Below are positions 1 to 64,000 of a DNA stretch of 64,000 nt, one piece after another (positions within the stretch are counted from its first letter, which is position 1; the number at the start of each line of letters is the position of its first letter). This stretch comes from Polytrichum commune (lineage: Eukaryota > Streptophyta > Polytrichopsida > Polytrichales > Polytrichaceae). The notes below the pieces were generated by a model, which was given only the letters and a program-made list of their open reading frames with translations, searched no databases and was not told the DNA's origin. The stretch spans positions 56,663,169 through 56,727,168 of the forward strand of contig OX485806.1 of the NCBI GenBank assembly GCA_950295325.1. The letters are read 5' to 3'. A program made the translations under genes and the position numbers.

Positions 1-860
1 GCCTCTCGGTTTACAGGTAGGCGATAGCCAAAGAAACCAGGCGATAGCCTTTCTTGACTACTTGCCCTCACTGATTGCTCTTTCTTTCTCTTTCTTTCAA
101 CTGTTCTCACTGTTGGCCTATTGCCCTGGTTCTTGACTCTCACCTCACAACTATCTTTCAAACTCACAATTCTCTCGCCTATTTGCCAACACTCTTTATC
201 ATTCTTGTGACTATTGCCCTTGCTTTCACTCACTGACAATAGCCCCTTGCTTGCACATCAGACTCAAAGACATCTCCTTCTTGTCTATGGCCGTTCTCAG
301 ATTTTGACCATTGCTCTTACTACAATCTTTCTCTCAACGCTCATCGCCCTCTTGGCGTAGATAATCAATTCCTGACTCAAGACTATTGCCACAATCCGAT
401 AAACACTGCTTTATTCATCAACAACTTCCATACAACAACTTCTCTCACTTCAAAGACTATTGCACTTCCAAGCTACTTGCTCATTGATCAAAATAAAAGT
501 TTCATGAGAGTCTGAATCACTCAGCTCTCCGCATTGTCCATTACTGCCAGCCTCTCGCTCGGCATTGCCTATTTGCTAATCGTTAAGCCTCAATCACTGA
601 GTGCTTGAACGCTCCTAACAGCCTAATTGCTCCTACTTTGAGACTATGTCTGATACTACAATGAAAAATAGCCTGCCTTGACAATGGCCAGCCTCCTCCC
701 TATCAGCGGAGGAGGAGATGGTGGTTACAACCGCCTGCCCACTGGCTATTGCCCTCGTTCACACTGGCTAATCGCCCCTAAGTGACTATTGCCATTACTA
801 ATCACTAATTTAATGAGTTGGGCTTCGAAGCCAGGCGATTGCCAAAAAATCGAGCTTACA
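1..860 (+). mobile_element. LTR fragment, family B (3' part)
   Basis: Pyrimidine-rich sequence with a recurring imperfect palindrome of the form GACTATWGYC (for example near 205, 395, 745 and 785). It ends GAGCTTACA at 860. The complete family-B copy at 22188-24069 has the same texture and a matching end (AAAAATCTGCTCTACA versus AAAAAATCGAGCTTACA). The 5' end lies outside the window, so the target duplication cannot be checked. It appears to interrupt the minus-strand family-A LTR at 861-1270. Confidence 0.5.
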
Positions 861-1270
861 GACACTGCCGGAACTATTTGGGGCATGTTCATCAAGGGGC
901 GTAGGCTGGACCACTTATTGGGTGATTAAGGGGGGGGGGGTTAAAGTAGTGGTTTGATGAAGGAGTGATAATATAACTAATAAGTAAGGTGGGGGCACTT
1001 AATCTACAACCCACTTTGCTTATAATTTAGGCTCAAGTGAATTGAGTGTGGCTTGATAAGCCCATTAGAGGGTTTGTGGGATGGGAAGTTAAATTAGAAG
1101 GAGCATTTGTGAATGCTTGTACCTTGTTCTATGAAATGAAAGTTGTGGGTTCTTGTGACATTTGGGGGGACTTCATACATGCTAAGGGTCTAGTGGACAT
1201 TGGGTAGTTAATGTGAGCCATAGATTCTCACCCGGATTACGACACATAAGGGTGGGGGTTTATGGCTGAC
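861..1270 (-). mobile_element. LTR fragment, family A, minus strand (5' end)
   Basis: Read on the minus strand, 1270 to 1212 begins TGTCAGCC, then the family-A start block (ACCCTTATG, GTAATCCGGGTGAGA), and closes with GGCTCACA. The same hairpin-like start occurs at 46526. Further in, around 1110-1130 on the minus strand, the block GGTACAAGCATT is shared with the solo LTR at 17894. The distal end is cut off by the family-B fragment at 1-860. Confidence 0.55.
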
Positions 1271-2492
1271 AGCCCCGCATCATCCTCGAAGCAAAGCCAT
1301 CTCACAGCTTACTTCTCTGTTGAGTGGATGAGGCGGATGCTGGATCGTCCACCCTTCCCCCCTAACGATGCAGGTAGCAGACCCAATTGTTTTCCAATCT
1401 AGGGGATGTGATCCCGGCGTCACTCTCTCCTCTTTCGGCTCCCACTCACACCCAACAATTTAACACCGACCGATCCGGATCTAGATGCACCGAGCTCCGT
1501 GGTTTGGTGATCTTCCCCACCTCCATTATACTCCCCCGTCAACACTGCTCAACATTAGGGTAATGCCGGCGACCGCTCTTGCATGGTTCTTTAGAGGTCA
1601 TGACTTCCCACCCTACCTCTCACTCATTCCTATATCTAGTGATGGTCTTTGTCACACCACCATCTCCGCTGCCTTTGACCGGAACAATGCTTCTGCACCA
1701 CCACCTTCTTTCCCGGACATTACTCTCCCCCTTCCCACACAACACTCCCTGTCTGATGAGCGACTAACTCATGGGTCGCATGCAAACACTCCCATGCTCA
1801 CATGAATGCTCTGTTGCATCACCCCTTCGGTGCTCCTTGCTTGGTACCGCTTCCTCCCGCCTAACTTACCACCACACCCTGGGGAGACAATGTTTCCGCC
1901 TCTTAGTCACCTCTCTACCCTCTTCTCCTCTCTACCTCTTCATCAGTTCCCAGTGCGGCAGGGCTTTGTCCCTCTCCTCCCTTCTACCCTCTTCTCCTAT
2001 GCATAATGAGGCTCTCACATCCTACCTCCCGAGACCCCTCCAACTCCTTCATTTTTTCTCGCGTTGCCCAGCATTTTCCAGGCCGCCCGGAAAGAAAAAC
2101 GGGTTTAGGCCTCTTTCCTTGGCCTTTCCCCTTCCAAGGCTCCACTTTCCCACTCTCTTAGTTGCTCTTACCTCTTTGTATTTTAGTTTTTCACCTCTTA
2201 AGGTGGAGGTTGACTTTATCACTCTATTTTTTTCCGCCTTCCCCTATTTATTTTATGGTTAACCCCATGTGTGACCCTCCCTAGGCTCACACCTACCTAA
2301 CTTAATCCGCAATTAATTCTTCTCGGTTTCTTGCCCTAAATAAGTCCTAACTCACCACTTAATTCAATTCCACCTAGATTTTAACACATCACTGTTTTTT
2401 TTATCTTTTTGACTACTCCATCCAACACAAATTCTAAGGTTTTAGTAATTTTCATGATTAAGTTGACATGTGGGCACAATCTTAGGCTCACA
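1271..2492 (+). mobile_element. LTR fragment, family A, plus strand (3' part)
   Basis: CT-rich sequence ending with the family-A terminal block: ATGTGGGCACAA, then AGGCTCACA at 2492. Around 2025-2130 it shares GAGACCCCTC, GCGTTGCCC and a purine-rich block with 58990-59075 of another family-A LTR. Its start is replaced by the minus-strand LTR ending at 1270. The flanks of 1212 and 2492 do not form a target duplication, so this is not one simple solo LTR. Long open frames here (for example 1771-2262) are Ser/Pro/Leu-rich, have no recognisable domain and are probably not genes. Confidence 0.55.
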
Positions 2493-2849
2493 CCGCCTTC
2501 CATATTTTCAACAGGGGATGTTATGGAAGTGATGGATTATGAAAAATGAGAGGAAGATAATGTGGTTGCACATCGAAAAATGACAAATGTAGAGGGGATA
2601 TGAAGATTGAAGTTATTAGATATGAAGATTGTGTGTCACTAGAGGTGCAAAGGAGCCACGACAATGAATATAACCTCTTCAAAAGTGTAGAATTGGATGA
2701 CCCCTCCATCAAGAAGATTTGAGAAGTTGTAAGCAATTTTATAATGTAGTCCATTGAGTTTTCACGCTATGCATATGTAGAGTCATAGATGAATGTAGGA
2801 AACACATTTTGGGTAGAGAATTGGTAGTAGTGTATATCATCTGCAATTA

Positions 2850-3716
2850 GTAGTTCAAATTTGTTTAGTGAATGATATGTGTAAGTGAGATGTCTTATAG
2901 TAAAGTATTTGAAAATATTGACTATGATTTGTCATCTATTGTAATAAAATATTTCAATATATTGACTATACAAATTCATTTATTGTAGTCCACTATTTGA
3001 ATATGATAACTATACTCAGTCATATTTTGCTGTAAGTTGTTTAAATATGATGACTAAATTTAATCATATCTTGGAGTAAAATGTTTTGAAGGTGATGACT
3101 ATGCTTAGTTATTTTATTCATACGAATGATGTAATTGTCATGAACATAACATTTGATATTTTTTAATAATATTATAGTCATATCAAATGACTACATTTAG
3201 TCATCAAAATTGAAACGCTTACTACTAGACCAAAAATAATGACTAACCCCTCAGAATACAAAACATCGAAGATGATTTATTTTAGCAAGCAATCATGTAT
3301 CATATGATTATTGTTAGTCACAATATAACTATTAATAATCGTTAATGGATAAATATACTTGTCATATGATTACACATAGTGAAGATCATGTAGTCATATA
3401 AATACATAATATGACTAATTTTAATCACATAGTCATGACCAATTCTAATAAAAAGACATGACTATACATGACTAAATATAGTCACTTAGGTATGACTAAA
3501 AATAGTGAAAATGACAAAAATTTGAGGGGCAACCCAAAATGAGGTCCCAAAATCCCATGGGAAACGAAAATATCCGATATGACCGTAGTCATTTTGTTAG
3601 AAGCGACTAGTCCGACATGACCATGTTGAAGACTAAAAATGGTGTTAGTCATCAATGCACTTTCTTACCTATATTAGTCATAAACCCCAATCATTTTTTG
3701 TGTTTTCCTTGTAGTG
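2850..3716. mobile_element. CACTA-like element end with subterminal repeats
   Basis: The sequence ends CCTTGTAGTG at 3716, whose reverse complement starts CACTACAAGG, a CACTA-type terminus. From about 2880 inward there is a dense field of TGACTA, AGTCAT and GTCATAT motifs in both orientations, partly as an irregular repeat of about 60 bp. Such motif clusters are typical subterminal transposase-binding regions of En/Spm elements. A weak opposite end may lie at 3220 (TACTACTAGACC), which would make a 497-bp non-autonomous element, but the 3-bp flanks do not match. Confidence 0.45.
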
Positions 3717-5726
3717 TGGGGAAGCTCGCGTGCCCTGAGTGACATTAGTTGTAGCATTAGCCTACTACACATGCAAAGACAAACAAACATTCATGTCATC
3801 TCATGCAACGACCTTTGGATTCTCCGCGATTTCCAATTTGAGAAGATCTTTTAGAAATTAGATTGGACGTGACACTTTTAAGTCAAATTCAATGTTCAAT
3901 TGCTTCACAAGTAGCTCAAATGGAAAATTGCAAGAGGGAGTACAGTAGCAGTAACATTTATGCAAGCATTCAATTACCTGTAGCTCGTCATACTGTGGTG
4001 ATTGTTGAGTCTTGGTAAAAAAAATCTAACAACGCTACCAATGGTTTTAATGACACCAGCGATTTGGAGGAGAATATGATTATATTGCACCAAACTAAGA
4101 TGCCGCGGATGGGGCGTTGAATTATTCGTTTCTTTCACAAAAATTGGCAAAAAAAAAAAGTGTTGACTAGGTCGACGCTCGTCAAGCACTTTTAAGAAAA
4201 TGATCCGACAAACGCCAAGTACTGTCTGGAGAATATCAACATCAAAATATACCCAGCTTCCGAAGAGGACAACAACCAAGACCAAATCGAAGTGAAGAAA
4301 AAGCAAACCCATCACCGTCAAGTACTCCATCGCTTGTGTATCTCACCGGATGCACTAAACCTCTTTGGCATCCAACTCTTTGAATGGAAGATCTAGATTG
4401 GATTGAAAACAAGAATCTCTATAGGCAAAGGGCTAATTAGCAAATGAAGAATGAATGCGGCAAGTGCAAGGTCATTCTACATGAGTGGAGAGAATATCCA
4501 AGATTGAGGAGATGCCAAAGTTCATGGAATTCTTCTTCTTGGAAGACTGGCAAAGCCTCCTCCACCGTGATTCTACTGACGTAATTTAACTACTCGTGAT
4601 CGGTATCTGTACAAGAGTTAAAAAGAGCTTTACACATTAATCATCATAATTGCGTTCGGTGGTCACTCTGTAATTTGGTACTTACATTCATGCAAGACGA
4701 TACAAAAGTTCTAGACAAACCTAGAGTCGAGGCATGCTAAACGTTTGACACAGGGTCGCTCGTGACATAAGTTTTCACACACCTAACCGCACAGGAAGAG
4801 GGTTAGGATATTCATCGCCATTTCTGGGACTCACGTTCTTATGAGCTTCTAACTTAAACATGAAGAAATCCTCAAGTAAAAAACATTGCGAGGATACAGA
4901 CAGACAGACACCCGGCATCCGGATCCAAGAAATTTAACTTTCAAGCTTAAATGCACCTTACTATCGTGATATTGTTTTTCAGTAAGTTTGCTTCCATTCG
5001 GTCTCCTCCATTTAGCAAGAAAGTGGAGGAGACTGGACAAAAGGTTAAGAGATATGGATGAAGGAAGCACTGCCTCACGGCAAGGGTTCACTGAAGCAAG
5101 AGGAGACGGGAGAAAAAATAGACATGCACATCCAGCAATTCCTTCAACAAATGCACATCCAGCGATCCAGTGCACAAATCCCTTGCAGATCAAAAAGGGG
5201 AAGATTATCCATTACCCGAACCACAACTCTCAGAGCTCCCTGTCAATCACAGTTGCTTGCTCCATCAATCTCACTCAATGCGGATTTGGGAGCGTGGGAG
5301 GCCTGCAATCAGAGCTTGGGAGGCGACATAAAAGCATGGATGAACGTGAGAGGCTCTCCAACACATACCCAGCCGGTGCGGCCTTCGAGTTGGACCTGGC
5401 ATTAAGGACCGACTAACCTCCCTACCCGGTTGGGAGCTTCTGGGTAGGCCTTGGCCAAATCCGGTCTCGGCCCAACACCCCCTGGTGCGGCCAAGCCCTA
5501 ATACATGTCAACAACACTATACCATTGCCAGCTTGGTTCATCGCCATTTGAGTGATCTCTAGTAGTTGCAAGTTCAACACACTTCCCCAAATAGACAAGC
5601 TTCATGACACATATGAGGAATCCTTGATATTCTCCTCTTCAAACCATCTACCACTTGACTTATAATATTTTCCATGTTATACCCTGTTGACAGGGGCACG
5701 CTCCATGTAGACCTAAATATTTCACT
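3717..5726. other. Unassigned intergenic sequence
   Basis: No convincing gene or element boundary seen. The open frames at 3974-4330 (minus) and 4988-5416 (plus) have no recognisable domain, no splice context and overlap in several frames, so I do not call them. Confidence 0.5.
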
Positions 5727-6271
5727 CAGGGGTTGTTTACACCATAGACCATGAAGTTGTCCCAAGGCCCTGTAAAATTTGTGATTGGATGTTTAACACA
5801 TCTCGGAACCACTTCGGTTTACACCAAGGAGAAAATGTTAGAGTGGCTATGGAGTTTGAGGTCCCCAAAAGACATAATTTAAGGCCTACATTATCCACTG
5901 ACATAGTCCAACAGGTTTTGCAGTGGGAGAGGCAAAAAATGTATTTTATTAGAAAATGACAAAGAAATGTTGTTATAATAAATTTTTAATGAATTATTTT
6001 TCGGGAAGAGAAGATTAAGACAAGAGAAGACAAGAGAATGATCAAACTTGAATTTTTTTTCAAAATTATCTTTTTTGAACATATAAACAAATCAACACAT
6101 TCACTTTTTGATACATGGTCATTCCTCTTGGTTCACATTTGATTTACACCTAGTGAAAAGCCCAAGGACTTTGTAAATTGATTTTTTAAGAAAATGGACC
6201 ATCAAGTCATACAATGAAAAAAGGCCATCTTAATGGTCCGACTTCATGGTCCATGGTGTAAACCGGCCCTC
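5727..6271. mobile_element. Fold-back / MITE-like element
   Basis: The ends form a long imperfect inverted repeat. The left arm (5727-5760) contains GTTTACACCATAGACCATGA, and the right arm (6236-6271), read in reverse complement, contains GTTTACACCATGGACCATGA, preceded by AGGGG or AGGGC. Secondary copies of TTTACACC occur inside both arms (near 5818 and 6143). The interior is AT-rich and non-coding. The CAGGG/GAGGG start is reminiscent of hAT ends, but an 8-bp target duplication is not clean. Confidence 0.55.
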
Positions 6272-6801
6272 ACTATACTGGCCAATTCATGATCCACATC
6301 TGAAGCAATTGGACAACTGCTAGCCTCATATACCTTTGAACCTTGTGCTCTTACATGTTCGATAATATGTCCCAATCCAGCAGCTGCATGTTGCGTAGAC
6401 GGTCCACATACCCAGGCTCATTCTTCTACGGAGGTGAGGGTTGTAATATTCTAAATTAATTGACCCAAACTGAAGTGAATTCTAAGTGAACTAAGAGTTC
6501 AGTTTATACATCACACTTATATAAGTGAGATATATCTCCCTGATGTACTTCACAACATCCGCATGTAACAGTATCATGAGAATTCCCAAAGTATCCAATT
6601 ATGACCATTGTTGCATATGACCATAATTCTCATTCATCCAACACACAAATAAAAATAAAAATGCAATTTATATGCATCCCGTATATTTAAAATCAGGATA
6701 TAGTAACAAAAAACAGATTTTTCCTTATATATATTCATTGACACCGTGATAGTGACCTCGAATTAGGAAGGGTTCACCTGTGGGTACAACAATCGATGTG
6801 C
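6272..6801. other. Unassigned intergenic sequence
   Basis: AT-rich sequence with no gene, repeat array or element end that I can support; it forms the left flank of the Harbinger insertion. Confidence 0.5.
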
Positions 6802-7078
6802 TAAGAGCATCCGCAGCCTTGGCTCAGGGAAAGGACTCGGTATCAGCCTCTTGGCGTGCCAGTCCGAGCCTGCAGCTGCCGGCGGTCTTCGTTGGCGTGC
6901 CCCCTCCGCAGCCTTGCCCCGCCACAGCCAACGGATGGATCTTTCCACCTGGCCCACTTGCTCGGGTCCCGCCACTTCCTCTTCCACAGTTCTCTTGCAC
7001 ACTCCTCTTGCACTTCCTCTTGCACAGCAAGGTTCAGCAGGTCCAGCAATACTGAGGTTTTTTTTGTTTTGGGCCACA

Positions 7079-8365
7079 ATGGAAGCTTGGCGAGTGCGAC
7101 TTGCAGCCTCTAGGCAACGATTATTTCAGGATGACGATGAGGACGAGGTCATGCTCAACCTTGTAGTGGGCCAATTTGATGTTGGTGGTGATGCTTTGCC
7201 AAGAGTAGTTCACCGCGGATCTAGACCAGGAAGAGCACGTAACATTGATAGGGAGAGGCAACAAGGATACGATCGGATTTTTGCTGACTACTTTGCGGAT
7301 CCCCCTGTATTTGGCCCCGATGTTTTCAGACGACGGTTTAGAATGCAACGTTCGTTATTCTTGAGAATTATGGCCCGGGTTTGTGCAAGGGATGATTGGT
7401 TTGTGCAAAAGCTTGATGCGTGTGGTTCATTGGGCTTATCTTCGATCCAGAAGTGCACCGCGGCGTTGCGCATGCTTGCTTATGGTGTGACAGCCGACGC
7501 CACGGATGAGTATTGCCGCATTGGTGAAAGCACGGCAATGGAATCGATGAAGAGGTTCTGTCAAGCTGTCCGGGCTGAGTTTGGACCACACTACTTGAGG
7601 CAGCCAACGCGGGCGGATTTTGAAGCACAATTGAGGATCAATGAGGCCCGTGGTTTTCCAGGTATGTTTGCGTCACTTGACTGCATGCATTATGTGTGGA
7701 AGAACTGCCCCGTTGCGTGGCAGGGCGATTATGGAGACAGAGATGGTGCCAAGTCCATCATTTTAGAGGCGATTGCTGATCAAAGTCTTCATATCTGGCA
7801 TGTTTTCTTCGGTTTGCCTGGGTCAAATAACGACATCAATGTACTAGATCGTTCACCGCTAGTTCACAATATGTTGACAAGTGATGCTACCGACATGACC
7901 TTTATAGTGAACGGTTGTGAGTACAATCGTTATTATTTGCTAGCGGATGGTATCTATCCTCCATGGAGTTGCTTTGTCCAGACTATTCACGAGCCTACCG
8001 ATGAGAAGAAAACTCATTTCGCCAAGCGTCAAGAAGCATGCCGCAAAGATGTCGAACGGTGCTTTGGGGTTTTGCAGGCACGGTTTGCTATCATTCAAAA
8101 CCCTTGCAGGCAGTGGTCAACAAGCACCATAGGCGACATTATGTTCGCATGCTGTATTTTACACAACATGATCTTGGATGATGAGCACGATCTTGCCTTG
8201 GAACTTCCATTTGACATCAATCGGGGGGTGCCATTACGCCGGGGACTATCTTTTGATGAGTTAGTTGCAGGTACATTAGAGGTCGAGAATCAAGATGTAC
8301 ATTACAGTCTTAGAGGAGACCTCATAGAGCACATGTGGGCATTAAAAGGACAAAACATGTACTGA
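7079..8365 (+). CDS. PIF/Harbinger-type DDE transposase
   Basis: Encodes a 428-residue nuclease-transposase of the plant PIF/Harbinger superfamily (nuclear, cuts and joins the element's inverted repeats at TWA sites). The start chosen is the ATG at 7079, since the longer open frame upstream begins at a non-ATG codon inside the TIR-proximal region. The N-terminal third holds the usual helical region. The DDE domain includes LDCMHYVWKNCP (first Asp within LDC), then a GSNNDINVLDRS segment with the second acidic region, LLADGIYP, and the C-terminal KDVERCFGVLQARF signature carrying the catalytic Glu. Length and motif order match intact family members, and no stop or frameshift is visible. It converges on the Myb/SANT gene 440 bp downstream. 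Very likely intact. Confidence 0.93.
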   Translation: MEAWRVRLAASRQRLFQDDDEDEVMLNLVVGQFDVGGDALPRVVHRGSRPGRARNIDRERQQGYDRIFADYFADPPVFGPDVFRRRFRMQRSLFLRIMARVCARDDWFVQKLDACGSLGLSSIQKCTAALRMLAYGVTADATDEYCRIGESTAMESMKRFCQAVRAEFGPHYLRQPTRADFEAQLRINEARGFPGMFASLDCMHYVWKNCPVAWQGDYGDRDGAKSIILEAIADQSLHIWHVFFGLPGSNNDINVLDRSPLVHNMLTSDATDMTFIVNGCEYNRYYLLADGIYPPWSCFVQTIHEPTDEKKTHFAKRQEACRKDVERCFGVLQARFAIIQNPCRQWSTSTIGDIMFACCILHNMILDDEHDLALELPFDINRGVPLRRGLSFDELVAGTLEVENQDVHYSLRGDLIEHMWALKGQNMY

Positions 8366-8805
8366 TTTTTATTATTTTCATGCACCTGGGAAATACAAAC
8401 AACCATTTAGGTTCAAATTGAGTCCTACATTCTGATGATCATTGTATCTTTTCTAAGATTTAGCCACAACATCAAGCTTCAAGGATCAAGCTTATGAAAT
8501 GATAGCATGCAAAAAGATATCGTAACGGTGACCACTAATCACAAACTCCAACCTTACTCATCCTGTTGATTGAAATTGAATGATCCAGGAAACTAATCAG
8601 ATGTTCTCTACAAAAACTTGCTTATTGGGCTAATGAATACACAACAAAACAGACAAAGAAGTCTTCTATACCAGGATAGCATTTTCCCGATCTAGAACAC
8701 CGGCAACAAGCAAACAAGCAATCAATCGGACGGCATTGCAGTAGGTCGGTGTGAGAGGAAGGCAGTTGCGCAAACTGTGTGCGTCCCAAAGTCTTTTTAT
8801 TATTT
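8366..8805. repeat. Direct repeat between the convergent Harbinger genes
   Basis: The roughly 70 bp just after the transposase stop (8366-8437: TTATTATTTTCATGCAC, GAAATACAAA, CCTACATTCTGAT) recur as a diverged direct copy at 8793-8856, where they overlap the last codons and 3' end of the minus-strand gene. The 355 bp between the copies is non-coding and probably holds the two 3' untranslated regions. Confidence 0.6.
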
Positions 8806-10482
8806 TCATGCACTTTGGAAATACAAAGAATTCAAATTCATTCCTACATTCTGATTTCCAATATCTAGCTGATCGGAATCATCGTACGGGACTCCTCCAA
8901 TCCACTGACTTGGTCGAAATTGTGTATGACCCCCTCGAATATGTGCATGACTGATGCCATGGCCATGGCCTCTGCTCCCTTCCTGGTTGGCATAAAACTC
9001 CTCGTCCTGATCGTCCTGGTCGTGTTGATTTGCATGGTCGTCACAATCTCCCTCATCGCCCTGATTCCCGTGATCGCCCTCATCGCCCTGATCCCCTTGA
9101 TCGCACTCATCGCCCAGATAAACCTGATCGCCCTCATCGACGTCATTGCCGAGGTTGAGGTCCAGGCGATCGCATTTGTGTTGCTCACTGCCGGAACCCT
9201 GCATGCTGCCCCCCCAACCTTGATCACCGAAGACAGGGAGTCGACGCGGAGGCCGATCGGAATCACCTTCGGTGTCCAGGGGAGTCGGTCGTGGAGGAAG
9301 TAGACCTGGACCGGCAACTTCGCTGTGGAGTCGGACCGGCAACGTCGACGGAGGCTCATTCGCCTCCCGCGCCTCCTCCTCGGCAAGACGGCGCTTAAGT
9401 TTCTTTAGCTCCTCCCTTCGCCGCAAGCGCAGGTACTCAACCTGGTCCGGCTCTAAATCCTGCGTAGAAGGCAATGTCATGATCACGAGCAGATTCGCCT
9501 CCTCCATCAGCTCGTTCTTGCGCATGGTGGCTGCAGCAATTGTTTGGGTCGCAGCAGCTTGTGCACGCAATGCGCTCTCTCGAATTTTGGACTGCTTCAA
9601 TTCCTCCTTGGCCATTTTCGAACCAAATGGCCGTGAGCTGGAAAGCCCCTTCCAAGCACCTGGTACACCGGGCTCCATGATGCAGCAGTCGGATTCTCCG
9701 GAATCGGTTGAAGGCTCCTTCCTCTTTGCAGGCGGTGTTAGTTGTTTATCGTGCACCCACCCCTCAGACCAACGAGGCACATCCTTAATCATCAACCATA
9801 CGTGTTGAAATGTGAAGTCGGAATTCTTGGGGTGCTTCAAACGGTACAGCTCCTCTGCGTTCTTGAGGACATCCGCAGCGCTAGAGCCACTCCGATTCGC
9901 GTTGACACATTGCTGGTGCACTCCTATGAATTTGGCAACGTCATGCTTGATTTGGCCCCATTTGGTCTCTAAAGATCTTGTAGGTCGAACACCACCAGGT
10001 CTGTTGTCATCATAATGCACTGAGATGCGTTCCCAAAATGAGCTCCCCTTCTGGCCGTTACCCACAATTGGGTCTTGTGTGACGTGCAGGACGCTCCTCG
10101 TCAACTGCCTCTCTTCCTCTTTCACGAAATTCTTCCCCTTCGCTACCTTCTCCCTGCCCACGCTCGCACCACCCTCCTCTCCATGCACCCACACCTCCTC
10201 TCCACCCGAATCTGAGGATCCCACATTCACACGACCACGGCCCCTCCTAGCAGGAAGACCTCGCGCCCTCCCTGCAGTGCCACCGCGCCCCCTCCCGGCA
10301 CCACCGCGGCCCCTCCAAACAACCTGCGCACCACCTCGGCCCCTCCCGCACTGCAATGCATCCTCCCACCCCTCACCACAGCAATCCCCCTCTCCGAAAT
10401 CCCACGTCGACGTCGTGTCCCGCAAGCTCTCCAAAACCTGCGTTGCAGCTCCCCTTCGAGCTCCACCTCTGCTTCCCGCCAT
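8806..10482 (-). CDS. Myb/SANT-like DNA-binding protein of the Harbinger element (ORF1)
   Basis: A 558-residue protein starting at the ATG complementary to 10480-10482. Residues 1-100 are Gly/Arg-rich low-complexity sequence. Residues of about 115-215 form a Myb/SANT-like (trihelix-type) domain, with conserved tryptophans in SSFWERIS, ETKWGQIK and the following helix. A basic, Ala-rich helical stretch (about 290-380, with RLRRREELKKLKRRLAEEEA) looks like a coiled coil. The C-terminus has a run of acidic Gly-Asp-Gln-Gly-Asp repeats. In PIF/Harbinger elements this second protein binds subterminal DNA and helps bring the transposase into the nucleus. That role is inferred from the family. Frame intact. 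Confidence 0.88.
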   Translation of the reverse strand: MAGSRGGARRGAATQVLESLRDTTSTWDFGEGDCCGEGWEDALQCGRGRGGAQVVWRGRGGAGRGRGGTAGRARGLPARRGRGRVNVGSSDSGGEEVWVHGEEGGASVGREKVAKGKNFVKEEERQLTRSVLHVTQDPIVGNGQKGSSFWERISVHYDDNRPGGVRPTRSLETKWGQIKHDVAKFIGVHQQCVNANRSGSSAADVLKNAEELYRLKHPKNSDFTFQHVWLMIKDVPRWSEGWVHDKQLTPPAKRKEPSTDSGESDCCIMEPGVPGAWKGLSSSRPFGSKMAKEELKQSKIRESALRAQAAATQTIAAATMRKNELMEEANLLVIMTLPSTQDLEPDQVEYLRLRRREELKKLKRRLAEEEAREANEPPSTLPVRLHSEVAGPGLLPPRPTPLDTEGDSDRPPRRLPVFGDQGWGGSMQGSGSEQHKCDRLDLNLGNDVDEGDQVYLGDECDQGDQGDEGDHGNQGDEGDCDDHANQHDQDDQDEEFYANQEGSRGHGHGISHAHIRGGHTQFRPSQWIGGVPYDDSDQLDIGNQNVGMNLNSLYFQSA

Positions 10483-10723
10483 CGCACGTCACCTAGTCAA
10501 CTATTCACGTCACCCGTTCACCCGTTCAACGCTGCGGATATCGTGGATGTGAGTTGCCGTGACCCCGCCAAGTGACATGAAACTGGTGTGGAAGAGAGCT
10601 CATTTGATGAGCCCGCCTTCCTGCCGGCCGTTGCAAGAGTGCCGTTGCGGCACTTTTTCTGTCGCCGGGCCCGCCCACACCCTCGCCGGGAGGCTTCCCC
10701 GTGCGTGGCTGCGGATGCTCTAA

Positions 10724-11259
10724 CATCGTTCTTATTTAAAACTGCATTCACACATGGTCCATGGTTTATTTAACTTGTGCATTAACTTGCCATTCATGAC
10801 CTAAGTTACCTCATAGAAATAAGCTAACCACACTTTTAACACCTAACCTAGGTGGTAACTTACCACATGCATAATATGATGGTTAAAATAAGTTTTAGCC
10901 CTGGCAGTAACTTACTAGTCACTTGCAAGTTGTCTCCTACCTTCTTCCATGTCGATAAGTCTTCCAACCTTCAGCACTTCAACATTTGCAGAAAAACATA
11001 GATGTTGACAAACAGACAAACTCGACATAGAATCAGACACGGGTAACACAGTTGTGCATTTTTTTTATGAACAAATTGGTGTACTGAAAAATACAGTTGT
11101 TGCATCAGATTTCATTTGTATAGAAAAATACAATTGTACAATGTTCGAATCTATGCTGGTCTATGCTATGTTAGAATTGTCTATGAGATGATTGTAGCAT
11201 TATGGTTGTGGAGGAAGTAAATTATCCATCGCCTGGAGTTACCGCCAACTCCAATGATA
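10724..11259. other. Unassigned flank of the Harbinger element
   Basis: No gene or repeat recognised; ordinary AT-rich intergenic sequence. Confidence 0.5.
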
Positions 11260-12405
11260 ATCAATCATCACTGATCCGCTTCACAGCAAGAGGAAGAGGA
11301 AGAGGTCGTCTCTCAGGACAATTTGCTGCACCAAGGCCCGCTCCGACTTCGGCTCTAGCTCCGGCTCAATGACAATGGTCAAACCATTTGTCTGTCAATG
11401 ACACCAACGTAACTGCAAGAATAATTACTAGAGATCCACGAGCTCCAAACTGGGAAGATCGACAATGAAACCAAATCACTCATTAGAGCAAAACGGAAGG
11501 CATACATGGAAAGCCTAGAATTACTTGATCCCAGGGAAAGATTTGTAAGTGAATCTCATAAGTGGAATTTAATTCCAGCTCAAGAAGGTTTCATTCTTCA
11601 CAATCAAACTCCAAAGATGTGCAAGGAACGCTGGAATGCATTGCACAATGAATCTAAGCAAATCGCTAATCACCACGGTAGAACCGGGATGGCTCCTTAC
11701 TAGACCTTAACACGAGCAAAAAAAGAAGCTGAAAGGCTACCAAAGACCTTTAACAAGCCATACTATGAGCAAATGGAAGAGTTCCTCCTAAACAAACTAA
11801 GATTTGACATACTCCATATTCGGGGCACTAGTGCACTTAATGACGATGTATATCGACATGGCCTTACAAATTTGCAAAAAGATGAAAATGCATTGGATCT
11901 TAATGACAACCTCCCTGAACCGAAACCAGACACTGTAGAATATATCCAAGATACAGAGCCTATAAACTTGGACGCATATGTGGACTTACCTACATCAACT
12001 TCTCAACAACCTCGACCAACTAGACGTTCACACGTAGATGTTGGAGGTTCACCAAGTTCATCAAAAGCCAATACATGTGTTAAGCAAAAGTGGAAATACA
12101 CATTGAATCCTATCTTGGAGGTTGTTTCAATGGGAAATAAAGTTGTCGTGCAAGCTATTGATAGACAGAGTCAGGTGCATTCACTCGCACATGAAGCAGC
12201 TAAGGAAATTGATAATTGCAGACTGGAATACATGCGCGAAATTGAGTTGCGAAGGTTTGAATAAGAGTTGCTCATTGAAAGGAGAAGGTGGGAATACATG
12301 AAATAACGCGACACGCAAGCATCTGAAGATCACAAAAGCATGGTAGAGGTACTGAGTGAGATTTGTAGCTCACTAATGAATCGAAACAAGGTGCCAGTGG
12401 AGTGA
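11260..12405 (+). pseudogene. Broken Myb/SANT-like (trihelix) gene
   Basis: A plus-strand reading frame continues through several stops. It includes a trihelix/Myb-like domain at about 11490-11800 (KWNLIP, then QTPKMCKERWNALHNESKQI, the typical third helix). After it come an acidic linker with Pro/Ser and a C-terminal basic helical region ending near 12405 (MNRNKVPVE). In-frame stops at about 11466, 11701, 12262 and 12304 make it a pseudogene. Upstream, 11280-11345 is Arg/Gly- and Pro-rich. Proteins of this type accompany plant DNA transposons, but no element ends were found around it, so it could also be a decayed host transcription-factor copy. Confidence 0.6.
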
Positions 12406-14385
12406 TATGCACCTGAAACATTCATGTTAGTACGATTTGATATGCAAGACAATATATAGAGATATACTATAGATAATATAGACAATATTAAAAAAGACAC
12501 TATAAATTTTAAAAATAAGACAATAACGATGCATATTATCTTTTAACATTGGACATGTCTACAGTACACCTGAAGCTCTCGACATAATTGAGCACCAGAT
12601 ATCTCTTGATCTCTTGTCAAGGAAAACATTGGTTGTTAAAGGACACAAGAAAGAGTAGAGTGTACCAAACTGGGTCATATTGACAGGCCATTCACAAATG
12701 AAGTCTTCAGAGCAAGATCGACTTACCCGCCATCTAGATCTGGATGTCTACACCTTAGCGGACGACTCTCCATTGGGTTGGTATTTGCACCATTATTTGT
12801 CGCAACAACTTATAGGAAACTGAGCAACAACTATAGCGATCTTCAGGTTTGCCCAAAACTAGAGATCCCAGTACCCTTCTTCACTGGTTCTGCTTGGACC
12901 TATGCAATTTGCAAACTATCGATCTCAAATCGGACAGCTCAAAACAATGATCTTCCTTTAAAACCAATGAAGGATCAATGAACCTCAAACAATGAAGTTC
13001 GGAGGAGCCCTCAGATTTCTAGTCTTTTGAAAAGACTTAGTATCAGCTTGTGAAGTTGCAATCAAGAGGTTATATGAAAGCATTGAGGTTTTTCTTAGCA
13101 CAATCATGGAGTGCCTCTCAACTTGGTGTCTTGGTGTAAGTCTCGGCATGAAACACCAGAAAACCTTCTCATTGTTGATCCTGAATCACAATCGCAAGTG
13201 ATAGTTAAACGTTGAGGTTAATATATGTCAGTTGTCGGTTACCCCAAATTGTTTGAATTCCTGCACATGACCTATCAAACCTCAACGTTACAGAAGTGCC
13301 TCCTATAAAAGTGTACACGAAATTGAATGCACTTATCGTGGACCAAACGAATCGAGATTTCAAAAACTACAGTTAAGCACCAGACTAGGTACTTTACTAA
13401 CAACAATTAGGACCTACCCATAGGTGTGAACCCTCCTTTATTGGCTGTGTCTGTAGGACAGAGACTATGGATCGACTGTTTCAAGAGCCAAAATTTCTAA
13501 CCACTTTGCGTTCACACTTGGACGTTACTTGTTCATGCTATTTTTGGTTCAAATGATTTAATGTGGATGTTAACTATAGTTTTGTATATATATATATATA
13601 TATATATGACCAGTTAATTATAATTATTTTGACATTTGTTAATTAATTTTTTTAATTTTTTGGGTGATAAATGAATAGCTTTAGTCCTTAACCCGCATTT
13701 GAGAAGAAGGTGCACAAAATCCAAGAAAGGTTTGGTTATAGGTATAATGAATAGCCATGGACTGGAATGAGCAAAGTGGACAACTATAATTGTAGTCTTT
13801 CATAATAAAGGATAGGGCCTCACGGTTCTACCGTTTTTTTGTTATGCTCCAAGTCAATTTAGACAAATTAACCACAATCCTATAAGGGGTCATTTAGGGT
13901 CTAAAATGGATGAAAGTTGGTTGTGTTTTTTATGATTACTGATTGCAAATCTTTTTTATGTGAATTATATAATGAACTCATGATTTTAATAGTGGTTACC
14001 AGTTCATTGCTTGATCATTATGAAATTAATTTTACACCAACATATCATTACAACCTAATCTCGTTAATATGACAATCATTATTACGACACCCTCCATATT
14101 ACGCAACGCATTTTTGCGAGACCAAACTTTTTAATTCAAACCTCTTTCTTTTATATGACTACAATACTTGATAATGCGGCAATTTGAGTCTCCATTTTGT
14201 CATATTAAAGAGGTAGTTAATGCTAAAATTTCTTTCATCTATATTATGTACATCTAAGATACATTCATTTTTATTTGGGACCTACTTGGGAACTTCGCTT
14301 ATCATTGGGAACTTAATGATAATTAGGGTTACCAGTGTAGAATGGACATGATTAGGGTTAGAGTAGCCTCCTATCTAGTATGTTG
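12406..14385. other. Unassigned sequence with a short AT microsatellite
   Basis: Contains (TA)n at about 13584-13606. Fragments of open frame at 12650-12981 (plus) read as protein-like but match nothing I recognise and contain stops just outside. No element ends seen before the LTR start at 14391. Confidence 0.4.
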
Positions 14386-16367
14386 CCTTGTGTGGCCAAG
14401 AATCCTCCCCACCCTTGAATGCATCCTAGTCCGGGTGGGGAATCCTCTTTGCATTACCACTAGTCAATCATTCACCACGTGTAATTTTAATTGAATCAAT
14501 TGGGCGGGGTGTGCATAACACCATTGTATTAAAAACATTCAAGCATTCACAAACACTTGAGTCACATACAGTGTTACCAAGCACTACACCTAGCCATATC
14601 ACACTCGTTTCTAAGTCTAAATAAATAACCTATTTCTATGCCTCAAGCCATGGCACCAATTCCTCACTCATGCTTCTTAATTCCATGGCTAACAATCCAC
14701 CCTAGTTTCTAGCCTCTTCACCTCTTTCACTCTTGCTCGTCCTTACTTCAACTTCCCCTCATGGTTGTTGGGGGATGGCGAGCTGGGTGAGTTGGGTGGG
14801 TTCCTGGTGTGCGTTGACAACTGTTGCCGGCTCCCTTCTCGTGCCGATGTTAGACCCGAGAGCGATCGTTCCCCGTACCCCAGGTTGTTGATGCCTAGCC
14901 CCTTGGGGTGACCACTGAATTGTGCAAGCAGTTCATTGATCATCCCATCTCTCTTTCCCCTCACTCTCTCAACTCTTGCCTTGCACATTGGAAAGGGGTA
15001 GGCAGGTAGGCAGGCAACCTCCAAAAGCAATGCAACGTTAGATCTTAATCAAGAGAGAATCATCATCACGGGAGGATCCATCTCACAGTCTCCACACCAC
15101 ATCAACGGGGGCTTACATGGCCATCACAATAATACATTTGTCCAATGCTCAACCCCGCAGCCTAATAATTCCCCCCTCCCTCGGGGCCCCCGGAAATTTT
15201 CCACTCACAAAACCGCACCAATCCTGCAAGCAACCGCCTAAGCAACCCCATAGGCGTGGCAGCATGAACGCCTTAACATAACTTACTTACTTATGTAATC
15301 TTGATAATCCTTCCGGATTTTCCTTTTACCTACCCTTGACCACATCCCCCGAACTATTCTTCCCAAATCCGTTAACCGCAGACAAATAAACAAATCTGCT
15401 TCACACACAACTTGTTGCTTCGCCTCATGTTGTTCCTCCTCACCATGTTGCACAACTTCCCAGTGCCACGAGCTTCATCACACTGAATGACTTCTTGTTC
15501 CAAGCAGAAGGTACAAAGGTTGCATCACTCAAACAGAAAATGAACAGGATAAGATACCGCAAACATGACCTCTTCCGGGGCCGTGATCACGAAGGTCCGT
15601 AGAAGAAGCTTGCTACCTGCTGCTTCAACCTTCCTTCACTTTATTGTATTTATACCTAGTTCATGTCTGCATTAGCTCCAACTGAAACGGCAACCCCCCC
15701 TTGCCTTGCTGCATGCATGCCGTGCAATTCCACTAATGGCTCTTCCAATGTGGCCTAAACCCAACCGATCCCACTGCATGAGTCCCAAGGTCGCATTGTG
15801 ATGTGCCTTAAAAAATAAAAAAATAAAAAACCTGATGCCTGTCAAGGCCCCATGTCTCTCTCTGTGATGGTTGTTACTACTAGATAGCGATTGGATCATC
15901 ATGATTTTTCCTTCTCATTCAAAAGCCTTTGAATGTGAACTGGCAAGCCTCAAGAGCTTGACCCTAAAAGTTTTGTGGACAATTAGGGTGCAAAACTGCT
16001 TGGATCCAATCTTAACACGGTAGCACTCCCAATCTTCAGGAGGACACATGCTGATTACATAAGCCTGTACATTGCATACATTCTATCTATGCACCAACTC
16101 GGTCCCCATAAGCCCAATCTTCTTCACTTCAAGAATCTTCCCAAATCCTTGGAGGTCTTCACAATCTTTAGAAGGATGCCAAACTCAAAATTAATCAAGC
16201 TTGCACCCGTTACATCTCCCAATTTTGAACTCACTCCACGTCCTTATTCAGCAATCTCCAAAGGAGATATCATCACCTTAACAATTTCAAAAAAATAGTC
16301 ACTACTACTGACTTTTGAGGGTACCCAAGAGATTCTTAGCCTTGTGACCCGATAAACTCAACGAACG
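14386..16367 (+). mobile_element. Family-A LTR, left part (split by the CACTA element)
   Basis: Starts TGTGGCC at 14391, followed by the family-A start block (CCCACCCTTGAATGCATCC, TAGTCCGGGTGGGG). The flanking 5 bp is CCTTG (14386-14390). At 16367 the sequence is interrupted by the CACTA terminus. The matching LTR end is at 59264, followed by TCTTG, one mismatch from CCTTG. The two parts total about 3.2 kb, nearly twice the other copies (1.5-1.7 kb), so there may be another unseen insertion or a longer subfamily. The open frame at 14743-15030 is not convincing as a gene. Confidence 0.55.
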
Positions 16368-17100
16368 CACTAGTAGAAATCTTGTCCATTATGACCATGG
16401 AATCAATGACTGCATGTCCTCAAGTACTCATTCAATGACTCAATCGCGCGCCACATTCAGTTTCGCTGACGTGTACAAACGCAAAGTCATTGTTCAGTCA
16501 CGGTGGTTTATCCTGGATGAAATGTGTTCAACGGAACCCCAAACATTCGTGAATCTGTGAGTTGTACCTTCCAATTCATCCACAACATGGGGATGCGCGA
16601 AGACAATTCCTATGTGACAAATCTGTAGTCATTTGCATGTTGGCCCTGAGTGGGGCATACTATGTCATGACTCTATAATATCTTGTAACCAACACTAGGC
16701 CCACGTGTACATTGAGGGACGTGTCACACTGAAATTGATGAAGGGTTTAGGACCATCATCGTGGTAATGACGAGTCGCCGTAATGACTTAAAACACAACC
16801 GATAATGACTAGACATTTTCCAGACAATGAGGTGGCATGCCACTTCATTAATGATGTCAACAATTAACATGTACTAGTTGACATGGTAGACATTCATAGA
16901 CAAAGCGCTTGAATACATGTCATCACTACTGTTGTGGATAATCAATTTTAGTGGCTTTCAATGTAGCCATCTTCGCACTTCAAGGGCCATGTCACGTACA
17001 CAATGTCGTCCATCAACAAGTCATATTGGACTCATACTCTAGTCATATTATAATTTCCCATACTTGAATGTATTTCCCGATAAAATCAATGTTTAGCATG
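16368..17100. promoter_or_regulatory. CACTA left subterminal region
   Basis: Non-coding sequence behind the CACTA end with scattered AATGACT, AGTCATT, TAATGACG, ACGTGTCA and GGCATGCC motifs, the usual arrangement for transposase-binding subterminal repeats. It lies next to the 3' end of the TnpD gene. Confidence 0.5.
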
Positions 17101-17249
17101 TTTCCACCTACACTCATCTTTACCATGTATCCATGTACAAATGAGTGCAGAAAAAATCCCCCCTCCATTACCTGCAACCGCCCCCACTCTCCAAGATAAC
17201 ATTTTTTCTCAACTCAACCATAAATGTCTTCATATGTTCTCACACACAC

Positions 17250-17893
17250 CTAAAATCTTGCCACTGCCAACAAATTATCCGAATTTGAAAGTTCTATGGC
17301 TCCAACTAGTGAGACTGTGGTGGGCGATGGATTCAAACGCTCTGCTGTGTCCATTCCATCTGCTTGTGTGCCTGTACTAATGAATACATCCGTGGTGCAT
17401 TGTTCATGTCTTCTTGCGCGTGCCTCCTTTGCTAACACAACTCTCCACCCCGGTCTGCCCATTTCCTCTGACCAAAATACTTGTGTTGTTTGGCTGGGAA
17501 AAATAAACGGCTCGGACATCTTCGGCACTTTGTGGCGGAAATTAACGACCATGAATCCGGCATCATCTCTTACATAAGTAGGATTACCCCGATTGTCGCA
17601 TTGTTTCATCCACTTGCACCTAAAAAATATAACATGGGTTTGAAGATGGCCATAGTTCAATTTGAGGATATCCTTTAAAACTCCCACATAGTTCAATGTT
17701 GTTGATGCCGACTCCATCGAGGATATGTAAAACACGGAGGCCACACCGTTGTCATAAGTTTGTAGCGTGGCGGATTGCGGGTCCTCTACCCGAAAGTGGT
17801 TTCCATAGGCCTTCATCCTCGTGTACCGCGTGGCTAGTTGTGATGGTCTACTACACAACAACACTCGGTCCATGTCATCCGCGTTGTTGGGGT
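17250..17893 (-). pseudogene. CACTA TnpD transposase, C-terminal exon part 2 (DUF4216)
   Basis: Encodes the C-terminal DUF4216 domain that ends plant CACTA TnpD proteins. Recognisable segments are YNGVAS-type beta strand text (YDNGVASVFY), VLKDILKLNYG, FFRCKWMK, RDDAGFMVVNFRHK, SEPFIFPSQTTQVFW and WRVVLAKEARARR, followed by a variable tail to the stop at 17250. The frame is open, but its 5' side is interrupted at 17893/17894 by a solo LTR. Deleting the LTR and one GGGGT copy joins it in frame to 19381-19500. It is the last coding part of the gene whose other pieces lie at 19381-19948 and 41740-44430. Confidence 0.82.
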
Positions 17894-19380
17894 TGTGAGC
17901 CCTAAACCCTCACCCTTAAGCGTCCTAGTCCAGATGAGGGTATGTGGCTTACATCCACCACTCAGCACCTTCTACCCCACTAATATGATTCGTACCCTCC
18001 TAACAAATGAATATTAACACAATAATTTATTCATGGATGAAGGTACAAGCATTTAGCAATGCTTATTTTTCTTTGGTCCTCCCTTCACTGTTTCTCAACA
18101 TTAAAAACTCAAAACCCAATTCCACACTATCAATCCTAGGGTGTAAGCATCACATTTTGAAGCTCATTACCCCGCTAACCCCACACTTCCCTAGCCTAAC
18201 CCTTGTTTCTACTTAATTAGTGAGTTCAACCTTTGGGGGAACCCCCTCAGAGTCGGCCGAGCCCCCGTAAAAACCTTCAGTCCCAGTCCCCCAGCCCCAG
18301 ATCTACGTTGTTCCTAGCGGTTGACGCCCGTCATGCATCCTCTTTGGGTTTCTTTCTACACCTCCCCTCCAGGGGCTTCCCTCGGCCTAAGCCCTTAGCT
18401 ACGGTTACCTTACCCCCTTCCTGCAGCTCGAAGTTCATCCCGTCTTCACTGGATGTTGAGCCCATTGCCTAAGTTGATTCCCCTACATCTGCCACACTTT
18501 GGTATTTCCCCATCCCGTCGATTGACTACAACCCAGTTCAACCACAATTCGTAGCAATCTGTCCGAGGATGTTGCTCGTCGAATCCCCGTACTCAGCCAT
18601 CAATCCGAACCGCAGGGACCGGGCAACCATAATTTGAAGTCGCTGCACCCCCTGGCTTAATCGAGCTGCATGCAGAAATTCTTACCGAAAAAAAAAACAA
18701 CCAGTGCAATGTGGCTCGTTGAATGCGGTGCCACCCACATTGCACTTCAGAAATTGATTAACCCAATGTCGTGGCTGCTTTGAGCGTGGTTCGGCACCCT
18801 GCCTCTTCCCTGGTCCTAGATCCTTCATTTTCTACTCCAATTCCTTGCCGTCCTCTTGCTGAACTGCTCTTCGTACCAGGTGCGCAAGCAGCACCTCCTT
18901 CGCATCCAACCATGTCCCCCGAGCGTGATCAGCTTCAGTCCATTTCTTCCTCGGAGATCTCTCTGGCCGCATTCCCTCGATTGCCCCTTGCTTCCCCTGG
19001 CCATAGCCGCCCCCAGACGCATTGAGAGAGAGCCAACCGAAAACAGACCAGGGGCTTCTCTTCGGTCCCGGCCCGAAAATTGTTAGGGGTGAGGTGCACC
19101 CCCCCTTAATCAAACAGTTGCTAAGCCTAACTCAATTGGGTTGAACCCCGCCCCTATTAACCAACTTCCTACCTACCACTACGGCTTGGCATTTCCTTAC
19201 TATTGCCTTACTAAAGTCAACCAATAACCCCCACCATTATACTTAATGGTCTAAAAACCACACACACATGCTTCTACTTTTTTTATGTTTTTAATATTAT
19301 CAACGCAAAGTCAAAACTCAAGTCTTAATGAACTTTCAGGTTAAATAACCTGAGTGAACCTGTATTGGGCTCACAGGGGT
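17889..19380 (+). mobile_element. Solo LTR, family A, inside the CACTA transposase gene
   Basis: LTR 17894-19375 (1,482 bp) starting TGTGAGCCC and ending GGGCTCACA, an 8- to 9-bp terminal inverted repeat. It is flanked by a perfect 5-bp duplication GGGGT (17889-17893 and 19376-19380). The start block ACCCTTAAGCGTCCTAGTCC is the family-A signature. No internal retroelement coding sequence is present, so it is a solo LTR. It splits one coding exon of TnpD. Confidence 0.88.
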
Positions 19381-19948
19381 CCATGGGGTCCACGGGGTGC
19401 CTGTGCACTGCATCTTTGATCCATTTCTCGAAAAGAGGGATGTCGGGGTTTGTTCCCTTTTCGTCTTCCCATTGCCTACACATGCCCACCTACCACAATC
19501 AATGCATGTATTCCAAATTTCAATAGACAATCTTGCATTGTTTCCATTTACTAGTCAGCAGACGATGGTGAATGGATGAACTACTGGCCAATCGATAATT
19601 GCGTTGTTTGTTTATGACAGTGTGTTCAGGGGCAGAGGTCCACAATGACTGCTGTTATTTCTGTCATTGTGTACTACTTGTATGTAACACACAGTCGTTC
19701 CCTGGTTTTGTATAGCTGAAAAATGACTCACCTATGCCAAGGTTCCATGAGAGACAAATTCGACAGTGCATATTGGTGGGCAAGATCTCTCAGTGCTGGT
19801 GACATCAAGTACTTCGCTCCCGCCCCTTCCACCACCTCCTCTGCATCTCCACACTCTTCATCCACGTCCCAAACCCGGCGGTCAACAACCTTAAATCTTT
19901 GTAAATACTCTGTTATGAATCCGAGGCATTCATCCCTCACATATCCCT
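19381..19948 (-). pseudogene. CACTA TnpD transposase, exons between DUF4218 and DUF4216
   Basis: Minus strand. The first piece (about 19725-19948) encodes AEGYVRDECLGFITEYLQ and then an acidic linker, RDLAHQYALSNLSLMEPWHR, the conserved region after DUF4218. It ends at a canonical donor, AG before GTGAGT, near 19727. After an intron, the second piece (about 19381-19500) encodes PLFEKWIKDAVHRHP and runs straight into the solo-LTR boundary. The upstream boundary at 19948-19960 is the target duplication of the MULE. Removing the MULE joins this exon in frame with EACMA at 41752. Confidence 0.78.
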
Positions 19949-19960
19949 CCGCCATGCACG

Positions 19961-20040
19961 GATGACACAGCTATGTCAGCGTAGAGGAGAGCGAAGAGCG
20001 AAGAGCGGAGAGCGGAGAGGAAGAAAAAATAGCAAACTTG
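19961..20040. repeat. MULE left terminal inverted repeat
   Basis: Contains GTCAGCGTAGAG followed by several GAGAGCGAA/GAGAGCGGA units, the counterpart of 41700-41739. The left copy is expanded by internal short tandem repeats. Confidence 0.6.
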
Positions 20041-20559
20041 TCAGACTAAATATAGAAATTTTAAAAATAGCAACGAATATACTTGGAATATTCTAGAATA
20101 TCCCAAAAATAGCAAAATGTAAGACCTATTTATGTGGAATGGATAGTTCCAAAAATAAATGAAAATGATCTGAATTTGAAATGGACTTGTTAAATTTAGA
20201 AGACGGGAGGTGCAAAAATGATATAAAAATTATGATAAAATAGATAAGTATATGATTTAAACCAATGGTGATTCCAAAAAAGAATAATTGAAAATGATTT
20301 TATCGAGTTTGGTATAATTGAAGAATGAGTCAATGAAAATACAAATGGCGACCAACTTGCTTCGTTTTTATTCCATCACTTTTATGTTTGTCCTATAAGT
20401 GAGTCAATTGTAGAGCTTGGACTCCCACAATTATTGTTTGTGGTGGAAGAGATTATCTACAAATGAATATATATAAGGACATAAGTTAGACTCGTATCCA
20501 ATACGGATGTAGAATGTTTAGGGATACAATGGGAGAGGAGAGAGACATGTTCGCTGGCC
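20041..20559. other. AT-rich MULE left arm
   Basis: No coding sequence seen; probably subterminal or promoter sequence for the plus-strand frame that follows. Confidence 0.4.
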
Positions 20560-21026
20560 TAGGATGGGAGAAGGAGATTAGGAGTCTAGGAGATCCCCAT
20601 GTTCCTTTTAATCCATCGCCGGAACATGACAAAGGTGCTGGAAAGCAATGTAGTGATGACTACGAACTCACTCCATTTTCGCAGTCCACATAAGCCTGGA
20701 GGTGGAGGATGCAGGAGGAGCAGAAACAATATGCAAAGAAAAATAAAACGCGAGCGGATGTGTAGGAGAAAGACGCTGATGTGAATGAAGACGCTGATTT
20801 GAATGAAGAAAAGAAGACCAATAGGGAGGATGAGGTGAAGGTAGTAGGCGAATCTTTAAGGTCTTTGTCGTTTCGCAAGAGGATGAGAGGATTGTCGCCG
20901 CATCGTCGTCCACTAAAGGATCGAATGAGGGATAAAACGGTGTCATACATTAATTTGCTTCGACCGGGTCCACCTCCATCAAGAAGGGACGATGAACCAT
21001 CTAGAAGGTTGGCGAAACAGAAGTAG
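20560..21026 (+). pseudogene. Broken charged ORF near the MULE left end
   Basis: A plus-strand frame reads WRMQEEQKQYAKKNKTRADV, then a stop near 20772, then a highly charged continuation (NEDADLNEEKKTNRED, SLRSLSFRKRMRGLSPHRR, PPPSRRDDEPSRRLAKQK) to 21026. No known domain. The nuclear-localisation-like basic clusters and its position, convergent with the transposase, suggest an accessory MULE protein or a captured exon. Low confidence. Confidence 0.35.
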
Positions 21027-21255
21027 ATTTGATAGACATAGGTAGCACTTTCAAATTGAACATGAAATGTTCAACCGGAAGATAGAGACATGGCACATTT
21101 AAATATTGTAATACAAAATTTTGAAGAGAATAAAAATAATCCATGAGATTATATTTATTATAGCAATCAATTATGAGTTCACATTCGGTCCAGAACTGAC
21201 CACATCCATTAGGACAAAATGTAGTGCTAGGATGAGAGTAATTCTAGGAAGTAGA

Positions 21256-24200
21256 CTATGTCAAGAGGCCCCCTTTGATGATGAGTTTGACCTCATTGAA
21301 GCTAAAGGTAGGGGCGTGAATGAACAAGTCAACTTCGGGGTCTACATTAGAGACCTTGACAAATATGAAGTAGAGGTGCTTACAATGCAGGAACGAATTT
21401 CGTTTACGGCCAAACTTTGATATCATATCCTTGAAGGCCGGGCAATTACACTCCGGCAGGGAACTGATTGTGAGTTGGTAAATTGATTGAATAGGTGCGG
21501 GTTTGGACTGCAACATGATAACGCAACCAAATCCAAGGCGTGGAATCATGGTCACCTTCAAAATGGTCCCATCCATAGCTCGTGTAGATGCGACCATCTG
21601 CATTTGTTTTGTTGATGGTGCGGTTGCAAACCGTCTTGTAGTTTTGGACTGTCTGGAAGAAGGATACGAGTCTGGGTTGGCAGGAACGTCCACTTCAGAG
21701 AGGTCGAGTGGAGGAGCCGATGTGTTGAAGAGGCAAGTGGGCGTGATGCGCTCTTTTTGAGGGAGCTGAAAGTCGGCGTTCTCAAGCTTAAGGATCTCTG
21801 GACAAGTGAGGTTGGTACCAATTTTGACATGCCACACGGGCGGGATTGGAGGTCGTTCTTGGTCTGCAGAGAATTTGTCGACTCACTTGCGACGGGATCC
21901 TTTGACACAACGTTCAATGTCGTCTGGGCAAAAAAAAACTTCTCGACCTCAGGTGTTGTGAATTTGTAATAGTTCCAAACTCCAATGTATGCCGGTGCAG
22001 GGGTGCTCTTGGAGTTGGAGACGATTTTGGCAGTGCATTTCTTCTTTGTGACAGCATGCATGGCCCAACATGCTTTGGAGGAATTGTAAGGAACTCGAGC
22101 AATATGCCAGAGCTTCTCGTCCACATTGGATTCTTGTACGGCAGTGACACGACGGAAATCCAATCCAGTAGGAGGGGGTAGTGGAACTGTAGTAAGTTTT
22201 CTGCTAGGGCTTAAAAACAACAAACCCAGGGAACAAGGTCTCCAAGAAGACTGAGCTAGTGTCTATAAGGGTTAATGTCACATTGGATTAAGGTTCACAA
22301 TAACATTATAGGGTAATTCTCATTCTTGACTCTCTTCCATCTTAAATTATCCCATCCTTTCTCTTCTTTATTAGTTCATATGTGATGGTTCGGTAGCGAA
22401 TGTTGTCTGTCCTATCTTTCAGGTAGGTACTATCACTCTAAGGTTCGACCTATTTCCGTCGTGAATTTGGACTATAGTCTCATAAATTTCGTAACCTCGG
22501 ACAATTGTCTTTGAGTATCCGGTCCATAGTCATCCAATGGATTTTCATCCTATTGGGGTTAGTATCATTTGATTTCCCTAAAACAACATCACAAGATCTT
22601 CAATTCAAACTCAAATTATCTCATTCAATACAATGGATTAGTTGATTATTTTATTCGCATTAATCTTTATTTGATAACTTATCTCAATCATGAACCATCA
22701 TCCATGCCATTTCGGTCTACAATCTCTGCACATTCCAAGATAGAATAACAACACGGGACTATATTCCATATTAATTCTTAAGCCTTAGGTGTCTGAGTGT
22801 TATTCCAGCCAATCAATTATGTAATTTCAATCGTTTCTACTTCAATTCATTATCTCGACATTGCAATGTAATCTCGCACGCTCGGCAATGATGCCCAGTG
22901 CATCTCTCAGCCTGCATTTCCATTTCATCAGGGACTAGCCTATCTGTATTCCCATCATTAAACAACACTCCTCTAATCCCTAACAACTCCCATCATCATC
23001 TCTCTCTCTTCCCTTACATGCTGCTCATTCTCCCCTGCGACTGTAGTCTTTCTCGGCTCCTTGTAGTAACGCTACGCCTCAACCCTCTGACCTATCTCTC
23101 TGGTCTCTCTCTTATCTTTGCCTATGATCGGATGTTCTTATCCTTACCGGCTCTCTGTAACTCCAATTAGGTAATTCCTCCCACATTACACTCCAATATT
23201 ATCTCTCTGATAAAGCTCCGATAGACCATAGTCCGTTTATCGCTGCCTCGTTTTGCTTCTCTCTCTATTACAATTTGCTCAATATTGAGGTTCACGGCTT
23301 GACTGACGCTCAAGGATATGTCGTACATAAGCCTCTGTAATTTCACTCTTCGGATGCCTCTCAACAAATTGATCTGCCCGGACCTTCAGGCAACTTCTTC
23401 GGTCTCTTTCTCAATTTTCTCTCATACAGTTTATCTCAAGGCTTTCTTCATTTTTTATTATTACATTTCCAATCTCTCCAGTCGGTATCTCTATTTTTTG
23501 ATGCACATTCACTCACTCTCTTCGCCACATTATTTCTTCCTTCGAAATGCTTTCGATCTTATCGGTTCTGTTAGGCGGTTTGTTTCACAGACAATCACAT
23601 TCTTACATTCTCTATCTCATTGCAACCTAAACTTCTCACTTACATTCTTACTCACTCCAATCACTCCTTGCACATCCTGACATTGCTTTCATACACTTGC
23701 ATACTCCGCAAAAACACTTAATTACTTTCAAATTGATTACAATATCAAAACTTCACTCTATCACAGAGTTGAAGTTAAGTTTTTCACTCGGCATTTGGCC
23801 GACCCTACTCATTCTTCGCTTATCAGCGACTACTCTAGACTATAGCCTGAATACACTTTTTGATTATGGCCTGTCTTCTCTCTTGGCCGATAGTCTCTTA
23901 TCGTCTCCCTCTCTCAGGCGGTTACAACTATTTCCTGAGGTCCTTTGGTTTCTAAAACCACTGTAAAAATCCTTTCATCTGACTATAGTCCGATTTTTCC
24001 ATCCCTTTGTCCAAAAACTTGGCTAAAAAATGCCTCTATTTAGACTATAGCCCAAAAATCTGCTCTACAGGAACCTCGAGCACTGTCGGGGAGGACTCCT
24101 CGATGATGGTAGGCAAAGGTGAAGCGTGAGATCTTGTGGTTCTTTGAGCGACACGAGGGCAAGAGAAGTTGAGGGTGTCAGGGCGGTGGGTTTCATCGTC

Positions 24201-26735
24201 AGCTCTAATGGATGTGTCAGGCTTGCGTTTCTCGGAGCCAAAGACCTCGGCACCCTCAAGGTGGGGACTACAAGTACAAAATTCTTCTCCGCCAGGCATG
24301 TCGAGAAGAACCTTCTGCAGGACAGCGTGGTCACCAGTACGTTGAGCTAGGGCTTTTTTGCTAGGGCCATCGCCCCCAACGCCACCCTTAAGAAACTGAT
24401 GGTACGCCACAACTTGGAGGAAGGCTCGAATATAGTCATCCACAGTGGCCACGTATAGATCGCCACCTTTGTTGCCGGACGTTTGGAACCATTTGTTGTG
24501 AATGGACTCGGGAATGTTGCAATTGGGCATTTGTGCAAATTCCTCGGCGGTCATGATTTTCTCCTGCGAAATAAAAAGGGTGTGCAAGAAATAAGAAAAG
24601 TTTGGAAAAGAAGATAAAACAGAAAACAAAGAGCAATAACACTAAAGACGCACCAATTCCATGAAGCCACCCCATTGTCGATAACGAAAGTGCCAGAAGA
24701 CTAGCCAAAGCTGAAGGTGTTTCAGCCCCTCCTCGGAGGTGCAGTTAGACGAAGCCCACCAGGCCTTGATGGCGAGGTACCTCGTTTCCGCCTCGAGCAT
24801 AGAGGATGTGTCGCGATACTGCAGGCAGAGACACTTGTGTTGGTCTTGCAAGTCATGCTTGATATATAGCTTGGTGTGTTTCTCCAAAGACTGGGCCAAT
24901 GGAAGTAGCACGTTCTCTCACGCCCATCGATGGGAACCTTTGGGTCTCCGGACCCGTAAACAATCCTAACGGCATTCCAATTGGCTTGGGCACTGTCTGC
25001 CATGAAGCCTTTGAAGTGGGGCTTGGGGATTCCATGGCGGGCCATGATGTGGTTGAGGTTATGCCAGAAAAGAACTTCGGATTGGAAGTCGCAGCAAGCG
25101 ATGGTCATGACGTGCTGGTAGGTTCCGTCGTATACGTGGCAGGCCATGGTGGTCCACTTGGCGACGCGTTTGACATGGTCGGACATGATCCAAGCATGCT
25201 CGAGATCTCCGCCAGGTTGCATGTGCTTAACCAAGTCGACCCCACTACCAGGGCGGACTTCGGACATTTTGAAAACGAAAACCTTGTCCGTAGCGTCACC
25301 TTGGCCTGGGAATTGATTCCGCTGGACATAGGCCCAAGTGCTGACACCTCGAAGCTTGGCGATGCCATCCATAACCCCCAATCTACGTAAGTATTTGAAA
25401 GTGGTAACCTTGTTTTGGAGGTGGGGGGAATGCAACTCCTTGCAACGATAAAAAAATGGGCTCAAGTTCTTCCAAGGAAAAGAGTTGATGAGGATCAGTA
25501 TCATTGCAGAGGGGGAACTCATCCACAAGGTCCTTGTTGGCTTCAAGGACGATTTTGCTATGGGTGGCTTGGGGCGTTCGCTCGACGTGCTCCTCGATGA
25601 GGGCGTCGATGCGCTGTTGGCTATTTCTGCAATTGCCAACCTTGACGGGATGATGATGGTTGCCCAGATGAATATAGGCACGCTGAGTGGTGGTATTGCC
25701 ATGACATGGTGCAATGCATTTGGGAGGCTCCTTACATATCCGGCACATTAGAGTGGATCCCAAAGGGAAGGGTCCACCAACGGGGAAGAACTCCTTGGTG
25801 AAACCGTCGAAATCAGTATCATTGACCGGGGAAGTCCGATGAGCACGTTGTAGGTAATTGCACTGAGGATTTTGGCATTGGAGGTGGCCAACACAACTGG
25901 AGGAGCAAAAAGCAAGGCCCATGTCATTGGTGATATTGGTGGTCTGGGTCTTAGTCCAAACATGGCCGTCATAGCGTTTGTCAATGGATTGGGCCTTCTT
26001 ATGAAAGGAAGGGACACCGAGTGGGGGTAGGACAAGCATAAGATCACCATCAAAGCGAGGTGGCAGGAAATTCACCTCTTCAATTTGTAAGGTGTCATAA
26101 TCCTACTTCTTGAGGATGTTCTTCCTACCGGGCATGGAAGCAAGAGAACGTAGACATTGAAGAATTGAAAAGGTGGATTTAGGAGGGGAGGGGGGAAGAG
26201 GACACTGGGGATCGAGGCTTACAAAAGGGGGGGTCACAGAGGGGGGACAGAGAGAGGAGGAAGATGGCTCGACCATAGGGGTGGAATGAGTGGGATCATC
26301 ACCATCGGATGAATCAGAAAATTGTATGACAGTGTGAATACCAGGTTCAATTTTGACACGAACGTCGGGAGGGGTGTTGAAAGTGGAAGCGGACGAATAA
26401 GGAGGGGTGCGGATTTCTATGGAGACGTGTGGCCGAGATTCAGGGAGACCGTAGACTCTGTATTTACCAACGGCGAGGTCCCACACAGATGGACCGTTGT
26501 CGGCAAGAATGGGATTCTCACGCATGGTAGAGGACAACAAAGAGGTAAGGGGATCATAAATCTCGCGTTCAACCCAAATAGAGGCATCATGTAATGAGAA
26601 CCTGATACAAAGGTGAAGGGAAGAGACACGTGCAAATCCGTTAGCATCTATGGGGAAAAGGATGGAAACTCCGAAGCCATTTGCATGGATCTCCGCCATG
26701 TCTGACACAGATGGCACGGAAGATGAGGAAGCCAT
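21256..26735 (-). pseudogene. MULE transposase, decayed and split by a solo LTR
   Basis: Read from 26735 (ATG of MASSSS) down to about 21256. Order: a Ser/Pro-rich N-terminus; a Cys-rich zinc-binding segment (CSSSCVGHLQC, CRICKEPPKC) near 25930-25730; the MULE DDE region at about 25400-24900 (HVMTIACCDFQSE, GFMADSAQANW); an intron at about 24564-24656 with canonical borders; a linker; and a C-terminal SWIM zinc finger near 21430-21350 (CNCPAF, then HCKHLYFIFV). Lesions: TAG at about 26103, one-base frameshifts near 25450 (a run of 7 T on this strand), near 24905 and near 21880, and an LTR at 22188-24069. The frame is continuous across the LTR site once one GGAAC copy is removed. Not functional. 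Confidence 0.8.
22183..24074 (+). mobile_element. Solo LTR, family B, inside the MULE transposase
   Basis: LTR 22188-24069 (1,882 bp), starting TGTAGTAAG and ending CTGCTCTACA. It is flanked by a perfect 5-bp duplication GGAAC (22183-22187 and 24070-24074). Pyrimidine-rich with at least ten copies of GACTATAGTC-like palindromes (for example near 22470, 23840, 23980 and 24040). Open frames such as 23318-23680 are Ser/Phe/Leu-rich low-complexity artefacts. No retroelement protein inside. Confidence 0.85.
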
Positions 26736-28086
26736 GTGTATATATAAGGAATAGAGGAAGGATGCCAAAAAGGGAAACCGGGCCTCGGCTGGAAAAAAAG
26801 GGAAAACCCTAAACATCGATCGGCATTATAAAGACAAGTATAGGGAAGGGAAGGGTCAGTATGTGCGCAAAGAAGTGAGATGCCCTAAGAGTATAGCATA
26901 GGAGAGAGAGAAATATTTAGAACCGGGAAGCACACATGAAGGAAACAGGCAACAGTGTAGTCTCCACAACGGATCTTGGAAGAAAAAGGAAGAAAAGAAA
27001 GGGAGGCACGAGTTTCAGCACTTCAAAACAGAGGCGACGGAGAGAACTTAGGAAGAAAGAGCAAACGTGTATAGAGGGAAGTGAGACACCAACAAACTTG
27101 AGCCAGACGAGCGGAGAGGTTGAGACAAGGGCATCAAGTAGGAACGAGGAACTGCAACGGATAGAGGAAGAAGGGGAGCAGAGTGGATCAGGCGAACCAT
27201 CAATGGGAGATAGCGAGCATCGAAGCAATTCCAATAAGAGCGAAACAGAGGAGGAGATAAAAGGGGACTCAATTAGCACAATAAGTTTGGGTTTAGGGTT
27301 TAGGGTTTAAAAGGCAAAAATACATTTAGGTTTTTGCAAAAATGGCATTACAAATTAAGCTCTCTAAATATGGATGACAAGTTCGGACTCCATATGGCGG
27401 TTGGATTAGTTTTGAAGTCGGTAGTGTTAAGGGTGACTGAACAATATGGTGAATGATATGTAGATTTAAATTGCAAAACTCAGAACAATACATTTGCTGA
27501 GATTGTGTGCGAGAAATCTTGAAATGGAAATTGAAGTTCGAAAGTTACAGTTGAATTTTAGATTTGTTCAATTTTCTTGAAATGATAACGACGATGTGTG
27601 GAAGTGATTACGAAATGAAATTACTGGTGTAAAGGGAGTATATTTCTGGACCATCTCGGAACCCAAAGATCGAAGAACGGTTATATTTTAGGTGAAGATT
27701 GTAAAGGCAAGCATGCTTGATAAGGAATAAAAATATTGGTATATCACTTTCGCTTTGAGGGCTCATTTCACAAAGTCGGACTAGAGACAAGCTCAACAGA
27801 GTCTTCGTGCCCTGCTGATTCTGCCAAGCCCGTTCCCTTGGCTATGGTTTCCCTAGATAGTAGATAGGGACAGTAGGAATCTCGTTAATCCATTCATGCG
27901 GGTCACTCCGCACCACCCTCTCGCCACCCTCTTCCAAGCCCATTGCCTTGGCAGTGGCTAGATAGTAGATAGGGACAGTGGGAATCTCATTTCTCCATTT
28001 ATGGTTGCAACTCTCGCCGCCCGTACCCTAACTAGTACGCTCAAGATCGCCCGCGCTCACCAACCAACCCGTTTCCAGATTGTTAG
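26736..28086. other. MULE interior, no supported gene
   Basis: A plus-strand ATG frame at 26936-27310 encodes a Lys/Arg- and Glu/Ser-rich peptide of 124 residues with no known domain. It is divergent from the transposase and could be an accessory ORF, but composition alone could keep it open. At 27288-27308 there are three units of GGGTTTA, a tiny telomere-like run. The rest shows nothing recognisable. Confidence 0.35.
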
Positions 28087-28605
28087 AATGCTAGGTGTAT
28101 ACAGAATGTTGGCAAGATAGTTTGAAATGTTTGATTTTTTGATATTTCAGTCGGGGGGGGGTTTGAGTTCATTAATCCAAGCACCCTCTCGGCCCCGAGA
28201 GGGTGGCCTTATTATGTTTAGGTGTATACAGAATGTTGATAAGATAGTCTGAAATGTTTGATTTTTGGATTTTTCAGTCGGGGGGGTTTAAGTTCATCAA
28301 TCCAAGCACCCTCTCGGCTCCGAAAGGGTGGCCTAAGTTTGTTTAGGTGTATACAGAATTTTAGTAAGATAGTCTGAAATGTTTGATTTTTCGATATTTC
28401 AGTCGGGGGGGGTTTAAGTTCATCAATCCAAACACCTTCTCTGAGTCGAAAGGGTGGCCTAAGTATGTTTAGGTGTATACAAATTTTTTGTAAGATAGTA
28501 TGAAATGTTTTATTTTTTTATTTTTCAGTCGGGGGGGCAATTAAGGTCATTAATCCAAGCACCCTCTCGGCCCCGAGAGGGTGGCCTTATTATGTTTAGG
28601 TGTAT
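28087..28605 (+). repeat. Minisatellite block 1 (about 124-bp unit, 4 copies)
   Basis: Four tandem copies of a unit with the order GTGTATACAGAATGTTGG, TCTGAAATGTTTGATTTTT, ATTTCAGTC, a run of 6-8 G, TTCATCAATCCAAGCA, and a hairpin with arms CCCTCTCGG and CCGAGAGGG. The same unit continues from 29590 after an insertion. Confidence 0.9.
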
Positions 28606-29589
28606 TGTCACCAAAAATTTCCCACCCTTCGATTTCTTCCTAGCCCGAGTCGAAAAGTTATAATGACACGTAGAAAATCCTCCCTTGGTAATTCAATGTA
28701 TGATTCCAATATACCCTTGGAATATACACAACTTGACTAATCCACACTATGTCATCTTATATTCCTTAACTTCGGGTAAGGTCACATCCTTAGTCTTCTC
28801 CAATGTCCACCCAGCCGCCTTGGCTACGCCTGCCTTCAATGATTTCCCTCGTGTGAATCGAGTCTTCGCCGTTGATTCCATACTATTGCACGAACCTTCG
28901 CTTGTTGATTCCATGAAGCACATAAGTTTAAGTATTAACAAATACTTGTGTAACTTATGGTGGCCTCTCCTTCACAGGCCTTCACATTCCATTACTAAGT
29001 TCAACCTCAATGGTCAATCACCAATACATTCAAAAGTTACACACACCCCTTCCTACCTAATGAATCCAACACTTTAAGTCTAAACATCATAAGTCAAAAA
29101 CTATAAGAGTGTGTCACTATTTTTTTGGAAGTTTCGACATAGTTTCGGTTTTTTGGCTCTCGAAAATTCATATGAAGTCCAAAAAATGAGTTCTTGGTAT
29201 CCATGGATAGGTAATGAAGTCCTCTACATGAATATGCAATAATATTTCTACTGCCATAAAGTATATGGTCGCAATTCTACGCTGTTCCCTTTGAATCTGC
29301 ACTTTTTCACTAGTTTTTGGAAGTTTGGACATAGGTTCGGTTTTTTGGCTCTCAAAAATTCATATGAAGTCCAAAAAATGAGTTCTTGGTATCCATGGAT
29401 AGGTAATGAAGTCTTCTACATGAATGTGCAATAATATATCTACTGCCAAAAAGTATATGGTCGCAATTCTACGTTGTTCCCTTTGAATCTACATTTTTTC
29501 ACTAGTTTTTAGAAGTTTGGACATAGTCTCGGTTTTTTGGCTCTCAAAAATATATATGAAGTCCAACAAAACTAAATGCTCCAATAAGA
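28606..29589 (+). repeat. Insertion in the minisatellite with its own 190-bp repeat
   Basis: Begins near 28611 with TGTCACC and a degenerate family-A-like block (CCCACCCTTCGATT, CCTAGCCCGAGT). This is followed by non-coding sequence and, from about 29122, about 2.4 tandem copies of a unit of roughly 190 bp (GAAGTTTGGACATAG, GGTTTTTTGGCTCTC, GGTATCCATGGATAGGTAAT). Clear target duplications were not found. Confidence 0.6.
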
Positions 29590-32500
29590 GCCTTTGCATG
29601 TATACAAAATGTTATTAAGATAGTCTGAAATGTTTGATTTTTTGATATTTCAGTCGGGGGGGATTAAGTTCATCAATCCAAGCACCCTCTCGAAGCCGAG
29701 AGGGTGGCCTAAGTATGTTTAGGTGTATACAAAATTTTGGTAAGATAGTCTGAAATGTTTGATTTTTCGATATTTCAGTCAGGGGGGATTTAAGTTCATC
29801 AATCCAAATACCTTCTCTGAGCCCAGAGGGTGGCCTAAGTATGTTTAGGTGTACACAGAATGTTGGTAAGATAGTCTGAAATGCTTGACTTGTGGATTTT
29901 TCAGTCGGGGGGGGGGGGTTAAGGTCATTAATCGAAGCACCCTCTCGGGGCCGAGAGGGTGGCCTTCATATGTTTAGGTGTATACAGAATGTTGGCAAGA
30001 TAGTTTGAAATGTTTGATTTTTTGATATTTCAGTCGGGGGGGGTTTGAGTTCATTAATCCAAGCACCCTCTCGGCCCCGAGAGGGTGGCCTTATTATGTT
30101 TAGGTATATACAGAATGTTGATAAGATAGTCTGAAATGTTTGATTTTTGGATTTTTCAGTCGGGGGGGTTTAAGTTCATCAATCCAAACACCTTCTCTGA
30201 GTCGAGAGGGTGGCCTAAGTATGTTTAGGTGTATACAGTATTTTTGTAAGATAGTCTGAAATGTTTTATTTTTTTATTTTTTAGTCGGGGGGGGGGGTTT
30301 AAGGTCATTAATCCAAGCACCCTCTCAGAGCCGAGAGGGTGGTCTAAGTATGTTTAGGTGTATACAGAATGTTGGTAAGATAGTTAGAAATGTTTTATTT
30401 TTCGATTTTTCAGTCGGGGGGGTTTAAGGTCATTAATCCAAACACCCTCTCGGCCTCGAGAGAGTGGCCTTATTATGTTTAGGTGTATACAATATGTTGT
30501 TAAGATATTATGAAATGTTTGATTTTTCGATATTTCAGTAGGGGGGGGATTAAGTTCATCAATCCAAGCACCCTCTCGGACCCGAGAGGGTGGCCTAAGT
30601 ATTTTTATGTGTATACATAATTTTGGTAAGATAGTATGAAATGTTTGATTTTTCGATATTTCAGTCGGGGGGGGGTTTAAATTCATCAATCCAAGCATCC
30701 TCTCGGAGCCGAGAGGGTGGCCTAAGTACGTTTTGGTGTATACAAAATGTTGGCAACAGAGTCTGAAATGTTTTATTTTTTGATATTTCAGTGGGGGGGG
30801 GGTTTAAGTTCATCAATCGAAGCACCCTCTCGGGGCCGAGAGGGTGGCCTTCATATGTTTAGGTGTATACAGAATGTTGGCAAAAGAGGTTAAAATGTTT
30901 GATTTTTTGATATTTCTGTCCGGGGGGTGTTTGAATTCATTAATCCAAGCACCCTCTCGGCCTCGAGAGGGTGGCCTTATTATGTTTAGGTGTATACAGA
31001 ATGTTGGTAAGATAGTCTGAAATGTTTGATTTTTCGATATTTTAGTCGGGGGGGTTTAAGTTCATCAATCCAAACACCTTCTCTGAGTCGAGAGGGTGGC
31101 CTAAGTATGTTTAGGTGTATACAGAATTTTTGTAAGATAGTCTGAAATGTTTTATTTTTTTATTTTTTAGTCGGGGGGGGGGGTTTAAGGTCATTAATCC
31201 AAGCACCCTCTCAGAGCCGAGAGGGTGGTCTAAGTATGTTTAGGTGTACACAGAATGTTGGTAAGATAGTTAGAAATGTTTTATTTTTCGATTTTTCAGT
31301 CGGGGGGGTTTAAGGTCATTAATCCAAACACCGTCTCGGCCTCGAGAGAGTGGCCTTATTATGTTTAGGTGTATACAATATGTTGTTAAGATATTATGAA
31401 ATGTTTGATTTTTCGATATTTCAGTAGGGGGGGGATTAAGTTCATCAATCCAAGCACCCTCTCGGACCCGAGAGGGTGGCCTAAGTATTTTTAGGTGTAT
31501 ACATAATTTTGGTAAGATAGTATGAAATGTTTGATTTTTCGATATTTCAGTCGGGGGGGGGTTTAAATTCATCAATCCAAGCATCCTCTCGGAGCCGAGA
31601 GGGTGGCCTAAGTACGTTTTGGTGTATACAAAATGTTGGCAACAGAGTCTGAAATGTTTTATTTTTTGATATTTCAGTCGGGGGGGGGGTTAAGTTCATC
31701 AATGCAACCACCCTCTCGGAGTCGAGAGGGTGGCCTAAGTATGTTTACGTGTATACAAAATTTTGGTAAGATAGTCTGAAATGTGTTATGTTTCGATTTT
31801 TCAGTCGGGGGGGGGGGGTTTAACGTCATTAATCCAAGCACCCTCTCGGCCCCAAGAAGGTGGCCTTATTATGTTTAGGTGTAAACAAAATGTTGGTAAG
31901 ATAGTCTCAATTGTTTTATTCTTCGATTTTTTAGTCTAGGAGGGGGTTTAAGGTCATTAATCCAAGCACCCTCTCGGCCCTGAGAGGGTGGCCTTATTAT
32001 GTTAAGGTTTATCCAAAATGTTGTTAAGATAGTATGAAATGTTTGATTTTTGGATTTTTTAGTCGGGGGGGGGGGTTTAAGTTCATCAATCCAAGCACCC
32101 TCTCAGAGCCGAGAGGGTGGCCTTCATATGTTTAGGTGTATACAAAATTTTGGCAAGATAGTCTGTAATGTTTTATTTTTTGATATTTCAGTTAGGGGGG
32201 ATTTAAGTTCATCAATCCAAGCACCCTGTCGGAGCCGAGAGGGTGGCCTTCATATGTTTAGGTGTATACAGAATGTTGGTAAGTTAGTCTGAAATGCTTG
32301 ATTTTTGGATTTTTCAGTTGGGGGGGCGGTTTAAGTTCATCAATCCTAGCACCCTCTCGGAGCCGAGAGGGTGGCCTAAGTATGTTTAGGTGTATACATA
32401 ATATTGGTAAGATACTCTGAAATGTTTTATTTTTCGATATTTCAAATGGGGAGGGGTTTAAGTTCATCAATCCAAGCACCCTCTCAGCCTTGAGAGGGTG

Positions 32501-33915
32501 GCCTTATTATGTTTAGGTGTATACTGAATGTTGTTAAGATAGTCTGAAATGTTTGATTTTTTGATATTTCAGTCGGGGGGGGGGGGTTTAAGGTCATGAA
32601 TCCAAGCACCCTCTCGGTTCCGAGAGGGTGGCCTTATTATGTTTAGGTGTATCCAAAATGTTGTTAAGATAGTCTGAAATGTTTTTTTTTCGATATTTCA
32701 GTCGGGGGGGAGTTTGAGTTCATCAATCCAAGCACCCTCTCAGAGCCGATAGGTTGGCCTGAGTATGTTTAGGTGTATACCGAATGTTGGGAAGATAGTC
32801 TGAAATATTTGATTCTTAGATTTTTAAGTCGGGGGCGGGGGTTTAAGGTCATTAATCCAATCACCCTCTCGGAGCCGAGAGGGTGGCATAAGTATGTTTA
32901 GGTGTATACGGAATGTTGGTAAGATAGTCTGAAATGTTTGGTTTTTGGATTTTTCAGTAAGGGGGGGGGGTTTAAGGTCATTAATCCAAGCACCCTCTCG
33001 GCCCCGAGAGGGTGGCCTTATTATGTTTAGGTGTATCAAGAATATTGTTAAGATAGTCTGCAATGTTTGATTTTTGGATTTTTTAGTCGGGGGGGGGGGT
33101 TTAAGTTCATCAATCCAAGCACCCTCTCGGAGCCGAGAGGGCGGCCTTCATATGTTTAGGTGTATACAAAATTTTGGCAAAATAGTCTGAAATGTTTTAT
33201 TTTTCAATATTTCAGTTAGGGGGGATTTAAGTTCATCAATCCAAGCACCCTCTCGGAGCCGAGAGGGTGGCCTTCATATGTTTAGGTGTATATAGAATGT
33301 TGGTAAGATAGTATGAAATGTTTGATTTTTGGATTTTTCTGTCTCGGGGGGGGGGGTGGGAGTTCATTAATCCAAACACCCTCTCGGCTCCGAGAGGGTG
33401 GCCTTAGTATGTATGGTTTATCCAAAATGTGGTAAGATAGTTGAAATGTTTGATTTTTGGATTTTTCATTCGGGGGGGGGGGGGACTTCATTAATCCAAA
33501 CACCCTATCGGCTCCGAGAGGGTGGCCTTATTATGTTTATGTGTATCCAGAATGTGGTATGATAGTCTCAAATGATTGATTTTTGGATTTTTCAGTCGGG
33601 GTGGGGGGTGGGAGTTCATTAATCCGAGCACCCTCTCGGCTCCGAGAGGGTGGCCTTAGTATGTTTAGGTGTATCCAGAATGTGGTAAGATAGTCTCAAA
33701 TCTTTGATTTATCCATTTTTCAGTCGGGGGGGACTTCATTAATCCAAACACCCTCTCGGCTCCGAGAGGGTGGCTTTATTATGTTCAGGTTTATCCAGAA
33801 TGTGGTAGGATAGTCTCAAATGTTTGATTTTTGGATTTTTCAATCGAGGGGGGGGGGTGGAAGTTCATTAGATTAAGCACCCTCTCGGCTCCGAGAGGGT
33901 GGCCTTAGTAGGTTT
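29590..33915 (+). repeat. Minisatellite block 2 (about 124-bp unit, about 35 copies)
   Basis: Roughly 35 tandem copies of the same unit. Each has a plus-strand run of 6-14 G directly after ATTTCAGTC and, about 35 bp later, a near-perfect 9-bp-stem hairpin (CCCTCTCGG/CCGAGAGGG) with a 0-3 nt loop. Stem changes are sometimes compensated or G-T paired. A higher-order repeat of about 886 bp (7 units) is visible, 29963-30848 being copied as 30849-31734. The open frames across the array are repeats of one peptide pattern and are not called as genes. Confidence 0.92.
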
Positions 33916-33998
33916 ATGTACTCCAATCCATCATTCTTTTGTTTTTTTTTTTGCTTTTGTTTTTTGTCATTTCTAACTTTATGTTTGTCTCCTTTTAG

Positions 33999-36374
33999 TT
34001 GGAGAAGGGGGTTGAGGCTGAGATCGCCTCCTTCAAAAATGAATGCTCGATCGACGTGGACTGGGCTTCTGCGGAGGACGTCATGTAGCCTGCTCATTAC
34101 GTCGAGCATTGGAGGCTGGTTTTGTGGGACAAGGCTTTTCGTGTCTATTTTGACGAAAATGGAGAGTTCAAGTTTACCAAAGGTCTTAACCTCATGGAAT
34201 TTCAAGAAGGCCCCATAGCTATCAAATGCGTCGTTTATCGGTAATGTTTTATTTTTTCTTTTTAATCTTCATATACTCATTTGGTTTCCCCTTTTCCCAT
34301 TCCATTACCGTTTTCTCATGTTCTTCAATTTGCAGGTACATTCGTGAGTTTGTCTTCAAAAATGCTTTTCCTCGTTCGTCTTTGCCTTCATTCCTTGAAG
34401 ATTGGCTCCATACGAGGTACAGTTATTGTGTGTACACTCTCATGCAGATTACCAAATTCCCACGCGCACACTTGGTCGCAGGTGGCTAGTACTTGGACTG
34501 TTCTCGTGGATTCGTACGCGAATCTGAGGAACCACTTTACATCAGCCTCATTTCTTCTGCCCCGGAGGTAATTGAACTGGAGGAGGAGCCGGAAGAAAAC
34601 GAGATCCCGCCTCCTCCCACCATTGTGAAAGAGATTGGGTCCGCAAAGGGTAAGGGTAGGAAGCTTGTCCCCCATGCATCTTCTCAAGTTTCTACTCGTT
34701 CTTACACCAACCACCACTCCTTCTGCCCCTGGCCCCGATCCGGTACCAGCTCCTTCCCATAGCGGCGCAACCATCCCATCGATGCCTCGCAAGAGGAAGG
34801 CTGTTGCACCGGATACATCGGCAACTTCCTTGGATAGGTCATCTAGCCTTTCATTGATTAAGAATGTGGACATGGAAGAGCTCATTGAGGATCTCATGAA
34901 GACGAAGATTCAACCTCCCGCCTACCGCCGCATCCAAGAATTGACAACCAAGGTTTATATGCCGATCTCTAGTTTTATCCTTTGATTCCTTAGAGTTCAA
35001 CATTCGTTTTTTTGTTATTAATTTTGTTTGTCTATTTGCTTCTCAGGTTGGAGTAGGACGTACTCGTCCAAACACGAAGCCTAAGATTCACACGGGCATT
35101 GACCTACTCTTTGCAGATTGTACCCGAGAACTTATGTGTGCCTAGCATCTCGGCCTTTTCCTCGGATGTTCCTCAGTAGAACAAGCGGTCTTCCACTTAC
35201 TTTGAGGTTTTGTTTGCTTTTGCAAGTGCCAACCTGCATGACAACGGCGTCCTCGTCTTCGTACATGCCGCTGATCCGGAGGTCTCTAGATCAATTCACG
35301 ATTGGGCACACACTGAGGAATTCTACGTTGCCGAAGATTGGTTTGGCATGAATGACCTTGATCTCCAATCGCCCACTAATCCTTCTGACTTGGTAAGTCG
35401 TTTACGGCTTCATCCATTTTTATTCTTGCCTTATTTTTTTCATTTATGTATTCTTAATTCTACCGTTCATTTTTTTGTTCAGACTCGCAAGTTCTTCATC
35501 AAGGTGCTTGTTCGTAATGATTCTATCTTGAGTTTCCGTACCTCGGAGTTCCAAGACATTGGTTACAATATTAAGAGAGATGGTTGGCTCAACAGCTTCG
35601 TTGATGCAAAGAACTAGTCGATGAGGGAAGACGGGATGCCCTGGAGAAGTGCTCGTGAGAAACGCTCCGAGTTCTTTTCCATCCATTTCTCTGCTCTCAC
35701 GGACAATGACGACATTATAATGGATTGGCAATGTGGCGTTGGTATGTTCTTAATCTCCTTGTTTCTCATTTTTTTTTTTTTTTTTCCTAGTTCTTTCGTT
35801 TCTTTTTGTTTTATTTTACGTTCATTCCCGTATACTCACCTTTGCGCATTTGGTTGTACTAGGAGGCTTCGTCATAGCATGCCGCTCCATTCAACGACAT
35901 ATTATAGCTTTGGAGTCGGACATCGACATCTACAAGTCCGTCCTCCTCCCCATGCGTGAGGCCAACCAATAACATACCTCTCAGCATGTGGCCCCTCAAC
36001 GACGCTCGGTTTTTGCTCCTCTTCCTTGGAAGATGGCGAAGCGCAATTTTGATTTGCTGTGTGCGTAAGTTCGTTATTGGCTTCGAACTTGCTTTCTTTC
36101 ATTTCTATCTTCTCGGTTCGAAGTTGTTGGCATGGGCTAATGTAATTTTATTCTCGTCCTGTATGTTCAGAGTTCAAAATGAGAGCCCGATTCGCGTCCT
36201 TACCGCGGACATGTTTTCAACGCCTTCGACGACGTTCGAGCTCCCTTCCTATGCAGCTGGGCTTGCCAATCTTTTGGCGGAAGCACCGTCCCCACCTCCT
36301 TTTCGCACCCGCCCTTTCAACAAATTATTTTTGGATTTCCTAGACATAGAGGCCGATCAGGGAAAAGATATGTG
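33999..36374 (+). pseudogene. DNA N6A/N4C-type methyltransferase-like gene, spliced and broken
   Basis: Exon-intron pattern on the plus strand with canonical borders: exons about 33999-34240, 34336-34416, a central low-complexity part to 34953, 35047-35392, 35483-35741, 35863-36064 and 36171-36374. Methyltransferase signals come in permuted (beta-class) order. First is a motif IV-like strand, GIDLLFAD (about 35095-35118). Then NLHDNGVLVFVHAADPE (strand beta-5 region) and EDWFGMNDLDLQSP. Then DDIIMDWQCGVG (motif I-like Asp and Gly residues) joined by splicing to a strand and acidic end, QRHIIALESD. This resembles N6_N4_Mtase proteins; the DPPY-type tetrapeptide itself is damaged. In-frame stops at about 34086, 35177, 35615 and 35968, plus a frameshift near 35118. 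The 3' end is cut by an LTR at 36371. N-terminal exons were not found. Confidence 0.55.
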
Positions 36375-38039
36375 AGCCCAAAATGGTACTCATATGTGTT
36401 CTTAATTCTTCGAGACCATTAGAAGTTATGTTTTAATATTTATTGATTATTCACAAAAATATAAAAAGAGTGAAGTGTGAAGTGTGAAGTGGATTAAGTT
36501 TAGACATTAGAGGACGTTGTGTGATTGTCTCAAGGTTTAAGTTCAATGAGGTAATGCCTTAACTAGGTGAGTATGGAGTAAGGTGAGGCGAGAGGGGATC
36601 CGCGGATTAAATGCCCACATTAGGATCCACCTTGTTGGTTTAGGAATGGAAGAGCCTTGTGGATGGGATGAGTCCCTACTTAGAAGGAGAAGGTTAAGGG
36701 ATTGTGATTGGAGGCTCTAATCCTCTCACCCTATCCTTACCTCATGCCCTCTCCTCCTCTTTGCTACTTAAGACTTCCCTCTTTCATTTTTTTTTTTTTT
36801 TTTTTTTTTGGTGCTCCTTGGCACCCCACGGGTTATAAGTGTGGGTGTGTAGGAAGCAAGAGAGGAGCACGTGTGTGCGCAAGGCTTAAGTAGAGGAATC
36901 AAGACTAATTAGTCTAGAGGTTAGTTTCACTTGGTTGTGTGTGTGTGTGTGTAGAGGTGTGTGTAGAAGTGTGTGTAGAAGTGTGTGTAGAAGTGTGTGT
37001 CTGCGTGTGTGGGAGGAGCTAAGAAGGTCACTGAAGCCCCCCCTTCTATCTATCTCTCTTCCTCTATCTTTCTCCCTGTTTTCCTTCATCTCTTCCAAAA
37101 TAAAAATAAATAAAAATATAGTAAATAGCTTAATATCTGCAGCAGTAGAGCTGCGTATTCACAGAGTATTTTCAGCGTAGAGTTGTGTATATGTAGCAGT
37201 AGAGCTGCGTATTGTAGCATATCTGCAATGTACCTGCAGCCGCAGAACTGCGCATTTGGATGGATTAGTATCTGCATAGTAGATAGCTTAGTATCTGCAG
37301 CAGTAGAGCTGCGTATTCACAGTGTATTTTCAGCGTAGAGTTGTGTATATGTAGCAGTAGAGTTGCGTATTGTAGCGTATCTGCAGTGTACCTGCAGCCG
37401 CAGAACTGCGCATCTGGATGGATTAGTATCTGCAGCAGTAGAGCTGCGTATTCACAGTGTATTTTCAGCGTAGAGCTGTGTATTGTAGCGTATCTGCAAT
37501 GTACCTGCAGCCGCAGAACTGCGCATCTGGATGGATTAGTATTTGCAGAGTAGAGCTACGTATTTGCAGCGTATATGTAGCGTAGAGTTGCATATTTGCA
37601 GCTTATCTGTAGCGTAGAGCTGCTGTGACATTTGAGGGTGTGGGATAAACTAAGAAAGGGGGTTAGTTGATGTTTGGGATTAGTGCGGTGACTTTGAGGT
37701 CGTCACCAAGGTGGCGTTAAACGCAGAGTCGGCATCAAGTGGCGGAGTCGGCATCAAGTTACGGAGTTGGCATGGTGGTTTTGGCCTCACACGAGGTCGT
37801 AACGGAAAATAGTGTTTTTAAACACTTGTACTCTTATCGTGGACTCTTGAGAAATCTAAGGATGTACCTATGCAAGACGATCACATTAATAGAATGACAT
37901 GACTTTAAGTAAGTTGGAAACTCGTCGAGATGGAAGTCACATTCCATGTTACCACAAGTCTTGGTCCGACACATGTGATTCTCAAAACTATCACCCGGAC
38001 TAGGACGCTCAAGGGTGGTGGGTTTGGCCTCACAGGATA
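36366..38039 (-). mobile_element. Solo LTR, family A, minus strand, in the methyltransferase-like gene
   Basis: LTR 36371-38034 (1,664 bp). Read on the minus strand it starts TGTGAGGCC with the block ACCCTTGAGCGTCC, TAGTCCGGGTGAT, and ends GGGCTCACA. The flanks AGATA (36366-36370) and GGATA (38035-38039) differ by one base, so this is an aged 5-bp duplication. It holds a T-run (about 36787-36810), a GT-rich microsatellite (about 36937-37010) and irregular tandem repeats with GCAGTAGAGCTGCGTATT (about 37110-37625). Its first bases create the TGA stop now ending the interrupted gene. Confidence 0.78.
37110..37625. repeat. Irregular tandem repeats inside the solo LTR
   Basis: Copies of GCAGTAGAGCTGCGTATT, TTTTCAGCGTAGAG and CTGCAGCCGCAGAACTGCGC in variable order, with the recurring marker GGATGGATTAGTAT at about 37259, 37416 and 37529. 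This variable region accounts for part of the length difference between family-A LTRs. Confidence 0.75.
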
Positions 38040-38364
38040 GTGATAGACATGGTAGTCCAAGTCTTTGACTACGCCTCGTGCGTTTGGAACCTCCTTCTCC
38101 TATGTATTTATGATGTTTGAATTTTTTTTAAGTTCATTTGTTGAATTTCCATGTGCCTTTTGCAAACCACATTCAACTTTTTTTTCATCTTATGTTGTTG
38201 TTTGTTTTCAATTGCTCTTGAAGGTTGGAGGCTTGTATTAATTTTGTACATATGTTCAACTAGTTGGTTGATAGGTTCAACTACTTTGTTGGTAACCATG
38301 AATTGTGAGAGCCCACTAGAAGGTGTCCAAAGGCCGTCCCAATACACCTCCAAAATTATGTAGT

Positions 38365-38690
38365 GTGGTCACGGATTTTTAGGTGGCTAGGACTTGATTT
38401 TGGATTAATGTGGATAGTTCATTTTATTTTCAAGTAGGCTCTCAGCTCCGACAGGGTAAGGTCTTAGGTGTCTAGGACCAGATTTTGGATTAATGGGGAT
38501 GGTTGATTTTATGGTTGGGTAGGCTCGGCTCCGATAGTGTAAGGTCTTAGTTGAAGGGGACCAGATTTTGTATTAGTGTGGATGGTTGATTTTATGTTTG
38601 GGTAGGCTCTCAACTCCCAAAGGGTAAGGTAATAGTTGTCTAGGACCACATTTTGAATTAATGTGGATGGTGTTAGTTGTGGACTTGATT
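38365..38690 (+). repeat. Tandem repeat, about 88-bp unit, 4 copies
   Basis: Units contain TAGGACCAGATTTTGGATTA, ATGTGGATGGTTGATTTTAT, and AGGCTCTCAGCTCCGA followed by AGGGTAAGGT. Copies are diverged from each other. Confidence 0.75.
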
Positions 38691-39074
38691 CTATCTTGCT
38701 AGTTGGGTTGCTATTTCTCTAGTTGAGGGGTTAAGGGTAGTGGGTTGGGGTTGGCACCAGATATTTCATGAGCCATTATGGTCATTATGTTATTGAATCC
38801 ATCCCCCACTCAAGTTAAGATTCACCCCTTCAATCTAGTGCAATCAGAACTACTTATATACCATTGATTTTCATATCCACGTGGATCTTTTTCACATTGG
38901 AGTTTAGTTTGAGTTATGATATTGATTCCAACCCCCACTCAAGTTAAGATTCACCCCATTAATTTGGTGGAATCCAATCAAATATCTTACCCATAATGTT
39001 TGCCTCCACGTGCACCCCATTCACATTGGTTGTCTTCCAATCCCAAATGCTATATAGCAAATGCAAGTTTTGTT

Positions 39075-40665
39075 TGGGCATCTCTCGGCCACATTTGAGG
39101 AAGGTTCCATTCTTGAAGGTGTGTCTCTCGGTCAAAATTTATGCATTCTTGAATCTATGTGTTGAGGTTAAGCTCTTAGCCAGATTTCAACATTCTAGGA
39201 TCTTGTGTTTGAAATTAAGCTCTTAGCCAGATTTATGCATTCTTGAATCTATGGGTTGAGGTTAAGCTCTTGGCCAGATTTCGGCAATCTAGGATCTTGT
39301 ATTTGAGGTTGAGGCCTTGGCCAAATTTCATATTCTTGGATCTGGTGTTTGAGGTTAAGCCTTGGCCAAATTTCATATTCTTGGATCTGGTGTTTGAGGT
39401 TAAGGCCTTGGCCAAATTTCAAATTCTAGTATGTTGTGTTTGAAATTAAGGCCTTGGCCAAATTTCAGATTCTTGGATGTTGTGTTTGAGGTTAAGGCCT
39501 TGGCCAAATTTCATATTCTTGGATCTGGTGTTTGAGGTTAAGGCCTTGGCCAAATTTTAGATTCTAGTATGTTGTCTTTGAGGTTAAGGTATTGGCCAAA
39601 TTTTAAGCATTCTTTAATCTTTGGGTTGAGGTTGATGTCGCGCACCTCTCCATGAGGAGTGGCCAAAACACCATGGGCACAAGGGGGGACCCCGGAGTGA
39701 CACCCGGGACTTGTGGCGCCGCTGGTGAGAGGGCCCCGGGCGTTGGGAACGCCTCCCACCCACGAAGATTAGGAGGCACAAGGGTAAGGCCATGAGTTAT
39801 GCGTAGCTCATGGCGTGGTGATTCTAGAAAGCTCAAGAACACCTCAATCGGAGGTGTGAGCTAGGAGTTATGGCCATTTGAGTGGGGCGCTGTCCCGGGA
39901 CAACGCCCTGGTACAGCAGTGCCTGGGAGTGATTCCCGGGACAGCCAAGGTTCAAACAGGCATAACTTCCTCAAGACTTTCTCAAATGGAGCAAGTGAGG
40001 AGTCCATTGGCATGTACGTGAAGCGTAGATGAACATGGAGTGGTTGGTTGTTATGATCAGACATCATACAAGGAAGTTATGATGGTCTGAAGCTGCTGGG
40101 GGGTTCTAGGCCCAGCAGCTAAAGGAAAATGTCCACTTGGCCCCAACTCTTGGTAGAGAGACAAGAGGTTGGTTGACGGTGGGGTAGGGGCCCCGCGTGA
40201 AGTCCTCGAGGCTTATATGGGTGAGGTGGTGTGGCCTCACCCACCCGAGGCCGAACGGCAAGGCCTCCATGGGCTTTGGCCTATTGTGAGGCCATAGTTG
40301 CCTAGTATGCTTCGGGTTGTTGTAGTGTTGCTCCGGCAACGCGATGATCAACATAGGATTGGACTTCCATGGATGGAAGTCCACATTGGGGAAATGGGTT
40401 ACCGATTAAGGGGTGAGTCCCGAAAGCAAAGTAGGAGGGTTGGTTCCCTCCTATGAGCTATATGGTCCGGGGTAGAAGGAGCTAACCATTAGCATGGCGG
40501 AATGCGAATGGTTAGCGCTCGTAACCTTTGCTAGAATTGAAAATTGGCAAGATTATCAAGGGGGCTAGCAAGGGTTGCGACAGTTAAGGCCTTGGCCAAA
40601 TTTCAGATTCTTGGATCTGGTGTTTGAGGTTAAGGTCTTGGCCAAAATTCACTTAATTTTTGAGT
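39075..40665 (+). repeat. Tandem repeat, about 60-bp unit, interrupted by a solo LTR
   Basis: About nine copies of a unit containing GAGGTTAAGGCCTTGGCCA, AATTTCAGATTCTTGGATC and TGGTGTTT from about 39110 to 39635. Two more copies resume at 40583-40665 right after the family-C LTR, showing that the LTR landed inside the array. Confidence 0.85.
39631..40587 (+). mobile_element. Solo LTR, family C
   Basis: LTR 39636-40582 (947 bp), starting TGTCGCGCACC and ending GGGTTGCGACA (inverted ends TGTCGC/GCGACA). The flanks GTTGA (39631-39635) and GTTAA (40583-40587) differ at one base. More GC-rich than families A and B and without their signature blocks. It splits a tandem repeat whose unit continues on both sides. 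No internal protein-coding region. Confidence 0.75.
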
Positions 40666-40696
40666 TCATTTGTGTTCCTCATCATTTGTTTATCAG

Positions 40697-41013
40697 GTTG
40701 TGGAAGATCGCTCTAATTCCACGTCATGGAGCCACTCGTATTGCATCTGGACCTAGATGTACAATTGTCAGTCTTAGTTCCCAACTTATTGGTGGGTGCC
40801 GCAAATGTGAATACGGGCCGGGAGACGGTATTGGACACCCAACGTCGTTTGTCGCTAATCCACGATTTGAAGCTATGTTGCAAATCATGGAAAAATATTG
40901 TGGATAAAAGTGCCGAGTACAATGCTCGTCATTTGGCTCAATACGAATATGCCATGGGTCCCAATGTAGACTTAAGGGTGTGTTTGCCACGCGAACATAA
41001 CCTCATCACATAA
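40697..41013 (+). pseudogene. Possible captured F-box-like gene fragment
   Basis: After a plausible acceptor (TTTATCAG before 40697), a plus-strand frame from 40726 encodes 95 residues. They end in LKLCCKSWKNIVDKSAEYNA, RHLAQYEYAMGP and then a stop at 41013. The CKSW pattern resembles the end of an F-box motif. The fragment sits about 700 bp from the MULE right end, where Pack-MULE captures are common. The family assignment is tentative. Confidence 0.3.
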
Positions 41014-41699
41014 TTTCAAATGAACATGATGTGGTTCTCTCATAGCCGGCACGTCAGCTCAAAAATTTCGCGGAGGATTCTTATGTCGGACTTGGGGATT
41101 TGTCATTGTGTTCATTGGCTAATCTAGGGGATGAATTGGAGAGCTGCTGGTGTGCGGAGGAGTTCTATGGCATGATCTTTGAATGATTTTACCCATATTG
41201 GACATGCCTGGCCGATAGGGTGTAGATGGAAATAAAGTAGAGGATAGTTGTATATAGCTACTTGAACTGAATACACATTTTTGTAAGTCTTGAGTTTGGC
41301 ACCTAACTTCATGAACATTTTCTCGGCCAATCAAATATTTTGTGTATGGGAATTATTGAAATCTAATCGTACTTGGAAAGAGTACCCTACCTACTTGGGG
41401 CAATTTATCACTTTGTGGAAATCATTTATATACACTTAAGTTGTTCATCATATGTTAATGTTTGATTTCAATTGATGACGTCAGCCTTAATTTAATATGA
41501 AACATTTGAAACATGTACTATAAGATGTTTGAGAACAAATGCAATCTTCCACGCCTATAGGATCCTTTGGTTTCTCGAACAATTATGGGTTATTATGTCC
41601 ACGGGAATGGGGTGCCTTTCCAACAAATTGAATTCAAACTATCTCTAATTCCACGGAAATAGGCACTGCTTTTCCTAAAATTACCCAACAAAATCTAAA

Positions 41700-41739
41700 A
41701 TTTCCGCTCTCCGCTTTACGCTCACACTACTAAGTTTCC
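41700..41739. repeat. MULE right terminal inverted repeat
   Basis: Reverse complement reads GGAAACTTAGTAGT, then GTGAGCGTAAAGCGGAGAGC, the imperfect partner of 19961-20040. Directly followed by the duplicated target CCGCCATGCACG at 41740-41751. Confidence 0.6.
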
Positions 41740-42430
41740 CCGCCATGCACGCCTCCGATCTCGCCATGGTCCTAACATAATCCTTTAATGTCTTCATGTA
41801 CGTTTCAATAGGATACATCCACCTTGAGGATACAGATCCACACACATCCAATTCATCGACGAGGTGATATACTAAATGTGTCATTACATCAAAAAATGAT
41901 GGTGGGAAATGAATCTCCAGAAGTGCCATGCTCCGTGCCACGTCCGCTTGTAGAGCTTGAATTTGCGAGGGATTCCACACGCTATTGCATATTTTCCAAA
42001 ACACCCTGGAAATTCTCATGACTGCCATTCTTGGTCCACGTTGCAAAAGACCGCGTAGGGCTAAAGGCATGACTTGTTGCATGAGCACATGGTAGTCATG
42101 TGACTTCAACCCCCAAATTTCTTCTTCTGTATGTACTGTGCCATGTTCGAAACTAGGCTTGAAGGTGGCTTCAGGGACTCTATGGTGTTGGCAAAAACGT
42201 CAAATTCATCACTAGTCAGCACATACAGGGCAGTTGGCTTCAGCATTCTACCATTTTTTGGGGGATGAGGAATAAGCCACAAATGTCTCCTAATGCCTCT
42301 ACGTTGCAGGTCTTGCCTAACCTTCACCGTATCCTTGAGGCCGGTCAAGGTCTTCAAAATATTTTTGGCAACATTTTGCTCGCAATGCATAACATCCAGC
42401 GTGTATCGTATGAGGAGGTCTTGCATTGTT
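41740..42430 (-). pseudogene. CACTA TnpD transposase, middle exon (DUF4218)
   Basis: Encodes DLLIRYTLDVMHCEQNVAKN, the conserved sequence following PYW(K/R) in CACTA TnpD. Next come QRRGIRRHLWL and the DUF4218 domain (HDYHVLMQQVMPLALRGLL, FPPSFFDVMTHLVYHLVDEL, CGSVSSRWMYPIETYMKTLK, YVRTMARSEACMA). A one-base shift separates two open stretches at about 42107, where the frame passes from KKKFGG to LKSHDYHV. The exon is cut at 41740 by the MULE. Continuing at 19948 after removal of the insert keeps the frame (EACMA-EGYVRDEC). Confidence 0.85.
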
Positions 42431-42780
42431 ATAAACTTCAGAATATTTTCTACACACACTAACACCACCGCAAGAAAATCGGCAAACAACGACTTTGTTT
42501 ATGACTGTGATTTTTGTTGTAAACGTTGGAAAGTTTGTCATTAAAGGAGTTCTTAAGGACACCCAGTCATTGATTAGTCAAGGTCAGAAAGGACAAGTTA
42601 TCTTGTGTTGTCACATACGCTTCATCTACATTCTGGACTTTCGTTAAGTGCAATGCGAGCAGGGATTCACTATGTGTGGGAATACACACATTACATACCC
42701 AGAACATTCTTGAGTTATAGGACACATCACCAAGAATCCTTTAAACAATTAATATGTAAATGCTAATCAAGCATTACCCT
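42431..42780 (-). other. TnpD intron or insert containing a copy of a CACTA end
   Basis: Separates the codons for MPYWR (42780 side) and DLLIRYT (42424 side). A GTAATG donor follows MPYWR. The nearest in-frame AG acceptor (CTGAAG, near 42437) would add five residues. Inside, 42466-42565 on the plus strand (CACCGCAAGAAAATCGGCAA and onward) matches the reverse complement of the element's right end at 58065 for about 100 bp, including GGACACCCAGTC. So a piece of CACTA terminus lies within this intron or insert; no second end was found. Confidence 0.6.
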
Positions 42781-44430
42781 CCAATAGGGCATGTTATGTA
42801 GAATACTCCTCCTTTTGACACCATGCACTTTCGATGGATCTCCCCCACTTTCTTTTTTGTTGCCCTCATCCAGCCATTTCTGGTACTCAATGGCTTTTTG
42901 CACTTGCTCCTCTGCATTGACTACATTGGGCTTGCCCCGGTCCTCTTCACGGCCATTAAAGTGGTCCTTCATTGTCGTGGACCTCCATGGGTCGTCATGT
43001 GGTAGCCACCTCTTGGTGTCCATGTACGTTTGTTTTCCAAGTTCAATTGAGTGTTCACCTTTGAAATGCGGTCCATAAACCAGACATGCAACATAGCCTT
43101 GATGTGCAACACCTGCAATAGTACCATATCCCGGAAAATCGTGCATCGTCCATAGCAACACAACTCGAAGTTTGAAAGCCCTGGAGCCGTGATCTTTCAA
43201 CACATCATAGGCAACCACACCCTTCCAAAGTTGCACCAACTCCTCAACCAGAGGCTCCAAGTACACATCAAAAAAATTTGAGGTCATAGATTGTTTTCCT
43301 GGAATCAGCAAAGCTAACATGATGATAATTTTCTTTGTGCTCAACCAAGGAGGAATGTTGTAATTCAACAACATTACCGGCCATGTGTTCCAACTGCAAC
43401 GCTGCAGTTTGAAAGGGTTCACGCCATCCGCTGCCAATCCTAGGTGAATGTTACGGTCGTCATTGCCAAAACTACAATCTACAACTTCATGTACATGCCT
43501 CCATGCCTTGGAGTCACACGGATGTCTTACTAATCCATCTGTACTCTTATTCTTTGCATGCCACAACATAAGCTCTGATATTGCCGGCGTGCAAAACATA
43601 CGTTTAAGCCTAGGGATCAAAGGGAAGTGCCTAAGGACTTTCCATGGTCTTTTTTTTTTGGCCTCGTCTTTGTACCACGGTTTCTTACACTTTGGACAAC
43701 ATGTGGCATCTTCATATTGTCCCCTAAACAAAACACAACCTGCTTGGCATGCAGGAATTGTGTTGTAATTTAATCCTAGTTTTTGTATCAAGGTTTTTGC
43801 GGCATGGTAGTTTTTGGGCAATTGATTCTCACTTGGAAGAAGGTGTTTGCGGAATAGTGTGAAGAGCTGATCCGCAAATTTGTTGCTCACGCCATGTATC
43901 GTGCACAAAGTCATTATCACGATTGTGGCTGCCATGATTGACGACCTTGCTCCATGGTACAACTCCTCCATGGCTTCCTCCAAGACGCGTGGGTCGTCAT
44001 GATTCTCTTCTTTGGGAGTGCTGCCTTTGTTGTCCCCCATAGGTTCGTCATCTGTCCCATCGTCGGATTCATCCACACCAACATTTGCTAGTTCGTCCGC
44101 AATTGTCAAGGTTTCCATGACAATGTGTTCAAGTTGTTCTTCCAATGGAGGCACTGGGAGTGGGGGCTCATCGCATTGTTGAAATGCGTCCTCAACCATG
44201 CCCTGCATATCCAACCCCGCATCAAACTGTCCATCATGTGCTCCGCAAGGTCTCCTAAACTTTTGTTCCCATTCGTCATCGGAGGCATCCCTTGCTCTAG
44301 GGCCCCTCCAAACTCTGAATTCAGGTTCTCTGCCATTGTGTATAAGGTGATCCTTTACTTTTGCCAATGAGCACTGAACTTGACCTTTGCATGCAACATG
44401 GGCAATGTAGTCGTTTCAATTTGTACTAAG
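42781..44430 (-). pseudogene. CACTA TnpD transposase, N-terminal exon (transposase-associated and tnp2 domains)
   Basis: Open for more than 530 codons. The start extends past 44367 into CKGQVQC, part of the N-terminal transposase-associated zinc-binding domain, with HLIHNGREPEFRVW after it. An acidic linker follows. Then comes the Transposase_21/tnp2 region: CQAGCVLFRG, CPKCKKPWY, RHFPLIPRLKRMF, MLWHAKNKSTDG, DGVNPFKLQRCSWNTWPVML, NIPPWLSTKKIIIMLALLIP, VYLEPLVEELVQLW, RVVLLWTMHDFPGYGTIAGV and CLVYGPHFKGEH. It ends SILHNMPYWR at the donor near 42781. In the family this protein cuts the element ends. No lesion is visible in this exon, but the gene is broken downstream by two insertions. Confidence 0.9.
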
Positions 44431-46294
44431 TGGCCCTCTCTTGCTCCCTCCTCCACAAACGATCGTCGCGATGTTGTTGACGTCTCTTGTCATGAAGAAG
44501 GAGGCTTCCTCCATCCATAGAATCTGCAAATCCAGTCCAAAACCGACTGGAAAACAACTGTAAAACCATTGCAAGACCGACTGCGGACATAGTTGTTTAT
44601 TGGATGGAAAATTCTTGATTTCCGTGACTCCACTTGACCACATCTCCACTGACCAACATATTATGCACAACTGCTGCAGTACGACCAAGAGAGACACAAA
44701 GAGAGGGATAGAATCCACCTGCGTACACAATTCCAATCAGATAACCTATAGGCTGATCTACGATGCCAGATTCACCACAGATCTTAGAAGGAACATGGTG
44801 GTGTTTATAACAAACACAATGCCGGTTTTGTGAGCTCCCGACAAGTAAGGTAGTTGCGTTTGTGATCAATAGGCTGCGGGCGAAAATTTAAATCGGCTTC
44901 AGACATAGCCATATAATTTGCCGCATAGTTTAGGTAGCTCACACTTATATCTTTGAGGCAATTTTGATATTCACTGTGTAAATTCTCTTACTCAATAAAT
45001 GGCCCTATAGGCCCCCCTCAATTGCGTTGACTGTTAGGCATAGAATGGTTATGAGGATTTTTTGAACAACTTCTTTCCACATGTGCTTGCAATCAATGTA
45101 ATAGGATCCACACAAGGCCACATACCATGCAAATGTGCCCTGATTTTAAATAGTTTTGTTTTTGACAAACAATCAGTCCACATATGTGGATACTATAATC
45201 CAACCAAATTTCCTAGGGGAAAATAAAATATGAGTCCAACTCATAACTACAGCTTGAGATGCCGCGAGAAAAAACACTCTGAAGACTTCTTCAATAAATG
45301 CTTACCAAGTATGCAGCATTGGACCAACGAGGATGTAGCCTAGGAAGGCAATCACTGCCCTTCGCCTCACATCATGTTTGTAGGTGAAGTCCACCACAAA
45401 AAACACAGGCCAAGGAGAAGATGTCAAATTTAGGGTAAAAATATCGTGAATGCTGCATATGACAAATCCACAACCGTCCACGGTTCCAACGGATGTGACA
45501 ACCAAAGGTGAGAAGGGGGGTGGGGAAAAATAGGCAACTGCTATGCACTTTGAAAACCACAACCTCTCGCGTAAAGAGTTGCCACCGCGACCTTTGTTGT
45601 TTGCTGCTCAAATATACTTTCTACACATCCTGGTTTTCACAATAAGGTGAATTTTGGTTTATGTATTTTAGCTCATAGCATCATATATATATGTTTGTTT
45701 GATTAGATGATATAATGTTGATTTTTTTTGTTTTGTCCAAAATTGGGGGCATATCCAAGTTACTGTTCCATTTTCCAGCCACAAATACAAATGGTTGCTC
45801 CAATGTATTTCTGAAACATTATTGTTCTAGCAAAGTGGAAGAGTCTTTCCGGGAGGACTTCCTCTTCTACTTTTCCTTGGAAAATTTCAATTGACTAAGC
45901 ACAATAGTGTAACATACACCACAATATAGGATAAGTGGTAGGATAAATGATTCTTTTGAATCCTCATTTGGGGGTGGTTCGGTAAACTAGCTGATGACCT
46001 ATCTGGGTGAAAGGATGATTAAAGCGCTATTCCAATCATGCAATTTAAGTGCTAACATGATAAGAAAACGCAATTGTTACATTCTTTCGTAAATTTTCAA
46101 GCTTGAAGTGGTCATATATTTCGTCATATGCTAGTCCTTAATTTTTGAGTCATATATTTGTCATATCCCTAGTTATAGACGTGGCAGGTTAATCATTTAC
46201 CAATCAGCTGCGGGACATGCGACTGTGGCGGATAAAACCCTAAACCATCCCGGCAGGCTAGCGTGGCTTGGTCTACATATGACGACGTACATGT
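44431..46294. other. CACTA interior, no supported gene
   Basis: The minus-strand frames at 44416-44869 and 45302-45611 carry no domain I recognise. The region upstream of TnpD probably contains its promoter and any first exon, which I could not define. From 46115 to 46200 there are AGTCATAT-type motifs like those in the subterminal regions. Confidence 0.35.
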
Positions 46295-46353
46295 AGATTT
46301 CGTATTGCAAACATCCGCTCAGTGCATGACGCTACTACACAAAGACCAGATTG
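46295..46353. repeat. 59-bp repeat, copy 1
   Basis: Starts GATTTCGTATTGCAAACATC, includes GCATGACGCTACTAC, and ends AAAGACCAGATTG. A near-identical copy (4 differences in 58) lies at 51174-51231 in the same orientation, 4.9 kb away. Flanks on either side differ. Confidence 0.85.
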
Positions 46354-46520
46354 TTTGTTTTGTTGTGAGAGCATTTCCTATTCCATACCCTCTCCACACT
46401 TGGCTCTAAACCTAATAGATTGCAGGCAGGCACAAGTAGGTGTATGCACGTACATTGGAGTAGAGCATGATCGTAAAACGTCTCTAGGTGAAGTGTAGAC
46501 GGCCTCAAGCATGTCGGGAG

Positions 46521-47875
46521 CGCAGTGTCAGCCTGAAAACCCCCACCCTTATGCATCGTAGTCCGGGTGAGAGCATCAGGCTCACATGTGATTGATCCCT
46601 TACTTGGCATTCGTGATTAGACTTCCAACACCCCACAGTGCAAATATAAAGTCCCACATCTTTATTTAATTGGCACAATATTGAAGCTTTGAAAAATACT
46701 TCCCAACCTCATGATCATTCACCCAACATTCAACTCTTAAATCCTCAAACCCTACCCCTAACCATGGCTACTCAACTAATCTAACAATGTGTGATTAGCA
46801 TGAAGTCACCCCAATCTTGCATGTAGTTACCCGTATCCATCCACACTTAATTAATCATCCTACCCCCATTCCTACCCTTTAACGCCACCTTACAATCTAC
46901 CAAGCCCCCACTTCCAGTAAGGACATGCCTCCTTGACCCTCAATAGGACCCCACTGTCCCCGTACTCAAGTTGCCGATTTAAATTCTAGTGCATACTCCA
47001 TTGTTGACCGGAACCTAGCAGGGGCTGTCCAATGCTTCAGCCTTCCTAGGAGTGGAGCCAGCAACCGAGGCCCACTCCCTGCCATGAGAACTTGCTCCTG
47101 CCCCTTACGTCCAAATAAGCCCACTGGCCCTGATGTGATGTAGGAAGGTCCAGCACTCTCCTGGACTCCCTGCCTCATTTCCTCCCTTGGCAGAGCCTTA
47201 CTACCTGCATCAGATTGGATCCCATCCGCATTCAACTCACTGTAGAAGCTGCCCTTCACTCGCCATAATGTTATCAATCTGCAACCCCAGCAGCAGCATA
47301 TGTGTTCAGCAAGGCCCATGATTCCTTGGAGCGACATTCAGCTGCCTTGCAAATCTTCCACCCTCTGCGCATTTCCGTGCTTCCTTACAATTATGCAACA
47401 TAGACTCTGGGCGGCAGAGTCCTTGGGAAAACTAGGAGGGGGAAATTTTGAGGAGTCAAGGCTGCCTCCCCTCTTGCTCGCCTCTTACCAGTGTTGTTCA
47501 CCTTACCCCTCAGCTGGAAGTGGCCCTCCTACAGCACACCTCCTGGTGTTGCATTCGGCCCTTTAGCCTTTCAGCCCTCGCCTCTGAAGATTGTCTTTGG
47601 GCATCTCCTTGTTGATACCTGCCTCAGCTGCAGGTCCCCCTACGTCGTTCGGCCACATCTCAACCAGAAAACAAATTCAACCCAAGCTGGCCGCGGCAGT
47701 TGGATGCCACTGCATTCACCACAGATATCCCCCTTGCTGGAGGCATTCCGCTCCAGGGCACATGCTCGCTCTCCTCCCCTGTCCTCTGCTCAGCCATCAC
47801 TACCCTGCATTCACCCACTCCTCGCGCATATCCACTCCGCCGCCTCCGGCCTGGCCTTCTGTCCTAGGTTCACTG

Positions 47876-47927
<52 letters not shown>

Positions 47928-48269
47928 CTTCGGCATTCCAACTGCTACGTTTCCCCGACTCTGGACTTCGCTAGGGTCACCAATGATCCCTAACCCATAA
48001 CGGACATCAACTACTCCCCTATTGGTTATGGTGAACCCAACTTTCAAGCCTAAGCTTCAAGCTTCCTAATCCTACACTAATTCTCATTGAACCCTTCTAA
48101 CCCACTAGTACCAAGGCCTTAACCTCTAGTTTTAACTCAATTCAAATTCAAATTCAGAACCTCCACTCCTTTTATATTTTGCATAATCAATTACAAATCA
48201 AAGTCTAATCCTAATGGATTTTTTAATCTTAAGAACACATGTGGGCACAAATTTTGGGCTCACACGCAG
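46521..48269 (+). mobile_element. Solo LTR, family A, in the CACTA interior
   Basis: LTR 46526-48264 (1,739 bp), starting TGTCAGCCTG and ending GGGCTCACA, flanked by a perfect 5-bp duplication CGCAG (46521-46525 and 48265-48269). The start block (ACCCTTATGCATCG, TAGTCCGGGTGAGAG, GGCTCACA) is a clear inverted-repeat hairpin. Contains a GA microsatellite (about 47879-47925). The open frames at 47491-48000 are low-complexity Ser/Pro text crossing the microsatellite and are not genes. Confidence 0.9.
47879..47925. repeat. (GA)n microsatellite
   Basis: About 22 uninterrupted GA dinucleotides inside the family-A LTR. Confidence 0.97.
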
Positions 48270-51173
48270 CCACGTGGAAAACTACAAAATCTCTCGGAAA
48301 ATTCGCCGACTACTGTTGGTACCTGCACCGAGGAGGATGCGGATGATGACAGGTGCTCCTATGAGGAGAAAGGAGACAAAAGGGTGGCAAAAATGAAGGA
48401 AATCATGTTGCCATTGGTGCAAGCAAGCAAATCGATGTAAGTCAAGGAGAAACTCAACTTCTAATCCCCTGTTGCTCGGTGCAGCTTCGCAGTGCCTCGG
48501 CGTTCTTGGTGCGACCTCTTCCTGTAGCCATTGAAGTCGGGGATGCGGAGGGCGGAGACCATTTAGCCCTCGATCAGGGTTGTGTGAGTTTAGTCATTCT
48601 TTAGTCATTTAGCTTGCACGTGGTTGTGGATTGTGGGTCCACATGGACGGCCAGGATTCGATATGGTAGCACCTCCCTCGTAAACTGTGCCTTTGGCACA
48701 TGGCAGGTTTTTTTGTGGACTCGAAGACTTCTGCGGCTTCTGCAATGACCGAAGTGTTTCCTCCTCATCGTGTTTTTTTGTTTTTCTCCCTCGCTAATGC
48801 TAGGTGTTGCTTCTACTCTCTGGCTTTCGGCTTCGTTGCTGCTGGTAGGTTGTAATCCTATATGGGTTTCTGTTTCATTGCAATCGCTAGGTGTATCGTC
48901 TTCTGCGGCTCCTAGGTTTTTCTTCCTCCCTTTTGCGTCTGCTAGGTAGTCCTTCTTTTGGCACTGCTACGAGGTATTTCTCCCTCCCCTCTCCTGCTGC
49001 TATGTGGTTGCAACCACATGTGTCTCTGATTCCCTCAAAGGCGTATGTGGGGGGTTCTTATACACTGTGAAATCAGGTCCCCACTGCTGAGGTTTAGGGT
49101 TTAGGAATGGCGTAGGATCACCCCAGCCCTCGAGGAGGTATTGTCCTCTACAACCAATCTCCACACCACCCATCGAGGTGAACCCCCCTCTCTCTAGCAC
49201 ATTCCCTAAATCCCTACATAAAAACGACATTCTTATGCTTTGCATTTTTTGTCCTCATGTTTGATGTCATTTGCTTGTGTGGGAGTGGGAGGCTCTAAGA
49301 TCAGTTTGGTGCAGGGTGATAGCGTGAGAGCACACAAGCATGTGCATCAACCTGTGGCAGTGCGCCGCAACCGAAGACAAGTGCCTAGGACTAGCAGGTT
49401 GGGAGTCTTTGAAGATTCGGTCGAAATGGAGAGAGAAGAAGAGTCTGTAGAAACGAAGACCGAAGATGAATACAATCCAGTTGAGTCTTGTTGTGATTGT
49501 GTTGTAGATCAGGGATTTGTTTGGGATTTTTGTTTGGGATGGTTAGGGTTTTGATGGCTAGGGATTTGGATCCTGCAAGCACATCGAGGGATAACTGGGC
49601 TTGGTAGATTGCAAAGAACCTCATTGAATCGTCAATGATTTCTTGGACATCCATTGACCAGGTAAAATGGTGATGTCTTTTTGTCATACTCGTAGCTTAG
49701 TATGATCAGCGTAGTGGTCGAGTCCGCAAGCACAGCTGGGTGAAGCTCCGTGGCCGAGCCATACTTGTTGTCTACACAAAGTACTTCATGTTTGATTTAA
49801 CTACATCTTTAATGTTTACCTAAGTTTGAGACAATAGTCAGAGAACTTTTACAGCTAGTTATAAAGACGCGGGGCCTTCAACTGGCTCCTAGCCTCCTGT
49901 CCTGTCCTAGCCACCCCACCTCGAGAGTCGAAGCGAAGATCCCCAAAACGAACGAATCCCTCCCGCATCACTGCCGCCATCTTTCAGATTGATTTCCTCC
50001 TCTTTAACTTTACTTACTACAGCATCAACGCCATCAGAGTCATTATCATGCTTTGCAATACTAACTTAATTTCTTATGGCTCTTTCAAAATCATCGTAGC
50101 TTAACTCATACTCTTCTAAGTTAGGATGTTGTGATGGTGTCCCGCCATTGCTCTTCGTAGTAAACCTCAACATACCTCAACATACCTCAACATTCATTCA
50201 TTCATTCAATGGCATGGCCCTCACCCGAGCATTTAACAAGTTCATAACTTAATACGCGTGGTTGAAGAGGCCCCATCAGTGCAAAGGGGGAGCTCGGATT
50301 TGTGGTGCCATGAAACCGCGCAGATTTTCGCTTCTTGCAGGTGAATGCACAGGTTTATGGTGTTGAGTTTTGTTTGTGTAGTTTCCAGGTTTTCTTCGGT
50401 GGGAGCCTCGGATTCGATGAGAAGATGATTTATATATGGGAGTCTCTAAAGATTGGTTGCAGTTGACTTCGGGATTTTTGGGTTATGGGTTACGAGTTAC
50501 GGGTTGGGAAGCGAGGTTTTGGGTTTACAAATTATTTTTTTGCTTTTTTTTTTATTGTTTTTATTTTGATATTGCTGTGGGAGGGGGGGGGGTAGGTTTG
50601 GGTATTGGAAAGCTTGGAATCGGTGAAATGAGAAATCTGTAAATGTTGCTAAAGAACGATGAATCTCGCTGGTGCACGTTCTGGGAGGTTTCTTTTGTTT
50701 TGGGGTGGTAGAGGGGCGAGGTATTCGAAAATCTTTCTGCATTGCCTTGATGTATCGCTCCTACATAAAACTTGTTGTTACAAGTAGAAAAGTTGGGTTT
50801 CGGGTTTTTGGGAGGTCAAGGGGTTTAAGCCTTGTCATGTGACAGACACTGATGTATTTTTTTCTGGTATTGTTGTTGCTGGGAGTAGTTTGAAGGGTCA
50901 TTTGTGTGTGTTTTTGCGTACTTCTGAAATGACAGTTTGTTGTATATGTTTGCGTTTTCAAGTTGTACCTTGAAAGTGGAGTGATGAGCTGCTTCTGTAT
51001 GTTTTTTTTATGGCCAAATGTGTTTTTCCGTGTAGTGCTTCACGCACTTTTTGATACGTTTAGGCATCGCAATTGCTATATGACATGTCGTTGTAAATGG
51101 ATCGTTGGTGTCGCAGTCCAAAGTGTCCACACATAATAGGCGTTAATGCCCGAGTCATATACTTAGTCATGCA
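48270..51173. other. CACTA interior, no supported gene
   Basis: Several open frames (49240-49554 plus, 50436-50642 plus) have no domain and no splice support. CT-rich text with repeated TGCTAGGT near 48800-48950. Could be a decayed insertion bounded by the 59-bp repeats, but no ends were defined. Confidence 0.35.
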
Positions 51174-51231
51174 GATTTCGTATTGCAAACATCCGCTTAA
51201 TGCATGACGCTACTACGCAAAGACCATATTG
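51174..51231. repeat. 59-bp repeat, copy 2
   Basis: Direct copy of 46295-46353 with four substitutions. Confidence 0.85.
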
Positions 51232-52621
51232 CTTAGACATGATGGATATATTTAGGCTCCTTATAGGATGATAAACATCTATAGCAACACAACTCTGCAA
51301 ATGAAAGGCATATCTAGTGTTTAGATGTATTTTTTCTTTCAGAATCAAAAAAAATGCGAGATTGAACTGTATCTTTGCAACTTAAAGATTGTCTTCCGCC
51401 TATCAATAACTCCATGTTAAATTATTAGTCAAGATGAATTGTTAGTCAATCACCAATCAATTAACAGTCAATTATTAGTCAATAAGTTCACATTGACAAT
51501 TTGCCAACTTGTGCTGCCTCATGTAGCTTGAAAATGTAGAGTTTGGGGTTGACTTCATGGTTGAAAATGAGAGCTGATAGCAGCTTAGTCAGCAATGGCA
51601 GTGTAAATATTTCCGAGCAATTCACATTTCAAATGGACAGTATGTTTCTGCACTTATTAATTTGTTGTACAAGAGTTGTACGTGTGATTTGCCAATTGCA
51701 GAGGAAGAGGAGGACAATGATTCCCTGTCACTGCAGGAGGCTACCGTGGAGCTGCCCCGGTCTAGTGCCACGAAGAGGAAGCCAAGACAAAGTTTCAAGT
51801 CCCCCCCCAAAGAAGAAGACTACATGGATGCAACAACATTGGATGATGGGCCAAGCCGGCCCCTGGATGATGGGTCAACCGGGCCTGCAAACAAGGGTCC
51901 AACAACAAAAGCAAAGAGTAAGGCAAGGGCAGCAAGGAGGGCAATTGGGAAGGAAATGGAGGAACGAATGGATGCAAGACACAATCAAGGGCAGAAACCA
52001 CACCATGTGAGGGTGAAGGCGGGTGGAGGCATAGATGGAGGTTGCAAGGGCAAGAACGAGTTTGACGAGGCTCTCAGGAGCTTAGTCCCTAGGATTCTGG
52101 ACGTAAGTTGTGTGAAGTGGAAGGACCAGCCCCCAAACAATGTTGAAAAACTGAGGAGTGCCATAGACGCGGAGTTTGAATATGTGGGGACTCACCTATC
52201 GGATAAGGGCTTCAAGAACGCGGTGAAGAGACAAATGAAGACCGAGAGGTCAAAAATGAAGGGATGGTTTCTTGGCGGGAAGAAAGATTGTCCCATTTAC
52301 ATTAAGCCCGATCAATGGGCAAGGTTGTGTTAGTACTGGTCAAAACCAGAAACGGAGGAGAAGGCACAAAGAATGGCAAATGTGCGCAAACAAGTGAATA
52401 GGACCTCAAACGTCGGACGGGCAAGCAAGGTTGGAAAGGAGGCGCAATTGGTATGTTTTCTGTTTTGTTTTGTTGCATACATCGGGGATAACTGGTTATG
52501 GTGTTTACATTTTGTTTTGTAAACTAAATACCAGTCAATATAAGATAAGAAAACATAATTCTATATCATAATTGCTCTGCCTTCTACACTTAGTATTTTA
52601 TTTGGCGTCACATAGTCCTAT

Positions 52622-53400
52622 CCGCAAACAGTCAGAAACAACTAGTCATGTAGCTGAACACATTGTAGCAAACATGGTGCTCAGATTGTGGTAGAAACCA
52701 ACTTAGAAGATAAACCAACTTTTTAGGTAAGGTCTTATTCTGAATGCAAGTTGATTGTACAAGTCCCTTTGCTGAAAGTGAGCTAACCTAGGAGACAAAT
52801 GATTATGGGTGATTGATTCTGGAATTGTGAAGATATCATTGCACTCCGAAACCTGGTGTTAAATGTGAGATGGCCTTATTGCAGACAACCACACAAGACT
52901 AGTTATATAGTTGTAGTAATAGTACCCAACATCCTGCGCAGTTTGTAAATACAAGCAACTCTTAAGCTTAAGCTGGTTTCTAGGTGAAGTCTGTTTTTTT
53001 GTGCAACTTCAAGGAATGATTTATGAGGCTTGAGGTGAGCCAACTTTGTTAGCCCCTTGTGGGTGATTGATTTTGGATTTGTGAAGTCTGAACTCCACGA
53101 AGGTGCCATGTGTTTAGAGGGAGATGGCTTCAATGCAGACAACCACTCATGGGTAGTTATTTAGCTATAGTAATTGTAAGCAACATCGTGTGCAGTTTGT
53201 ATGAACAAGCAGCTCTTAGGAATATCCAACATTTTAGGTGAAGTCTGTTGTGTTTTGCAAGTTCAAGGAATGAGTTATGATTTTTGAGGTGAGCTACCCC
53301 AAGCAACAACTTCTGGATGATAGATTTTGGAGCTCTGACGATGTTGGTATATGTGGAAACCATGTGTTTCATTTTTTATTGTCCGGTCTTTGATGTACAA
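52622..53400 (+). repeat. Tandem repeat, about 254-bp unit, 3 copies, in the TnpA-like intron
   Basis: Successive copies share AATGCAGACAACCAC (about 52878 and 53132), GTAAGCAACATC-type text with GTGCAGTTTGTA, TTTTAGGTGAAGTCTGTT and TTCAAGGAATGA, and TGATTGATTTTGGA. The first copy is more diverged. Confidence 0.7.
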
Positions 53401-53906
53401 TAATCAGTCCATTTTTGGCATAGGATCAACCGCTTGTTGTTATCACATTGTGTATTTAGTGAGAAAAATGCCACTTTGTCTTTGTGTTTTCATCCAAATT
53501 CACCTCACCACGTAATCAGGGATGCTAGTATATCCTCAAGGTTGTCATTCCATACAAAACCCTTGTTTTGCCGAACATTTGAGGAACACATACTGAGCAT
53601 TGGCGTGAAGGTTCTTGGTCAACATTCTTGGGCAATGTTCTTAGACAATATTTTCATCAATGTCAATGTAATCTAATCTCCTTTGCATATGCAGGATTGA
53701 GCATGACATTCCATTGTTTTCTGCAGTTGCATTTGGTAATGTGTGGTATGGAAGTGCTATGTGTTGATTTTGGCAGAGAAAAAAAAGACAGAGGAGTCCT
53801 GAAATCACTGAAATTGCAGAGGACTTACAAAAGTCAGAGCAAACAGGGGCCTGCACTTCTGTAAGACGCCATCCAACGCTTCACAATAGAGAAGTCATAG
53901 AAATTT

Positions 53907-54102
53907 ATTAGTTGTAGCTAGTTAATGTCGTAGTCAATATTGAGTTGTTGACGTTTCATTGTATAGTTGTTTATTGGTTGTAGCTAGTTATTGTCGTAGT
54001 CAATATTGAGTTGTTGATGTTTTATTGTATAGTTGTTTATTGGTTACAGCTAGTTAATGTCGTAGTCAATATTGAGTTGTTGATGTTTCATTGTATAGTT
54101 GC
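53907..54102 (+). repeat. Tandem repeat, about 68-bp unit, 3 copies
   Basis: Three close copies of a unit containing GTAGCTAGTTAATGTCGTAG, TCAATATTGAGTTGTTGATG and TTTCATTGTATAGTTG. Confidence 0.93.
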
Positions 54103-54330
54103 AAATGTGTACTGTAGTGACTTCATTCCCAGAAGTTGCCATACTTGAACACTAAGCTTTTATTCTTTGTGTGCGTGATGTGAACAGCAGGCTGCCTTTG
54201 GCACAATGTTTGCCCGCATCACTGCGCTGGAGACTAACCAAACATAATTTAGGAACCAGCTGTCAGAGGTCTTGATGACTAGTCAGAATAATGAGCAGGC
54301 TCTAAAGCAAACACAACGACGCTCGATAAT

Positions 54331-55807
54331 TTGGCCACTATGGTGACAACAATAATGAACAAGCCAGAGTCTAAGACCATGGTGAGCCCGCCCACCCATA
54401 GTGGAGCCAATCATGATCAAATCCCTAGAAGTCCCCCCAAGTCAGCATGCGAGAACCAAACCCAATCTAAACCGGCTCGCATTGGTGCCTCTAGTGGTAA
54501 CCCTATAGATGTGGTTGATGTCTCATACGTTCCCAGTGAGGACAAGAACCCCCCTAAACAATAAGTTAGGATGACTAGGAGCAAGGATGTGAAGTTCAAG
54601 GGTGTTAGCGGGGCAACATGTAATAGTGAGGTTGGGACGAAGGTTGGACGAAGCAAGAAGGCCTCAAAGAAGAAAACAAGTGACAAGGGGAGGAGGCAGC
54701 AAGGGACGTGGGACTGAAGAGGGCAACGGGCAACAAATAAGTGCAGAAGGTGGGACACAAGAGGGGGGGTCAGCCAAGGAGGGGATGTGGAACTTGGAGG
54801 AGGCCTTGAAAAGAACCCAGAGGGCGGGAGCAGGGTGGAAGGCATTGGTGGGAGTGGGGGTGTGGAAGAGGGAAATAAGGGAGGAAGGGTCAAGGGAGTC
54901 GTAGGTGAAGGGGACAGTGGGGAGGCTGCGAGTGGGGGGGTGGGGAGTGTACATGGCGGGAAAGGGCAGACTCAGATAGAAGAGAGTGACGTAATACAAG
55001 GTGGTGATGTAGGGGTTATCGCAGAGGGGTTAATGCAGGCATTGTCATCGAGAAGGGGGGTGTTTGCCTTTTCAGTTCATGTGAGAAATAAAACCCTATC
55101 ACCAAGCAAGTTAGGTGGGAATGGTACTCAAAACAATGCGCCTGGCATCGAGGTGAGTCCCACAAAATGGCCCCATATCCCATCCATATCGGAAGCCTAC
55201 AATCCAACCAAATTGTTGATATTTAATGTGCATGGTACTCTTCTAGATACAAGTTTATTAACACAACCCAATCCAAACCCTAACAATCGGGTAACGAAGA
55301 AAACAACGACCCGTCGGTTTGTGTTCAGACCTTGGATGATTGAGTTTCTGTGAAGGTGTTTGACAACATTTAGAGTAGTTTTTTGGGGGATAAAGAGTAG
55401 TGAGTATATGGATGAGGTCCTACACGAGATATTGCTAGTGTTTGAGCATATGGAAGGTGCCAAACCCCAGTTTACGTGGTCAGCAAAGGATTGTGAAATC
55501 ATACAAAAAAGTCCCGAGGTTACATTAAGGGGGAAACCTTTGACAAAAGGTGTGGAAGAAGTGGCCATGTTGGAATGCCACTAACACATCCTTCATATTT
55601 GTAACATAGAATGGGGGTGGGACTATGACATTTGCCTGTGGATTACATTCCACCCTAGGTGCATGGTGGTCCACTATGATTGTGTGAAGGATGTGTTAGA
55701 GGACAATGATTACCTGAAGCTCAAATTATGGCGAGCTCTTGAAGGCCTTCATACGCACCAAGATCTTGCAAGTTTTTGGTCCACTTTAAATGTTTCAGGA
55801 ATGTAAG
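54331..55807 (+). pseudogene. HAD/FCP1-like phosphatase domain gene inside the CACTA
   Basis: A Ser/Pro- and then Gly/Glu-rich low-complexity lead (54331-55150) is followed by SEAYNPTKLLIFNVHGTLLD at about 55188-55247. This is the HAD superfamily motif I region of FCP1-like (NLI-interacting factor) phosphatases. The residue at the nucleophile position, normally Asp, is Asn in FNVHGT. Next come RRFVFRPWMIEFL, a TGA at 55351, and in the same frame VVFWGIKSSEYMDEVL (motif II region, W-G/S), FTWSAKDCEI and GKPLTK. A frameshift near 55540 precedes VKDVLEDNDYLKLKLWRALE (about 55690-55740) and the end of the domain. These residues suggest a capture or ancestral fusion with the TnpA-like gene upstream. 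Not functional as it stands. Confidence 0.65.
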
Positions 55808-57269
55808 CAGGGGTGTGTGAAGTGAACACATTTCCGAGGAGCATGGCGCCGCGTCGGCCATGCACTCCCTTAGTTGACCCAAGACTGCCCAAATCTAGAG
55901 GTGAGGGGACTTGTGGACTTTAAGTTCACATTCGACATTGTCCCCTCACCTGTAATTTGCTGGATGACTAATTGAATTTGGATTGTGGCTGCGTGTGTAG
56001 GTGCTTCCAGGGAAGGAGTTGCGGGGACGGGCCCTGAAACCAATGGATAGCACATTGGACAACACACTTTGGACCACACGACTGATTAGTCTCAACCCTA
56101 AACCTTGGATGTTGTAAAGGTTGGAGTCATAAATGCAATCAGTCCTTCGTGACTGCCACAGTCCTTTGCGATTGAATTCTTCAATCATAAAGCTGTCATG
56201 GACCATGTAAGTAACTGAGGACCAGTTATGTAGGAGCTTTGGCCATATGTCTTCAATTTCCGGCGTTTTTGTCTCTCATGCTTTCTCATATGCACCTATG
56301 TGGAAATGCGAATGTGTCCATTGTGAATTCTATGGTGTACGTGGTGTCTAAGGTAGTGTAGGGCATTCTGCCATGAAAAAGGAGTTGCTCTTTCTCTAGG
56401 AAGTACACCATGTTAGTGTTGTGCCAATTCTCGAATTATGAAAAGATATTTACAACAGAGTGATCAACACTTGAATCCAACTTATTTCCTTAGATCATAA
56501 GTTGTTCAGGAGCAGTGAAGTCAATTGAGGGGCAGTTTTGAAATACCCTAATCCTATTTGCATTGTGTTAGCCCTGCAGTAGCTGTCATAACATCATATT
56601 GGATTGGAGATTTGACCTAAACAACCCAGCAAGGGGTGAGATTAATTAATATTTGGATGCTATGTGTATGCAGTTCAGTGTCGGGCAATGTGTGCACATG
56701 ATGAACCCCCGAAACAACAAACAGAAGGTGGCAACCAGTAAAATTAGCGGTGGGGGGGGGGGTTTGGACAAATTTCACTTTAAGACCATCCCCGAATTTT
56801 GCTACAAGGTGGACGTCAGCATTGCGCACTTGGGTGAAGTGCGTTTTCCATATCCACATGAGGCAGGGGACTAATGGGTAGTTGAGGATGTGGTAGGAGG
56901 CAACACGTTGTGGAATGAAAGGAATTTGAGAGTTGCATGATTTCCACCACATATTAAACAGGTAGAAGACGTAGGCCATGAACACTGTGAACTATTTCCC
57001 CCCATTTGAACATGCCCATGTATTTTGTTTGGATCAGAAGAATAAAACACCATGTACTACTTCTTTTCTGCGTGATTGCCACTATCATATTGAAAGTGTG
57101 GATGTATGTGGTACAAGTTGGCTGTAAGGATGTTGTGAATGCAAACTCTACTTGGTTTGGTGGTTTTACCTGAAATAGCGAGCCATTGCTCCAGAAGATG
57201 ATTGTTACAGTCATTTTGTAGGCAATCCCAGGGTGGGATCATTAATTAGTGCAAATGTATGAGTGCACA
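55808..57269. other. CACTA interior, no supported gene
   Basis: Short open frames only. One G-run at about 56753-56761. No element boundary recognised. Confidence 0.35.
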
Positions 57270-58065
57270 GGTTTTTGCAATGTAGTCGTTATCGAAGGTA
57301 GGAAGTAGTTTCGCAGTCAAAATGCCACGTCACATGTGTGTACCGCACCAGGGAAGCATTGAGAAGTAGACATAAATGACTGTTGGTGTGGAATTCCAGT
57401 CATTTATACCTGTGCACTCCAGAACGACTAAGCTAAGTTGAGACGTACACCCCTGACACGTGGACACATTGCATAATATAACGACTGAATGAAAGACTGA
57501 ACAAAGACTCATTTAGTGGGCACAAGGCATACAGAAGTGGACATGTGACTGGTTTGTAGTTGCCAATCAATAACATATTAGTCATTTATCGTATAGGTTT
57601 GAGGATGACAATACCCCAACATAGACCACGTGGGCACCATGTCATCGTTGAAATTTGCTTATGACTAAATAAGAACTACAAAAATGGACACGTGGACGAA
57701 TCAGAACACGCTGCACGTACAGTGTCCACGTATGCACAACTCACATAGTTGGCATTGGGATGACATAGTTGGAGGACTAGGAAGACACGTTGGCAATGAC
57801 ATGGCGTGACAACCACGTCAGACAATGATATGGAAGGAAGGCAATGGCGTGGAATGCCATGTCATCACACTATGACACGTGTGGCCCGCATGTTTATGAC
57901 TGTCCTATATGACTACAAATTGTAGGTTGCCACGTCGTGTCCTGTACGACTGGGTGTCCGTTACAAATTTTTCATAATAACAGAAATACTATTAGTCATT
58001 GTAGTCCTTAACAACAGAAATTGCAGTCGTTAACAAAGTTGTTGTTTGCCGATTTTCTTGTAGTG
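57270..58065. promoter_or_regulatory. CACTA right subterminal region and terminus
   Basis: Dense AGTCATT, TGACTA, ACACGTGTGG and ACGTGGAC motifs in both orientations, ending with the terminal inverted repeat (TTTCTTGTAGTG at 58054-58065). The last 100 bp is duplicated in inverted orientation at 42466-42565. Confidence 0.7.
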
Positions 58066-59269
58066 ACGGCATACATTACCACAACTCATTCTCCCCAATG
58101 TCTGAAGTGCCAACTGCCCCTTATTCAAAAATTGATCTACTCTGTTGACTGCCTAAATCTGCCCCTATTAAACACCACATGCCTCATGTCAAAACCATCT
58201 CTCAATATGGTCATCCCCACATCCTATCATGTACTACTGATGCAAACCAAAAACGAGTGCCCACAAGCATGAGTTCACCCTAGTTTTCTTTCCCAAACAC
58301 CACCAAGATGCTTAAGCCAACCCAATAACCAAGCTACCCTCGTGGCAAGGGGGACATGTTTCTAAAATCCACCATTGCTCCAGACCCCAAGGATGTCATC
58401 AAACCCGAACCTTAACTTTGCACACTCAATTCGAACTGCCACTACCCCAACCAGGTGAGACCAAATCCTTCACTCCGAACTCCAATCTCCCCAACCTTAA
58501 CACGACGCCAACCCCCAGGCTAACCCACTCGGCTGCTCCCACAATCCTTGTCATGGCAACTAGCTGCAACATATGCGGACATACTCGCATTGCAGGCCTC
58601 TGTTGCCTACTTGTTGGTTGGGATACGTAGTGGCCGGATCCGGTGCATTGAAGGAGCAAGCAAGTTGGCTTGTCTTTCTCAGGCAACGCTTCTTTTTTTT
58701 CCTTTTTTTTCTCTTTCTTGAGCAAGCACGTGACGCAAGAGCTCTCCCCGTTCTTTCGCAACAATGCTTAGATACCACTAGGACAAGCATTCACAACACT
58801 TCACCAACAATGCCGCACACCCTTCTTCCAGATTATATTTTACACATAGATCCTGCAGCGAACGTGCCAAGGACACCGGCGTCGGAGAGAGAAAAAAAGC
58901 CTTAAGATTTCCTTATGCAGCAAGGTTTCCACCTTCTCCTTCCTACTCTCTCTCTCTCCTATCCTACCAAATGAGTTTCCTTCCTCCAAGCTCCTGAGAC
59001 CCCTCTAGTTTTTTTTTAGTTTTTTTTTTGCGTTGCCCGACATCTTTGGGGCAGCTCAAAAAAATGGGCTTACTCTCTTGACTTTTTCTTTTCCTTTGTT
59101 TGTTTCTCACCTCTCAACTTGGATTACTTTAACATACCTCAATTTTAACCTAACTTAATTTCCTTTTGTTTTTTGAATGTTTCTTAGGCTCTTAATTTAA
59201 TTTCATGTCAAAATAGCCTTACCCTTAGATTAATCATGCATGTGGGCACAATTTTGGGCTCACATCTTG
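58066..59269 (+). mobile_element. Family-A LTR, right part (split by the CACTA element)
   Basis: Begins right after the CACTA end with the ACG duplication and finishes with the family-A terminal block ATGTGGGCACAA, TTTTGGGCTCACA at 59264. The following TCTTG (59265-59269) matches CCTTG before 14391 except for one base. 58990-59075 aligns with 2025-2130 of another family-A copy. Open frames are low-complexity. Confidence 0.65.
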
Positions 59270-60804
59270 TACATGGGTGATATAGTGTCATGAGTATCTT
59301 GATCCTAAACATCATGCATCATTGTAGTCTCGTGTCTTATTAGAAAACTCTTTATATTTTGGTGTTAATGAAATTATTAATTTTCAAAACTTAGTAGGGA
59401 ATTTTGATAAGATGACAATTGCTAACTTGGCTAAGCAACACTATAGATCTTTGAACTCATATTTCAAGAATTCTTTTAAATATTTATATTTTTTTGGAGT
59501 TATAAGTTATTATTTCATACCATCTATATTGCTTAACCTCATTGTATATATTTTTAAGCTCATATTACCTATGTTTTTGTATTTCCTCAATAATACAACG
59601 ACTTTACACCATTTCCATATTAATAAAAAGATGAAACCTTGTTAATACGATTTTTTTGTGTTTCCCAAACATGTCATACTAAAGATGGAGAACAATATCC
59701 CAGTTTTTGAAGAGTGTGTTCACTTAAAATAAAGATTTTATTGACGTAAACAACAACATGTAATTTGTTATTATATTCACACATGCTTCTTCACCCATCT
59801 TTTACCCATCACATTTCTATGTCCTATGACATTTGAATTTTACCTCATAACCTTGGTCAGTACAAAAATAACACCACAACTTTATGAAGATACTTTTTGT
59901 CAACTTCCCACGAGGGTGGACCCTTCATTGGAAACCTAAATGACATGCGTGGATCATTTTGAAACCCTCTATAAACAAGAAATTTACAAAGATGAATTCT
60001 TATTTACATTCTAATAAAAAACTAGAAAATGAACCTTTGTATTTATACACTTGATTTCGAATGTAATGTGACAAATGCCTCCACTACGTATACAAAACTC
60101 AGATCATGAGATAAATAGGCCTTTAGTACAATATACAATTTACTTTCATTGTCAATGAGAAAGTCATTGAACAATTTTGCACTCCTGAGATGTAGCACAA
60201 TAACTTAGCCACAATCTAGATAGCAAAGTCAAGGGAGCCAATGAATGCTCCAAATGCCTTCAATTTGTAAAATTCAAGAATCCAAATGCAAGCCCCAATA
60301 AGTAGGGCAATTATTGGGAATTATTACCATATGATAGAAATGAATGAAAGCATATGTTGGATGAAACTAACACATTTATTGTCCCTTTTAGAGCCCCCTT
60401 TGCACACCCACATTTACTTAGATTCATAATAGTTTTTTAAATGTACACACTAGAGAAAATAAAATACCGCATCTCTCTAGCAGTTTGGGCAGATAATAAT
60501 TAATTTTAAAGGTGCCTAAATTTTGGGAAATTAATTTTGTTGAGTGTCCCAAAAAAAATGCATTCAAAGAATGCCTTAAATGATAATCATCGCCATAGAC
60601 AAAATTAGAAAAACCATCCATGAATTATAGAAATGACTAAGATGAATGTTTAATCTATTTTAAATTACTTTTTGTCCCTGCCCAATTTTAGAATTTTTTT
60701 GTTGGGTTGCCTAGCTAACTTTGCACTTCAATTAATTATTATGCATAATGGTCCCCAAACTGCTAGAGAGCTATAGTACCCCTTTATTGTGTATACTATG
60801 TATG
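59270..60804. other. AT-rich intergenic sequence
   Basis: No gene or element ends recognised. A plus frame at 59412-59645 is Phe/Tyr/Leu-rich low-complexity text and not called. Confidence 0.45.
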
Positions 60805-60809
60805 CTAAT

Positions 60810-61007
60810 TGATGGACGCCGTGGGTCGTTCCTTTGTAATTAACTAAGAAGACTCATGATGAGACATCATGTAAATTTATATTCGCTTGAGAACTACCGT
60901 GTCTCATTAATATGTTCGGTCTCGAATTAATAATCTCTCTCTTCTCCTTGTGATATGAATATAATTATTGGTGTAAACACAATCTCATTATCATATATTC
61001 TCACTCT
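60810..61007 (-). repeat. 3' LTR of the retrotransposon (at least this part)
   Basis: Matched to 63803-64000. The inner boundary of this LTR cannot be placed because the other copy is truncated; it probably lies between 61300 and 61440. Confidence 0.85.
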
Positions 61008-61331
61008 CAATGTAAGGCATCATTGATAATAAGAACAATTAGATTAGAGAAAGTTTCAAGAGGTATAACAATATCCTTGATAACAATATAATTTTCAATA
61101 GGTTATATAAGTCTTCAAGGAGTTAAGTTCGTAGTTCATAAACATCAATCGCTCATTTTATAATAGTATTCCATAACTTATAATAATAATAAAGAAGATA
61201 TTATGTCCTTGAATCTTCCTTTTTAAGCTCAAGTGTTGCTACTTATAGTATTGTAACTTTGATATGTATAACATATAGTAGTTATAACCTTATATCCAAA
61301 ACACCATTGATTATTTTGCAATGTCACGTTT

Positions 61332-61934
61332 TTACTTGTATGTAAGTGTCCGGATATTTTTTCCTTTGTATGTAGGAAGAGGTATCTTCCCTTTTCTCGG
61401 TGCGGGTGGCGTTACCCCCGACATCGTTATATTTCCACTTCCTCCTCCTCCTCCGAAACTTCCAAAGTAATTTCCTCCAAAATTCGGCCTTAATGACGTT
61501 GTTCCGGATCTTGTTGTGCTAACAATTGGTACTCTATAGTCAAATCCTTGTCCACTAACCCTTTGTTGTAAAAATTCTTCAAATGTTTGGTTGACTTGTC
61601 TTGATGTTGTTTCTTCACTTTGAGTTGTTGTTAAAATTTCGTCTTCTACTAGGCTTTCTTGTGTGTCTTGATCAAAATTAATATTCCGAGGTGTCCCGTC
61701 TGTAGTATATGTTTCGAATGTCCTTAATGGAGTGACTGTGATTCTTTGCTCGTTTTGTTCTTCTCTATTTAGCTCGTTACTTCCATACTCGTAGGGTGAT
61801 GGTCGATCTAGGTTATCGCTTGTTAGTGGTGGGGATGGTGATCTAGATACATCAAGACCTTTGGCTCTTTGTCTTGCCCGTCTCTCGTATCGTTCCGCTC
61901 TCTCTCTTCTTTGCCTCTCGGCTCTCCTTTCCTA
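61332..61934 (-). pseudogene. Retroelement gag-region ORF, truncated
   Basis: A minus-strand frame open for about 200 codons but without an ATG, preceded by a TAG. It begins with an Arg/Glu-rich helix (AERQRRERAERYERRARQRA). Then come SRSPSPPLTSDNLDRPSPYE, a Gln/Thr-rich stretch, NQTFEEFLQQRVSGQGFDYR, a Gly run (SFGGGGGSGN) and PAPRKGKIPLPTYKGK, before the stop at 61332. One frame over, the text continues KYPDTYIQ, which resembles the start of a gag domain. The rest of gag and pol therefore seems to have been deleted here. Confidence 0.5.
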
Positions 61935-62034
61935 GCTATTGGGGTTTATTTCATGTTGCATACGGTTAATGTGCTTACGTTCGGCCTCGGCCTCTCTCCT
62001 AGATGGCGGCAAACGACTTCGCTCCCTAGTGTCT

Positions 62035-62335
62035 TCCTCTTCGTCGTACATTAACACTACTTAGCATGATCTTAGACCACCCTAGTTGGCCCTCCCGGCT
62101 TCAACTATGTGCATTCTATATTCACCCTTTCGCTAGTACGGTTCTTAGGACACACTATTCTTCTTGACTCAATTTAGTTTTCTCTTCCTCTTCGTCGTAC
62201 ATTAACACTACTTAGCATGATCTTAGACCACCCTAGTCGGCCCTCCCGGCTTCAACTATGTGCATATATATTCATCCTTTCGCTAGTACGGTTCTTAGGA
62301 CATACTATCTCTTTTTGACTCAATCTAGTTTTCTC
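62035..62335. repeat. Tandem duplication, about 151-bp unit, 2 copies
   Basis: TCGTCGTACATTAACACTAC occurs at 62041 and 62192, and the two units match closely through TTCTCTTCCTC. Lies between the gag-region ORFs of the retrotransposon; the second copy includes the end of the ORF at 62252-62989. Confidence 0.93.
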
Positions 62336-62989
62336 TTCCTCCCCAATAGATTTTCTTTTGATACATTTTTTCCAATCTTTTAACTTGGTTATCCCTCGCT
62401 CACTATTCTTCAATCTCCCTAGTCCGTTGTAAAGTTTGATCATTACCCTTTCAAAGTATAAGTTGTATAATAATCCTTCTTGTGGGTAGTGGTACCCTCT
62501 ATGACTTGTGGCACCTTTAGCCCACTTCCCGATTCCAATTCTCCCGTGATTCCACACTTTTGAGAATATCTTTGCTTGTAGTTCTTCCAGTAGTTCGTAG
62601 ATTCTCCTCTCAAACTCTGATCGATAAGTAAATCCGATTTGTTTCTTGATGAAGTTCTTGGTTGCCTTCTTCTTATATACTTTGTTCATGCTCCACATTA
62701 AGTCGTGGAACCTCCTTACTCCTTCCCATTGGGTTAGTACCTTTTTGTCCCAACTAAACTTCGGGTACTCCCAAGGCCAATAACTCACGAGTCCTTTAGT
62801 ATCTACGTCTTTCACAAGATCATCAATCACGTACGATCCTTTCACATTTGTTTTCTCAATTCTTCTCAAAATTCCTCTTTCAATATGTGAGGCTTCAAGT
62901 GGTCCAATTAATTGTTTCTCTTGGGACCCTTCTTCTAATCTGTCTCGTAAGTTATCGTGGCAATGGATGTTCTCAAACCAAGGACTCAT
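62252..62989 (-). CDS. Unrecognised retroelement ORF with WPWEYP domain, copy 2
   Basis: 245 residues, between the primer-binding site and the truncated gag ORF. Contains WPWEYPKFSWDKK, FHDLMWSMNKVY, IGFTYRSEFERRIYELLEEL, AKIFSKVWNHG and RGYHYPQEGLLYNLYF, then a basic tail. The neighbouring ORF at 63021-63609 has the same series of motifs at roughly 45% identity by eye, so the domain is duplicated in tandem. I do not recognise the family. Its place at the start of the internal region suggests an N-terminal gag or pre-gag protein. Frame open; start uncertain. Confidence 0.5.
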   Translation of the reverse strand: MSPWFENIHCHDNLRDRLEEGSQEKQLIGPLEASHIERGILRRIEKTNVKGSYVIDDLVKDVDTKGLVSYWPWEYPKFSWDKKVLTQWEGVRRFHDLMWSMNKVYKKKATKNFIKKQIGFTYRSEFERRIYELLEELQAKIFSKVWNHGRIGIGKWAKGATSHRGYHYPQEGLLYNLYFERVMIKLYNGLGRLKNSERGITKLKDWKKCIKRKSIGEEEKTRLSQKEIVCPKNRTSERMNIYAHS

Positions 62990-63020
62990 TAATCGTAGCC
63001 GGTACCATTACTCGTGTGTA

Positions 63021-63609
63021 CTATAGGTCGAAAAGGAACCCTTCTAGATTATAATGGTACCCGCTTTGATTTGTTGTTCCCGGCATGCATTCCCGCAATG
63101 TGTCCTTGCCCTTGTTCCACACTTTCGAAAAGATGATGGCTTGTAACTCTTCGGGTAAGTTTTTGATTCTTCTCTCAAACTCCAATCGGTACGTGAAACT
63201 AATCCGTCTTTCTTCAAAACATCTCCACGTTTGATCAATGTATACTCGGTTCATACATACCATTAAGTCGAGAAATTGGTTGGTACTAATCCATTCTCCC
63301 GCTTTATTAGATTCTTTGATGTAGTTGGGATATTCCCATGGCCAACTTGATATTAGTTCCTTTTGGTTGGTTGCTATAGTCTCTTTTGGTTTAATGTTCC
63401 AATTTGGTTTGTTGTTCATTTGAAGTTTTTCCCGTTGCTTGCCACAATTTATAAAGTCGGGACTCCTCAATGTCCACTTGATAGATTCTCTCTTGAGTTT
63501 TAGTCTCCTTGAGTATTGCTTTGCAAAAAGTGATGAAGTTTAATTCATCCAAAGTGTCACGTATCTCCTGGTCGTCTTCCGTATGTCTCTTCTCATTTGA
63601 CATCTTCAT
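63021..63609 (-). pseudogene. Unrecognised retroelement ORF with WPWEYP domain, copy 1 (frameshifted)
   Basis: The first frame starts MKMSNEKRH at 63609, just inside the primer-binding site, and reads DELNFITFCKAILKETKTQE before ending at 63391. The second frame (63470-63021) has WPWEYPNYIKES, FLDLMVCMNRVY, ISFTYRLEFERRIKNLPEEL, AIIFSKVWNKG and SGYHYNLEGFLFDL. The overlap of the two frames points to a single ORF with a frameshift near 63440. Paralogous to the ORF at 62252-62989. Confidence 0.45.
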
Positions 63610-63779
63610 TAGTAAGACGTATCATCTCCAAACGTGCTAAATTCCATTTGGTAGATATTCACGTTGCGGTTATCCGCTCTTCTTGGCGTAATTCTCCACG
63701 TGCTTAGTTAACTCATTCGCCAATAACCTCCGCTTTCGCCCTTTTCCCACTTAAATCACCGAGACACATTAATGGCAAG

Positions 63780-63802
63780 AATCCCCAGCATGGTCGCCAA
63801 AA
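63780..63802 (-). promoter_or_regulatory. Putative primer-binding site
   Basis: Immediately inside the 5' LTR, the minus strand reads TTTTGGCGACCATGCTGGGG. TGGCGA...CTGGGGA is the usual form of tRNA-complementary sites in plant LTR retrotransposons. This fixes the element's orientation as minus. Confidence 0.7.
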
Positions 63803-64000
63803 TGATGGACGTTGTGGGTCGTTCCTTTGTAATTAACTAAGAAGACTCACGATGAGACATCATGTAAATTTATATTCGCTTGAGAACTACCGTGTCTCAT
63901 TAATATGTTCGGTCTCGAATTAGTAATCTCTCTCTTCTCCTTGTGATATGAATATAATTATTGGTGTAAACACATCTCATTATCATATATTCTCACTCTC
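63803..64000 (-). repeat. 5' LTR of the retrotransposon, truncated by the window end
   Basis: Direct copy of 60810-61007 with four substitutions and one single-base indel. Confidence 0.9.

Follow-up and report, generated by a model that had tools for sequence, protein, structure and literature searches.

A decayed gene with a methyltransferase-like SAM-binding region inside a MULE-like DNA transposon of Polytrichum commune

We analysed a stretch of 64,000 nucleotides from Polytrichum commune (the window, in which all positions are counted from the first letter) and found a gene of at least six exons within a 21.8-kb DNA transposon. It lies on the strand opposite to the transposase-like gene of the element, and a long tandem array of palindrome-bearing units separates the two (Table 1). 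Judged by sequence likeness, the C-terminal region of its translation probably shares ancestry with the part of class I methyltransferases that binds SAM, the best fit being the beta-class DNA amino-methyltransferases, and we hold this assignment with fair confidence. We give about an even chance to the reading that such a gene served a large MULE-like DNA transposon of plants as an accessory gene, perhaps with a VANC-like role, and that the present copy is dead. The remains hint at an element that may formerly have encoded a helper protein of its own, one that bound or marked DNA.

Table 1. Features of the transposon, its insertion target and the methyltransferase-like gene (positions within the 64,000-nucleotide window).
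Feature	Position	Strand	Remarks
Target-site repeat, left copy	19949-19960	.	CCGCCATGCACG; 12 bp at most, 10 bp used for the ends
MULE-like DNA transposon holding the gene	19960-41740	.	21.8 kb; later LTR insertions inside
Transposase-like gene	21259-26825	-	several frames, with stops and frameshifts
Tandem array, first part	28092-28605	.	units of about 126-129 bp; 4 palindrome copies
Probable solo LTR within array	28606-29598	.	TG...CA; 5-bp repeat TGTAT on both sides; by reading
Main tandem array	29599-33916	.	34 copies of a 129-bp unit, each with a palindrome near CACCCTCTCGGnnCCGAGAGGGTG
Exon 1 as found	33999-34240	+	splice acceptor upstream
Exon 2	34336-34952	+	proline-rich end; one stop, one frameshift
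Exon 3	35047-35392	+	one frameshift; reads DLLFADCTREL at the expected position of the catalytic motif, not DPPY
Exon 4	35483-35741	+	C-terminal end DDIIMDWQCGV(G)
Exon 5	35863-36064	+	remainder of motif I plus motif II (GGFVIACRSIQRHIIALESD)
Exon 6 up to LTR	36171-36370	+
Solo LTR breaking exon 6	36371-38034	.	flanks AGATA / GGATA, 4 of 5 alike
85-bp tandem repeats	38379-38671	.	degenerate form of the CTCTCgGCTCCGAgAGGGT stretch of the array
Probable solo LTR in 46-bp minisatellite	39636-40582	.	TG...CA; flanks GTTGA / GTTAA; by reading
Coding stretch near right end of element	40726-41010	+	weakly F-box-like; Pfam F-box E 0.056, below cut-off
Target-site repeat, right copy	41740-41751	.
CACTA transposase gene (insertion target)	41741-44415	-	Transposase_21, first part of DUF4218; remainder left of 19959

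Results

Ends, class and content of the element

The element is flanked on both sides by the direct repeat CGCCATGCAC, 10-12 bp in length. The two wide end regions have at least 42 10-mers in common, so the repeat alone proves little, and the proof is an open frame that runs through the joined flanks. This frame matches Pfam DUF4218 (E 1.7e-30, residues 71-175) with the junction after residue 149, and the element was therefore inserted into a CACTA transposase gene, of which Transposase_21 lies at 42766-44415 (E 3.5e-60) and DUF4216 at 17253-17909. The repeat and the join of the empty site thus fix the ends and bear out the preliminary description, which had placed the gene inside a transposon.

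Target-site duplications of MULEs are about 8-11 bp long, and terminal inverted repeats are missing in non-TIR MULEs. The 10-12 bp repeat, together with the restored DUF4218 frame, agrees with such a length. The ends of the element are weakly alike: none of 500 shuffles reached the score over the first 60 bp, and 8, 20 and 6 of 500 did so over 120, 220 and 300 bp, respectively. By reading, and not by a profile, the gene at 21259-26825 resembles a DDE transposase: it shows an ESIHNKW stretch, a CxC...HxC SWIM-like finger and two stretches with Asp residues that look conserved. Pfam, at E up to 10, matched no transposase family in the pieces of this gene, and a degenerate-pattern search of viral contigs with the transposase found no close relatives. 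The element had been called Mutator-like; target-site length and gene content speak for this, and the Pfam search did not add to it. MULE-like is plausibly the best label on these two grounds, not as a profile result. The F-box-like stretch at 40726-41010 (+) is possibly a third gene of the element.

The whole array between the two genes holds 38 near-palindrome copies in units of about 127 bp. Its main part stops 82 bp short of exon 1 and is probably situated in an intron or in the 5' region of the methyltransferase-like gene. Selection on the palindrome was not seen among 36 units, in which its conservation was 0.913 versus 0.898 for the rest of the unit; being conserved no better than the remainder, the palindrome is not marked as a binding site. 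Between the start of the transposase and the array lies an open frame of 129 codons, rich in Lys and Glu (26921-27307, +), which could contain one of the early exons of the methyltransferase-like gene, or could be open by chance.

Structure and decay of the gene

The five introns of the gene (34241-34335, 34953-35046, 35393-35482, 35742-35862 and 36065-36170) are 90-121 nt long and all begin with GT and end with AG, in agreement with the canonical splice borders and the intron-containing gene of the preliminary description. Since exon 1 starts at a 3' splice site, earlier exons are likely, either beyond or before the array that ends at 33916. The four peptides that had been read as methyltransferase signals in plus-strand exons were all located: DWQCGVG closes exon 4, IIALESD is within exon 5, and LLFAD and GVLVFVH are both in exon 3, in two frames because of the frameshift within this exon.

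The chosen coding track, with stitched exons of 1866 nt, contains five in-frame stops (34086, 34487, 35177, 35615 and 35970), whereas a single random frame of this length would have about 29, and the three naive frames of the same exon concatenation have 18, 22 and 18 stops. With these five stops and two frameshifts (in exons 2 and 3), the gene is a pseudogene. A solo LTR has also broken exon 6, and the copy is indeed broken, as had been described. When the flanks of the LTR are joined, the frame of exon 6 continues for about a dozen codons and then meets a stop. The LTR starts at 36371, and the apparent stop at 36373 is thus LTR sequence; position 36374, formerly taken as the end of the gene, is an LTR edge. 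A search for further copies of the gene within the window gave self-matches only, plus one match of 14 residues at E 0.86.

Likeness of the C-terminal region to methyltransferases

In Pfam searches with spliced exons 4-5, the best family was N6_N4_Mtase (PF01555), with E 0.017 for 53 aa, 0.056 for 121 aa and 0.23 for 285 aa. The matches covered profile positions 177-217 of 221 and scored 11.8-15.5 bits, below the curated cut-off of 26.7 bits, so that the family expected in the preliminary description came first while its score fell short; none of the methyltransferase matches reached a curated cut-off. A feature expected of members was found, in that the SAM-binding motif I lies near the C-terminal end, where DWQCGVGG is followed by a helix and an acidic E. 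The two best matches in the PDB were DpnA adenine methyltransferases (E 0.046-0.12), followed by a cobalt-precorrin methyltransferase (E 1), and methyltransferase families were also matched in PHROGs (E 5e-4 and 0.007). These matches, with the profile below, partly uphold the earlier suggestion of a methyltransferase, in that they support a methyltransferase-like SAM-binding region. On the motif stretch, NCBIfam ranked the tRNA methyltransferase Trm5b first (E 2.2e-4) and the DNA methylase CcrM third (0.027), with E-values of 0.024 for RlmC and 0.053 for RlmD, and Pfam Methyltransf_15 matched the motif region at E 0.17. With tblastn, 19 phage records were matched, none at E <0.09; 16 of them carry an annotation as DNA methylase or methyltransferase, two are hypothetical and one is without annotation.

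Ten phage proteins were translated; two of these, Fus_c and E3b, in which motif I is N-terminal and which read as Dam-like, were excluded prior to the building of an HMM. The HMM of the remaining eight enzymes scored 22.9 bits for the read-through protein, compared to 5.1 for the best shuffle (2000 shuffles, 1318 scored); six of the eight proteins came from the query's own weak matches, and the 22.9 bits are therefore inflated. When the profile was made from the remaining two enzymes, the score was 5.7 bits, exceeded by one of 1307 scored shuffles (of 2000). By hhalign, the probability was 88.8% over 63 columns, including a KP-like stretch. Among 780 peptides of at least 40 aa in the window, the frame of exon 5 obtained the top score (6.8 bits) from the eight-enzyme HMM; once exon 4 was spliced on, the score rose to 22.9 bits, which supports the splice.

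Similarity above chance was confined to the C-terminal motif region (motif X-I-II, exons 4-5). A degenerate-pattern search of viral contigs with this region found no close relatives. The sole pattern match in genome contigs, 28 residues in an Erysipelotrichaceae MAG, was rejected as chance; it lies in a frame of 98 aa overlapping a reading frame of 253 aa, and there was no second match at this locus (L008).

Catalytic half

The part of exons 3-4 ahead of the motif scored -2.4 bits, a value reached by 913 of the 1542 shuffles that were scored out of 2000. The pattern [DNST]PP[YFWH] was absent from the plus frames searched, in the gene and in other stretches, the copy being broken. With neither a signal in the catalytic half nor this pattern, enzymatic activity is unsupported. 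The beta-class order, argued from LLFAD in the preliminary description, is not upheld by these exons, nor by the ranking of Trm5b above CcrM. It seems less likely that three neighbouring catalytic residues were lost by decay alone than that the motif was altered family-wide, because there are so few other lesions in the coding track.

Discussion

If the gene was an accessory gene of the element, its intact protein would have recognised DNA of the element itself, with the palindromic array as the most plausible target, and might have marked it with N6-methyladenine or N4-methylcytosine. Alternatively, if the whole family is without the catalytic motif, it could have been a SAM-binding DNA-binding protein that shielded the repeats. 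Either activity would, by analogy with VANC in VANDAL, help the element to escape or steer host silencing. As far as the accessible text of the cited papers goes, VANC is the anti-silencing protein of Arabidopsis VANDAL elements (PMC5735166, PMC13317346), and the tandem repeats that it targets lie upstream of VANA21 and, in VANC21 and VANB21, within introns (PMC5735166). In what is described there, VANDAL resembles the present element in being of MULE type, with a transposase plus further genes and long non-coding tandem repeats in introns or upstream regions, and the extra gene is in both cases one that is proposed, here by analogy, to counter silencing. However, VANC has DUF1985 and DUF287, the accessible parts of the two papers do not describe it as a methyltransferase, and Pfam found neither domain in the translations of the exons from 33999 on.

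There are precedents for an amino-methyltransferase-type gene in other transposons. The part of PMC12477816 available to us describes Sola1-1_Ec32 of Ectocarpus, with an accessory protein of 1104 aa, a full-length prediction, that combines ParB with an N4/N6 DNA methyltransferase, and cites green and red algal cases of transposon-borne N4/N6 methyltransferases. On this partial account, both elements are giant DNA transposons with a prokaryote-type amino-methyltransferase-like gene on the strand opposite to the transposase. They differ in that Sola1-1_Ec32 is a Sola1 element of a brown alga whereas ours is MULE-like and from a plant, and in that its protein is predicted at full length whereas our copy is broken and without the DPPY motif. 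No ParB-like domain was found; exons 1-2, from 33999 on, match no Pfam family. DIRS retrotransposons, according to the portion of PMC5890265 available, carry Dam-like adenine methyltransferases, so that an adenine-methyltransferase-type gene sits on a eukaryotic transposon there as well, although DIRS is a retroelement with Dam-like enzymes and the present gene indicates the beta-class type. With DpnA and N6_N4_Mtase (PF01555) the gene shares the motif X-I-II region over about 40-63 residues; unlike them, it has eukaryotic introns, and the catalytic motif and half were not detected in it. Since reports of N6/N4 methyltransferases in transposons already exist for algae and DIRS elements, the present case is a variant. 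The earlier view of base-modifying enzymes as an unfamiliar transposon cargo is tempered accordingly by these precedents, as far as the accessible text conveys them (PMC12477816, PMC5890265). Among the matches listed in a search of the literature, largely without subscription journals, there was no such gene in a plant MULE, and the words methyltransferase and methylase are absent from a paper on Mutator (PMC6446971).

The strongest competitor of an accessory gene, possible yet on balance doubtful, is that an intron-containing methyltransferase gene of the host was transduplicated by chance in the manner of Pack-MULEs and had no role in transposition. The decay of the gene and the single copy seen within the window are consistent with such a capture. 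Gene pieces captured by transposons are usually fragments. By contrast, the present stretch is long, with 1866 nt of exons in at least six exons, and the element's own transposase-like gene and array are arranged around it. Uptake of host gene fragments with introns by MULEs is known, as stated in the accessible part of PMC13317346.

The accessory-gene reading can be carried further. A family of land-plant MULEs might have as a standing partner gene a relative of the beta-class amino-methyltransferases with an altered catalytic motif, which would recognise the element's own 38-copy palindromic array and shield or mark it so as to counter host silencing. Such a protein would correspond to VANC but be derived from a methyltransferase. 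We regard this extended form as unlikely. If intact relatives do recur in such elements, there would be plant transposons that bring their own base-modifying or base-modification-derived proteins, and this would bear on the origin of N6-methyladenine or N4-methylcytosine in plant genomes and on transposon counter-silencing.

It is a little less probable still that the motif region comes from a class I methyltransferase of another kind, Trm5-like or RlmC-like, with RNA or protein as its substrate. The NCBIfam matches to Trm5b, RlmC and RlmD, the Methyltransf_15 match and the absence of a DPPY-type motif would suit such an enzyme. However, only about 115 low-complexity codons follow the motif, too few for a domain that starts at motif I, and the matches to DNA enzymes extend through the stretch ahead of motif I. 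The annotations of the 16 phage records, none of them significant matches, and the two DpnA structures likewise point to DNA methylation. That the motif arose by chance in an unrelated transposon protein is very improbable, in spite of the weak database E-values and the catalytic half without signal, as four libraries point to methyltransferases for the same 40 residues and none of the 2000 shuffles reached the HMM score.

Other mobile elements were seen elsewhere in the window. Near its right end, several long frames of an unclassified element (61332-63539, -) are accompanied by a 202-bp direct repeat (60807-61008 / 63800-64000, 97%). An apparently unbroken transposase frame of PIF/Harbinger type at 6767-8365 (+; Plant_tran, E 9.4e-87, and DDE_Tnp_4) adjoins a divergent frame at 8806-10488 (-) with a NAM-associated match (E 2.8e-5), and the two possibly form an intact two-gene Harbinger element.
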